The notes below the pieces were generated by a model. It worked only from the letters and a program-made list of their open reading frames with translations. It searched no databases and was not told where the DNA came from. Shown here piece by piece: positions 1 to 46,984 of a stretch of DNA of 46,984 nucleotides. The translations under genes were made by a program, and so were the position numbers. This DNA is from Candidatus Saccharimonadota bacterium (GTDB lineage Bacteria; Patescibacteriota; Saccharimonadia; Saccharimonadales; Saccharimonadaceae), in contig JAPUET010000028.1 of the NCBI GenBank assembly GCA_027492465.1, positions 1 through 46,984 on the forward strand. Direction: 5' to 3'. How positions within the stretch are numbered: the stretch's first letter is position 1; the number at the start of each line of letters is the position of its first letter.

Positions 1-519
1 CAAGGTGCAACTGGTCCGCAAGGTGCTACGGGGCCGGCGGGGGCGACGACGATAGCGGGGATTTCAGGGTTGCAAGGGGTTTTGGATGGGAAAGTGACGA
101 CCAGTGTTACGATGTCAACCATTCCGTCGAGCTCACAATTTAGTCGTAATATTACCTATACTCTGGCCACTGATAATCCCGATATTGCTCAAATCGCCAT
201 CAACGGCATCGTCAAGTACTGGCACAATGAGTGGGGTGCAATTCGTGGAACTTCGCCTTACAACTGGGGCGATGCGTTGGTGCGAGCAGTTCGCAGTAAT
301 GGCGATGGCATTACTGGAGGTCAGGCCTTCCAGCTCAACGACCGCCGTACTGGGGCTCCTGCGCCGGTGATGTGGGGTGTCAACTGGACTGACGGCCGCA
401 TGATACAGGGCGGCCAGCAGGTTGGAGCGGTATTCGTCCTGAATGCCAATCAGAGTGCCTCAGATATTCCTGCTACACTACCGGCAGGGACTCTGATAGT
501 CCGAAAGAGGACTTCGTAA
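1..519 (+). CDS. Collagen-like protein, 3' part (5' end outside window)
   Basis: The frame is open from base 1, so the gene starts upstream of the window. The first ~15 codons are Gly-X-Y triplets ([17 protein letters not shown]), followed by a ~150-residue C-terminal domain with no family I recognise. That domain ends in LPAGTLIVRKRTS, which resembles the LPAGSTIRV segment near the end of the collagen-like protein at 38097-39065, so the two are probably related. The stop codon overlaps the next ATG by one base (TAATG), which implies translational coupling in an operon with the two genes downstream. By analogy with the second copy it is likely a fibrous stalk or adhesin-like element presenting the enzymes encoded next to it; that role is inferred. 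No signal peptide can be judged because the N terminus is missing. Confidence 0.75.
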   Translation, partial: QGATGPQGATGPAGATTIAGISGLQGVLDGKVTTSVTMSTIPSSSQFSRNITYTLATDNPDIAQIAINGIVKYWHNEWGAIRGTSPYNWGDALVRAVRSNGDGITGGQAFQLNDRRTGAPAPVMWGVNWTDGRMIQGGQQVGAVFVLNANQSASDIPATLPAGTLIVRKRTS

Positions 520-1457
520 TGGCGACTGTTTTAGAATGGAGTTCTGGCACCCTGGCTGCGACGGGTGCCGTCGTTACTGGTACGGTGAATGTTGTATCCG
601 ACACTGGGTTTGACCGGGCTGTTATGCCTCAGAGCAGTGTCGGTGACAACTTTGGCTGGGGAAGTCTTAGCCTATCTCGGTTTACGATGCGCGCGTACAT
701 CACAATGCCTTCGGCGTGGGCCTCAACTTCGGCAACTTTGCTTTGCTCTCAGGTAGCGGGTGGCACGCAAAATTCGCGTATGAACATAGCGGGGACGGGC
801 GCACCCGGCCAGGTTCGTTTGATAGCCAATAATAATGTGCAGGTTGCCCAGTCGGCTACAGGCTTTCTGAGTTTTTCGACCGTTGTACGCTGGGAGATGC
901 AGGTCGATACGACAAACAGTACTATCCGGGCGGCGGTGTTCCCGCTTGGTTCTGACGTAGCGAGTTGGGACTCAGGACTTATCAATAACGACGTGGGTGG
1001 CACGACAACTACACTAAAGTTTGGAAAAGGTGTCGGTACGATACCGTCGCTTCCCGAGATTAGTATTTCTCGTGTTAAGGCTGTCGATACGGTAGGGACT
1101 TGGATTGGCCGTCATGCTACCGATATATTGAGCGGTGGAGGTAGCGGTCAAGATAGCTCAATCGCTCTGTGGAATGCTGCTGTTGCACAGAGTAGTGCTC
1201 TTTTGGGGGTGTGGAATGGGAGCGCACTCGACCTCATCGAGACCGGTTCAGAAATATGGGTGTGGCACTATGATTGGGCAACCAGTCAATGGACGACACC
1301 ACCAGCAACGCGACCGTGGGCTGAGGTGACTCGGGTGCTCGCGTCCGGCCCAACCGAGCCGTCGGCTGGATTGCGACCAGCCTGGATGGGCAGTGATGCT
1401 GATGAATGGGCAGCCGGAAAAGCCATCGTACACTATATAGCCGCAGGTTCGCCATGA
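519..1457 (+). CDS. Concanavalin/LamG-like beta-sandwich protein
   Basis: A 312-residue protein starting at the ATG that overlaps the preceding stop. It is rich in Ser, Thr, Gly and aromatic residues and alternates short beta-strand patterns. Residues ~1-205 resemble each of the two repeats of the protein at 40070-41392: both start with a W-[DS]-SGTL pattern, then MRAYITMPSAWAS or a close equivalent, then GTGAPGQVRL, then FPLGSD..WDSG, and end in WIGR. This is typical of LamG/concanavalin-like sandwiches, which often bind carbohydrate. The C-terminal ~100 residues are Trp-rich (WVWHYDWATSQW) and unassigned. There is no signal peptide. It overlaps the next gene by four bases (ATGA). Ligand binding is inferred from fold-like patterns only. 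Confidence 0.7.
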   Translation: MATVLEWSSGTLAATGAVVTGTVNVVSDTGFDRAVMPQSSVGDNFGWGSLSLSRFTMRAYITMPSAWASTSATLLCSQVAGGTQNSRMNIAGTGAPGQVRLIANNNVQVAQSATGFLSFSTVVRWEMQVDTTNSTIRAAVFPLGSDVASWDSGLINNDVGGTTTTLKFGKGVGTIPSLPEISISRVKAVDTVGTWIGRHATDILSGGGSGQDSSIALWNAAVAQSSALLGVWNGSALDLIETGSEIWVWHYDWATSQWTTPPATRPWAEVTRVLASGPTEPSAGLRPAWMGSDADEWAAGKAIVHYIAAGSP

Positions 1458-2524
1458 GTCGCTTTGCATCACGCGTGCGCCGTGCGCAACCAGTTAGAAG
1501 GGTTTCCGGTCTCCCTGGTGCAGGGCAGGGCTTTCTTCTTGGTATGTACGTTTCCTCCATCCCTAATCTCCTTGCGCTTGAATCGGACCTCGGCCGTCAG
1601 TTCGATGGTATGATTCGCTATCGCGACAGCAATATGTGGTCCAACTGGCCTGAAAGTAGCGAAGTCCAACTGGCCAATCGCGGTGGGTTGTTCCGTTACG
1701 CCTTTAGTACTCGCGTATTCAACTACAATGCGTATACGCAGCATCCTAGCATGCCGCCGATTGGCTGGGACTACATCAATCCAGCCGATAGTCAGCGCTA
1801 TATTGGATTCAAATACTCACAATACCTGAATGGCTCTATGGACCCGCTGCTAGACAAAATATTCTCCAGCCTCAAGACGGCTGCCGAAACCTATGACACA
1901 ACCTTTCTCTTTGACATGGGAGTCGAGATGGATGACAACCCCTATGTCCTCGAAGGTTTCTCACATGGTGTCATCACCTACAATAACGCCCAGCCGTATA
2001 GCAACCCTACCATGCCCAATCCGCAAGAGTACATCGACTATCATCGTTACATCGTGAACTATGGCAAGACGTTCAATATTCCAAATATTCTCTGGGGTTT
2101 TTGCCCGGCTGGTTGGACGCTGTCGCGCAATGCCACCAGACTCGGTCAGATGTACCCCGGCGACAACTGGGTCGATGTCATTATGTGGGACCCATACAAC
2201 AACTCTGGGAGCAATTGGCGCTCTTTCACGCAGATTGTCAGCCCGATGTACAACGCCATCGATGGCGGTCTGTTCGGCAGCGGTGCCATTAACAAGCCTC
2301 GATTGCTTGGTGAATTCGGCGCTCTGACTGGCGACGCTCGCCGTCCTGCTTGGATAACCTCCATTGCCACCGAAGCCCAGGCCCTGCCAAAACTCCGCGG
2401 TGGCCTCTGGTTCTCTTCGGGTACCTGGGGCGCTATCCATGGTAGTAACGGTACCGCAGATGAGCGCACCGCTCTGCGAGGACTGATGGACCACCCGTAT
2501 TTGAATGTATGGAAGACGGGGTAA
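1454..2524 (+). CDS. GH26-like glycoside hydrolase
   Basis: A 356-residue protein; the ATG at 1454 overlaps the previous stop, which fixes the start better than an upstream in-frame codon. After a basic ~25-residue N terminus the sequence reads as a TIM-barrel glycosidase of the GH26 (beta-mannanase) type: GQGFLLGMYVSS at the first strand, Glu158 in GVEMDDNPY as likely acid/base, YPGDNWVDVIMWDPYN (typical of GH26), and Glu287 in LLGEFGA as likely nucleophile. The family hydrolyses beta-mannans and related glucans by a retaining mechanism. No signal peptide is visible, which is odd for a polysaccharide-degrading enzyme; both neighbours share this. It is the last gene of the coupled operon. Family assignment is by motif and exact substrate is unknown. 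Confidence 0.72.
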   Translation: MSRFASRVRRAQPVRRVSGLPGAGQGFLLGMYVSSIPNLLALESDLGRQFDGMIRYRDSNMWSNWPESSEVQLANRGGLFRYAFSTRVFNYNAYTQHPSMPPIGWDYINPADSQRYIGFKYSQYLNGSMDPLLDKIFSSLKTAAETYDTTFLFDMGVEMDDNPYVLEGFSHGVITYNNAQPYSNPTMPNPQEYIDYHRYIVNYGKTFNIPNILWGFCPAGWTLSRNATRLGQMYPGDNWVDVIMWDPYNNSGSNWRSFTQIVSPMYNAIDGGLFGSGAINKPRLLGEFGALTGDARRPAWITSIATEAQALPKLRGGLWFSSGTWGAIHGSNGTADERTALRGLMDHPYLNVWKTG

Positions 2525-2708
2525 GTAAGTATTGCGAAAGCCTTTATTGACACTAGGTTCTGACCGGCTTTCTACTTGACAACTTCTGGAAGACGAAGAG
2601 GTCTGGTTACTATAGAAGTAGTTACGCCTTAAGCATTGGTCTTAGGGTTTGCAAAATATGGTACGACTACGTCTGGGGCGGGGAATAAAGCCGTTTTGGT
2701 CGTACTGG

Positions 2709-5537
2709 CTAGTACTTGCTGAGGTAGTTTAGACCAATATTGCCGATTCGGACGTCGCCGCCGTTGGGCGACTGCATGCGTAGGCGCAGGGTGATGTAGT
2801 CGCCCGCAGTGTAGGTGCCGGTGCCGAGCGTACAGGCAGAGTTGTTGGTGGTCCAGGCGTTGGTGCTGCCGGGTGTGACAGAGACGAAGTTGCAGCGCAC
2901 GGCACCCGTACTATCGCGTGCCTCGAGAGTGATAGTGCCATTGGTGGTGCTGCTGGTATAAGTGGAGATGGCGAGCGGGTTGCTGCCGTCCCAGCCATCG
3001 AAGTCGTTTGGCAATGGTATTTGTACGACAACATCATAGTTTTGGTTGCTCCCCTGACTAGTAGTCCACTTATAGTAGTTCATTCGGCTCGTTAGGTCGA
3101 CGCTACTGGTCATCGTGCCATTGTTGCTACCGCCACTACCAGCGTCGAGCACGGCGCCAGTGTATTCAGCGGTGAGAGTAATTTTTTTACTATTGCGAGC
3201 AGTACCGGCACGTGTGATACCGTTCGCCGATAGCGTGATGGTATTGCCGCCACTACCAATGATGACCTGCATATTGGCGGTATCGGCGGTCAGGAGCGCG
3301 GTTGACGAAGCATTTTGCACCTGGAAGGCAGTAGCACTGTTGTTGCCGGTAGTTGACTTTATAAGCGCGCGGCCATTGATAGTGGTCAAGACATTGCCGC
3401 TTGTTGTACCCATGGTGATGGCTGTTGCTGTTGCCGTACCAATATTAAGTGTCGTGGCTGTCGTAGTGTCGAGTGTGCCAGCTACCAAGACCGTGTTGTT
3501 GGTGGTGTTAACGGTCAGAGCGCTTGTGCCCGCGGCATTTTGCACCTGGAAGGCGGTAGCACTATTGGTGCTGGTTTGGACGCTGGCGCCACTGCTTGAT
3601 TTGTTAATAAGTTTGCCGTTTTCGTCCACTTGATTGGCATAGATATTGGCGGTACCGAGGTCATGAATGGAGCCGCCACCGAGTGTGTTATCGGCAAAGT
3701 AGTTACCGGTAGAGCCAGCATCTTGGACGTCGATAGCGTAGTTGGTGGTGGTGGCTGATGTGTCAGTAATAACATTCCCAGTAAAAGTATTACCAGTTGA
3801 GGCACTGAAAAGGATGACTGCCTGGTTGGTCGTAGCCCCGCCATTGTTACGGAAGCGATTACCCGACACGGTGTTGTCATTTGCCATCGCGAGCAAAAGT
3901 CCTGCTGTCCCAGTGGTAGTAATCGTATTACCGGTAATTGTATTGTTCGCACTCGTACCGTCTATCGCTAGTCCATATTGTGAATTGGACTCTAAGGTAT
4001 TGCCGGTGATAGTGCTCTGATTAATTGGCGACGCATAAATACCACGCGTTGTATTGCCCTGCAGCAGGTTGTCGCTAATTGTCATGTATGCACCGTTCTT
4101 GATATAGAGACCCATGCTGCTGGCATTCACATGGCTGTCAGATACGATAGTGTTATAGGAATTCTCAAGCATAATGCCGTAGTTGCGTAGTTGGCTCATC
4201 CAAACAGTATTTATTTTCGCGCCTTGTCGTGCTGAGCTACCAAAGCCGCCGCCCATGTTATAGAAATAGATACCATGTTGCGTACCGCTTGAGTTGTTGG
4301 CTTTATTACCGTCGATGCGTAGGTTGGTAACAGTGACACCGGTGCCTGTCGTGGTATCGGTGGCGACGATTGCATTCATATCGGCATTGATGCCGTTTTT
4401 GAGCTTGATGACTGTGCCGCTGCCCGAACCGATAAGCGTGACATTGTTCGGAATTGAAATGCTACCATCGATAATATACGTGCCCTCCATCAGGTAGACA
4501 CTGCCGCCATTACTACCAAGGGCGGTGAGGGCGCTATTGATGGTGGTTTGGGCGCTGGTGGTCGAGGTATTTACATAGTCAGCTCCATCGGCGTTCAAGC
4601 TTGCAGCCGCACCGCTGGTGCCGCCGCTTGCGCTGGTGCCAACTATCTTGCTGGCGGTACTCCGGTCGCTTTGCCATTTGCCATTGGCATAGACCAGTAG
4701 CTGCTTGGTGTCGGTGTCGAAGTACAACATACCTTCAGTTGGGCTGGCTGGGCGGGTATTGGTTGCCCCACCAGCGAGTGTCAGGCTCTTGCCGGCTGCG
4801 ACAGTAACGTCATCGGCCATGGTGATACTGGTCGCATTGGTGCCGCCGATAGTCAATGTACCGGCGGTAGCGGTATCGACTACTGGAGCTTGCAAGGCGG
4901 TGTCGGCCCGACCAGTGCCGGAAATCCAGAAATTGCTACTTGTTTGCTGGGCGGTGTTTTGGTTGTGAATGAGGGCGCTTGCCTCCATGCCGCCAAGCGT
5001 ATTGGCATTTTGTGCCTGCATGGCATAGGGCACTGCGGTTAAGCGCTTCATTGGCAGCATCTCTCCGTCGGCCACGCAACTGCCAGAGCCGAAGGCGGTA
5101 CAGTTACTTGCCGAACCGGCCACGTTCATGCTGAGCCAAAGGGTATCTTGATTCCAGTCGATACTTGAACCGAAGGGGATGACAGAGCCAAGTTCTACGG
5201 CAAAATAGCCGTTCTTCACCTGTACGCCGCTCGTACCGCCGTTATTAACACGCGGCTCTGTCCATTTGAGCGTACCACCGGTGTTGCCGGCGCTTGTGCC
5301 TGGCCCGTCTTGATAAATCTTAAATTCAATATTGTAGTAGCCGTCGGCAACGATGCCTCCCGAGGCATTAAGGAGGCGCCCCTGAAAGCTAATTGTTTGG
5401 TTAACACCTGTGAGGGCATGAGCAGGAACAACAAAGAATAACGTTGTAATAATCGCAACGCATAAGGTAATCAGCCCTGCTGTAAGCAGTGCGAGACGCC
5501 GTTTAAGAATAGTGGGTAGGTGGCACCACACAGTCAT
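2709..5537 (-). CDS. Large secreted parallel beta-helix surface protein
   Basis: A 942-residue protein. Residues ~12-42 form a signal peptide or membrane anchor ending PAHALTG. Residues ~43-180 carry a domain starting NQTISFQGRLLNASG, which I associate with CPR surface proteins. After a Thr/Ala-rich linker comes a domain with VYLMEGTYII and SIPNNVTLIGSG, then a run of right-handed beta-helix (PbH1/NosD-like) repeats at ~360-640, visible as many short N-T-I-T/S-G-N units. Such helices often bind or cleave polysaccharide or form tailspike-like fibres. The C terminus is a beta-sandwich-like region ending in a terminal Tyr. It is transcribed divergently from the F1-like ATPase cluster across a 306-base gap. 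No Shine-Dalgarno is visible before the ATG. A catalytic function cannot be assigned. Confidence 0.75.
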   Translation of the reverse strand: MTVWCHLPTILKRRLALLTAGLITLCVAIITTLFFVVPAHALTGVNQTISFQGRLLNASGGIVADGYYNIEFKIYQDGPGTSAGNTGGTLKWTEPRVNNGGTSGVQVKNGYFAVELGSVIPFGSSIDWNQDTLWLSMNVAGSASNCTAFGSGSCVADGEMLPMKRLTAVPYAMQAQNANTLGGMEASALIHNQNTAQQTSSNFWISGTGRADTALQAPVVDTATAGTLTIGGTNATSITMADDVTVAAGKSLTLAGGATNTRPASPTEGMLYFDTDTKQLLVYANGKWQSDRSTASKIVGTSASGGTSGAAASLNADGADYVNTSTTSAQTTINSALTALGSNGGSVYLMEGTYIIDGSISIPNNVTLIGSGSGTVIKLKNGINADMNAIVATDTTTGTGVTVTNLRIDGNKANNSSGTQHGIYFYNMGGGFGSSARQGAKINTVWMSQLRNYGIMLENSYNTIVSDSHVNASSMGLYIKNGAYMTISDNLLQGNTTRGIYASPINQSTITGNTLESNSQYGLAIDGTSANNTITGNTITTTGTAGLLLAMANDNTVSGNRFRNNGGATTNQAVILFSASTGNTFTGNVITDTSATTTNYAIDVQDAGSTGNYFADNTLGGGSIHDLGTANIYANQVDENGKLINKSSSGASVQTSTNSATAFQVQNAAGTSALTVNTTNNTVLVAGTLDTTTATTLNIGTATATAITMGTTSGNVLTTINGRALIKSTTGNNSATAFQVQNASSTALLTADTANMQVIIGSGGNTITLSANGITRAGTARNSKKITLTAEYTGAVLDAGSGGSNNGTMTSSVDLTSRMNYYKWTTSQGSNQNYDVVVQIPLPNDFDGWDGSNPLAISTYTSSTTNGTITLEARDSTGAVRCNFVSVTPGSTNAWTTNNSACTLGTGTYTAGDYITLRLRMQSPNGGDVRIGNIGLNYLSKY

Positions 5538-5629
5538 TTTTTGATGTTTTTCTTTATTTTTTCTCTGTTACCAGTTCAAAAATATTTATTTCACTTACGA
5601 CGTGTGGTGGGCCATCAAAGCTTGGAGAT

Positions 5630-5638
5630 ATTTTACCA
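5630..5638 (-). promoter_or_regulatory. Extended -10 promoter for the beta-helix gene
   Basis: Read on the minus strand this is TGGTAAAAT, which matches the TGnTAnnnT pattern seen throughout the window. It lies about 92 bases upstream of the ATG at 5537. No convincing -35 element is visible. Confidence 0.4.
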
Positions 5639-5794
5639 TGAGCGTGATTTAAATGACAATGATTTATTGCAAAAAATGCAAGAGCCGTACTACTGAAGGC
5701 GACCGTCAAATTTAAGTCACACATTCTCTAAAAAACAAATAGCAAAAACATCAAATAGTTATTGTGCAAGTTGATGAAAATCACATCGTGGTCA

Positions 5795-5803
5795 TGGTAT
5801 AAT
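5795..5803 (+). promoter_or_regulatory. Extended -10 promoter for the F1-like ATPase cluster
   Basis: TGGTATAAT is a perfect -10 hexamer with an upstream TGn extension, 40 bases before the GTG start at 5844. It is the only strong promoter candidate seen ahead of the whole cluster, which suggests one polycistronic transcript through 12384. The -35 region is weak, as expected for extended -10 promoters. Confidence 0.6.
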
Positions 5804-5843
5804 TATGGAAAGACGCAGCTAAAACCTAAGGGGGTAAAACAAC

Positions 5844-6686
5844 GTGAAAATAATGCGGGGCACGCTTTACGCGGTAATCGTATTGAGTAGCCTACTATTT
5901 TGCGTTTCACCCCTGTATGCTGAAAGTTATGGCGGCGGGAGTGTACAAAGCTATGCGGCCGAAGCGCCGCTTGATGTTGGCACTATTGTGCAGCTTAGCG
6001 CTAAAGACTCTAAAAAAGTGAAAGTAGCAACCCAAACTGAGCTCGCGAATATGTTTGGTGTTGCAGTAGACCGAAACCAGTTACCAATTGCGGTATCGAG
6101 CGAGGGCCTAGAAAACGAAACTTTCGTGGCAGTTTCGGGCACCTACAATGTTCTTGTGAGTACCCAGGCTGGCGATATAAAAACTGGCGATTTTGTCACC
6201 CTGTCGTCGGTTAATGGGGTTGCGATGAAGGCGGGAACTAAAGAGAAAACCGTCTTGGGGCGAGCGAATGGATCGTTTAACGGCAAAGGTGTCACTCTTG
6301 GCCAAGCAACCTTAAAAGATAGTGCGGGAAAAGCGAATCAAACAGTAACACTGGGTTCCATTCCGGTCACCATTGCTATTCAGAACAACCCAAACGAAAT
6401 AAGTACGAAAGTAAATGTACCAGATATTCTTGAAAGAGTTGGTCAGGAAATTGCCCAAAAAGAGGTGAGTCCCATTCGAATTTATATTAGCCTTGCCATC
6501 ACCGGTGTTAGTTTAATTGCGGCGATTGCGGTAGTATATGCCGGAGTTCGTAACGGCGTGATATCCATTGGTCGTAATCCGATGTCAAAAAAATCCATTT
6601 TTCGAGCCTTGCTGGAAGTATTTTTGACTGGCATTCTGATTTTGGTTATCGGTCTATTTGCGGTATATTTACTACTGAAGCTATGA
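5844..6686 (+). CDS. c-subunit-like membrane protein with secreted N-terminal domain
   Basis: A 280-residue protein; GTG start with AAGGGGG eight bases upstream (ATG at 5853 is an alternative). Residues 1-26 are a Sec signal peptide (cleavage near YA|ES). Residues ~40-205 form a beta-rich exported domain. Residues 212-241 and 252-279 are two membrane helices joined by a short loop with Arg-Asn-Pro at 244-246. The hairpin resembles F-type c subunits: AGVRNGVISIGRNP parallels the Gly-rich helix 1 end and the R-Q/N-P polar loop that touches gamma/epsilon. The predicted topology (outside, helix, cytoplasmic loop, helix) also fits. The essential carboxylate, normally 18 residues after the loop Pro, is Ile264 here; the only acid nearby is Glu258. 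It opens the F1-like cluster. The c-like assignment is inference; a generic two-helix surface protein is the alternative. Confidence 0.6.
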   Translation: MKIMRGTLYAVIVLSSLLFCVSPLYAESYGGGSVQSYAAEAPLDVGTIVQLSAKDSKKVKVATQTELANMFGVAVDRNQLPIAVSSEGLENETFVAVSGTYNVLVSTQAGDIKTGDFVTLSSVNGVAMKAGTKEKTVLGRANGSFNGKGVTLGQATLKDSAGKANQTVTLGSIPVTIAIQNNPNEISTKVNVPDILERVGQEIAQKEVSPIRIYISLAITGVSLIAAIAVVYAGVRNGVISIGRNPMSKKSIFRALLEVFLTGILILVIGLFAVYLLLKL

Positions 6687-6709
6687 TGCGAAATGAAGTG
6701 GGTTAAGGG

Positions 6710-7456
6710 ATGGGATTATTTCACAAACAAACGAAACCAAGCGATGACAGCGCCGATATTACTCAAGAAGAGCAGTTTTTGGATGCAAATTTTCGCGAGG
6801 AACTTCGTAACCACGGCCGCTGGTATTTTGAAAAAGTTATCAATGAAAACGGCGTCCTTTTTAAGAAAGATCTTGATACTACTGTTGACGCCATTCACCT
6901 TGAGTTAAAAGATCACATCACTCGTCAGCTTGACGATGCTCTTGTTGCTATGGGTAACGAAATAAAAACCCACATTTCTCAGCAAGTAGAGGCTCAATTT
7001 TCGCAGTACGTAAAAACAATGACCGACGCTCAGCAGACGGCACTCCAAACAATGACCAAAAGTGCCCAAGACCTTGAGGCTCGTCATAAAGAATTGGGTG
7101 AAACATTGACACGTAACGTGACTGCCCAAGAAGGCTTGCTTCATGCTGCTTTCGAAGACAATAAAGCGCAAATTGTTGCTATGAAAGACGCACAGAATAC
7201 CGCGTTGCAATGGCTTAACTACACCGCCCAAGAGATGCAAACACTCCAAAAGCAAATTACCGAATCGCTTGAAAAAAATGTTGCCGCGCAAGAAAAAGCG
7301 ATCGTTGAGAACTTTGAAAACAATATGGCTCAAGTTGTCGAGCATTACCTTTTGGGCGCCCTGAGCGATCAGTATGATCTTAAGGCGCAGGTGCCGGCAA
7401 TTATCAAGCAGCTCGAAGCTAACAAACAGGCGATTATGGACGATATGAAGTTATGA
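6710..7456 (+). CDS. Soluble coiled-coil stalk-like protein with internal duplication
   Basis: A 248-residue, almost entirely helical protein, Gln/Glu/Ala-rich with heptad-like spacing and no membrane segment. It sits where atpF (b subunit) would be, before the delta-like gene, and so probably replaces the peripheral stalk. Residues ~106-156 and ~160-210 are an internal duplication with a 54-residue period: both begin DAQxTALQ and contain NV(T/A)AQE and FE(D/N)NxAQ(I/V)V. The N-terminal ~100 residues contain WYFEKVINENGVLFKKDLD. Unlike a normal b subunit it has no N-terminal anchor, so the stator would need another way to hold the membrane. Its stop codon overlaps the next ATG by four bases. 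Function is inferred from position and coiled-coil character; no named family is recognised. Confidence 0.6.
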   Translation: MGLFHKQTKPSDDSADITQEEQFLDANFREELRNHGRWYFEKVINENGVLFKKDLDTTVDAIHLELKDHITRQLDDALVAMGNEIKTHISQQVEAQFSQYVKTMTDAQQTALQTMTKSAQDLEARHKELGETLTRNVTAQEGLLHAAFEDNKAQIVAMKDAQNTALQWLNYTAQEMQTLQKQITESLEKNVAAQEKAIVENFENNMAQVVEHYLLGALSDQYDLKAQVPAIIKQLEANKQAIMDDMKL

Positions 7457-7971
7457 CCGAGACTGTAGCAAAACAATACAGCGATTTTGTCTTGCCACCC
7501 AGTGTTGTTAGCCGGGTTGATATCTCAAGGCTAGTGACGGAGATTGAGCAAATCGATAGCGTGCTGACGGCTATGCAAGTGCGTGCCGGGGTTGGTATTG
7601 CCCCAGAACAAAATCCTACCCTTTCGCCCTGCTTGAGCGAGTTTCTGGCGCAGAATCAACTCATGCTAAAAACAAGCAAAGAGCGCACAGCGCTGATAGA
7701 GCAGATGCATCGATTAAAAGATACAGTGCCAACAATTCATATGACGTTTGCGAGTACTGCCGACCCGGAGAGTTTAGGTCAGTTAGCGGCATGGTTACGA
7801 GGCGAGGTCCATCCTCAGGCGGTGATTGCTGTTGGCTTGCAGCCCGCCCTTGTTGCCGGCGTGTATTTACGAACCCCAAATCATGTGCATGATTTATCAC
7901 TGCGAGCGGCCGTGAAGAGTGCGCGTGGAGTATTGCGTCAGGAAATGGAGCAGCTTAGTGGCAAACGCTAA
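7453..7971 (+). CDS. F1 ATPase delta-subunit-like protein
   Basis: A 172-residue protein overlapping its upstream neighbour by four bases and the alpha gene by 14. The N-terminal ~90 residues are helical, as in the delta/OSCP N domain. The C-terminal part has the delta signature pattern: IHMTFASTADPESLG, then VIAVGLQPALVAGVYLRTP, then HDLSLRAAV, corresponding to the usual (v/D)pxLiGGvxvrxgdxvxDxSvrxxL. Canonical delta caps the alpha3beta3 head and ties it to the peripheral stalk; here its partner would be the coiled-coil protein just upstream. The two Gly of the usual LIGG are Val-Ala-Gly here, so the protein is divergent. Assignment rests on the C-terminal pattern and the gene order. Confidence 0.68.
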   Translation: MTETVAKQYSDFVLPPSVVSRVDISRLVTEIEQIDSVLTAMQVRAGVGIAPEQNPTLSPCLSEFLAQNQLMLKTSKERTALIEQMHRLKDTVPTIHMTFASTADPESLGQLAAWLRGEVHPQAVIAVGLQPALVAGVYLRTPNHVHDLSLRAAVKSARGVLRQEMEQLSGKR

Positions 7972-9532
7972 GTTTTTTGAGCAACTGGTGCAAGCAGGAA
8001 ATCCGGTTGGCGAAATTATCGGCCTCGATTCGTTCATGGTGAGCGTTAAAGGCCTGCAGCCGACTAATGTGCATGCCACTGTGCGATTCGATGACGACAC
8101 TCGTGGCTACGTGCACCAGGTGTTTGAAGAACATGTTGTGGTGATGAAGCTCGATCCGAGTCCGCTCAAAATCGGTGCCGTATGCGTGATTGAAAAACCC
8201 GATATCATGACACCCGTTGGTAAAAATTTTATTGGTCGTGTTATCAATGTGTTTGGTGAGCCAATTGATGGGAAAGGCGCTATTCAGGCCGACCAAGAAT
8301 GGGATGTGTTTCACAATGCTCCGGCTTTGTTTGAGCGTGAGTTGCTCGATACGCCGGTTGAAACTGGTGTAACGATTCTTGATCTTGAATACAGCCTAGC
8401 TCGTGGTCAGCGCATGGCCATGCTTGGTGATAGCAAGGTGGGTAAAACAGCGCTTGCGGCTTCGGTGGCGATTAACCAAAAAAATACCGATATCACGGTG
8501 GTATATGTCTTGATCGCAAAACGTCAGCGTGACGTGGCGGAGCTTGTGAATAATCTTGAAAAAAATGATGCAATGAAAAAGGCGATTGTCATTGTGACGA
8601 ACTCGTTTGAATCGCTCATTTTGACTTATCTAGTGCCCTATGTGGGTGCCGCACACGGTGAATATTTCTGGCATCAGTGTAATATGGATACGTTGATGAT
8701 TTATGATGACTTAACGGCACACGCTCAGGCATATCGTGAAATTTCGCTTATCGCCGGCGTCAGCCCAGGGCGCGATAGTTATCCGGGAGATATGTTTTAT
8801 ACACACTCAAGCCTCCTCGAGCGTGGCGGCAAAACTGAGTCAAATCATGCCAGCCAAACACTCATCCCCATTGTCTACGCGCCCGGCGGCGACATCACAG
8901 CATATCTGCCGACGAACATCATGTCTATTACCGATGGACAGTGGATTTTGGATGGAGCAATTTTTAAAGACACGATGCGTCCGGCCGTTTCAACTGCCCT
9001 ATCGGTGACGCGTGTTGGTGGCGTGGGGCAAAATAAGCGTCAAAAAGGCCTGGCCGACAAACTGAACCTCACACTTGCTGGCTATCGTACTGCAGAAGAG
9101 TATGCTCACTTTGGTACTGAGCTCAGCCCGCAGGCGCAAGCTGATTACGATAAAGGTAAGGTGCTGTTTAAACTCATGAATCAGGGAATTGGTGAAATTT
9201 ATAGCTTTGCCGAACAACAATTTTTGATGAGTATTGTACTGGGGAGTGCGCCTGAAGAGATTGTTAATATTGAAAAGCTCAAAGAAAAAGTTCATGAATA
9301 TGCTGCGAAACTGCAAGAAGATAAAGATATGAACGGCAACTTTGATGAAATTTGTGCAGCACTCAAGAATGAAGTCACTACGATTGATGAGGTGAAAAAA
9401 GCGGCTATCGAAAAGGCCGCTAAAGCGGAGGCGGAGAAAAAGCGTCAGGCCGAAGAAGCGGCTAGGGCCGCGGCGGGTGAACGGCAGCCTGACGAGGGGA
9501 ATGTCGGTACCAATGAAAAGGAAGCTAAATAA
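7958..9532 (+). CDS. atpA: F1-type ATPase alpha subunit, divergent
   Basis: A 524-residue protein if translation starts at GTG 7958, which has GGAG seven bases upstream; an in-frame GTG at 7919 lies deep in the delta-like gene and has no such site. Order: N-terminal beta-barrel, nucleotide-binding domain with P-loop GDSKVGKT (157-164) and Walker B-like TLMIYDDL (245-252), PGRDSYPGDMFYTHSSLLER, SITDGQ, and Arg352 in SVTRVGG as the arginine finger reaching the catalytic site of beta. The key residues of a functional alpha are therefore present, although the N-terminal helix is shortened and the C terminus carries an extra Lys/Glu/Ala-rich tail (~45 residues) not usual in AtpA. It may be a specialised paralogue rather than the energy-conserving enzyme; that depends on the membrane sector. 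Confidence 0.9.
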   Translation: MANAKFFEQLVQAGNPVGEIIGLDSFMVSVKGLQPTNVHATVRFDDDTRGYVHQVFEEHVVVMKLDPSPLKIGAVCVIEKPDIMTPVGKNFIGRVINVFGEPIDGKGAIQADQEWDVFHNAPALFERELLDTPVETGVTILDLEYSLARGQRMAMLGDSKVGKTALAASVAINQKNTDITVVYVLIAKRQRDVAELVNNLEKNDAMKKAIVIVTNSFESLILTYLVPYVGAAHGEYFWHQCNMDTLMIYDDLTAHAQAYREISLIAGVSPGRDSYPGDMFYTHSSLLERGGKTESNHASQTLIPIVYAPGGDITAYLPTNIMSITDGQWILDGAIFKDTMRPAVSTALSVTRVGGVGQNKRQKGLADKLNLTLAGYRTAEEYAHFGTELSPQAQADYDKGKVLFKLMNQGIGEIYSFAEQQFLMSIVLGSAPEEIVNIEKLKEKVHEYAAKLQEDKDMNGNFDEICAALKNEVTTIDEVKKAAIEKAAKAEAEKKRQAEEAARAAAGERQPDEGNVGTNEKEAK

Positions 9533-9543
9533 TGATGTTTATA

Positions 9544-9571
9544 GATTTTGGATTTTGGATTTTGGATTTTG
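9544..9571 (+). repeat. Heptanucleotide tandem repeat (GATTTTG)x4
   Basis: Four perfect tandem copies of GATTTTG lie just after the alpha stop, inside the 106-base alpha-gamma gap. It is the only sizeable gap in an otherwise tightly packed cluster. Such a repeat is prone to slippage; no hairpin or ORF is associated with it. Confidence 0.85.
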
Positions 9572-9638
9572 GGGCTAAGCACCTAGTATCTATTATCCAT
9601 AATTTATCATCTATCACTACGCAAGCGGAGTTTGTGTA

Positions 9639-12084
<2,446 letters not shown>

Positions 12085-12085
<1 letters not shown>

Positions 12086-12384
12086 TGGCGGACGAAGCAC
12101 CAACAACCGAAGGCGATCAGCCATCAAAAGCGAACGGTAAACCCTCAATGGCGGTAAAAGTGTACGCACCGTTTCAGGTATATTTTGAGGGCGATGCTTA
12201 CAGTGTCAGTGCGGTCAATGCGACCGGTCCGTTTGATATTTTGCCCAAGCACCATAACTTTCTTTGTATGCTCGTGCCCTGCAGTCTTAAAATTGTGGGC
12301 GTAGATACCGAAAAAACAATCAAAGTTCACCGAGCCCTGATGCACGTCAAAGCTGACCGTGTCGTTGTCTTTATGGATGTCTAG
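12085..12384 (+). CDS. atpC: F1-type ATPase epsilon subunit, N-terminal domain only
   Basis: A 99-residue protein with a GTG start that shares a base with the beta stop. Residues 1-25 are a polar low-complexity extension. Residues ~26-99 form the epsilon beta-sandwich: VKVYAPFQVYFEGDAYSVSAV, then GPFDILPKHHNFLCML for the conserved GxfxvLpxHapxl. The C-terminal helical hairpin of standard epsilon (~130-140 residues), which inhibits hydrolysis, is missing. In canonical enzymes this sandwich sits at the foot of gamma on the c-ring loops, so its presence supports a c-like partner in the membrane. A hairpin follows the gene. Confidence 0.78.
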
Positions 12385-12396
12385 TAAGGATGATTT

Positions 12397-12419
12397 TGAG
12401 CCTACCCACCTAAGGCTCA
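12397..12419 (+). terminator. Hairpin after the F1-like cluster
   Basis: TGAGCCT (12397-12403) pairs with AGGCTCA (12413-12419) around a nine-base loop, followed by a T-biased stretch. It is placed just after the epsilon stop and before the next promoter, so it likely ends the operon. The U-tract is weak. Confidence 0.5.
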
Positions 12420-12457
12420 TTCATTTGGATAGTATAAACTTCACATGACGGTATTTA

Positions 12458-12466
12458 TGGTAATCT
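12458..12466 (+). promoter_or_regulatory. Extended -10, leaderless start
   Basis: TGGTAATCT ends seven bases before the ATG at 12474, so the transcript should begin at or next to the start codon. No Shine-Dalgarno is present. Confidence 0.5.
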
Positions 12467-12473
12467 AAGTTGT

Positions 12474-13337
12474 ATGAGCAGGGCGGCTTCACAAATTAAT
12501 GGCGATGACAAACTTATTCCCCTTGATAAATCTTGGGTGATTCGTATGAGTATACAAGAACTTTTATACGGCGATCGTATGCGAGCCATCCGACAGCTAG
12601 ATGCCCAGACTGATCTATCGGATGACATCAAGGCATTGCGTGAGATATTAGGTCAATGGTCGACCAGCCAGGCTCTTAATGTGGGTGAGTCGGGTACTCT
12701 ACTGCGCTTTTTTACATTCATTAATTGGAAGCAGAAACTTGGCAAAGAGATAATAATGCGCGGTACACTGTTACATCGTCCGATTAATGATAACCCAAGT
12801 GTTATTGAATGGTCTCAAGAGCGATTGCTTACCTTAGATAACGGGACGTCACAATGGGCAAGTGCGGCCGTGCTTTGTGGTGATCAAAGACGCTTGAAAG
12901 AGCCTCCCTTTAAACTAAACACAACTTACGAAGCTTGGCATAGCTGGCACGCGTCATCTAGCCCCGAATTGTTGCGTCGTGACAAAACAATTGAGGCGCA
13001 GGCCCATGCCTTTCGCTTGTTGCAACAGACTGGTGAATTGCATTTCATCCCTAAACAGGCCGAGGATTTCCCTTTTGCATATATGTTTGGTTGTATGGGC
13101 GTAAAACAGGGCGAGCAGCTATGGCCGAGCTTGATAGGGCATGAGAGCAATAGAATAACTGAAGTAGTAGAAATGAAACGGCGTGCTGAGATGGGCAAGC
13201 CCGTGACGTCGCGGGACCATCGTGTGGTTCAGGCTCTTGCCATGTGGAGCCGATTCCACAAGAAGCGGGTAACGTTTACTTACCCGGAAGCAGTGACGAA
13301 ATCGTGGCCAAGGTTCTGGGACTGGTTAGATGCTTAG
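12474..13337 (+). CDS. Shortened EPSP-synthase-like (AroA superfamily) protein
   Basis: A 287-residue protein whose two ends match 5-enolpyruvylshikimate-3-phosphate synthase but which is ~140 residues shorter than AroA (~430). N-terminal: LDKSWVIRMSIQELLYG resembles the family's K-S-xxxR start, followed by LSDDIKALREIL and GESGTLLRFF for the GNAGTxxR motif, then LLHRPI for xxRPI. C-terminal: SRDHRVVQALAM for DHRxAMxxA and EAVTKSWPRFWDWL for xVxKSfPxFwxxL. The middle of the two-domain fold is missing. No other shikimate gene is seen here. It could be a degenerate enzyme or a repurposed EPT-fold protein; enzyme activity should not be assumed. It begins leaderless from its own promoter. Confidence 0.62.
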   Translation: MSRAASQINGDDKLIPLDKSWVIRMSIQELLYGDRMRAIRQLDAQTDLSDDIKALREILGQWSTSQALNVGESGTLLRFFTFINWKQKLGKEIIMRGTLLHRPINDNPSVIEWSQERLLTLDNGTSQWASAAVLCGDQRRLKEPPFKLNTTYEAWHSWHASSSPELLRRDKTIEAQAHAFRLLQQTGELHFIPKQAEDFPFAYMFGCMGVKQGEQLWPSLIGHESNRITEVVEMKRRAEMGKPVTSRDHRVVQALAMWSRFHKKRVTFTYPEAVTKSWPRFWDWLDA

Positions 13338-13370
13338 TTGGAAGTTGGATGTTTCAGGGTCTTCTGCATC

Positions 13371-14384
13371 TTAGTTGGTAATAAAGTAATCAAAGGCGAA
13401 TGCTTGATTCGGAGCGGCGGCATTATTGGTGCAAAGACTAAAGCCGGTTGGGCTGCGCTCTACGTAGTATTGTAGCTGCCCTGCCGCTGCCCCAATTGGA
13501 GTAACCACTACGTGTGGTTGATTGCTAAAGCGCTGATTAAAGGTAATTTGAATAAAACATCCCGTCGTTGGGGTGCCACCACTATTAATGTTGATGGTAC
13601 CGGTGGTGTCTGAACCGTCGATTGAGGCTGTGCCGCCCGCACCAAGGACACCACTATTAATAGAACGAGTTGGCGCGGCGCCGGTGAAGCTGATGTGGTT
13701 TGGTACTTGTAGTGTGGCATTGCCGCTAAGTACCAGTTTTGTAACGGTAATCTGAGAAGCGGTCATTGGGCCGCTAAATGAAGAGGTGCCTGATACGTTT
13801 AAGTCGCGAAGTGTTGTGCTACCCTGAACGGCCATGTTGGTTGCAACTTGCAGACTATTGCTTTGGGTTTCGCCAAGATTTGCGGCCCCGGAGACCGTGA
13901 TGGCGGGCCCGGTAATAGTGCCGCCGCTTTGGAAATTTCCGGCGACATTAAGATTGCCACGCATCAATGTCTGGCCGGCAATAATTGCATTGCCCTGAAT
14001 GGTGAGGGTTTGATTAGTGCTGCCCACGCTTGCATCTGTGTTAGCCAGCTGCTTCAGCGCTTCTGTGGTGAGGTTCTGCGACTCAACACTGGCTGTTTCG
14101 GGCGCTTTCGTACTATTAAGATATGTAACAAGCGTAAAAATACCCGCAACCACGAGTACCAATATAAAAATTAAAAGATACACATTGATTTTACGAAACA
14201 ACCGCTTAATGGGAGAGAGTTTCTTTTCGGGCGTTTCGCTAGCGGGCGCACTATTTGTCGACGCTTCTTCGGCAAGATCGTCGGGCGTGCGACTGAGCGC
14301 ATCAGCTGGGGCATCTTGTGACGAACCCTCAGCTGGTTTGGGTGCGTCAGTATCTGCCGGGGAAGTATTCTTTTCGGGTTCCAT
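13371..14384 (-). CDS. Membrane-anchored surface protein with beta-repeat domain
   Basis: A 337-residue type II membrane protein: an acidic, Pro/Ala/Ser-rich cytoplasmic N terminus (1-55), a basic patch KKLSPIKRLFRK, one membrane helix (~67-88), then an exported part. Residues ~125-235 show repeating short strands rich in Gly, Asn and Thr (IQGNAIIAGQTLMRGNLNVAGNF and similar), which suggests a small beta-solenoid. The C-terminal ~90 residues form a separate beta domain ending QAFAFDYFITN. No family is recognised with confidence. It is convergent with the AroA-like gene and divergent from the surface block to its right, to which it may belong. Confidence 0.7.
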   Translation of the reverse strand: MEPEKNTSPADTDAPKPAEGSSQDAPADALSRTPDDLAEEASTNSAPASETPEKKLSPIKRLFRKINVYLLIFILVLVVAGIFTLVTYLNSTKAPETASVESQNLTTEALKQLANTDASVGSTNQTLTIQGNAIIAGQTLMRGNLNVAGNFQSGGTITGPAITVSGAANLGETQSNSLQVATNMAVQGSTTLRDLNVSGTSSFSGPMTASQITVTKLVLSGNATLQVPNHISFTGAAPTRSINSGVLGAGGTASIDGSDTTGTININSGGTPTTGCFIQITFNQRFSNQPHVVVTPIGAAAGQLQYYVERSPTGFSLCTNNAAAPNQAFAFDYFITN

Positions 14385-14413
14385 AAATATTGTTTATGCT
14401 TTTACTTAGCTCT

Positions 14414-14422
14414 AGTGTAGCA
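14414..14422 (-). promoter_or_regulatory. Extended -10 promoter
   Basis: On the minus strand TGCTACACT lies 29 bases upstream of the ATG at 14384. It fits the TGnTAnnnT pattern of this window. Confidence 0.5.
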
Positions 14423-14489
14423 CAGCGGGGGCGTGGGCGACCAGTTGTCTTTTACGCATTTCTAAGAGATAATTGTAAGCGTAAGGCGT

Positions 14490-15227
14490 ATGCAAAAACG
14501 AAGAGTATGGGAGAGTTTAACACTAGTGTTGCTGGCGATAGTTATCGTTGCCGGCAGTTCTCGTAGTGTGTTTGCGAATACTGCAACCTCGCCAAATTAC
14601 CAGCTTAGTGAAAGCGAATTTAGCGCCGGGGCGACACCGGGAGTGTGCTCGGGCGGCTACTGTGCTCGCGTTTCTATTGGGAATATTTCGGGTGAGTCGG
14701 CTAATGCAACCAGTACAGCCTCGTTTGGCTCAATCACGCCAGACGAACCATTTTTGGCGGTTATTGTTGATCCTGGCATTTCGAATCTCGGCGTCCTCGA
14801 TACCGAACATACTGGGTCTAAAACAATGGTCGTGAGAATACGTAACTATTTAAGTGATGGGTATGTGCTGCGGATCACCGGCGCTCCGCCCACTTACAGC
14901 GGCCATGCCCTTGCTACTCCTTCAACGCCCACCGCTGCCACTCCTGGCACTGAGCAGTTTGGCATTAACGCTGCGGCTAACACTACCCCAAGCATCGGCG
15001 CGGGCCCGGTACAGGTGCCATCGGGCGATTTTAGCTATGGCCAGGTGAACAGTGGATATAACACGGCGAACCTCTTTAAATATGCTAGTGGCGACGTTGT
15101 AGCGCACAGTAACAGCGAATCAGGTCAGACAGATTTTACAATCAGCATGATCGTGAACATTGCAAATAACACCCCTGCCGGCCTCTATTCGGGCGATTAT
15201 TCAGCTGTTGTAGTGCCTACATTTTAA
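14490..15227 (+). CDS. Exported surface protein, QFGIN family
   Basis: A 245-residue protein with a signal peptide (1-29, cleavage near VFA|NT). The N-terminal part has two Cys (GVCSGGYCARVS). The C-terminal part is shared with other proteins of the block: PGTEQFGINAAANTTPSIG, an aromatic-rich YNTANLFKYASGDVVA segment, then a final strand TPAGLYSGDYSAVVVPTF ending in Phe. It is the shortest of four related proteins (with those starting at 15372, 17373 and 20747). All-beta, no enzyme motif; probably a structural component of the cell surface. Weak purine-rich AAGG precedes the ATG. Function unknown. Confidence 0.65.
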   Translation: MQKRRVWESLTLVLLAIVIVAGSSRSVFANTATSPNYQLSESEFSAGATPGVCSGGYCARVSIGNISGESANATSTASFGSITPDEPFLAVIVDPGISNLGVLDTEHTGSKTMVVRIRNYLSDGYVLRITGAPPTYSGHALATPSTPTAATPGTEQFGINAAANTTPSIGAGPVQVPSGDFSYGQVNSGYNTANLFKYASGDVVAHSNSESGQTDFTISMIVNIANNTPAGLYSGDYSAVVVPTF

Positions 15228-15279
15228 GACGATTTTGCACCCAAATAAGTTCAACCACAAAAAATGTGGATAACTCTAC

Positions 15280-15309
15280 TTGCGTAAATGATATCGCTAA
15301 TGCTACAAT
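15280..15309 (+). promoter_or_regulatory. Promoter of the 629-residue surface protein
   Basis: TTGCGT (15280-15285), an 18-base spacer and TACAAT (15304-15309) preceded by TGC. The ~55-base leader that follows includes TTAGGAG just before the ATG at 15372. Confidence 0.55.
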
Positions 15310-15371
15310 GCGCTTGTATCCCTAGAAGAAGGGGCTAAATAAAACAAACACTAATTAGGAGATATACAAAA

Positions 15372-17261
15372 ATGTATACACTCAAGTCAGTCGCCCGGCG
15401 TGGCACGCTGCTGGGTGCTGCGTTTACCCTTGTGGTTGCGGCACTACTCCCAGCGACGTACGCATCGGCCGATGCGTTGAATCCGCTTACGGAGCGCAGT
15501 TTGACGCTATCAAGCTCGAGCCCAGGATGGAGTTTCACCGACGGTTCGGGTAATACTACTTATGCACCACCAAACAGTGGCGCGAATGGAAAACAGACCG
15601 GTAATTACTTTGATTTCAAAGTAAGTAGCTCGGCAACTGTTAAAACGTTTTCATTCCAGTACTGTAAAACATCGGCTGGTAACTGTGAAATACCTGGCGA
15701 CAATGCTTCGTCTGGCGTAGACACTACAACTACCGCCGACCTTAACGCTGCTTTCCCGGGTACGCCTACCGACCTTGAAGTGGGAAGTGCTAATTTTGGT
15801 ACCGTTATCAATACCGGCCCCGATACCGATCCTGATGCAGGCAAAGTAAAAGCCGTACCAGGGTACACAAACAACAACCCTAAGTATCAGGCAAATGGTG
15901 GTACGGGTGATGCGGCCGAAGCAGCAAAAAGTGTTACCGGTAACTATATAGTTATGTACCATGATCCAACAGCAAACTCAGGAGCTGGTGGATGGGTACA
16001 AAGTACTGGCTGGAAAGTCACTGCGCTTTCGGTTAAGAACGCAGGTACGCGTGCAACTAAAAATTACATTACACTTTCGAGCACCGCCGGCAAGGCCTTC
16101 ACTAGCGGTCAGCATGTTAAAGTGTTGTTCTTCGCCAACGGCACTAACTACATTACCAACCCAGGTAGCGGAGCATTCTTCGTAAAAATTAATACTTACG
16201 GGGTTGAATATGACGGCTCCACTATTACCGAGACAGCCCTTGCGCCATCAACTGATGCCAATATCATCGACGGTGGTGTAACGGTAGCTAACGTGATGAA
16301 CCAGTCAATCCAGATCACTACCAAGGTGCTGGAGACGATGGAATTCTCCGTAGGGACAGTTGACCCAAATACACTCAGCGGGTCTGAACTTGCCGCATCA
16401 GACTATGGCAGCGCAACACACATCCCTTGTGGGCGTATTCTGACACGGCTAACGACTGCGTCGACCGATCCAAAGAATGTTCTTCGGCTTGGTAACCAGG
16501 GTGCAGAAAGTTCACTAGAGACCGCCAAAGCTTACGCAACACACTCATACTGGCGCCTCAGCTCTAACTCATCTGGTGGTGCATCAGTATACTACTCTGG
16601 TCACACACTTTCTAACACGTCAGGTGACGAGATTGAGCCTATTGGCACGACAGCAAAAATTTCAGCTCCTGGCTCGGAACAGTTTGGTCTTGCGCTATCT
16701 ACAAAGGCTCTATCGGGTACCACAACTGCTCCGGCAGATACACCCAATTTCAATACAGGTTTGTATGGTGTGAACTATGTTCAAGATCGTGCATCTGGTA
16801 AAGAATGGGAAAACGCTGCAGACAATGACAAAACAGGAATTAGTAGTGAAACTCTGTCAGACCTTGGAGCGCTCTATACTGGTACCGCTCCAGCATTATG
16901 GAGTCCAACTGACGCTAACTGGGATTACCAGACAACTCCATTAAATAAGAGCTATCATACCCCACGCCTCGATCCGCTTGTGCCAGAAGTATCATATGCT
17001 AATGGCTCCGGAAGAATCAACGGTAATGACAGCTTGGACGCAAACGGCGTTGCATTCGGTGGTGGTGGCTATAGTTCAACGAACGCACAGTTTGCCTTCG
17101 ACAAGATGTCAGACACGGTTCCTGCACTGCTTGCAACCGAGGCGACACAAGTTGTGGACTGTGTAACTGCTAAAATGCGTTACATCGGTAACATTGCCGC
17201 AACTACACCAGCTGGTATCTACACTACCAAAATCAACTACATTGCAGCCCCTCAATACTAA
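15372..17261 (+). CDS. Large exported surface protein, candidate major surface layer component
   Basis: A 629-residue protein with signal peptide (1-34, TYASA|DAL) and good TTAGGAG ribosome site. The mature start LNPLTERSLTLSSSSPG matches LTTRSAALSSSSK and LTDRSLLMGTTEPG of the proteins at 20747 and 17373, so these begin with a shared domain. A short QYCKTSAGNCEIP cysteine pair follows the first strands. Toward the C terminus it has PGSEQFGLALSTK, then VVDCVTAKMRYIGNIAATTPAGIYTTKINYIAAPQY, the family's closing strand. It has no catalytic motif and is rich in Thr, Ser, Gly and Ala. Its own promoter, long leader and a hairpin after the stop suggest strong independent expression, as for a major surface protein; that is inference. 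Confidence 0.68.
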   Translation: MYTLKSVARRGTLLGAAFTLVVAALLPATYASADALNPLTERSLTLSSSSPGWSFTDGSGNTTYAPPNSGANGKQTGNYFDFKVSSSATVKTFSFQYCKTSAGNCEIPGDNASSGVDTTTTADLNAAFPGTPTDLEVGSANFGTVINTGPDTDPDAGKVKAVPGYTNNNPKYQANGGTGDAAEAAKSVTGNYIVMYHDPTANSGAGGWVQSTGWKVTALSVKNAGTRATKNYITLSSTAGKAFTSGQHVKVLFFANGTNYITNPGSGAFFVKINTYGVEYDGSTITETALAPSTDANIIDGGVTVANVMNQSIQITTKVLETMEFSVGTVDPNTLSGSELAASDYGSATHIPCGRILTRLTTASTDPKNVLRLGNQGAESSLETAKAYATHSYWRLSSNSSGGASVYYSGHTLSNTSGDEIEPIGTTAKISAPGSEQFGLALSTKALSGTTTAPADTPNFNTGLYGVNYVQDRASGKEWENAADNDKTGISSETLSDLGALYTGTAPALWSPTDANWDYQTTPLNKSYHTPRLDPLVPEVSYANGSGRINGNDSLDANGVAFGGGGYSSTNAQFAFDKMSDTVPALLATEATQVVDCVTAKMRYIGNIAATTPAGIYTTKINYIAAPQY

Positions 17262-17299
17262 ATCGATATAGATTTAGCCCCTCCTCGCGGCAACGTAGC

Positions 17300-17331
17300 G
17301 AATATCCGGCCTTCTAGTAGGCCGGATATTC
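17300..17331 (+). terminator. Perfect 12-bp hairpin after the surface protein gene
   Basis: GAATATCCGGCC and GGCCGGATATTC pair perfectly around an eight-base loop (17312-17319), 39 bases after the stop. The following ATTTG is only mildly T-rich, but the stem is strong. Confidence 0.65.
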
Positions 17332-17357
17332 ATTTGTTACGCATACCAGCTATAGTC

Positions 17358-17366
17358 TAGTACAAT
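17358..17366 (+). promoter_or_regulatory. -10 element giving a leaderless start
   Basis: TAGTACAAT, with the hexamer TACAAT ending six bases before the ATG at 17373. There is no Shine-Dalgarno. The same TAGTACAAT word precedes the genes at 19701 and 32718. Confidence 0.55.
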
Positions 17367-17372
17367 AAATCT

Positions 17373-18449
17373 ATGCAGCATAAGTTGTTTAACTTGCATA
17401 CGCTATTCCATAACTGGCGCTTTGTCTTTACCGAAGAGATGGTGGCGGTACTACTCGTGCTATTCGTGTTTATTATGCCCGTTTCTGCAACAACTCGCTT
17501 AACCGATCGTAGCCTGCTTATGGGCACTACTGAACCAGGCGCCACCACTTCCTACACTATTGCCTTTACCTACATGACGCCCTCGGCAATTGGCTCTATC
17601 GACCTGCAATTTTGCGAAAGCCCAATACCGTATGAAACGTGCGTAACGCCAGCCGGGCTAGATATCTCAGCCGCCACACTTTCGGCGCAAAGTGGCGAAA
17701 CAGGATATTCAATCACTACACACACAAGCAATCATATTATTCTTTCGCGCTTACCAAGTTTCGTAAATAGCGGTACACGCGGATCGTATACGTTTAGCAA
17801 TATTGTCAATCCATCTAGCTCGGCCACGGCATTTGCGGTGCGGCTACGTACCCACGCCACAACGAGCACCGCGGGAAATCACGTTGATTTCGGCTCGGTA
17901 CGAGGACAGGTGGGCAAGGGGATTGTGCTTGAAACTCAGGTTCCGCCAATGTTGATATTTTGCATGGCAGAGCAGGTAGACGACAATTGCCTCGGTACAA
18001 ACCAGAATTATTACACCGATATGGGCGAACTAAGCCCAACCACAACACTCACCGCTCAGTCGCAAATGGCCGTCGGCACCAATGCCTCGGGCGGGTTTGC
18101 CATTACCGCCTACGGTAATCCCCCTACGGCAGGTACAAATGTTGTCGATACACCAACGGTACCAACAGAAAGTAGACCCGGCACCACTCAGTTTGGGATA
18201 AATCTGGTTGAAAATACTGCTCCGGCCATTGGGAGTAATCCGATAGGAGTGTGGGCAAACGCTCAGCCGACGAGCGGGTATGGCCAGACAAACCGGTATA
18301 TGTATGTTCCGGGCGATATCGTTGCGAGCTCTCCAAATGTTAGTCTTATGAAAAAATTTACCGTAAGTTATATATTCAACACGAGCCCTAATTTACGAGC
18401 GGGTGTGTATACGACCACCATTAATTTCGTAGCCAGCGGCCGATTTTAA
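17373..18449 (+). CDS. Exported surface protein, LTxRSL/QFGIN family
   Basis: A 358-residue protein. Residues ~20-42 form the export signal (LVLFVFIMPVSA|TTR). The mature protein starts TRLTDRSLLMGTTEPGATTSYTIAF, followed by the cysteine element DLQFCESPIPYETCVTP, a YTFSNIVNPSSSATAFAVRL strand pair, a second Cys pair (FCMAEQVDDNCLG), then PGTTQFGINLVENTAPAIGSNP and the closing RAGVYTTTINFVASGRF. It therefore contains the full domain order of which the proteins at 14490, 15372 and 20747 show parts. The start is the ATG at 17373, with a -10 box six bases before it. Probably a structural subunit of the cell envelope; no enzymatic motif. Confidence 0.7.
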   Translation: MQHKLFNLHTLFHNWRFVFTEEMVAVLLVLFVFIMPVSATTRLTDRSLLMGTTEPGATTSYTIAFTYMTPSAIGSIDLQFCESPIPYETCVTPAGLDISAATLSAQSGETGYSITTHTSNHIILSRLPSFVNSGTRGSYTFSNIVNPSSSATAFAVRLRTHATTSTAGNHVDFGSVRGQVGKGIVLETQVPPMLIFCMAEQVDDNCLGTNQNYYTDMGELSPTTTLTAQSQMAVGTNASGGFAITAYGNPPTAGTNVVDTPTVPTESRPGTTQFGINLVENTAPAIGSNPIGVWANAQPTSGYGQTNRYMYVPGDIVASSPNVSLMKKFTVSYIFNTSPNLRAGVYTTTINFVASGRF

Positions 18450-18458
18450 TGCTACAAT
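18450..18458 (+). promoter_or_regulatory. Extended -10 promoter for the first DUF916-like gene
   Basis: TGCTACAAT begins immediately after the TAA of the preceding gene and gives a leader of ~45 bases that includes GAGGG before the ATG at 18510. Confidence 0.55.
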
Positions 18459-18509
18459 ACTGCTTATAGTAAAAAACATACTTAAATACATGTGAGGGAA
18501 ATTAAAATA

Positions 18510-19598
18510 ATGAAGCGCACTAAAAGTATTGCTATCGCTGCTTTGGCTGTACTTATTGCTGTTGTACACATGCTACCAGCAACGTCAGTCTTTGCAGTCG
18601 ATGGGGTAGACGGATCATCATCGGCACTAAGCATTACACCGAAAAAACAATATGAAATCGCGGCGGGTAACTCTGTTGACGATACGTTAACAATCCGTAA
18701 TGCTGATAATTCAGCATCGTTAAATCTCACGATGCGAGTTATTGACTTTACTTATGACGACAAACAAGACAGCGGTGTTGCAAAGCTATTTCTAGATGAA
18801 AATGCGGAAAATACACCATGGTCGCTTAAATCATATATCAGCCTGCCTAAAACTGTCACCATCGGTCCAGGTGAAAGCAAGACCGTAGACATGAAAGTGT
18901 CTATACCGCAAAATCAGGGAGCCGGGAGTTTATACAGTGCAATCATCTATTCCTCTGAATCCGGAAGTTCAACAAGTGGAACGAATGTTGGCCTGAGTGC
19001 TTCTGGGGTGACACTTGTGTTTGCGAACGTTCCTGGCAAAGTACACGAGGATCTTAAAATTGAAAAAGTAGGGCCATACGACAAGATAGCCCGAAACTAT
19101 ATGTCATATATCAACACAACTATGCCCGAATCGATAGGTTATACGCTTAAAAATAGCGGTAACTGGGCCGAGGCGCCGGTCGGTAGCATTACGCTTCAGG
19201 GCTGGTTTGGTCGCAAAGTAGAAATTAACAACATTAACCCAACAAAATCGCTGGTATTGATAGGTCAAACCCGCACATTTTCATCGTGTATAAAATACGA
19301 TGAAAAAGAGGTAGCAAATGCGAAATCGAATGCGCCACCTGTTACTTGTGTCAATCCAGGGCTGTGGCCAGGCTACTATTCTGTCAGTGCCGACCTGTAT
19401 TACGGTTCAAACGGTAATAATACTCAAGAAATCGTAAAAACAGTTGGGTTTTGGTACTTGCCTTGGTGGTTCATTGTACTGGTTCTTGTGGTGCTTGGGG
19501 TAGGTTACTACTATGGCCGCAAGATCTACCTCAAGGTGCGTACGGCCCTATATGGCCCTCGTGCTGGCGGTAAGAAAAAATCGTCACGTCGTCGATAG
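18510..19598 (+). CDS. DUF916-like membrane-anchored surface protein
   Basis: A 362-residue protein; ATG 18510 is chosen over an in-frame GTG at 18492 because GAGGG (18494-18498) lies between them. Signal peptide 1-29 (SVFA|VDG). Residues ~40-170: LSITPKKQYEIAAGNSVDDTLTIRN, then TIGPGESKTVDMKVSIPQNQGAGSLYSAIIY, the pattern of the DUF916/WxL-interacting Ig-like domain. A second beta domain follows, then one membrane helix (~316-338) and a basic tail GGKKKSSRRR. In Firmicutes such proteins pair with WxL surface proteins in csc clusters. Here it sits between QFGIN-family exported proteins, which suggests an analogous anchor-plus-surface-protein system. Confidence 0.7.
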   Translation: MKRTKSIAIAALAVLIAVVHMLPATSVFAVDGVDGSSSALSITPKKQYEIAAGNSVDDTLTIRNADNSASLNLTMRVIDFTYDDKQDSGVAKLFLDENAENTPWSLKSYISLPKTVTIGPGESKTVDMKVSIPQNQGAGSLYSAIIYSSESGSSTSGTNVGLSASGVTLVFANVPGKVHEDLKIEKVGPYDKIARNYMSYINTTMPESIGYTLKNSGNWAEAPVGSITLQGWFGRKVEINNINPTKSLVLIGQTRTFSSCIKYDEKEVANAKSNAPPVTCVNPGLWPGYYSVSADLYYGSNGNNTQEIVKTVGFWYLPWWFIVLVLVVLGVGYYYGRKIYLKVRTALYGPRAGGKKKSSRRR

Positions 19599-19681
19599 GT
19601 TCTTATCATACACTCGGTAGCCTAGTGTTGGGGTAATCTGTCTTCGATACTATGAACTAGGCCCATAGAACACCCACTTCG

Positions 19682-19690
19682 TAGTACAAT
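19682..19690 (+). promoter_or_regulatory. -10 element near the start codon
   Basis: TAGTACAAT ends ten bases before the ATG at 19701, leaving a leader of about three bases. The upstream CTTCG is shared with the copy before 32718. Confidence 0.5.
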
Positions 19691-19700
19691 AAACGTAAGC

Positions 19701-20627
19701 ATGATACAAAAGAGTCGCTTTCGAATTTTACGAGCTCACCTCGCTATTACTGCGGGGTGTGTTCTCGCGTTATGTGCATTTAGTCCCGTGGCGCACGCCA
19801 TTACGCCAATACCAGAACCAGACCCCGTACCAGGTTCTTACGGTATTGAGGCAACAAAAAAGAAAGCGCCCCCAACCCAAGCACCTACGATTACGACACC
19901 GGGTAACGGTTCATCGTTTTCTTCTTCGCCAATTACAGTCAATGGTATCTGCCAAACAGATTTGCTTGTGCAGGTTTATAACAACGGCGTTATGGTGGGT
20001 GCGGTTATATGTAAGGGAAATAGTTTTAGCCTACAGATCAGTCTGTTTGCTGGTACGAACGAGCTTACTGCAATTATGTACGATGAACTCGATCAAGCGG
20101 GACCCGTCTCAAATAGTGTCACGGTAAACTATACCGACACAAATTTTACGGCCTTCGGGCAGCTGGTTACCCTCACGAGTTCATACGGGCGTCGTTCGGC
20201 TCCGGCGGGAAATGAACTAAGCTGGCCTTTGCAGCTTTCGGGTGGAACGGGCCCTTACGCATTCAGCATTGATTGGGGCGATGGAACGCCTGCTGAGCTG
20301 AAGAGTCAGGCGCTTTCGGGGCTTGTCACTATTAGTCATGTATACAAGAAAGCGGGTATTTACCAAGTAAATATTAAAGTTACTGATACCAATGGGGTGA
20401 GTGCTTTTTTGCAGGTTATTGCGGTTGCGAGCGGTAAGGTAGATACTACCACCTCAACCGCCAAAGCCGATGCCGAAGCGGCTAGCGCAACACCGCGTAT
20501 TTTGTGGATTCCATATATTATTCTACTATTACTGCTGCTACCGACTTATTGGCTGGGTCGTCGCAGCCAGCTTGTTTCTATTCGCAACAAAATGCTCAAA
20601 GAACGTGACGGCTACCAGGCAAAGTAA
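19701..20627 (+). CDS. PKD-like membrane-anchored surface protein
   Basis: A 308-residue protein with signal peptide (1-34, AHA|ITP), a Pro-rich linker, an Ig-like domain starting PTITTPGNGSSFSSSPITVNG with two Cys (GICQ, VICK), and a PKD domain with the hallmark SIDWGDGTP and HVYKKAGIYQVNIKVTD. A single C-terminal membrane helix (~270-292) is followed by a short cytoplasmic basic tail. PKD domains usually mediate protein-protein or carbohydrate contacts on the outer face. It lies between two DUF916-like/QFGIN pairs and probably belongs to the same surface assembly. The start is near-leaderless. Confidence 0.75.
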   Translation: MIQKSRFRILRAHLAITAGCVLALCAFSPVAHAITPIPEPDPVPGSYGIEATKKKAPPTQAPTITTPGNGSSFSSSPITVNGICQTDLLVQVYNNGVMVGAVICKGNSFSLQISLFAGTNELTAIMYDELDQAGPVSNSVTVNYTDTNFTAFGQLVTLTSSYGRRSAPAGNELSWPLQLSGGTGPYAFSIDWGDGTPAELKSQALSGLVTISHVYKKAGIYQVNIKVTDTNGVSAFLQVIAVASGKVDTTTSTAKADAEAASATPRILWIPYIILLLLLLPTYWLGRRSQLVSIRNKMLKERDGYQAK

Positions 20628-20660
20628 CGTGCATCCTGTGGATAAGTAACAAAAAAAGAC

Positions 20661-20691
20661 TTGACAAACACAAGCGGTATTGTGGTACAAT
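20661..20691 (+). promoter_or_regulatory. Strong promoter of the 381-residue surface protein
   Basis: Consensus -35 TTGACA (20661-20666), 19-base spacer, and TACAAT (20686-20691) preceded by TGG. The combination of a perfect -35 and an extended -10 is the best promoter in the window and suggests high expression. Confidence 0.7.
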
Positions 20692-20746
20692 GGGCACGTT
20701 ACCTAAACAAAACAAATATATTAAAAAATAGGTGAGAGGAAAAGGA

Positions 20747-21892
20747 ATGAAGTCTCTTCGCGTATTTGACGGCCATCTGCGGTATGCAGTTCTGGCAGTC
20801 ACATTAGTACTTGCCGCTGTGGCTCCGGCATTTGCTTCTGCAGCACAATTAACCACCCGCTCGGCGGCTTTGAGTAGTTCTTCAAAGGCGGCGACAGGGG
20901 TAAGCTACATGTTTACATTTACTGCAAGTGCTACGGCAGGTGCAGCAGTGGTACAGTTCTGTTCGAATTCGCCACTTATCGGTGAATTCTGTACCGCACC
21001 AACCGGATTCACGGCAGCAGGTGCTACCGCTGGAACTGGCGTTACGGCAGTAAGCTCTGCTACTGCAAATACGGTCAAAATTACTAAATCTATCACAGCT
21101 TCTTCGCAGTCGTTTACGCTTGAAGGCATCACCAACCCAACCAGTGCTGGTACAATATATGCTCGCATACTGACTTACGCAGACTCTACCACGGCAGGCA
21201 CCTATGATGTGCAAGCAAGCACGACCAATACTCTTGGTTCGCCAATTGACCAAGGAAGCGTTGCTATTGCAATTACCGATTCAGTTGCCGTTTCTGGTGC
21301 GGTCCTTGAAGCGCTAACTTTCTGTGTGTCTGGTAGTGATCTAACCGGCACGGATTGTGTGGCAGGCTACACGGCACCGGTACTAAATCTTGGAGAGCAA
21401 GTTGCGACTGGCGTATATGCACTAGATGCAACACACCTTTCAACAGGAGATGTATATACAAAGATTTCGACAAATGCCGTAGGAGGCGCAGTTGTGAGCC
21501 TCAAGAGTACGGCTGGTGTAAATCCGGGACCTACACCTTGCGCTGGTCTTGCGCTCAACGGTACTGGAGCATGTAGCATTGCTGCTGCTGGGACCACGGG
21601 TACCTTTGCGGCAGGTGATGGTAAGTTTGGTGTTAAGCTAACCTTGCCAACCACAAACGATAACTCTGACAATAAGGGTGTTATCGACATTGAAACTGGC
21701 TACGATACATCAGACTATCGATTCAATGGTACAGGTGCAATCAGCACATACGGTGATCCACTGTACAACACAAGCGGCGGAGGGGTAAGTAATAAGAATA
21801 CCAAGCTGACGTTTGGTGCAACATCAGCACCAAATACTCCAGCAGGAAAATATTCTACATCGATTAGCCTTATCGCCACAGGCACATTCTAG
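20747..21892 (+). CDS. Exported surface protein, LTxRS family, likely highly expressed
   Basis: A 381-residue protein. ATG 20747 follows GAGAGGAAAAGGA and is preferred over GTG 20732. Signal peptide 1-31 (AFASA|AQL). Mature start AQLTTRSAALSSSSKAATGVSYMFTF, then VVQFCSNSPLIGEFCTAP, LEGITNPTSAGTIYARILTY, a second Cys pair (FCVSGSDLTGTDCVAG), a third (PCAGLALNGTGACS), and the closing TPAGKYSTSISLIATGTF. It is a paralogue of the proteins at 15372 and 17373. It has the strongest promoter seen in the window and a strong hairpin after its stop, so it may be the main protein of the surface layer. That is inference; no enzyme motif is visible. Confidence 0.7.
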   Translation: MKSLRVFDGHLRYAVLAVTLVLAAVAPAFASAAQLTTRSAALSSSSKAATGVSYMFTFTASATAGAAVVQFCSNSPLIGEFCTAPTGFTAAGATAGTGVTAVSSATANTVKITKSITASSQSFTLEGITNPTSAGTIYARILTYADSTTAGTYDVQASTTNTLGSPIDQGSVAIAITDSVAVSGAVLEALTFCVSGSDLTGTDCVAGYTAPVLNLGEQVATGVYALDATHLSTGDVYTKISTNAVGGAVVSLKSTAGVNPGPTPCAGLALNGTGACSIAAAGTTGTFAAGDGKFGVKLTLPTTNDNSDNKGVIDIETGYDTSDYRFNGTGAISTYGDPLYNTSGGGVSNKNTKLTFGATSAPNTPAGKYSTSISLIATGTF

Positions 21893-21910
21893 AAGTACAA
21901 TAAAACCCAT

Positions 21911-21940
21911 ATAACTACCTCTCGCTCGGGAGGTAGTTAT
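21911..21940 (+). terminator. Hairpin between two surface genes
   Basis: ATAACTACCTC (21911-21921) pairs perfectly with GAGGTAGTTAT (21930-21940). It ends at the first base of the TGCTATAAT promoter of the next gene. It probably isolates the strong upstream unit from the downstream one. Confidence 0.65.
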
Positions 21941-21948
21941 GCTATAAT
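21940..21948 (+). promoter_or_regulatory. Extended -10 promoter for the second DUF916-like gene and MMPL operon
   Basis: TGCTATAAT directly abuts the preceding hairpin. The ~28-base leader carries AAGGGG ahead of the GTG at 21983. Confidence 0.6.
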
Positions 21949-21982
21949 GGGCAGCAGTTACATACTATAAAAGGGGAAAATT

Positions 21983-22990
21983 GTGTCAGCGAAACAGCGT
22001 TTGCAAGTAAGCGTCCGTATATTTGCGCTAATAATATCGGTAACTGCATTTGTTGCTTTTGGATCGAGTCATGTATTTGCCGACGAGAAGAGCAATCAAG
22101 CAAACACTCTTAAGATATCACCAGTCCGGAGTGATATAGAGATAAATCCTGGTGAATCGAAGGTTGTTCAAGTTTTTGTCTCTAATCTTACCAGCTCACC
22201 GATCACTGTTCGACCGATTGAAAACGATTTTATAGCTGGCGACGAGCGAGGTACCCCGGCCCTTATCTTAGATGCAAATCAGTCGGCGCCTACGCATAGT
22301 CTGAAGAAGTTTATGAAACCACTCACAGATGTAACGATACCGGCCGGCAAGGTGCAAACGGTGGATGTGGTAATAACCGTTCCGAAAGACGCTCAAGCTG
22401 GTGGATACTTTGGCGCTATACGATTTGCTCCGTCTTCGCCAGATGGTGGTGGCGAGGTTAACCTGAGCGCTAGCGTTGCCTCGCTGATATTGCTAACGGT
22501 GCCTGGTCCGGTGACCGAAAAGCTGAACTTAACGGATTTCGAAGTAAAGCAGGGCGAGAAGACTGGCTCGCTATTTCAAACACCAGATAACCTAGAGGTA
22601 TCTTTCCGCTTTGAAAACAAAGGCAACCTGCAAATGGGACCAACTGGCCAGCTCTCGGTGCAAAATGGTGACAAAGTTGTTTATAGCAAAAACTTTAATG
22701 ATAAAACTCCACGCGATGTAATACTACCCGATAGTGCTCGTCGCTGGGACATTCCGCTTGAGAAGATCGGGGCATTTGGTCACTACAAAATAACAGCCAC
22801 ATTCACCTATGGCTCTAAAAACCAAACTATCGAAGTAGTGCGTTCATTCTGGGTTATTCCAATGAGTTACATTATCGGTGGCATCATCGGTTTGGTTGTG
22901 CTTGTAGCCATCATCATTGGTATAGTTATATTCCTTCGTGGCTACAAAAAACGTATCTTGCGCAACCAGCGCGGCGGATACCGACGCTAA
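21983..22990 (+). CDS. DUF916-like membrane-anchored surface protein, second copy
   Basis: A 335-residue paralogue of the protein at 18510. GTG start with AAGGGG ~8 bases upstream. Signal peptide 1-32 (HVFA|DEK). First Ig-like domain: LKISPVRSDIEINPGESKVVQV and TIPAGKVQTVDVVITVPKDAQAGGYFGAIRF, matching the DUF916 pattern, then a second beta domain, a C-terminal membrane helix (~292-318) and a basic tail. The stop is two bases before the ATG of the MMPL exporter, so the two are co-transcribed. It may recruit or stabilise the exported QFGIN-family proteins or the exporter's substrate; that link is inferred from position. Confidence 0.72.
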   Translation: MSAKQRLQVSVRIFALIISVTAFVAFGSSHVFADEKSNQANTLKISPVRSDIEINPGESKVVQVFVSNLTSSPITVRPIENDFIAGDERGTPALILDANQSAPTHSLKKFMKPLTDVTIPAGKVQTVDVVITVPKDAQAGGYFGAIRFAPSSPDGGGEVNLSASVASLILLTVPGPVTEKLNLTDFEVKQGEKTGSLFQTPDNLEVSFRFENKGNLQMGPTGQLSVQNGDKVVYSKNFNDKTPRDVILPDSARRWDIPLEKIGAFGHYKITATFTYGSKNQTIEVVRSFWVIPMSYIIGGIIGLVVLVAIIIGIVIFLRGYKKRILRNQRGGYRR

Positions 22991-22992
22991 CT

Positions 22993-25308
22993 ATGAGCGC
23001 GAAGAAACATAACAAAACATCGCTCTGGATTCGCTTAATCTTACCAATTGGTTTGGTTATGCTGTGGATTGGTCTTGCTGGTGTTGGCGGTCCATTTTTT
23101 GGCAAGATCGATGAAGTTTCGAGTAATGATCTTGCAACTTTTTTGCCGACAAATGCCGAATCAACGAAGGTAAAAAATGAACTTGAACGGTTTCTGCCTG
23201 CTGATACAATGCCGGTGGTGATTGTTTTCGAATCAGACAACGCGCTTAGTTCTGACGAGACAGATGAAATTACTGCCGCTCGCGATGCCGTGCAATCTAC
23301 CGGAGCAGTCAAGGGTGATGCCTCAAAGGCTCTGACATCGGAAGATAAAAAAGCCGCGTTTATTGTAGTGCCCCTTGACTCGAACAGTGAATTCGACGAG
23401 GTAATTGGCAAGCTGCAAACTGCGCTAGATAAGCAAGACATATCGCTTAGTTATAAATTTACTGGGCCGGCAATGTTTGCGCGCGATCTTAATAAAGCAT
23501 TTGCAGGTATTGACGGGACGCTTCTATTTGTTGCGCTTGGCGTTGTCTTTTTGATTCTACTGTTTGTGTATCGTTCGCCACTGCTTCCGATTGTTACGTT
23601 GCTTGGCGCAATTATTGCACTCTCAGGAGCGATATTCGTGGTCTGGCACCTTGCCGATGCCGGCATTGTATTGTTGAACGGGCAGGTGCAGGGTATTCTG
23701 TTTATTCTGGTTATTGGAGCTGCAACCGATTACGCCTTGCTGTATATTTCGCGCTACCGCGAGGAACTTACGCAACATAGTAGTGCATTTGAGGCTACAA
23801 AAGCTGCCTGGAAAGCATCGTGGGAGCCAATCTTGGCAGCGGGTGGTACCGTAGCACTTGGACTAATTTGTTTGCTTGTTTCTGACCTTGGTTCTAATAA
23901 AGCGCTAGGACCGGTTGGAGCGCTTGGTATTGGTTTTGCGGTGCTATCCGCCCTCACGTTTCTGCCCGCTGCACTACTGCTGCTGGGACGGGCTGCTTTT
24001 TGGCCGCGCAAACCCAAAGAGATGCACGTAAAGCAATTTGATTATCGAAAAAATCACCCCGCTTGGGCTAAGGTCGGAGCTCTAGTGAGTCGACACCCGC
24101 GCCGACTATGGGTCGGCATTATGGCGCTCCTTGTGATTGCATGTATTTTTGTTCCCCAGCTCAAAGCCGAAGGCGTATCGCAGAGCGAGCTCATCGTCGG
24201 TGCGTCAGAGGCGCGTGATGGCCAGCAAATGCTTGATCGCCATTTCCCCAGCGGTTCTGGCTCGCCAACCTATGTCTTAGCACCACAGAATAAGGTAGAT
24301 GATGTACTGGAGGTTCTTGAGGCAGATAGTGGCGTCGATACGGTAAGTATTGTTACGACGGATAGCAGTAAAAGTCCGGCACCACTAGGTCGATTAAAAA
24401 ATGAGATTATGAGTGAAATTCGTAAGAGTATTGCAACAACTCGCGACGAAAAACTCGCTACTATTCGGGCACAAATTGAGAGCCAAATGGCAGGTGTGCC
24501 CCAAGAGTATATCGATGCCGCCTATACGCAGGCGATTGCAAACGTCCCATCGGTAGAAGACTTGCTCGAAGCCGCCTACCCATATGCTGGCACTACGCCG
24601 AAAGTGGTCGATAACTTGGTGGTACTGCAGGCAACCCTAACTAACCCAGCCAGTTCGGTTCCGGCTCGCGATACGGTGCAACGTCTGCGGAGTGTTTCAG
24701 ATGAGAAAAACCTAGGGGCGTTATTCGGTGGAGTGAGTGCTATTCAGCTTGATACCAATATTGCTGCTGAACACGATCTTCGCATCATCATTCCACTGAT
24801 TCTCGTTGCGATTACGATTGTTTTGATGTTCTTGCTCCGTAGCATTGTTGCCCCGCTTGTACTGCTTATTACGACTGTTGTATCGTTTGGCGCTACACTT
24901 GGCGTTGCAGCATTGCTGTTTAATAACGTATGGCATTTTAGCGGCGCCGATCCCGCCGTGGTGATATTTGGCTTTGTGTTCTTGGTGGCGCTTGGCATTG
25001 ATTACAATATTTTCTTGATGACGCGTGTGCGCGAAGAAACCATCAAGCATGGCGTTCGTGCCGGTACCCTTAAAGCATTGATCGTTACCGGCGGTGTTAT
25101 TACCAGCGCGGGGATTGTTCTTGCCTCAACGTTTGCGGCTCTTTGTGTAATCCCAATCTTGTTCTTAATTGAAATTGCGTTCGTAGTCGCCTTTGGGGTG
25201 TTGCTCGATACCTTGATCGTGCGCTCATTACTTGTTCCAAGTATTACATTGCAAGTCGGTAAACTCATGTGGTGGCCATCAAAACTCTGGCGCAACGGTA
25301 AAAAATAA
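22993..25308 (+). CDS. MMPL/RND-family membrane transporter
   Basis: A 771-residue protein with the layout of an MMPL exporter: membrane helix 1 (~11-32), an extracellular domain with LATFLPTNAESTKV, a block of helices (~175-340) containing GAATDYALLYISRYREEL, another exported domain (~395-600), and a second helix block (~605-755) with ALGIDYNIFLMTRVREE. The two (G/A)xDY motifs are the RND proton-relay signature. The family exports lipids or small molecules using the proton gradient; no ATP-binding site is present. It follows a DUF916-like gene by two bases, so its substrate may be a surface or lipid component for this envelope block. Substrate cannot be told from sequence. Confidence 0.85.
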   Translation: MSAKKHNKTSLWIRLILPIGLVMLWIGLAGVGGPFFGKIDEVSSNDLATFLPTNAESTKVKNELERFLPADTMPVVIVFESDNALSSDETDEITAARDAVQSTGAVKGDASKALTSEDKKAAFIVVPLDSNSEFDEVIGKLQTALDKQDISLSYKFTGPAMFARDLNKAFAGIDGTLLFVALGVVFLILLFVYRSPLLPIVTLLGAIIALSGAIFVVWHLADAGIVLLNGQVQGILFILVIGAATDYALLYISRYREELTQHSSAFEATKAAWKASWEPILAAGGTVALGLICLLVSDLGSNKALGPVGALGIGFAVLSALTFLPAALLLLGRAAFWPRKPKEMHVKQFDYRKNHPAWAKVGALVSRHPRRLWVGIMALLVIACIFVPQLKAEGVSQSELIVGASEARDGQQMLDRHFPSGSGSPTYVLAPQNKVDDVLEVLEADSGVDTVSIVTTDSSKSPAPLGRLKNEIMSEIRKSIATTRDEKLATIRAQIESQMAGVPQEYIDAAYTQAIANVPSVEDLLEAAYPYAGTTPKVVDNLVVLQATLTNPASSVPARDTVQRLRSVSDEKNLGALFGGVSAIQLDTNIAAEHDLRIIIPLILVAITIVLMFLLRSIVAPLVLLITTVVSFGATLGVAALLFNNVWHFSGADPAVVIFGFVFLVALGIDYNIFLMTRVREETIKHGVRAGTLKALIVTGGVITSAGIVLASTFAALCVIPILFLIEIAFVVAFGVLLDTLIVRSLLVPSITLQVGKLMWWPSKLWRNGKK

Positions 25309-25321
25309 CGCACACTTTTGC

Positions 25322-25330
25322 TGCTACACT
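25322..25330 (+). promoter_or_regulatory. Extended -10 promoter for tRNA-Gln
   Basis: TGCTACACT lies 16 bases upstream of the mature 5' end of the tRNA. Confidence 0.5.
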
Positions 25331-25346
25331 ATAGATATGCCCGTAG

Positions 25347-25422
25347 TCGGGGATGGACAAAGCGGTCAAGTCGCCTGCCTTTGAAGCAGGAAGTGGGGGT
25401 TCGAAACCTTCTCCCCGAGCCA
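25347..25422 (+). tRNA. trnQ: tRNA-Gln (anticodon UUG)
   Basis: A 76-base cloverleaf. The acceptor TCGGGGA (25347-25353) pairs with TCCCCGA (25412-25418). The D stem GAC/GTC is followed by anticodon stem CCTGC/GCAGG around loop CTTTGAA, giving anticodon TTG (reads CAA). The T arm has loop TTCGAAA with a stem containing two G-U pairs. The CCA end is encoded (25420-25422) after discriminator G. A terminator follows ten bases later. Confidence 0.93.
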
Positions 25423-25431
25423 AGTATAAAG

Positions 25432-25463
25432 CACTTTGCGAAAGCACAGTGTTTTTTGTTTTT
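25432..25463 (+). terminator. Rho-independent terminator after tRNA-Gln
   Basis: CACTTTGC and GCACAGTG pair with one mismatch around a GAAA tetraloop, followed by TTTTTTGTTTTT. It is a textbook intrinsic terminator ending the tRNA transcript just before the next promoter. Confidence 0.85.
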
Positions 25464-25472
25464 CCGTCAAAA

Positions 25473-25481
25473 TGGTATGAT
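25473..25481 (+). promoter_or_regulatory. Extended -10, leaderless start
   Basis: TGGTATGAT ends six bases before the ATG at 25488. There is no ribosome site. Confidence 0.5.
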
Positions 25482-25487
25482 CGTGAC

Positions 25488-25883
25488 ATGACTATTGAGC
25501 GTGATGGAACTTGGGATAAAGTAGGATCAAAACTAAGGGATTCTCTTCGTGACGAATACAATTTGCATGGTGAAGAATGTATGTATGTCGACATGGTTAC
25601 ATTAAAAGATCATAGGCCTGTAGACTGGCATGACCATTCAGCAGTACACGCACTTATCGTTCTGGCTTATGGTGGTTGCGAGCAATTACCCGCATGGCCT
25701 AGTCAGCTAACAGATACCCCAGCCCTCAGGGAAGCTATACGCACTGAGTTCGTTGCACACGCTGGTAGCTACGACCAGTCTTTTGAAGATGAAAGGGATG
25801 TATGGGGCGATAGGCATGCGATCGTCGCCCTCAGAGGTATCAACGCATTTTTATCAGGTTGGGGCGCGACAGGCACAAATTAG
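25488..25883 (+). CDS. Hypothetical small cytosolic protein
   Basis: A 131-residue protein. ATG 25488 is chosen because the -10 box lies six bases upstream; an earlier in-frame codon would lie inside the tRNA. The protein is acidic, without signal peptide or membrane helix. It contains DWHDHSAVHALIVLAYGGC, DTPALREAIRTEFVAHAGSYDQSFEDERDVWGDRHAIVALRG, with several His and Asp residues that could bind a metal, but no family is recognised. It is a single-gene unit between the tRNA terminator and a 190-base gap with nothing evident in it. Confidence 0.6.
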   Translation: MTIERDGTWDKVGSKLRDSLRDEYNLHGEECMYVDMVTLKDHRPVDWHDHSAVHALIVLAYGGCEQLPAWPSQLTDTPALREAIRTEFVAHAGSYDQSFEDERDVWGDRHAIVALRGINAFLSGWGATGTN

Positions 25884-26073
25884 CACACTAATTGCAAAGT
25901 ATACCATTCGGGAATAAAGAATTTACCAATATACTGAGAACAACCAACTCATGGCAAAATAGCGATGCTTTTGAAGCGATCTGACTTTTCGTAGGAGCAT
26001 AGAAGAATAACAAGCTCTAAGCAAGACAAATCCACATGTGCGCAATTATTTTATGTAGCAAGAGGCGACAAGG

Positions 26074-26343
26074 CTAAGTTTTAGATGCTTCAGTAGGCGC
26101 AGGTACTACCGAACGGGCTTTATCCCTCTCATTCATTTCTCGCAAAATGTCGCGGGTTTCAATAGTGGCCTTATGAGAACGAAACGTTGTAATAACATTG
26201 ATAACGTACAGTACGGCAATCAACACTGAAACGATGCTAATGATAATAATAAACGGCATGAGTGGCGCTAGAAGATCGGCAGTATTGAATAGTCCGTTGC
26301 CCGATTCGGATGAGCTGCCAAGTAATGATTCTAGAGATTCCAT
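26074..26343 (-). CDS. Small single-pass membrane protein
   Basis: An 89-residue protein: a Ser/Glu-rich N terminus (1-25), one hydrophobic helix (~28-55, LLAPLMPFIIIISIVSVLIAVLYVINVI), and a charged helical cytoplasmic tail with TIETRDILREMNERDKAR. No family is recognised. The start is supported by a -10 box six bases upstream; GGAGGT between them directly abuts the ATG, so it would be too close for normal use. It is divergent from the methyltransferase gene with only 41 bases between start codons. Confidence 0.6.
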   Translation of the reverse strand: MESLESLLGSSSESGNGLFNTADLLAPLMPFIIIISIVSVLIAVLYVINVITTFRSHKATIETRDILREMNERDKARSVVPAPTEASKT

Positions 26344-26349
26344 ACCTCC

Positions 26350-26358
26350 AGTATAGCA
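26350..26358 (-). promoter_or_regulatory. Extended -10, leaderless start (divergent pair)
   Basis: On the minus strand TGCTATACT ends six bases before the ATG at 26343. It lies seven bases from the plus-strand promoter at 26366-26374, so the two probably compete for polymerase. Confidence 0.5.
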
Positions 26359-26365
26359 GTATCCA

Positions 26366-26374
26366 TGCTACAAT
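26366..26374 (+). promoter_or_regulatory. Extended -10 promoter (divergent pair)
   Basis: TGCTACAAT ends ten bases before the ATG at 26385, leaving a leader of three or four bases. Confidence 0.5.
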
Positions 26375-26384
26375 CGACGGCAGA

Positions 26385-27038
26385 ATGATTACCGACCAAT
26401 TGCTCAAAAAGTATCCAATTATTAGCGAACAGGTTGATGCGCGCGAACTGCGGGTTATTCTTGGGGAACTAGAAACGCAATTACGCTCTGGAAATGTGGG
26501 GAACGTGATAGAGATCGGGTGCTACGTGGGTACAACATCTCTTTTTATTCGTCGGTTACTAAATGCCTATAATTTTACCGGTGAGTTTCATGTGTATGAC
26601 TCGTTTGCTGGGCTGCCCCCGAAAACGAGCGAGGATAAAAGTGTTGTAGGCGATCAGTTCGTTACCGGCGAGCTGCTTGCACCCCGCAAAACATTCGTAG
26701 AAAACTTTAAAAAAGCTGGGCTCCAATTGCCGGTAATTCATAAAGGGTGGTTTAGTGAACTCGCCCAAAATGACCTCCCGGGTAATGTCACCTTTGCCTT
26801 TTTCGATGGCGACTATTACGAATCGATTAAAGATTCATTTCGTGTCTGCACACCGCAACTGAGCGATAGTGCGGTGATTATCGTCGATGATTATATAAGC
26901 GAAGCGCTCCCCGGAGCGGCTCGGGCTACCGACGAATGGACCCGAGAAAACGGGCAAGAGGTTCGTCCGCAGGCGAGCCTCGGTATTATTCAGTTTCGAC
27001 GCTCGGGGTTTTACGACGACGCTCTAGGACACTACTAA
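26385..27038 (+). CDS. TylF-like class I SAM-dependent methyltransferase
   Basis: A 217-residue protein. The ATG at 26385 is preferred because the promoter -10 lies just upstream. The SAM-binding start is GNVIEIGCYVGTTSLFI (motif I), followed by FHVYDSFAGLPPK, the hallmark of TylF/macrocin O-methyltransferase-like proteins, then FAFFDGDYYESIKDSF and VIIVDDY. These enzymes methylate hydroxyls on sugars or small molecules, often in glycan or secondary-metabolite pathways. The target is unknown here. The 3' end overlaps the DUF475 gene on the other strand by 53 bases, a tail-to-tail overlap. Confidence 0.82.
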   Translation: MITDQLLKKYPIISEQVDARELRVILGELETQLRSGNVGNVIEIGCYVGTTSLFIRRLLNAYNFTGEFHVYDSFAGLPPKTSEDKSVVGDQFVTGELLAPRKTFVENFKKAGLQLPVIHKGWFSELAQNDLPGNVTFAFFDGDYYESIKDSFRVCTPQLSDSAVIIVDDYISEALPGAARATDEWTRENGQEVRPQASLGIIQFRRSGFYDDALGHY

Positions 27039-28032
27039 TAATGGCAGTGGCGATAAATATGAGACCAAGCGATCCGGTTAGCCATTCGGGTGGTTCAATA
27101 TGATACAGTTTCACGAACATAACAATACCGAGGGCTAGAATCGCCCAATGGGCGCCATGCTCGAGATAACGGTACTTACCGAGCGTTTTTGCACGAACTA
27201 AATAGATGGTAAGCGAACGCACCCAGAAGGCTCCAGCGCCAAGGCCGGCCATAATCAACAAGACCTCGTTAGTGATAGCAAACGCGCCGATGACACCGTC
27301 GAGCGAAAACGAAGCATCGAGCACGTTTAGGTATAAGAATGAGGCAAATGCCGCCATTCCAACTAAATGCTTACTGGTTGACTGGCGCTTCGAGAAATAT
27401 CGTTCAAATAAATTCAAAGCAATATGAAGGACGGTGCCGGTGATTGAGGCGGCAAGAACGGCTGCTTGATATTCTTTGCCAACCGTCGCGTAGAGGAGCA
27501 TGGCGACTAATAGCATTACCAAAATCTTAAAGCTTTCGTATTCGCCAAACTTTGAAAGTCGGGATTCAATATGTTTGAGCCAGTGGACATCTTTATGGCG
27601 GTCGAGGAAATAACTTAGACCGATCATTACCAAGAAGCTACCGCCAAAGGCATTAATCATCGGAGCGGCTGTATGCAGCGTTTCGCCATACATCTTTGGA
27701 TCGTGAAATGCCATAGTAACTACGTTCATAAAATCATGACCCGAAGAAATCATTACGATAAAAATCGGCAGCACAAAGCGCACAATGAAAACCGCAAATA
27801 AAATACCAACCGTTAGGAACAAACGCTGCCAAAATGGCGACATACGAGCCAAAATCTTGCCATTAATGACGGCATTGTCGAAACTAAAGGTGACCTCGAG
27901 AATGACGAGAATGGTAAATATCCACAAACTGGCTGGACCGGCGAGGTAGCCAACCAGGCCGGCTGTTACGAGAGTGAGTAGTGCTGATATCCAGAAAATA
28001 CGAAGGGGGTGGGCATTATTTATTTTATTCAT
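26986..28032 (-). CDS. DUF475/TerC-family integral membrane protein
   Basis: A 348-residue protein with about nine membrane helices. The key motif EVTFSFDNAVINGKIL (~residues 42-57) and its counterpart DASFSLDGVIGAFAI (~237-251) are the paired acidic motifs of the TerC/DUF475 superfamily, which is linked to metal (often Mn) export or metal-ion homeostasis during protein secretion. The C terminus is a short charged tail. No Shine-Dalgarno is clear. The last 53 bases overlap the methyltransferase gene. It is divergent from corA, so metal handling may be shared at this place. Transport substrate is not shown by sequence. Confidence 0.85.
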   Translation of the reverse strand: MNKINNAHPLRIFWISALLTLVTAGLVGYLAGPASLWIFTILVILEVTFSFDNAVINGKILARMSPFWQRLFLTVGILFAVFIVRFVLPIFIVMISSGHDFMNVVTMAFHDPKMYGETLHTAAPMINAFGGSFLVMIGLSYFLDRHKDVHWLKHIESRLSKFGEYESFKILVMLLVAMLLYATVGKEYQAAVLAASITGTVLHIALNLFERYFSKRQSTSKHLVGMAAFASFLYLNVLDASFSLDGVIGAFAITNEVLLIMAGLGAGAFWVRSLTIYLVRAKTLGKYRYLEHGAHWAILALGIVMFVKLYHIEPPEWLTGSLGLIFIATAIISSVLERRRKTPSVETE

Positions 28033-28093
28033 CTGGTATTAAGTATATCAGTCTGGCGGCTAAGCGGACAATCGATTACTATAGATACTAGAT

Positions 28094-29017
28094 ATGATCA
28101 CGTATTACCGTAGCGAAAGCCCTAAGACCGGTATTGTTGAACAAGAAGCGGTCAAGAAAGGTGACTGGGTTCGTTCGGAGCGTCCTAACGCCGGCGATAT
28201 CGATACACTACATTCACTTGGTATAGACCCGGACCTCTTAACCGACGCACTTGACCCGCATGAGGTACCGCGTATCGAGCATAGTGACAAATGGACGTAT
28301 TTTATTACTCGCGTTCCAGATGTGGGCGATGATTTTAACGACTTTACTACCCCGATCATGTTTGCTCTTGGCACAGATCAGACAGTGACGGTAAGTCGTG
28401 ATCTTCTTGGCCGCTTGTGGCAGCCTTTTATTGATGCCAATCAAGCGGCAACGACGAACCAAGCGCAGCTTTTCTTAAGTATGGTTGAAATGATTTTGCA
28501 ATCGTACCAAAAGCGCGTGGCTCTGATTAACCGTCAAATGCGTTCGGTTACGAGTGACGTGGGTAAGCTCCGGCCGAGTGATATTGCGGTTTTGGTAGAG
28601 TACGAACGTAAACTTAACGATTACCTTGATGCCCTTATTCCCTCAAACACAGCGCTTGAGAAGACACTCAACCCGCGTTTCAATTTGATTCGCCTGACAG
28701 AGGACGATCAAGACATGGTTGAGGATCTTTCGGTTGACATTGAGCAGGTGATTGCGCGATGTAAGTCTTTGCTGCGTACTATCACTAATGTGCGTGACAG
28801 TTACCGGGCGGTCATGGATACGCGTCTGAACGAAACGATGCGTATCCTGACCGTGGCGACATTGGCGCTCACTATCCCAACCATGCTTGCTGGTATTCTG
28901 GGTATGAATGTCGATTTTCCGTTTGATGTGCATGGGCCGTCGGCATTTTGGGTAATGGTAAGTTCAAGTGTGTTGATAGCAATTGGTGTGAATTATTATT
29001 TTTTGAGGAAGCGATAA
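28094..29017 (+). CDS. corA: CorA-like magnesium/divalent cation channel
   Basis: A 307-residue protein of normal CorA length. A large cytoplasmic N-terminal domain with helical stretch (FLSMVEMILQSYQKRVALINRQMR) leads to two C-terminal membrane helices. The first ends in GMNVDFPF, the selectivity-filter GMN motif of CorA, and the second is followed by the short basic tail YFLRKR. CorA forms a pentamer in the membrane that lets in Mg2+ (or Co2+, Ni2+). The start lies eight bases after a TATAGA box, so it may be leaderless. The PAP2 gene starts four bases after the stop, so both are likely one operon. Confidence 0.87.
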   Translation: MITYYRSESPKTGIVEQEAVKKGDWVRSERPNAGDIDTLHSLGIDPDLLTDALDPHEVPRIEHSDKWTYFITRVPDVGDDFNDFTTPIMFALGTDQTVTVSRDLLGRLWQPFIDANQAATTNQAQLFLSMVEMILQSYQKRVALINRQMRSVTSDVGKLRPSDIAVLVEYERKLNDYLDALIPSNTALEKTLNPRFNLIRLTEDDQDMVEDLSVDIEQVIARCKSLLRTITNVRDSYRAVMDTRLNETMRILTVATLALTIPTMLAGILGMNVDFPFDVHGPSAFWVMVSSSVLIAIGVNYYFLRKR

Positions 29018-29020
29018 AGT

Positions 29021-29551
29021 ATGGAAAAAGATATATTAGTAGCAATTCATTCGCATGCTAGCCCACTGTTAGACGCGATGATCCCTGTGATTACATCAAT
29101 GGCCGAACCGACATTTATTGGCGCGTTTGCCATCGGCATAGGCCTAGTATATATGTATCGCCGTAAGTGGACATGGGCGGCATTATGGCTGGGTGGCGTA
29201 GGGGGTGCTGGTGCTCTGGCATACCTACTAAAACACATCGTCGCTCGGCCGCGACCAGAGCTGTGGGAGCGATTGGTAGTAGAAACAGGCTACTCACTGC
29301 CCAGCGGCCACGCGGTTGCCAGTATGGCAGTGGCGCTATGCGTGGCGATAATGCTATGGCACACCAAATGGCGCGGGCTAGCAGTAGTGCTGGGTAGCCT
29401 CTACGTTCTTCTCATTGGCTTCACTCGTCTGTACTTAGGGGTGCATTACCCAACCGATGTACTAGCCGGCTGGCTGCTCTCGGCTGCATGGGTAGGCGTG
29501 GTCGCGGTAGTGGCACCGAAGATTCGTCGACGCAAAGTACTTGACAGCTAA
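29021..29551 (+). CDS. PAP2-family membrane phosphatase
   Basis: A 176-residue protein with about five to six membrane helices. The three PAP2 active-site motifs are complete: KHIVARPRP (KxxxxxxRP), PSGH, and TRLYLGVHYPTD (xRxxxxxHxxxD, catalytic His). The family removes phosphate from lipid phosphates such as phosphatidic acid or undecaprenyl pyrophosphate (UppP/BacA-type recycling for cell-wall synthesis). The ribosome site GAGGAAG lies within the end of corA, so translation is coupled to it. Which lipid is used cannot be told. Confidence 0.88.
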   Translation: MEKDILVAIHSHASPLLDAMIPVITSMAEPTFIGAFAIGIGLVYMYRRKWTWAALWLGGVGGAGALAYLLKHIVARPRPELWERLVVETGYSLPSGHAVASMAVALCVAIMLWHTKWRGLAVVLGSLYVLLIGFTRLYLGVHYPTDVLAGWLLSAAWVGVVAVVAPKIRRRKVLDS

Positions 29552-29577
29552 GTTATACAAGTATAACATGTATAACT
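29541..29577 (+). promoter_or_regulatory. Promoter with palindromic operator for the AbrB-like regulator and efflux pump
   Basis: TTGACA (29541-29546) is followed by three half-sites: GTTATAC (29552-29558), GTATAAC (29561-29567) and GTATAAC (29570-29576), each separated by two bases. The first two form a perfect 7-2-7 palindrome. With a 17-base spacer the -10 would be TAACAT (29564-29569), within the operator, and the ATG follows at 29578. A protein bound here would block polymerase. The obvious candidate is the AbrB-like product itself. Confidence 0.65.
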
Positions 29578-29826
29578 ATGACTATGCATAAAAATATTCA
29601 ATTGGTGGGCACGGTAACTGTTGGGCCAAAGGGTCAAGTAGTGATTCCGTCTGAAGTACGAGATCAGATGGGGATTGCAGCTGGCGATAAACTGGTCGCC
29701 TTGTATTTGCCTGAGAAAAAGTCGGTGGCATTTATTACTGCTGAGCAAGCACAGGTTTTTGTAACAAAAATGGGCGAGCAGTTCACCCACTTTAAAGAAA
29801 CACTTGAGGAGGGTAGAGAAGACTAA
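29578..29826 (+). CDS. AbrB/SpoVT-type DNA-binding regulator
   Basis: An 82-residue protein. Residues ~8-52 are the SpoVT-AbrB swapped-hairpin domain: GTVTVGPKGQVVIPSEVRDQMGIAAGDKLVA, with the typical KGQVxIPxxxRxxxgixxGdxl. The C-terminal ~30 residues form a helix for dimerisation or partner binding. Such proteins act as transition-state regulators or antitoxins. No toxin gene is next to it; instead its stop shares a base with the start of a drug-efflux gene, so it most likely regulates that operon through the palindrome at its promoter. ATG 29584 is an alternative start. Confidence 0.85.
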   Translation: MTMHKNIQLVGTVTVGPKGQVVIPSEVRDQMGIAAGDKLVALYLPEKKSVAFITAEQAQVFVTKMGEQFTHFKETLEEGRED

Positions 29827-31505
29827 TGATGCATCATTTTTCAACACGGCAAAAAATTATTGTGATGCTGGCCGTAATGAGCGGCTTGTTTTTGGTAGCG
29901 CTAGACCAGACGATTATCGCGACGGCGCTGACATCGATTGTTGAGGAGTTTAAAAGCTTTTCGAGCCTCGGCTTTGTAGTAACGGCATATATGCTCACCA
30001 CTACTATTACTGTGCCCCTGGCTGGTAAATTATCAGATATGTACGGTCGCCGCCCACTGCTAATTACGGGTGTAACAGTGTTTACGCTTGGTTCACTTCT
30101 TTCCGGCATGTCACCATCCGTTGAGTGGCTGATTGCCTGGCGTGCACTGCAGGGTATTGGTGCTGGTATCATTACTTCACAGGCCTTTACCATTGTAGGT
30201 GACCTGTTTAGTCCGCGCGAACGCGGTCGCTGGCAGGGACTTATTGGTGCCGTGTTTGGCTTTAGTTCGGTGGTGGGGCCGCTGGTTGGTGGATGGCTGA
30301 CTGATGGGCAACACTTCTTTGGTCTGACTACCGATTGGCGCTGGACATTCTTCATTAATGTACCTATTGGGATTATTGCGGCCATTGTTATTATTATGAA
30401 CCTACCTAATATCAAACATGATAGCAAGCACTACCCCGACTACAAGGGTGCCGCGCTGCTTTCGTTAGCGCTTGCTGCAGTGGTGCTCGCAGTGGACAAT
30501 ACCAAGGTAGTGTTTGCCGGGCTGATTGAGAATGGTATTTCGCTCACTGCAATCCAGGTAACGTTATGGGCGATTGCTGTGTTGTCGGCGATATTCTTTG
30601 TGGTGCAAGAGCGTCGCGCCAAGCAACCAATCTTACCGCTTAGCTTCTTTAAAAATCAAACCTACGCCATTCTTACTATTGTTACGTTGCTGTTCGGTGC
30701 TGCTTTCATGGGCTCTATACTGTACCTTACACAGTTTAATCAACAGGTGTATGGCGCGAGTGCCAGCGATGCCGGCTTTATGCTGTTACCGATGGTGGGC
30801 GGTATGATGCTGTCCTCGATTACGACTGGTCAGTTGGTGTCGAAGTTCGGCCGCTATAAGCCATTTATTATTACTGGCTTCAGTCTTGCAACGCTTAGTA
30901 TCCTAGCGCTTGTTACGTTGCAGCCAGATACTCCGTACTGGCATGAGGCGGTCATTATGGCCTTCGCTGGCTTGGGCCTTGGTATGGCGATGCCGATCCT
31001 TAGCTTGGCGGTACAGAACGAGTTTGAGCAAAAAGACTTGGGTGCGGCAACCTCTAGTGTGCAGCTGTTCCGGGGCCTTGGCTCGACAGTCGGTACGGCG
31101 GTATTCAGCGGCATGCTGACGATGGGTATTATCTCGGCAGTGGGCCAACCAAATGATATCCCCTATATCCAAACCTTGAAAGAATCGCCAGCTTCGGCGC
31201 AGTTACTAAGCGGCGACATTGATGCTGATACACTGTTACGGATCAATCAGCAGACGACTACCATCCGTGAGCAGGCAGACAACGCATTTGCAAAAATCCC
31301 AAGCGCTGAGGCCCGTGAGGCGGCCCAGAAACAATTTACCACTCAGCAAGATGACTTCTCTAAGGATGTTGTTGCAGCATTTACCGAATCACTACACCAT
31401 ATCTTCTTGATCGGGGCAGGGCTGATGGCTATAGGTCTTGCAGCGGTAACGTTTATCAAGAACAAGCAGCTACGCAGTGGTGTAAAAGCTACACCAGGCG
31501 AGTAA
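29826..31505 (+). CDS. DHA2-family (EmrB/QacA-like) multidrug MFS transporter
   Basis: A 559-residue protein, the length of 14-helix DHA2 pumps. Helix 1 has SGLFLVALDQTIIATAL (family D1 motif LDxTIVNxAL), the first cytoplasmic loop has GKLSDMYGRRPLL (MFS motif A), helix 4 has WRALQGIGAGI (motif B), and helix 5 has GPLVGGWL (motif C, antiporter signature). These pumps expel drugs or lipophilic compounds in exchange for protons. A polar ~60-residue periplasmic loop before the last helix (SPASAQLLSGDIDAD...) is also typical of the family. It overlaps the AbrB-like gene by one base. Substrate is unknown. Confidence 0.88.
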   Translation: MMHHFSTRQKIIVMLAVMSGLFLVALDQTIIATALTSIVEEFKSFSSLGFVVTAYMLTTTITVPLAGKLSDMYGRRPLLITGVTVFTLGSLLSGMSPSVEWLIAWRALQGIGAGIITSQAFTIVGDLFSPRERGRWQGLIGAVFGFSSVVGPLVGGWLTDGQHFFGLTTDWRWTFFINVPIGIIAAIVIIMNLPNIKHDSKHYPDYKGAALLSLALAAVVLAVDNTKVVFAGLIENGISLTAIQVTLWAIAVLSAIFFVVQERRAKQPILPLSFFKNQTYAILTIVTLLFGAAFMGSILYLTQFNQQVYGASASDAGFMLLPMVGGMMLSSITTGQLVSKFGRYKPFIITGFSLATLSILALVTLQPDTPYWHEAVIMAFAGLGLGMAMPILSLAVQNEFEQKDLGAATSSVQLFRGLGSTVGTAVFSGMLTMGIISAVGQPNDIPYIQTLKESPASAQLLSGDIDADTLLRINQQTTTIREQADNAFAKIPSAEAREAAQKQFTTQQDDFSKDVVAAFTESLHHIFLIGAGLMAIGLAAVTFIKNKQLRSGVKATPGE

Positions 31506-31558
31506 AGAGGTAACGGGGCGGGTGGAGGCGCTCATGCTTGCCCCAAAAAGCTTTGGTC

Positions 31559-31567
31559 TGGTACGAT
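31559..31567 (+). promoter_or_regulatory. Extended -10 promoter of the candidate ncRNA
   Basis: TGGTACGAT; transcription would start at about 31574, exactly where the long-range stem of the RNA begins. Confidence 0.45.
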
Positions 31568-31573
31568 GGCATC

Positions 31574-31836
31574 TGGTTCAATGAGACGCTACGAAATAAA
31601 AAGAGTTATCTAAAGGTCGACCCGTCTCCGCTAAACGAACCGAAGGTAATAAAAACACATGCCAATAGCAATCACTTTTGCTCCTAGTCGGCGCAAAAAG
31701 ATCGCGGTGGATGTGGTGCCTGCCCAGTGGCAGCTGTATATCGCACAATAGACTAGCATATACGCTAACAACCGCTCGCATTTCGTGGGCTCATAGCAAT
31801 CACCCCCTCAAGGCACCGAGGCGGTGGTTGTTTTTT
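31574..31836 (+). ncRNA. Candidate structured non-coding RNA
   Basis: The 343 bases between the MFS and DsbA genes hold no credible gene. An extended -10 (31559-31567) is followed by a region with a long-range closing stem: GGTT (31575-31578), ATGAG (31581-31585) and ACGAAAT (31591-31597) pair with AATC (31798-31801), CTCAT (31790-31794) and ATTTCGT (31780-31786). Inside are further hairpins, for example CTGCC/GGCAG around CAGT and AGCAA/TTGCT. A strong terminator follows. The length and 5'-3' closing stem recall 6S-like or RNase-P-like RNAs, but the conserved RNase P core words and a tmRNA tRNA-like end are absent. Identity unknown. Confidence 0.45.
31797..31836 (+). terminator. Intrinsic terminator
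   Basis: CAATCACC (31797-31804) pairs with GGTGGTTG (31823-31830, one G-T wobble), with an inner CCTC/GAGG stem and six T. It could end the candidate ncRNA. It lies close to the end of the minus-strand DsbA-like gene as well. Confidence 0.8.
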
Positions 31837-31848
31837 ATAGACTTGTTA

Positions 31849-32592
31849 TTAGTTGGTTGAAATACCGTTCTCTTCGAGTGCTGGTTTTATCACAAACTTT
31901 TCAAATGCCGTAGCGCTATTCCATACTAATGGGTACGACGTATTGCCGCTTGTGTCGAGCTTATCGCCGTTATAGCGTATATCACTTACGTTTTTGTTAT
32001 TAATGAAGAAACTTGGCGTGCCGGTAATACCAAGCTTCTTACCAAGAGCAACATCAAAATTAATCTTTTGTTGGATGTCTTTTTCGTCGAAACCGGATCG
32101 GAATTTTGCAGTGTCGAGTCCTAGAGACGATGCCTGACTGACAAAATACTCCGTGCGGTCAGATGCGCCAAGCTGATTCCAGTCGCTTTGGTTGCGATAT
32201 AGTGTGTCGTGCATTTCCCAGAATTTACCTTGCTTTGCGGCCGACTCTGCGGCAGTTGCGGCAGCCAAAGCATTCGGGTGAAGCGAATAAAGAGGGAAGT
32301 TACGGAAAATGAAACCCATTTTATCTTTATACTTTTCAACTACTTCTTTAATAACCGGGTAAGCGCTCCCACAACCAGGGCACTGATAATCGCCATATTC
32401 AATCAGAATAACTTTGCTGTCCATGTTGCCAAATGTATGATCGGCAATCTGCCCGCTTTTATCGGTGGCTGTTTGCTTTACACTGGGATTAATGTCTGAT
32501 ACGTCAATTTTATTGCCACCCGCAAGATATATCAATCCACCGATGATGCCGGCACAAATTACTGCAAAAATAATCCACGTTTTCTTTGTCAT
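31849..32592 (-). CDS. Membrane-anchored DsbA-like thiol oxidoreductase
   Basis: A 247-residue protein with an N-terminal membrane anchor (~7-26). The thioredoxin-fold starts at HTFGNMDSKVILIEYGDYQCPGCGSAYP, with the active site Cys-Pro-Gly-Cys, and has the cis-Pro loop GITGTPSFFIN. The helical insertion between them is typical of DsbA_4/BdbD-type proteins of Gram-positive-like cells. It would form or isomerise disulfides outside the cell; the many Cys-pair surface proteins in this window (17373, 20747, 14490, 35580) are plausible clients. It has its own promoter with a TTTGAAGGGA ribosome site. Confidence 0.88.
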   Translation of the reverse strand: MTKKTWIIFAVICAGIIGGLIYLAGGNKIDVSDINPSVKQTATDKSGQIADHTFGNMDSKVILIEYGDYQCPGCGSAYPVIKEVVEKYKDKMGFIFRNFPLYSLHPNALAAATAAESAAKQGKFWEMHDTLYRNQSDWNQLGASDRTEYFVSQASSLGLDTAKFRSGFDEKDIQQKINFDVALGKKLGITGTPSFFINNKNVSDIRYNGDKLDTSGNTSYPLVWNSATAFEKFVIKPALEENGISTN

Positions 32593-32626
32593 ACCATTCC
32601 CTTCAAAGAGTCACTATCTGCAGACT

Positions 32627-32635
32627 ATTGTATCA
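32627..32635 (-). promoter_or_regulatory. Extended -10 promoter for the DsbA-like gene
   Basis: On the minus strand TGATACAAT is about 35 bases upstream of the ATG at 32592. Confidence 0.5.
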
Positions 32636-32702
32636 TAAGGGCGACACAATTTTCTTTCTGAGGTGGTATGATAAGCCTAACGTCATATAGACTCTTGCTT
32701 CG

Positions 32703-32711
32703 TAGTACAAT
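32703..32711 (+). promoter_or_regulatory. -10 element giving a leaderless start
   Basis: TAGTACAAT with the hexamer ending six bases before the ATG at 32718. The upstream bases CTTCG match those before 19682. Confidence 0.5.
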
Positions 32712-32717
32712 GGTAAT

Positions 32718-33731
32718 ATGCAAACGCTTGCGGCCATAGGCTCAATTCTTATACTTTTTATACTTGTTTCGGTCGCGGCGATTTCGCCCAATCGTTCTAG
32801 TCTTTCTGATTTCGAACTGGAACGCCGCAAGAAAGCCGGCAATAAAACAGCGGCGGATGAGCTTGAGCAAGCGGCCGTAATTGGAGACATCGTTTCTTTG
32901 CAGCGGATTGTATGCGCATCTCTCTTGGTCATTATGGTGCTGCTTGGCGTGCTAGGTTTTGGCTGGCTCATTGGTACGCTGCTAGCCATTATCGGAGCGC
33001 TCTTTTATGGTCGTCTTGCGAACACTGAAGTCATGCGTGTGTTTGCCGATAAAATCTACCGGCCCTATAGCGGGACGGTGGTTGATTTTGTTAAAAGACG
33101 ACCTACTCTCGGCAAACTGGTGCGCACGGTAAGCGCCGATACGAGAGAGGTTCAAGCGGCTTCACGCGAGGAGGTTGAACATATTATAAAAACATCCGAC
33201 GGGCTTCTGTCTCACGACGAAAAAGAAGGTATATTGCATATCCTTTCGTTTTCACAAAAGACCGTTGAATCTATTATGACGCCGCGTGGTGTTATCGATA
33301 CAATTCATACCGATGAATTGATTGGGCCCATTACGCTCGACGAATTGCATAAGACTGGGCATAGTCGTTTTCCAGTTATTGGCGAGAATATTGATCACGT
33401 AGTCGGTATCCTGCATATTCGTGACCTTCTGATGCTTGGTGACAAATCCTCGCATCTTGTTTCGGAGATGATGGAAAAAAGAGTATACTACATTAACCAA
33501 GAGCAAACGCTAAATCATGCTCTGGCTGCTTTTTTGCGCACACGACACCACCTATTCATCGTCGTTAATGGCTATCGAGAAACTGCGGGCATTTTAACGC
33601 TAGAAGACTGCGTTGAGGCACTCATGGGACGTAAAATTATCGATGAATTTGATTTGCACGATGATCTTCGTGTTGTTGCCGCTCGCTCGGCGTCACTCAA
33701 CAACAATGGAGCGAATGGTCTAAACGTCTAG
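32718..33731 (+). CDS. CBS-domain membrane protein of the CNNM/HlyC-CorC type
   Basis: A 337-residue protein. An N-terminal membrane helix (~3-22) and a second hydrophobic region (~70-95) replace the usual four-helix DUF21 domain, which is shorter here. Residues ~185-310 are a CBS pair: TVESIMTPRGVIDTIHTD is the family signature start, and HSRFPVIGENIDHVVGILHIRDLL and HHLFIVVNGYRETAGILTLEDCVEALMG complete the motifs. CBS pairs bind adenine nucleotides. The family is linked to Mg/Co handling. The usual C-terminal CorC_HlyC domain is missing after residue ~310. Start is leaderless. aspS follows after a promoter. Confidence 0.78.
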   Translation: MQTLAAIGSILILFILVSVAAISPNRSSLSDFELERRKKAGNKTAADELEQAAVIGDIVSLQRIVCASLLVIMVLLGVLGFGWLIGTLLAIIGALFYGRLANTEVMRVFADKIYRPYSGTVVDFVKRRPTLGKLVRTVSADTREVQAASREEVEHIIKTSDGLLSHDEKEGILHILSFSQKTVESIMTPRGVIDTIHTDELIGPITLDELHKTGHSRFPVIGENIDHVVGILHIRDLLMLGDKSSHLVSEMMEKRVYYINQEQTLNHALAAFLRTRHHLFIVVNGYRETAGILTLEDCVEALMGRKIIDEFDLHDDLRVVAARSASLNNNGANGLNV

Positions 33732-33760
33732 TGGACAATCTCTAGAAACAGTGGTAGAAT
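33732..33760 (+). promoter_or_regulatory. aspS promoter
   Basis: TGGACA (33732-33737), 17-base spacer, TAGAAT (33755-33760) preceded by TGG. It begins one base after the upstream stop codon. AAAGGA precedes the GTG start at 33783. Confidence 0.65.
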
Positions 33761-33782
33761 TACAATTAAAGGAACCAAAAAC

Positions 33783-35525
33783 GTGCAACGAACTTATGCA
33801 ATTGATACATCCGGTATTGCCGGCCAGCAGATTAGTGTTTCAGGCTGGGTAAACTCTCGTCGCGACCACGGCGGGTTGATTTTTATTGATTTACGCGACC
33901 ATACGGGCATTGTGCAACTGGTTATTAACCCAGAAACTCCCGATGCATTTGCTTGCGCCGAGGAGCTGCGCGACGAATTCGTTGTGCGCGTAACGGGCAC
34001 GGTCCGTGAGCGCGAAGGTTCTCTCAAAAACGATAAGATTCCAACTGGCGGTATTGAAATTGCTGTTGAAGAAATCACGATCCTTAATCGCTCGGACGTT
34101 CTACCGATTCAGCCGTTTGCCGAGCAGCAGGCAAACGAAGAGCTACGCCTAAGGTATCGTTACCTCGACCTTCGCCGGCCTAAGATGCAGCATATGCTGA
34201 AGCGCCGCGCCGAGATGTTTAGTACGATTCGTGACTATATGGAGACGAAAGATTTCGTAGAAGTGACTACCCCAATTCTCGCTAACTCTAGCCCAGAAGG
34301 CGCGCGCGACTTTTTGATTCCATCGCGCCTGCAAGAGGGCAAGTTTTATGCGCTGCCACAAGCGCCGCAACAGTTTAAGCAGCTTCTGATGGTGGGCGGC
34401 GTGCCACGCTACTACCAGCTTGCAGCCTGTTTTCGCGATGAAGACCCACGCGCCGATCGTTTGTATGGTGAGTTTTACCAGCTCGATACCGAAATGGCAT
34501 TTGTTGAAAATGGCGAAGAGGTCCGGGCGATGTTTGATCCTCTAATCAAAAAGCTATCAACTGAATTCGCTGGCAAAACATTACTAAGCGAAAATATTCC
34601 ACGCATTCCGTATACCGAGGCTATGGAAAAGTACGGGAGTGATAAACCTGATCTGCGCTTTGGAATGGAGCTTGTTGAGCTGACGGATATACTTACCAAT
34701 ACTGAATTTGCCGTATTTAAGAATGCTGAAACGGTGAAAGTGATTCGCGTTCAGCGTGGTGGGGAGCTGAGCCGCAAGCAGATAGATATATTTACTGAAA
34801 TTGCTAAATCCGAAGGTGCTGGCGGCCTTGCTTATATAACCTATGAAAATGGCGAAGCCAAAAGTCCTATCGCTAAATTCTTGAGCGAAGACGAGTTATC
34901 TGCAGTGAAAGAAGCCACAGGAGCTGAAGATGGCGACACGATCTTCTTTGGTGCCGACAAGCGCAGCACGGTCAATAAGGTGCTGGGACGTTTACGGAAT
35001 GAATTCGCTACCCATTTTGCATTAAAAGATCCAAACGTGATCGCGCTTTGCTGGATTGTTGATTTTCCCTTCTACGAATGGGATGATGCACGCAAAAAAG
35101 TCGATTTTGGCCACAACCCATTTAGTATGCCAAAAGGCGGCGTTGAAGTATTGAACGTCGCGACCGACGAAGAGAAACTTGCGGTCATTGCCGATCAGTA
35201 TGACATGGTAATGAATGGTTACGAGATTTGTAGCGGTGGTGTACGCAATCACAACCCGGAAGTACTTTATAAAGTGTTCGGCCTGCTCGGCTACGACGAA
35301 CAATATGTCGAAGACAAGTTTGGCGCTATGCTAAACGCCTTCAAATACGGTGCACCCCCACACGCTGGTTGTGCCTTTGGTGTTGATCGTATGTTTATGG
35401 AGTTGATGAGCGAAAATAACATCCGCGAAATCATCGCCTTCCCGAAGAACGGCAGTGGCGTGGACGTTATGATGAACTCACCGTCAAGTGTAGATACTGC
35501 ACAGCTGAAGGAACTTGGGCTGTAG
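33783..35525 (+). CDS. aspS: Aspartyl-tRNA synthetase
   Basis: A 580-residue class II synthetase of bacterial type that charges tRNA with aspartate. Order: N-terminal OB fold (GWVNSRRDHGGLIFIDLRD), class II catalytic core with motif 2 in YQLAACFRDEDPRADR (followed by GEFYQLDTEM), the bacterial-specific GAD insertion (~residues 300-400), and motif 3 in CAFGVDRMFMEL. GTG start with AAAGGA nine bases upstream and a good promoter. Slightly shorter than the ~590 usual. Whether it discriminates tRNA-Asp from tRNA-Asn cannot be judged; absence of AsnRS elsewhere would bear on that. A perfect hairpin terminator follows. Confidence 0.95.
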   Translation: MQRTYAIDTSGIAGQQISVSGWVNSRRDHGGLIFIDLRDHTGIVQLVINPETPDAFACAEELRDEFVVRVTGTVREREGSLKNDKIPTGGIEIAVEEITILNRSDVLPIQPFAEQQANEELRLRYRYLDLRRPKMQHMLKRRAEMFSTIRDYMETKDFVEVTTPILANSSPEGARDFLIPSRLQEGKFYALPQAPQQFKQLLMVGGVPRYYQLAACFRDEDPRADRLYGEFYQLDTEMAFVENGEEVRAMFDPLIKKLSTEFAGKTLLSENIPRIPYTEAMEKYGSDKPDLRFGMELVELTDILTNTEFAVFKNAETVKVIRVQRGGELSRKQIDIFTEIAKSEGAGGLAYITYENGEAKSPIAKFLSEDELSAVKEATGAEDGDTIFFGADKRSTVNKVLGRLRNEFATHFALKDPNVIALCWIVDFPFYEWDDARKKVDFGHNPFSMPKGGVEVLNVATDEEKLAVIADQYDMVMNGYEICSGGVRNHNPEVLYKVFGLLGYDEQYVEDKFGAMLNAFKYGAPPHAGCAFGVDRMFMELMSENNIREIIAFPKNGSGVDVMMNSPSSVDTAQLKELGL

Positions 35526-35533
35526 TCAAAAAT

Positions 35534-35566
35534 AAAAGTGCGGAAGGTAGTTACTTCCGCACTTTT
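35534..35566. terminator. Bidirectional terminator between aspS and the next minus gene
   Basis: AAAAGTGCGGAAG and CTTCCGCACTTTT pair perfectly (13 bp) around a seven-base loop, with A- and T-runs on both flanks. It serves the converging genes on both strands. Confidence 0.88.
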
Positions 35567-35579
35567 TAGTAGGTAAACC

Positions 35580-36155
35580 TTACTTGCCGACAAATTCGGC
35601 AATTGCCTCATGCATCACATCGGTATCTGGTGCTTTGGCGGTTTCTCTAGATAGTTTATCGTACAGTATAACGCTTGGGCAGGTAGGGTCATCGACAACG
35701 ATTTCTTTGCCTTCAGCAATCTTTTTGCCCGTCTTAGCCTCATAGAAAGTCGGGATGTAGCGGGCGCTCATCAGTTTAACGTCGCCGCTACAGGTTGCTA
35801 CTTGTTTATTGCCAGATGATTTGTAGTCAAAGCAAGCAACCACGTTTGCTTTGGTGTGCTCGCTAAATTTTGCATAAAAGGTATCTGATGCATTCCCTGA
35901 ATAGCTGCTCCACGGGTTATCTTTGCTATGTGGCCGTTCGTAAAATGCGGCGATAACTGCCTTATCGCGTGACGTATAGGCAGCGGCATTACCAATCTTA
36001 TCGTTGTAGCAAACGCTCTTAAAATCATCGAGCTTCTCGGCAGTAATTGTTTTGCTAAACAACGGCTTACCTACTGTAGTGAGCAAAATAAAGCCGATAA
36101 CTACCACAACAATAGCGCCAATGCCAATCAATAGTTTTTTACTGGGTGTCTTCAT
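35580..36155 (-). CDS. Hypothetical membrane-anchored extracellular protein
   Basis: A 191-residue protein: short basic N terminus, one membrane helix (~8-28), then an exported domain with four Cys (VCYNDK, VACFDYK, ATCSGD, DPTCPS), probably two disulfides. The motif AVIAAFYERP followed by DTFYAKF and the VILYDKLS end are not known to me as a family. A strong AGGAGGAAA ribosome site precedes the ATG by six to seven bases. It likely is oxidised by the DsbA-like protein. Function unknown. Confidence 0.68.
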   Translation of the reverse strand: MKTPSKKLLIGIGAIVVVVIGFILLTTVGKPLFSKTITAEKLDDFKSVCYNDKIGNAAAYTSRDKAVIAAFYERPHSKDNPWSSYSGNASDTFYAKFSEHTKANVVACFDYKSSGNKQVATCSGDVKLMSARYIPTFYEAKTGKKIAEGKEIVVDDPTCPSVILYDKLSRETAKAPDTDVMHEAIAEFVGK

Positions 36156-36178
36156 AAATGATTTCCTCCTCTATATCT

Positions 36179-36187
36179 ATAATATCA
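36179..36187 (-). promoter_or_regulatory. Extended -10 promoter
   Basis: On the minus strand TGATATTAT lies 23 bases before the ATG at 36155, with AGGAGG between them. Confidence 0.5.
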
Positions 36188-36207
36188 TGACTGAGGGGAC
36201 GCTGAAT

Positions 36208-36675
36208 TTAACTTTGGTTGAGATCATGTTCGAGAGCTGTAAAATCCCGCTTTAGGCTTGTCGCATCGCTTAGAATATCTTTCAGCGTACGGAGCTCACG
36301 GTAAAAGAATAGATCGCGAATGCATAGTGCCGCAAACCACCACCAGTTCATGCCGCGGGTTTCCAGTAGGCGTAAGATTTTGTCGGTAAAAGCTTGCAGC
36401 TGTTGCTTTTGGGTACGTGAAAGAGGGGTAGGGTACAGCCGTGATGCGATAAATCGGGCAATGAGGTAAATAAGTACCGAAGCAATAAAAAGCGGAATGT
36501 AGATAACTAGCAGCAACCACCACCAAGGACTAAAAAAGTAGACCAGTAAACAAATGGCAATAAATAGCAGAGTGAGGACAATGCTGGCGATAATCAGAAA
36601 GAAAAACAGCGCTTTTTCCGCCACGACGCTTGAGAGCGCACGAAGGACATTAATTTTGGGCTTTAGCGCAACCAT
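36208..36675 (-). CDS. Hypothetical two-helix membrane protein
   Basis: A 155-residue protein. Two hydrophobic helices (~22-46 and ~50-72) lead to a cytoplasmic helical tail with many charged residues (RTQKQQLQAFTDKILRLLE, RELRTLKDILSDATSLKRDF). A Trp-rich patch (NWWWFAALCIRDLFF) may be a third, re-entrant segment. No family is recognised. Start is supported by TATAGT eight bases upstream. Confidence 0.6.
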   Translation of the reverse strand: MVALKPKINVLRALSSVVAEKALFFFLIIASIVLTLLFIAICLLVYFFSPWWWLLLVIYIPLFIASVLIYLIARFIASRLYPTPLSRTQKQQLQAFTDKILRLLETRGMNWWWFAALCIRDLFFYRELRTLKDILSDATSLKRDFTALEHDLNQS

Positions 36676-36683
36676 ACACTTTT

Positions 36684-36689
36684 ACTATA
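36684..36689 (-). promoter_or_regulatory. -10 element near the start codon
   Basis: On the minus strand TATAGT ends eight bases before the ATG at 36675. The divergent promoter at 36721-36729 is 32 bases away. Confidence 0.4.
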
Positions 36690-36720
36690 CCCTATCGTTT
36701 TTGAACCTATGAGCCCTCGA

Positions 36721-36729
36721 TGCTATACT
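36721..36729 (+). promoter_or_regulatory. Extended -10, leaderless start
   Basis: TGCTATACT ends seven bases before the ATG at 36737. Confidence 0.5.
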
Positions 36730-36736
36730 TTACTTA

Positions 36737-37369
36737 ATGAAAAGGATACTTTTATACGGTGATTCAATCTTTTGGGGCATGGACGGCAATAGTGGCATGC
36801 GTCACGCACCAGAAGATTTAGTAAGAACATGTGTTCAGGATCGGCTAGGAAACTCGCTTGAAGTTATCGTGGAAGGCCTACGAGGTCGAACTATGTTTGG
36901 TGAAAACGGCTCTTTTCCTCAGCGTAATGGGCTTGAACAGTTTGGCCCAATCTTTGCGAGCCATATACCTGTCGATATACTTGTTATTATGCTCGGAAGT
37001 AACGATGCTAATGTAACAACCAAGCACTCCGGACAAGAGGTTGCTGCCGCTCTCGATGAATATATGAAGCAGGTTAAAGATTGGTGCGACTTCATGAAAT
37101 ACGAAGTGCCAAAGATTTTGGTAGTCGCGCCACCGGATGTCATAACAAGTGAGCTTGTGGCGTTTGCTGAATTGTTTGCAGGCGCTGCCGAACGTGTTAC
37201 CGATATCAGTGACGCATTGATGCAAAAGGCGAGGGAATCCGGCTGGGGGGCGCTTGATGCGCGTGAGATTTGTGTGAGCGCAGGACAGGACGGCATTCAT
37301 CTAAGTGCAACTGAAACACGTAAGCTCTCAGACGCTATTACAGAGCGGCTTGTTGAGATGCTTGGCTAA
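36737..37369 (+). CDS. SGNH/GDSL-family hydrolase
   Basis: A 210-residue cytosolic protein (no signal peptide). All SGNH blocks are visible: ILLYGDSIFWG with the nucleophile Ser10 (block I), GLRGRTMFG (Gly, block II), MLGSNDANV (Asn, block III), and DGIHLSATE with the catalytic Asp and His (block V). Families with this layout cleave esters, such as acyl groups on sugars, lipids or arylesters. Substrate unknown. It overlaps msrA tail-to-tail by four bases. Confidence 0.88.
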   Translation: MKRILLYGDSIFWGMDGNSGMRHAPEDLVRTCVQDRLGNSLEVIVEGLRGRTMFGENGSFPQRNGLEQFGPIFASHIPVDILVIMLGSNDANVTTKHSGQEVAAALDEYMKQVKDWCDFMKYEVPKILVVAPPDVITSELVAFAELFAGAAERVTDISDALMQKARESGWGALDAREICVSAGQDGIHLSATETRKLSDAITERLVEMLG

Positions 37370-37887
37370 TTAAACCATTCAGCATATTCTTTTCTGGCTT
37401 TGATAACTTTCGGATCGATCACAATCGAGCAGTAAGGATTTGCCGGGTTGTTTGCAAAATAATCTTGGTGTTCTGGCTCGGCTTCGTAGAATGCTTCGAG
37501 TGGTTCAAGACTGGTGACGATTGGCTCATTCCAGTGCGTTTGAGCTCGTGCGATCGCGGCTTCAAATTCGGCTTTTTGTGCCTCGTTTGCATAGAACATC
37601 GCGCTACGGTACTGCAAGCCATGGTCGGCGCCTTGACGGTTGAGCGTGGTCGGGTCGTGAACCAAAAAGAAGATATCGAGTATTGTTTCGGTGGGGATCA
37701 TCGATTCATCAAATGTTACCCGTACGCTCTCGGCATGACCTGTACGACCACCTGCTACGCGGTAGTATTCAGCATCATTTTTGTCTCCACCAGAATAACC
37801 GCACACGCTTGTTTCTACTCCATTGAGTTTACGAAACACGGCATCTAGGCACCAAAAACATCCTCCTGCTAGTACGTATGTGGTCAT
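37366..37887 (-). CDS. msrA: Peptide methionine sulfoxide reductase A
   Basis: A 173-residue protein if it starts at MTTYVLAGG (37887), where a -10 box lies six bases upstream; an ATG five codons earlier (37902) has no such support. The catalytic motif GGCFWC is at residues ~8-13, followed by GYSGGDKNDAEYYRVAGGRTGHAESVRV, typical of MsrA, and a possible resolving Cys in NPYCSIVI. It repairs the S form of oxidised methionine in proteins using thioredoxin or a similar donor. Normal length. No MsrB is fused or adjacent. Confidence 0.93.
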   Translation of the reverse strand: MTTYVLAGGCFWCLDAVFRKLNGVETSVCGYSGGDKNDAEYYRVAGGRTGHAESVRVTFDESMIPTETILDIFFLVHDPTTLNRQGADHGLQYRSAMFYANEAQKAEFEAAIARAQTHWNEPIVTSLEPLEAFYEAEPEHQDYFANNPANPYCSIVIDPKVIKARKEYAEWFN

Positions 37888-37893
37888 GTATTC

Positions 37894-37899
37894 AGTATA
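37894..37899 (-). promoter_or_regulatory. -10 element fixing the msrA start
   Basis: On the minus strand TATACT ends six bases before the ATG at 37887, which predicts a leaderless mRNA. Confidence 0.5.
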
Positions 37900-38001
37900 C
37901 ATCTCTCAGGGTTCGCTTGACATCCAGTCTACCTAACCATTATCATAATCATAACTATCTAAATAGAGGATTAACTGATGTCACAATTACAACAAAAAAT
38001 T

Positions 38002-38019
38002 GAGAGAGAGAGAGAGAGA
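38002..38019 (+). repeat. Dinucleotide repeat (GA)x9 upstream of the collagen/GH operon
   Basis: Nine perfect GA copies, 78 bases before the ATG of the collagen-like gene. Dinucleotide tracts of this length are prone to slippage and, in a 5' region, can shift promoter spacing or structure. No promoter could be placed with confidence around it. Confidence 0.85.
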
Positions 38020-38096
38020 ATAAAAGTCTTTTATCAATAAAGTGTGAATTATGTCAACTATTTTCCCCTGCGGTTACATATCGGAGGGTTTTCTAA

Positions 38097-39065
38097 ATGC
38101 CCCGCCTTCCTATTCCCGGCGGCGACCAGGGTAACTGGGGGCAAATCCTCAATGACTATCTTTCCGCAGCCCATAACACAGACGGTACTCTAAAGTCCGA
38201 CATCATATCAGAATCAATTCTTGACTCTGCCGTTCGCTCTAAGCTGAATTCTGGGGGTGGCTCCCAAGGTGCTACCGGTCCTCAGGGTCCGCAAGGGGCA
38301 GACGGCCCTACTGGCGCTACAGGACCGCAAGGTCCTGCTGGTCCAGCGGGCACAAACGGTACCAATGGCCTCCAGGGCCCCATTGGCCCGCAAGGTATCC
38401 AAGGGTTAGCCGGTACTACAGGTGCCACCGGTGCTCAAGGGCCACAAGGTCCGGCTGGAGCTGACTCTACCATCCCTGGCCCTACGGGGGCCACGGGTCC
38501 CAAGGGTGACAACGGTCAAGACGGTACGAGTGTTACTATTAGTGGCTCGGTAGCTACCCAAGCTACTCTTCCTACTGGCCTTACTCCTGCCGATGCAGGC
38601 AAGGGCTGGATTACCCAAGACAACGGTCATCTCCATGTTTGGAGTGGAGCTGCCTTCAGCGACGTTGGGACTGTACGAGGACCACAGGGACCGACTGGTC
38701 CACAAGGGCCGACGGGTACGGCAGGTATTCAAGGTGCCACGGGAGCACCAGGACAGATAGGTGCCACTGGCCCAATGGGAACAGTTGGAGCTACAGGGCC
38801 TCAGGGGCCTGCTGGGGCTAACGGTAGTATTGGCGCAACGGGCCCGGCTTCAACGGTAGCAGGTCCTATTGGTGCCACCGGTCCAACCGGTCCAGCCGGC
38901 ATGACGACAATAACAGACTTGCCTGCCGGCTCAACGATTCGTGTCATTTCTCCGGCAACGGCTCGGCCAACGGTGCGGACTGACATCTCAGTTATATGGG
39001 TCGGTTACTCTAGCGCACCTGCTAATGCAATTCAAGGCGACCTCTGGCTGGAGCCGCTTACATGA
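38097..39065 (+). CDS. Collagen-like fibre protein with phage-tail-type N terminus
   Basis: A 322-residue protein with GGAGGG eight bases before the ATG. The N terminus ([14 protein letters not shown], then [16 protein letters not shown]) is a pattern I associate with tail-fibre or fibre-attachment proteins. Gly-X-Y collagen repeats follow (~57-145), then a short globular insert with [26 protein letters not shown], common in phage tail collagen proteins, a second Gly-X-Y run (~200-275) and a ~50-residue C-terminal cap. No Sec signal, so export must be by another route (phage-like particle, contractile system or lysis) or the N-terminal motif marks attachment. It overlaps the next gene by four bases (ATGA). 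Confidence 0.78.
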
Positions 39066-40066
39066 CCAAGACAAACAACACTTGGATGAGACGCTCTAAT
39101 GACTGGCTCCTCCTTGATGAGGGGACGAGTGTCCCAGCTCCTGATCTTGGTGGTGATGAGGGGTATGTTGAGGGTTGGGGTATGCCTATCTGGGAAGATA
39201 CTTTCCAGGGTACCAACGGTTCGACGCCCGATGCCGTGAAGTGGTATCGCCGTGGTCTGCCGGGTAGCGACTACTATCTGACAAATACGGACCGGCAAGG
39301 CATCATCCAGCGCGATAATGCCTATATTCAGGACAATAATTTAGTACTAAAAACAGAGCGTCGTTCAAGCCCGCTCACCCCAGATGCGTACACTCGCTGG
39401 TATGACACAGCATATGTCGATACTATGCCGCGCGGCGGGTTTGATGGCTACGAGCAGCGCTATGGTCGCTGGGAGGCACGCGTTCATTCACTCAATCCAG
39501 GCAATACCGCAGGTATTTGGTCGGCGTTTTGGCTACGCACCAATCAAGATGGTGGTGAGATTGATATCTTTGAGCATGTGGGCACACCAACTGCTCGTGA
39601 TGAAAATGGCGGCACATCAGGGTCATGGCCGTACGCATCGCGATTTCCGTCTGATGGGTCGGGTTCGCAATGCGTATTCTTTGAGCAAACCGGACAGACC
39701 AACAATCAGCCAGGTAACGCGTATCACGAATCACGCTACAGTATCCCATCACCAGTCAACGGTTGGCATACGTACGCTTGCGAGTGGACACCTGATCGCA
39801 TTTCTTGTTACTGCGATGGCATAATGGTCGGCGAGGTAAAGCGCGGCCAGCGGCCGGTTAATTATCAGGGGCAGCCAAATAATAATCTCGATGATGGTGC
39901 CAAGATCCTCGATGGTGGATTTGGTGGCAATGCAAAAGCGCATATCAGGCTAGATGTGCATGTGGGTTTTCCTGGTTATGGTATGGCTTCGGAGGCCTAC
40001 ACGCAGAGCCCGCACCTTTTCCGGGTTGACTATGTGCGTATATGGCAATGGAACGGACAGGTGTAG
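39062..40066 (+). CDS. GH16-family glycosidase
   Basis: A 334-residue protein coupled to the collagen-like gene by a four-base overlap. After a ~40-residue N-terminal segment with WMRRSNDWLLLDEG, the GH16 domain runs to the end: WEDTFQG, YGRWEARVHSLNPGNTAGIW, SAFWLRT, and the catalytic EIDIFE at 166-171 (Glu166 nucleophile, Asp168, Glu171 acid/base), then WHTYACEWTPDRISCYCDG. GH16 enzymes cleave beta-1,3/1,4-glucans and galactans (laminarinase, lichenase, agarase types). No signal peptide. Substrate is not resolved. Confidence 0.9.
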   Translation: MTKTNNTWMRRSNDWLLLDEGTSVPAPDLGGDEGYVEGWGMPIWEDTFQGTNGSTPDAVKWYRRGLPGSDYYLTNTDRQGIIQRDNAYIQDNNLVLKTERRSSPLTPDAYTRWYDTAYVDTMPRGGFDGYEQRYGRWEARVHSLNPGNTAGIWSAFWLRTNQDGGEIDIFEHVGTPTARDENGGTSGSWPYASRFPSDGSGSQCVFFEQTGQTNNQPGNAYHESRYSIPSPVNGWHTYACEWTPDRISCYCDGIMVGEVKRGQRPVNYQGQPNNNLDDGAKILDGGFGGNAKAHIRLDVHVGFPGYGMASEAYTQSPHLFRVDYVRIWQWNGQV

Positions 40067-40069
40067 GCC

Positions 40070-41392
40070 ATGGCAATATTAGGACAATGGGATTCAGGAA
40101 CACTACCAACCACCGTCGGTAGTGGCGTGTCATCTGTGCCAACCGGCGGTTGGGCCGGCGGGCCGGCGATACAATTTGACCAAGTTGCGTCACAATCATC
40201 ACAGGTACGGTTTGAGTTCACTTCGCGCCAGAATGTCGCGGTACGTGCGTACTTGCAGATGCCGGCGACGTGGGCATCGGCCGCAGAGGCATTAATTATT
40301 GTACGTCCGAATTCATCATCAAACGCCGGGCAAGCAAGTATTGCTGGTACGGGTGCACCAGGGCAAGTTCGGCTTCTCAAAGCCGACCCCAGCGCTAATG
40401 CTGCAACCTCAAGCAACGGTACACTTTCGCAGGGTACCTGGTACCGCTTTGAACTTCGCCTCGACCAAGCGAATGGTCGAGGTAGGCTTGCTATATTCCC
40501 ACTGGCATCAGATACCGCCGTATGGGACTCTGGCTGGGTGACAAATGATTTTGGTACCTCTGCTTATCGCGTCGAAATTGGACCGGCCTATACTAGTCCG
40601 ACGATGGGCACGGTACGTGCTGCTAATATTGTGGTCAGTGACGATGTGTCAAACTGGGTAGGTCGCACGGCTGGCGATAATCTCCCTGGGCCAACTGTTA
40701 ATACACTGGGGCAGTGGGATTCTGGCGCGTTACCGACCACTGTCGGTACGGGTGTGTCGTACGCAGTAACTGGTGGCTGGGATGGCCGGCCGGCCATCCA
40801 GTTTAATCAGCAAGCGGGCAGTTCATCACAGGTACGATTTGAGTTTAGTAGCGTCAGCACAGTCGCGGCACGAGCGTATATCCAGATGCCTACTGCTTGG
40901 ACGGCATCGTCGCAAGCGCTGATAATTGCGCGGTTCAATTCTTCTACGAATGTCGGTGCTGCTGCTCTTGGCGGAAGCAGTTCGCCCGGCCAAGCCCGCC
41001 TCATCAAGGCCGATCCAAGCGCAACGGCGGCACAGTCAAGTACTGGTACTTTGGCGCAGAACACATGGTACCGATTTGAGCTGCAGCTAAACCACATAAC
41101 TAGTCAGGGGCGAACTGCAGTCTTTGCACTTGGGTCCGATACACCGCTATGGGACTCTGGCTGGGTGACAAATGATTTTGGTACGTCGACTTATCGCATA
41201 GAGATCGGCCCTGCATACAGTGCGCCAACTATGGGGCAAGTGTGTGTAGCTAACCTGAAGGTGACTGATAGTGTGAGTGGCTGGATTGGTCGCGTTGCCG
41301 ATGATAATGGGCTACCGCCTACGCCAAAGACCAGCTGGCGAATCCGTACGGCAAGCGGATGGGTAGAGGTGTTTGCGCATGATGTTGTATAG
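40070..41392 (+). CDS. Duplicated concanavalin/LamG-like protein
   Basis: A 440-residue protein made of two ~205-residue beta-sandwich repeats (residues ~1-205 and ~214-418) that start LGQWDSGTLPTTVG and LGQWDSGALPTTVG and end with DVSNWVGR and SVSGWIGR. A short C-terminal tail WRIRTASGWVEVFAHDVV follows. The repeats share a 37-base identical DNA stretch, so the duplication or its homogenisation is recent. The same fold is in the protein at 519-1457. Likely carbohydrate binding. The start is three bases after the GH16 stop. Confidence 0.78.
   Translation: MAILGQWDSGTLPTTVGSGVSSVPTGGWAGGPAIQFDQVASQSSQVRFEFTSRQNVAVRAYLQMPATWASAAEALIIVRPNSSSNAGQASIAGTGAPGQVRLLKADPSANAATSSNGTLSQGTWYRFELRLDQANGRGRLAIFPLASDTAVWDSGWVTNDFGTSAYRVEIGPAYTSPTMGTVRAANIVVSDDVSNWVGRTAGDNLPGPTVNTLGQWDSGALPTTVGTGVSYAVTGGWDGRPAIQFNQQAGSSSQVRFEFSSVSTVAARAYIQMPTAWTASSQALIIARFNSSTNVGAAALGGSSSPGQARLIKADPSATAAQSSTGTLAQNTWYRFELQLNHITSQGRTAVFALGSDTPLWDSGWVTNDFGTSTYRIEIGPAYSAPTMGQVCVANLKVTDSVSGWIGRVADDNGLPPTPKTSWRIRTASGWVEVFAHDVV
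40521..40557 (+). repeat. 37-base direct repeat, copy 1
   Basis: Identical to 41148-41184, starting TATGGGACTCTGG and ending TTTTGGTAC. It codes the same W-D-S-G-W-V-T-N-D-F-G-T segment in each domain of the duplicated protein. The spacing is 627 bases, exactly 209 codons. Confidence 0.9.
41148..41184 (+). repeat. 37-base direct repeat, copy 2
   Basis: Second copy of the 40521-40557 sequence within the same gene. Exact identity over 37 bases, while the surrounding repeats differ, points to gene conversion or strong constraint. Confidence 0.9.
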
Positions 41393-41469
41393 ACCGGCGA
41401 TGGGTATGAAGGCTCAATACTCTATTGATGGTGCTATGGCAACGCCACTATTGTGAAGAGGAGGCGTGT

Positions 41470-44400
41470 GTGACAAATAAAGCTGAGAGAATACGCAGTG
41501 GACTACAGCGTCGCATGTTTGTATTTCTGCGCCGCCATCGACATTTAGCGCATATGTACTTATGGATACGTCGCTGCAAAAAAGCGACTGCTCATTGGTG
41601 GCGGCGTAATGACAAACGCTACACCTGGAAGTGGCGTATGGCCAATGTCATGGCTGCGTTGCTAGTGGTCGTCAGTGCTACGCTGCCATTACTGCAGGAG
41701 GCATTATCTTCGCACAGCTATGAACTGTCGTCAGCCGTGAAGCAGCTTGTCGGGAGTGTCAATCCCGCATTGTCGCAGCAGCTGACCTATGATGTGAGCA
41801 CATCTGAATACCGGTTCAATACCGTATCAGACCAAGCAAACACTCATCCGACTTCGGTAGCAACACTCACTGCGATGCGAGCACAGCTCGGCGTCGCATC
41901 GGGTAAGGGAAGCAATACAAGCACCTATGGCCTAACAGTTCCGACGGATTGGCAGAAAGGTGTTACCTATACCGACACCAACACTAAGCTAGCATTCACG
42001 CTCGTTCCGAAATTCGGTACTGCTACTGGTAGGGCTATTGATGGACACCTAGTTTTTCCGCTTGACGGCGCTACCCAAGCCGTTTACACTCTAAAAAACA
42101 ACGGACTCAAAGAAGACATCATCATCTCTCACCCTGTGGGCGACACTTTGGAGTATGCCTACATGCTCAATCTGCCTGAACAGCTAGAAGCGAAGCTACT
42201 ACCTAATGGCGCTGTCGGCATTTACAGCGTCAACCCTGCCCTTTACACTGCTCAGGCAGTAACAAGCATGGACACTGAGAAACTTCGCAGCGCCCGCGAA
42301 TCTGCACCCAAAGACTATCTTATCTTTGGTTTACCCGCTCCGGTTATTGTGGATAGTGCGGGCAAGCGGGTACCGGGTAGCTTTTCGTTGACCAACAACA
42401 CCCTTACTTTGCATGCCCGCGGACTCGAAAAACTACACTACCCACTATCTATCGACCCGAGTGTCGTCGTGACGAGCAGTGGTGACTTTACGAGCGGCAA
42501 CAATGAAGGGAATATTAGTTTTGATACGGGGCAAATCAGCCGCGCCGCGCTCACCGGCGGTACCGTCGGCGCGTGGGCAGCAACGACAGTAATGAGCAGA
42601 GCGACCGAAACCCACGCATCAGTTGCTTATAACGGCTATATGTATCGCTTTGGGGGATATCAGCGTGGAGTAGGGTCATACTTTGAATCATACTCTGCCC
42701 CCATTAACAGCAATGGCACCCTAGGCGACTGGACACACATTATCGACCTGCCAGCGGCATATACACGGCCAGCAATTACCACCTACAACGGCTATATGTA
42801 TCTCGTTGCCGATTCCGCCTGGAGTGGTGGGTCGCCCCATGTTACGGCCGCTACGTACTATAGCAAGATAAATAGTGACGGAACACTCGGCAGTTGGGTA
42901 CAAACAACTAGTTTGCCGCAAGCGGTTGTCAGTCATGCTCTTGTAGCCACCACGGGATACATCTATACACTTGGTGGTTCGCCCACTGTCGGTGGAGCCT
43001 GTGGCGCCAATAACGATTGTATGGATACGGTTTATTATGCCCCTTTGAATGCTGATGGCACTATTGGCGGTTGGGCTACCACCACTAGCTTTGCAACCGC
43101 TCGTGCCGTGGCAACTGCCACGGCCTATAATGACTACCTCTACATCGCTGGCGGCGCAAAAACCGGCTGGCTGAATGATGTACAGTATGCTCGCATTAAT
43201 AGTGATGGTACACTTGGGGCCTGGATGAGCACATCGTCATTTGCCAACGCCCGTTATGGTCATCAGTTCGCGGCCTACGGAGGTTATATGTATATGTATA
43301 GTGGCCGTGGCAGCAGCTGGTACAGTGACGTGCAGTATGCCGAGATACGCGCCAATGGCTCGTTGGGATCATGGACGACAACTACAGCCTTTAGTACTGG
43401 GCGAGCCTACGCGAGCGGGGCGATTTATAACGGCTACCTTTATCTTCTAGGTGGTTACAATGGTTCTGTTAATTTTAATGATGTACAGTACACCAAAATC
43501 GACCCGGAGGGTATGGCCAGCACCAATACAACGACCACCGCGTTTGGTGCAAGCTTAAGTAATACCACTAACGCATGTTCGATTGCGTACAATAACTACG
43601 TTTATAATATCGGTGGGTATGGCCCTTCTGGCTATATCGCACAGGTAGTCTATGCACCTATCAACAGCGACGGTACGCTGGGAACATGGGCAACCACAAG
43701 CTCGTTGGCCAGTCCAATATCCGGTGGCACCGGCCTTGGCACCCAAAGCTGCGCCGTGGCGGGTGGCCGCGTGTACACCATCGGCGGCCGAACACGCACT
43801 GCTGGCGGTGGCGTGAATGTCGCGTCTATCCAGTATGCATCGTTCAATGCCAACGGGACGCTCAGTAGTTGGACGCTCAACTCGACCGATTATGTCGGCG
43901 ACGTCAATAACCAAGCGGCAGCGGCGTATAATGGCTACATTTACTCACTCGGCTCTGCTGGCGGCGGTCTTTCTGACCGCGTGTACCGTGCCAGCGTCAA
44001 TGGCGATGGCACACTCAGTAGCTGGACTCGCATGAGCGATCTCACTCGGACGAGAAATTACGATTCACTCGCCCTATATGGAGGTTACCTCTATGTTGGC
44101 GGTGGCGGAGTGTCGGGCGGCACTACCGATAGCGTTGAGTATGTCAAGATAAATGACGATGGCACGCTCGGCACGTGGACAACCACTAGCTCAATGACAG
44201 AAATAAAGCGGCGCCAAACCATGATTGCTATCAATGGCTATATGTACGCTGTTGGGGGCGAAGACAATTCTAGCAGTCCACTCTCGACCGTCGAATACGC
44301 CAAAATCAACAGTGACGGGACACTAGGTATCTGGACACGCAGTGCTAACCTCACGGTCACCTTCAACAATGGCAGTGCTACGGCTTTGAACGACACTATC

Positions 44401-45846
44401 TACGCTATCAGCGGTGAGCACAATGGCTCGCGCAGCAAAAATGTCCTCAAGCTGACTGTTAATAGCGGAGGGACGGGGGCTGCTGGCTCGTGGACTACCG
44501 CCAGTAGCGACCTGAGCACTGCATATCCCAACGGTATTGCCTACAACAACATGTTCATCTACAATGGCTATCTGTATACCGTCGGCGGTATGAGTAATAG
44601 TTCTTACATAGCCGATACATGGTCGGCCCCACTGAACGCTGATGGTTCGACTGGCACTTGGACTCAGCAAAGTAGCATGCCAATTGGCCGTGCCAACTCT
44701 GTTCTTAGTGTTTGGAATGGCTATGTTTACACCTGTACCGGTAGTATCACTGGAGGCACGAATAGCAATGACTGCACCTATGCCAAACTCCAATCTGGCG
44801 GCGGTCTCGGCCCTTGGTCATCGGTGCAGACTATGAGCCTGGCTGCCGGGAGTGTTCCTGCTCGTCTCCTCGCTAGTGGTATTGCCTACAACGGTTATCT
44901 CTATATCCTAGGTGGTGCAGATAGCTCAGCCTATACTACCGTCTACTATGCACCGCTCAATCCCGGAAATGGTTCCATCGGTACTTGGCAGGCCAGCACT
45001 AGCTTTGCGACCGCACGTACGGCTGCAGCTACTTTTGCGGCCAATGGCTACCTGTATCTGTTGGGCGGCAGTACCAGCAACAATGGCAACGGCGGTTATC
45101 TGGATGACGTGCAGATTGCACCGCTCAATCCCACTACGGGTGCAGTTGGTACATGGCAACCCACGGCTTCTCTGGTGCGGCCGCGTGCTCTCTTCACTCT
45201 TTCTACCGCCAATGGGTATGTGTATGTCTATGGCGGTACCAATGCGACTGGTGGCCTGACAATGATTGAACAGGCCCCTGTATTGGCGAGCGGCCAGTTG
45301 GGCAACTGGCAACGGTCTGGCAGTAGCAGTTTTTCGAACGCTCGGTCTGGTGGCACTGGGGCGATAGCAAATGGGTACGTCTATCTAAGCAGTGGCCGCA
45401 ACAGCGGCGGGACCTTCTATAGTGATGTGCAGTATGCGCCGCTGAATGCTATAGCCAGGGTTGCCGCATATTCGAAGCAAATCGATGTAGCTACTGACGC
45501 CACTATTACCGGCATTACCTATACCGGTACGCTGCCGGAGGGTAGTACTGTTACGTATCGTATAGCTAATTCAAACGGCGTGTTCGGTACGCGAATGCCA
45601 GCTAGCAGTGTGTCTGGTGGGAGTTGCAATGAGCCCGACACTGTGACGCGTCATATTTGGGTGCATATAAGACTTGATAACAGTATGACTGCTGTTTTTC
45701 CGGATACTGGCAGCATGCGTGCCAGTCTCGATAGCCTTACTGTCAACTATGAGCCTATTCATCCAGCGCCTAATATCCGTTTGCATGGAGGAAAAACGCT
45801 ACAGGAAAATACAGGGTTAACTCCACTTGATACGTGTAATGTATAG
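41470..45846 (+). CDS. Giant membrane-anchored kelch-repeat surface protein
   Basis: A 1458-residue protein. GTG 41470 is chosen because AGGAGG lies at 41459-41464, five bases upstream; an earlier in-frame TTG (41425) has no such site. The first ~56 residues are strongly basic, followed by one membrane helix (~58-76). Residues ~80-340 are a beta-rich domain with YPLSIDPSVVV at its end. Then about 17 kelch-like repeats follow, each with a YNGYxYxxGG strand and an INSDGTLGxW strand; they would form two or three beta-propellers. The last ~130 residues are a jelly-roll-like domain and a tail with RLHGGKTLQE. Probably an adhesin or scaffold for the glycosidases encoded next to it. Confidence 0.82.
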   Translation: MTNKAERIRSGLQRRMFVFLRRHRHLAHMYLWIRRCKKATAHWWRRNDKRYTWKWRMANVMAALLVVVSATLPLLQEALSSHSYELSSAVKQLVGSVNPALSQQLTYDVSTSEYRFNTVSDQANTHPTSVATLTAMRAQLGVASGKGSNTSTYGLTVPTDWQKGVTYTDTNTKLAFTLVPKFGTATGRAIDGHLVFPLDGATQAVYTLKNNGLKEDIIISHPVGDTLEYAYMLNLPEQLEAKLLPNGAVGIYSVNPALYTAQAVTSMDTEKLRSARESAPKDYLIFGLPAPVIVDSAGKRVPGSFSLTNNTLTLHARGLEKLHYPLSIDPSVVVTSSGDFTSGNNEGNISFDTGQISRAALTGGTVGAWAATTVMSRATETHASVAYNGYMYRFGGYQRGVGSYFESYSAPINSNGTLGDWTHIIDLPAAYTRPAITTYNGYMYLVADSAWSGGSPHVTAATYYSKINSDGTLGSWVQTTSLPQAVVSHALVATTGYIYTLGGSPTVGGACGANNDCMDTVYYAPLNADGTIGGWATTTSFATARAVATATAYNDYLYIAGGAKTGWLNDVQYARINSDGTLGAWMSTSSFANARYGHQFAAYGGYMYMYSGRGSSWYSDVQYAEIRANGSLGSWTTTTAFSTGRAYASGAIYNGYLYLLGGYNGSVNFNDVQYTKIDPEGMASTNTTTTAFGASLSNTTNACSIAYNNYVYNIGGYGPSGYIAQVVYAPINSDGTLGTWATTSSLASPISGGTGLGTQSCAVAGGRVYTIGGRTRTAGGGVNVASIQYASFNANGTLSSWTLNSTDYVGDVNNQAAAAYNGYIYSLGSAGGGLSDRVYRASVNGDGTLSSWTRMSDLTRTRNYDSLALYGGYLYVGGGGVSGGTTDSVEYVKINDDGTLGTWTTTSSMTEIKRRQTMIAINGYMYAVGGEDNSSSPLSTVEYAKINSDGTLGIWTRSANLTVTFNNGSATALNDTIYAISGEHNGSRSKNVLKLTVNSGGTGAAGSWTTASSDLSTAYPNGIAYNNMFIYNGYLYTVGGMSNSSYIADTWSAPLNADGSTGTWTQQSSMPIGRANSVLSVWNGYVYTCTGSITGGTNSNDCTYAKLQSGGGLGPWSSVQTMSLAAGSVPARLLASGIAYNGYLYILGGADSSAYTTVYYAPLNPGNGSIGTWQASTSFATARTAAATFAANGYLYLLGGSTSNNGNGGYLDDVQIAPLNPTTGAVGTWQPTASLVRPRALFTLSTANGYVYVYGGTNATGGLTMIEQAPVLASGQLGNWQRSGSSSFSNARSGGTGAIANGYVYLSSGRNSGGTFYSDVQYAPLNAIARVAAYSKQIDVATDATITGITYTGTLPEGSTVTYRIANSNGVFGTRMPASSVSGGSCNEPDTVTRHIWVHIRLDNSMTAVFPDTGSMRASLDSLTVNYEPIHPAPNIRLHGGKTLQENTGLTPLDTCNV

Positions 45847-45867
45847 TATGAAAGAGAGGAGGAGTAT

Positions 45868-46938
45868 ATGTCAGTAGGTGCAAGGCGAATGAGCAGAGGC
45901 AAGGGGAGACTACCTGTCGGTCGCCTCGGCGTATACGATGGCATCGCTTACTACGATACAACTCCAGCAGTGACGCAGGGCGTGCGCCTGACGCAGCAGG
46001 TATTTGGCCATTTTCCGGACCTGTCGACGTCGTACTATAACAGCCAGCCATCGCAAATGTCGGCGCTGGCCAATAACTTTATGGCTGAACGGACACGCAT
46101 GAACCTTGGCGTCGATTGTTTGATTACCTGGAACACGGGCCTTGGGTCGGGTGTTCGTTCAATCGGCACCAAGGACATTGCGAACGCCAACAATACTCAG
46201 GGTAGTGGCGCCTATGCCAATTGGTTAACTGTCAAGGGGCATCTGCAGAGCCTTGATGCCTATGCCGCCTCGGTTGGTCGCCAGGTGTATTTTGCGTTTG
46301 ACCACGAGGGTGAAAATTATCTCTGGCACAGTGACTCGCGTTCTCCTGATGGCGGTCTTGATGACCCTCAGGCCAAGTACGACCAATCAGTGACGATTGA
46401 CGACTGGGTACGGGCGGTTGCTCGCACTACCAAAGAGCTGAAGGACTTGGGGCTGACCAATACCAAAGTTGTTTGGTGGACATCGGGCTGGAATATGAGT
46501 GCGACGACTGGGTATAATGGCGAGTACTCTGTCTTAACGGCAGGCAATCTGCTGGCTAGTGTTGTAGCGAATAACCCATCATGGGCGGCATTTCCTGATG
46601 TGTTTGGATTTGATCCGTATATGCGTGCTGACACGCCGACATTTATCAGCCTGGTGCAACCCAAAATCAACGAAGTCAAAGCTCACCCGTGGTATGCTGC
46701 CCACCCCATACCGATATGCATACCAGAGTTTGGCGCGGGTACGCGCGTCGGTGCCAACCCAGCGGCTCGCGATGTGGCGATGGCAGCGTTTTATGGCAAT
46801 CTCCGCTCGCAGATACGGGCGCTTGAGCTCGAATTTGCTGTGATGTTTAATCGCAATGACGGAGCTATTTCGGCAAATATCAACGAGACAAATTATTCGA
46901 GTGCCCGCGCGGCTATCGCTGCTTCGCTACTGCCATAA
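45868..46938 (+). CDS. GH26-like glycoside hydrolase
   Basis: A 356-residue protein, ATG preceded by GAGAGGAGGAG at a good distance. Basic N terminus (SVGARRMSRGKGRLPVGRL) without signal peptide, then a barrel start GVYDGIAYYD, FAFDHEGENYLWH with Glu147 as likely acid/base (family HE motif), FPDVFGFDPYM (the strand before the helix with the substrate-binding Tyr), and Glu287 in ICIPEFGAG as likely nucleophile. It has the same length and active-site spacing as the protein at 1454-2524 (nucleophile also residue 287), but sequences differ greatly. It ends the second operon. Confidence 0.72.
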   Translation: MSVGARRMSRGKGRLPVGRLGVYDGIAYYDTTPAVTQGVRLTQQVFGHFPDLSTSYYNSQPSQMSALANNFMAERTRMNLGVDCLITWNTGLGSGVRSIGTKDIANANNTQGSGAYANWLTVKGHLQSLDAYAASVGRQVYFAFDHEGENYLWHSDSRSPDGGLDDPQAKYDQSVTIDDWVRAVARTTKELKDLGLTNTKVVWWTSGWNMSATTGYNGEYSVLTAGNLLASVVANNPSWAAFPDVFGFDPYMRADTPTFISLVQPKINEVKAHPWYAAHPIPICIPEFGAGTRVGANPAARDVAMAAFYGNLRSQIRALELEFAVMFNRNDGAISANINETNYSSARAAIAASLLP

Positions 46939-46984
46939 CCCCCAAAAAACTCTCCCTCATATCCCCCCCCCTTGACAACCCCCC
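46939..46984. other. C-rich tail at window end
   Basis: The last 46 bases are C-rich (runs of five to nine C) with A-rich and T-rich stretches and a TTGACA close to the end. Nothing can be assigned. It could be an assembly edge. Confidence 0.4.

Follow-up and report, generated by a model that had tools for sequence, protein, structure and literature searches.

The window analysed here, a stretch of 46,984 nucleotides that makes up one of the 39 contigs of a Saccharibacteria-type genome totalling 995,740 bases, carries an open reading frame whose product, c280, joins an exported domain to a C-terminal pair of transmembrane helices resembling subunit c of the F-type ATP synthase. Rotary ATPases are known for pumping ions or making ATP, with the motors of mycoplasmas as the known exceptions, and we asked whether the hairpin of c280 is a genuine relative of subunit c and what such a subunit may do once the residue that binds the ion is gone. 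A chance reading frame was ruled out, as full-length homologues were found in many genomes. The layout proposed in the first-pass annotation, a signal peptide followed by an exported domain (hereafter the crown) and a hairpin with an RNP loop, was confirmed from the sequence, and the gene is resolved into the following features:

5844-6686, plus strand: crowned c-like subunit c280, 280 aa, with signal peptide, exported crown domain and c-type transmembrane hairpin
5844-5921, plus strand: signal peptide, about residues 1-26, read from the sequence; an N-terminal hydrophobic segment is present in 146 of 150 homologues
5931-6401, plus strand: exported crown domain, about residues 30-186, which in the AlphaFold2 model folds like phage capsid decoration proteins and the C-terminal domain of phi29 gp12
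6471-6683, plus strand: c-type helical hairpin, residues 210-280, with no acid at the ion-binding position
6570-6581, plus strand: GRNP loop, residues 243-246, predicted cytoplasmic, invariant in an alignment of 62 rows
6633-6635, plus strand: Ile264 (codon ATT), at the site where subunit c has its ion-binding Asp/Glu

The AlphaFold2 model of c280 (mean pLDDT 88.9) placed the hairpin helices at residues 210-244 and 246-279, a hairpin of the length of subunit c, with P246 closing the GRNP loop and the exported part spanning residues ~27-190. Every one of the 150 distinct homologues has a net positive charge in the loop (+3.7 on average); taken together with the N-terminal hydrophobic segment, this predicts a cytoplasmic loop and a crown outside the cell, which supports the orientation that had been suggested for the protein.

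Scanned alone, the window protein gave no c match in Pfam or NCBIfam, and profiles of its homologues were required. A profile of 62 hairpins had Chloroflexus c as its best PDB match (E 0.1) and aligned with canonical c in hhalign at P 3.5e-5, and a profile of 144 hairpins aligned at P 2.2e-5 while the reversed-c control gave P 0.58. The Pfam model PF00137 matched one homologue, G113, over positions 2-60 (E 0.0075). Hairpins outside the Saccharibacteria were found to be less derived than the Saccharibacterial ones, and a profile of 20 of them from other Patescibacterial classes (profile A7) was searched against 177,635 PDB sequences; the ten best matches were all ATP synthase c (E 2.3e-5 to 0.019). 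Profile A7 aligned with canonical c at an hhalign probability of 91.7 and with the Saccharibacterial profile, to which the window belongs, at a probability of 98.6 (E 1e-15) across the whole hairpin, and NCBIfam subunit-C models matched 16 of its 20 members (best 5.7e-6). Pfam matches to MHYT, Tetraspanin, LtrA and FMN_bind were rejected as chance, being single-member matches that disagree with one another while the subunit-C models agree.

Superposition of the c280 model on Chloroflexus c (Foldseek, VIA-align) gave an rmsd of 1.1 Å over 67-69 residues, a TM score of 0.90 by target and a Z of 10.9. Since plain helical hairpins can reach middling Z values, the sequence evidence weighs most for the homology. 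The c280 hairpin is genuinely related to F-type subunit c, and the likeness to c noted in the first-pass annotation is borne out by the profile-profile alignment and the PDB profile search.

The resemblance to the ATP-synt_C family is incomplete. The polar cytoplasmic R-(N/Q)-P loop joining two long transmembrane helices is present, while the glycine-rich packing motif of helix 1 is absent from the c280 hairpin; counting from the loop Pro, most homologues carry Tyr at P-14, Ile or Leu at P-16 and Arg or Lys at P-10 at the positions of the glycine motif. Canonical subunit c forms a ring of 8-17 copies bound to gamma/epsilon, and it is this glycine motif that packs the ring. Because the glycine motif and the carboxylate are both missing, c280 is named here a c-derived subunit and not ATP synthase c.

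The carboxylate itself was followed through the homologues. The gapless profile alignment places the Asp of canonical c on Ile264, which lies, as had been noted, 18 residues past the loop Pro (P+18). No acid occurred at this position in any of the 150 distinct homologues, where Leu, Ile, Val, Phe, Ala, Gly, Thr or Met was found instead, and the lack of the ion-binding acid noted in the first-pass annotation thereby holds for all of them. An acid anywhere within the two membrane cores (as defined) was seen in 9/150. The P+12 position is Gln or Glu in Saccharibacteria; in the loci L235-L246, outside the Saccharibacteria, Asn is invariant at P+13 and Thr frequent at P+17, both polar and non-acidic. 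These polar positions would be the natural candidates if another site of the hairpin, together with an unrecognised stator, passed ions. We regard such an unusual pump as improbable, given the empty P+18 position and the rarity of acids in the membrane core, and given that the cluster contains neither a subunit a (PF00119) nor any conserved multi-transmembrane neighbour. With subunit a and the c carboxylate both missing, a rotor built on this hairpin is not expected to transport ions.

The genes downstream of c280 are those of an F1 motor with its peripheral stalk:

6710-7456, plus strand: b-like peripheral stalk coiled coil, 248 aa, here without a transmembrane helix
7453-7971, plus strand: delta/OSCP-like subunit, 172 aa, hhalign probability 95.8 against canonical delta
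7919-9532, plus strand: F1-like alpha, 537 aa as listed (the true start may be later), PF00006 E 1e-62
9639-10505, plus strand: F1-like gamma, 288 aa, full length, PF00231 E 2e-27
10505-12085, plus strand: F1-like beta, 526 aa, catalytic residues kept
12085-12384, plus strand: epsilon, 99 aa, N-terminal beta-sandwich only, PF02823 E 1e-10

The order c-b-delta-alpha-gamma-beta-epsilon, all on the plus strand, is the canonical atp order minus subunit a and with c280 in the place of c, and a complete canonical operon (a, c, b, delta, alpha, gamma, beta, epsilon) is found on another contig of the same genome, C33. Alignment of the homologues revealed no variation at the Walker A Lys/Thr, the catalytic Glu, the Arg of GER or the Walker B Asp of beta (108/108 sequences), nor at the P-loop Lys or the Arg finger of alpha (119/119); judged by these residues, the F1 of the crowned-c operon is predicted to be catalytically competent. 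Epsilon is short throughout the family (median 102 aa among 108 homologues), the C-terminal helices being absent and the rotor-binding sandwich kept. The b-like subunit shows weak homology to canonical b (P 0.006) and carries a single N-terminal transmembrane helix in 54 of the 77 named loci considered, but in none of the window's clade. Conservation within the hairpin is highest in the RNP loop, which in c rings is the contact with gamma/epsilon. Immediately behind the operon, the 287 aa open reading frame 12474-13337 (plus strand) matches the C-terminus of EPSP synthase (aroA) over its last ~48 residues (E 6e-9) and not over the rest; no homologue of it was found near the other clusters of the initial set.

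A decaying duplicate of the atp operon might be suspected, as the hosts are genome-reduced and the presence of the cluster is patchy. The invariant catalytic residues and a gene order intact over many families argue against decay, as does the retention of the cluster where the canonical synthase has been lost, and this explanation was rejected with hardly any probability left to it.

We regard with more attention, though still as unlikely, the proposal that the hairpin is a static membrane dock for an F1-like ATPase engaged in export, unfolding or FliI-type assembly gating, with nothing turning outside the cell. The lost packing motif of helix 1, the b subunit without a membrane helix in the window's clade and the adjoining genes for secreted surface proteins are consistent with a dock of this kind. 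Gamma, epsilon, delta and b are nevertheless retained in the canonical order, and the loop that would contact gamma/epsilon is the best conserved part of the hairpin; a mere anchor would need none of these.

Full-length crowned c was detected in some 70 of the 150 related genomes and in 58 of the 380 genomes from the phylum. Its distribution extends over Patescibacteria and includes both genomes that have a normal ATP synthase and genomes that lack one. The 80 named loci belong to Saccharibacteria or other Patescibacteria, save loosely named MAGs (one labelled Chloroflexi). At least one of alpha, gamma and beta lies near the crowned c in 75 of them, usually in the same order, and the complete order from c to epsilon was present in 61/80, most of the others showing its beginning; some of the five loci without alpha, gamma or beta are cut by contig ends. 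The first-pass annotation had named homologues away from F1 genes as an outcome that would speak against its reading, and this linkage largely answers that concern. The complete genome of strain TM7i (CP075337) carries all seven genes as well as the fibre gene f337 described below. Among 60 genomes, crowned c and a second F1 set were both present in 27 and both absent in 29, with F1 only in one and crowned c only in three (Fisher 2e-12, shared ancestry ignored).

Solo crowned-c paralogues with no F1 genes nearby were also observed (L048, L050, L051, L053-L055, L067, L068, L072-L074), some of them adjoining housekeeping genes; the genomes checked that carry such paralogues have a second F1 set elsewhere. 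In one Patescibacterial family (L130-L133) a single F1 cluster has a different crowned-c gene on either side, an arrangement that would permit a mixed rotor.

The distribution of subunit a was then compared with that of crowned c. Almost all genomes carrying PF00119 have a single gene for it, placed in the canonical operon, even where there are two F1 sets, and a PF00119 match is absent from 23 of the 58 phylum genomes with full-length crowned c. Several of the a-less genomes consist of one or a few contigs and are about 94-100% complete, and where checked their F1 genes adjoin the crowned c; the system therefore needs neither a subunit a of its own nor a borrowed one. This bears directly on the possibility that the crowned c or the second F1 shares the canonical Fo, either its subunit a or its c ring, and tunes ATP synthesis. 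The complete canonical operon in the window's genome would allow such a hybrid, but the a-less genomes with F1 genes beside their crowned c speak against it, and a c subunit without carboxylate is expected to stall a pumping ring. The hybrid was rejected on the strength of the a-less genomes, and we hold it to be very improbable.

Fold searches with the exported domain of the AlphaFold2 model (Foldseek, VIA-align), as the first-pass annotation had proposed, returned capsid decoration proteins and the phi29 gp12 C-terminal domain; the modelled crown superposed on phage decoration proteins with Z 12.0 and an rmsd of 2.5-2.7 over 111-112 residues, and a weak Pfam match to the XM1 gp53 minor capsid protein was also seen. 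The crown has a fold in common with the phage decoration proteins Sf11, SHP, gpD and HFTV1 and with phi29 gp12, but it differs from the phage proteins in being fused to a c hairpin, exported by a cell and encoded in an operon without capsid genes. A phage element was ruled out; the operon contains F1 genes only. Phage decoration folds are often trimers.

Two neighbouring genes flank the operon and are given here with their coordinates:

2709-5537, minus strand: f942, secreted right-handed beta-helix protein, upstream of c280 and divergent from it
13371-14384, minus strand: f337, with a disordered cytoplasmic tail, one transmembrane helix, a bactofilin-like shaft and an H-type-lectin-like tip

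The f337 gene, single copy in the window's genome, lies directly behind epsilon on the opposite strand (convergent) in some 70 of the 107 complete clusters. Among 150 genomes it was found with crowned c in 51 and without it in one (Fisher 2e-23, shared ancestry ignored), while a full f337 is missing from 18 genomes that have crowned c; beside the non-Saccharibacterial operons it is mostly absent. The shaft resembles bactofilin (Z 12.7), PF04519 being matched in 21/24 members (best 7.7e-6), and the tip weakly resembles the R1 pyocin fibre and Helix agglutinin (Z about 6). Compared with bactofilins, R-pyocin fibre tips and H-type lectins, f337 is a surface protein with one transmembrane helix and not a cytoskeletal filament or a phage part. 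Two giant surface proteins, encoded at L230 (ORF 3-9266) and L233 (ORF 519-6176), end in a crown followed by an f337-type tip, and this tandem fusion suggests that the two domains have their place next to each other. Crown domains were also seen in further open frames, the longest of 4,400 aa.

An upstream f942 gene is confined to the clade in which b lost its transmembrane helix, and it is possible that its product is a replacement part of the stator or of the load. A run of secreted surface-protein genes occupies 14490-21892 (plus strand) downstream, and relatives of these genes were seen near the operon in about 25 loci.

Taking the evidence together, we somewhat favour an ATP-driven F1 motor with an ion-blind rotor of crowned c, acting on a surface structure outside the cell. 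ATP hydrolysis by alpha3-beta3, whose catalytic residues are kept, would turn gamma and epsilon, and these would hold on to the invariant RNP loop in a membrane rotor of crowned c subunits, arranged as a ring or another oligomer. As there is no ion path, torque would pass to the crown on the outer face, where the crown may be presented to, or may grip, the lectin-tipped fibre f337, to which it is tied by gene linkage and co-occurrence. The F1 head would be held by b and delta, b being membrane-anchored in most members; the b subunit without a transmembrane helix in the window's clade is a weak point for stator anchoring and counts against this arrangement. Because the glycine motif of helix 1 is absent and decoration folds are often trimeric, it is possible that the rotor is a small oligomer or trimer, or that it does not rotate. 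The likely use would be adhesion to the host surface, probing or movement by the episymbiont. The first-pass annotation is therefore supported in part: the c descent, the loss of the acid, the cytoplasmic loop, the exported domain and the F1 linkage hold, while the ring of 8-15 copies and its turning are inferred.

Comparison with the F-type ATP synthase (PF00137, PF00006) indicated that the gene order from c on, the catalytic residues of F1, the hairpin fold and the RNP loop are common to both and that delta is recognisable. The crowned-c system differs from the synthase in having no subunit a, no carboxylate and no glycine motif in helix 1, in the signal peptide and exported domain of its c, in an epsilon without C-terminal helices and in a b that may lack its transmembrane helix.

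The nearest analogue in function is the F1-like X0 of mycoplasmas, also a second F1-like motor of seven genes in small parasitic cells (PMC3369863, PMC11864180, PMC12994834). These motors are thought to act on surface proteins and not in ATP making (PMC3369863, PMC11864180, PMC12994834); Type 2 (G1-ATPase) drives the gliding of M. mobile and Type 3 is needed for MIB-MIP (PMC11864180, PMC12994834). Both systems carry F1-like alpha, beta, gamma and epsilon as a second set, and the mycoplasma Protein 5, with a signal peptide and two C-terminal transmembrane helices, has by the papers' description a layout like that of c280 (PMC3369863, PMC12994834). A point of difference is that for MSC_0620 a trypsin test put residues 182-231 in the cytoplasm (PMC3369863, PMC11864180, PMC12994834). 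The available text of these papers reports no homology of the Protein 5 hairpin to c (PMC3369863, PMC11864180, PMC12994834). The two systems differ in that the Patescibacterial cluster is without the 12-transmembrane Protein 1 while the mycoplasma clusters are without separate b and delta. That widespread Patescibacterial rotary ATPases drive a lectin-tipped fibre through a crowned, ion-free c ring, and that Protein 5 is the same invention, is a tentative proposal which we put forward as possible but doubtful.

In the open-access literature searched, no paper was found to describe a second F1 set in Patescibacteria, Saccharibacteria included. The available text of a CPR survey counts F-type synthases and makes no mention of a second F1 set (PMC10656485), and a Tn-seq study reports that a Saccharibacterial epibiont can dispense with its 'predicted F-type ATP synthase' (PMC10633639). 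Calls of 'ATP synthase present' based on alpha and beta may be wrong in Patescibacteria.

How rotation crosses the membrane is a question in the mycoplasma motors; here a candidate coupling part is visible in the sequence, namely a c subunit without an ion site fused to an exported domain. The host phylum is a large one of small, largely host-dependent bacteria whose attachment to their hosts is poorly understood, and if the crowned c turns, it would be part of a new kind of cell-surface rotary machine.
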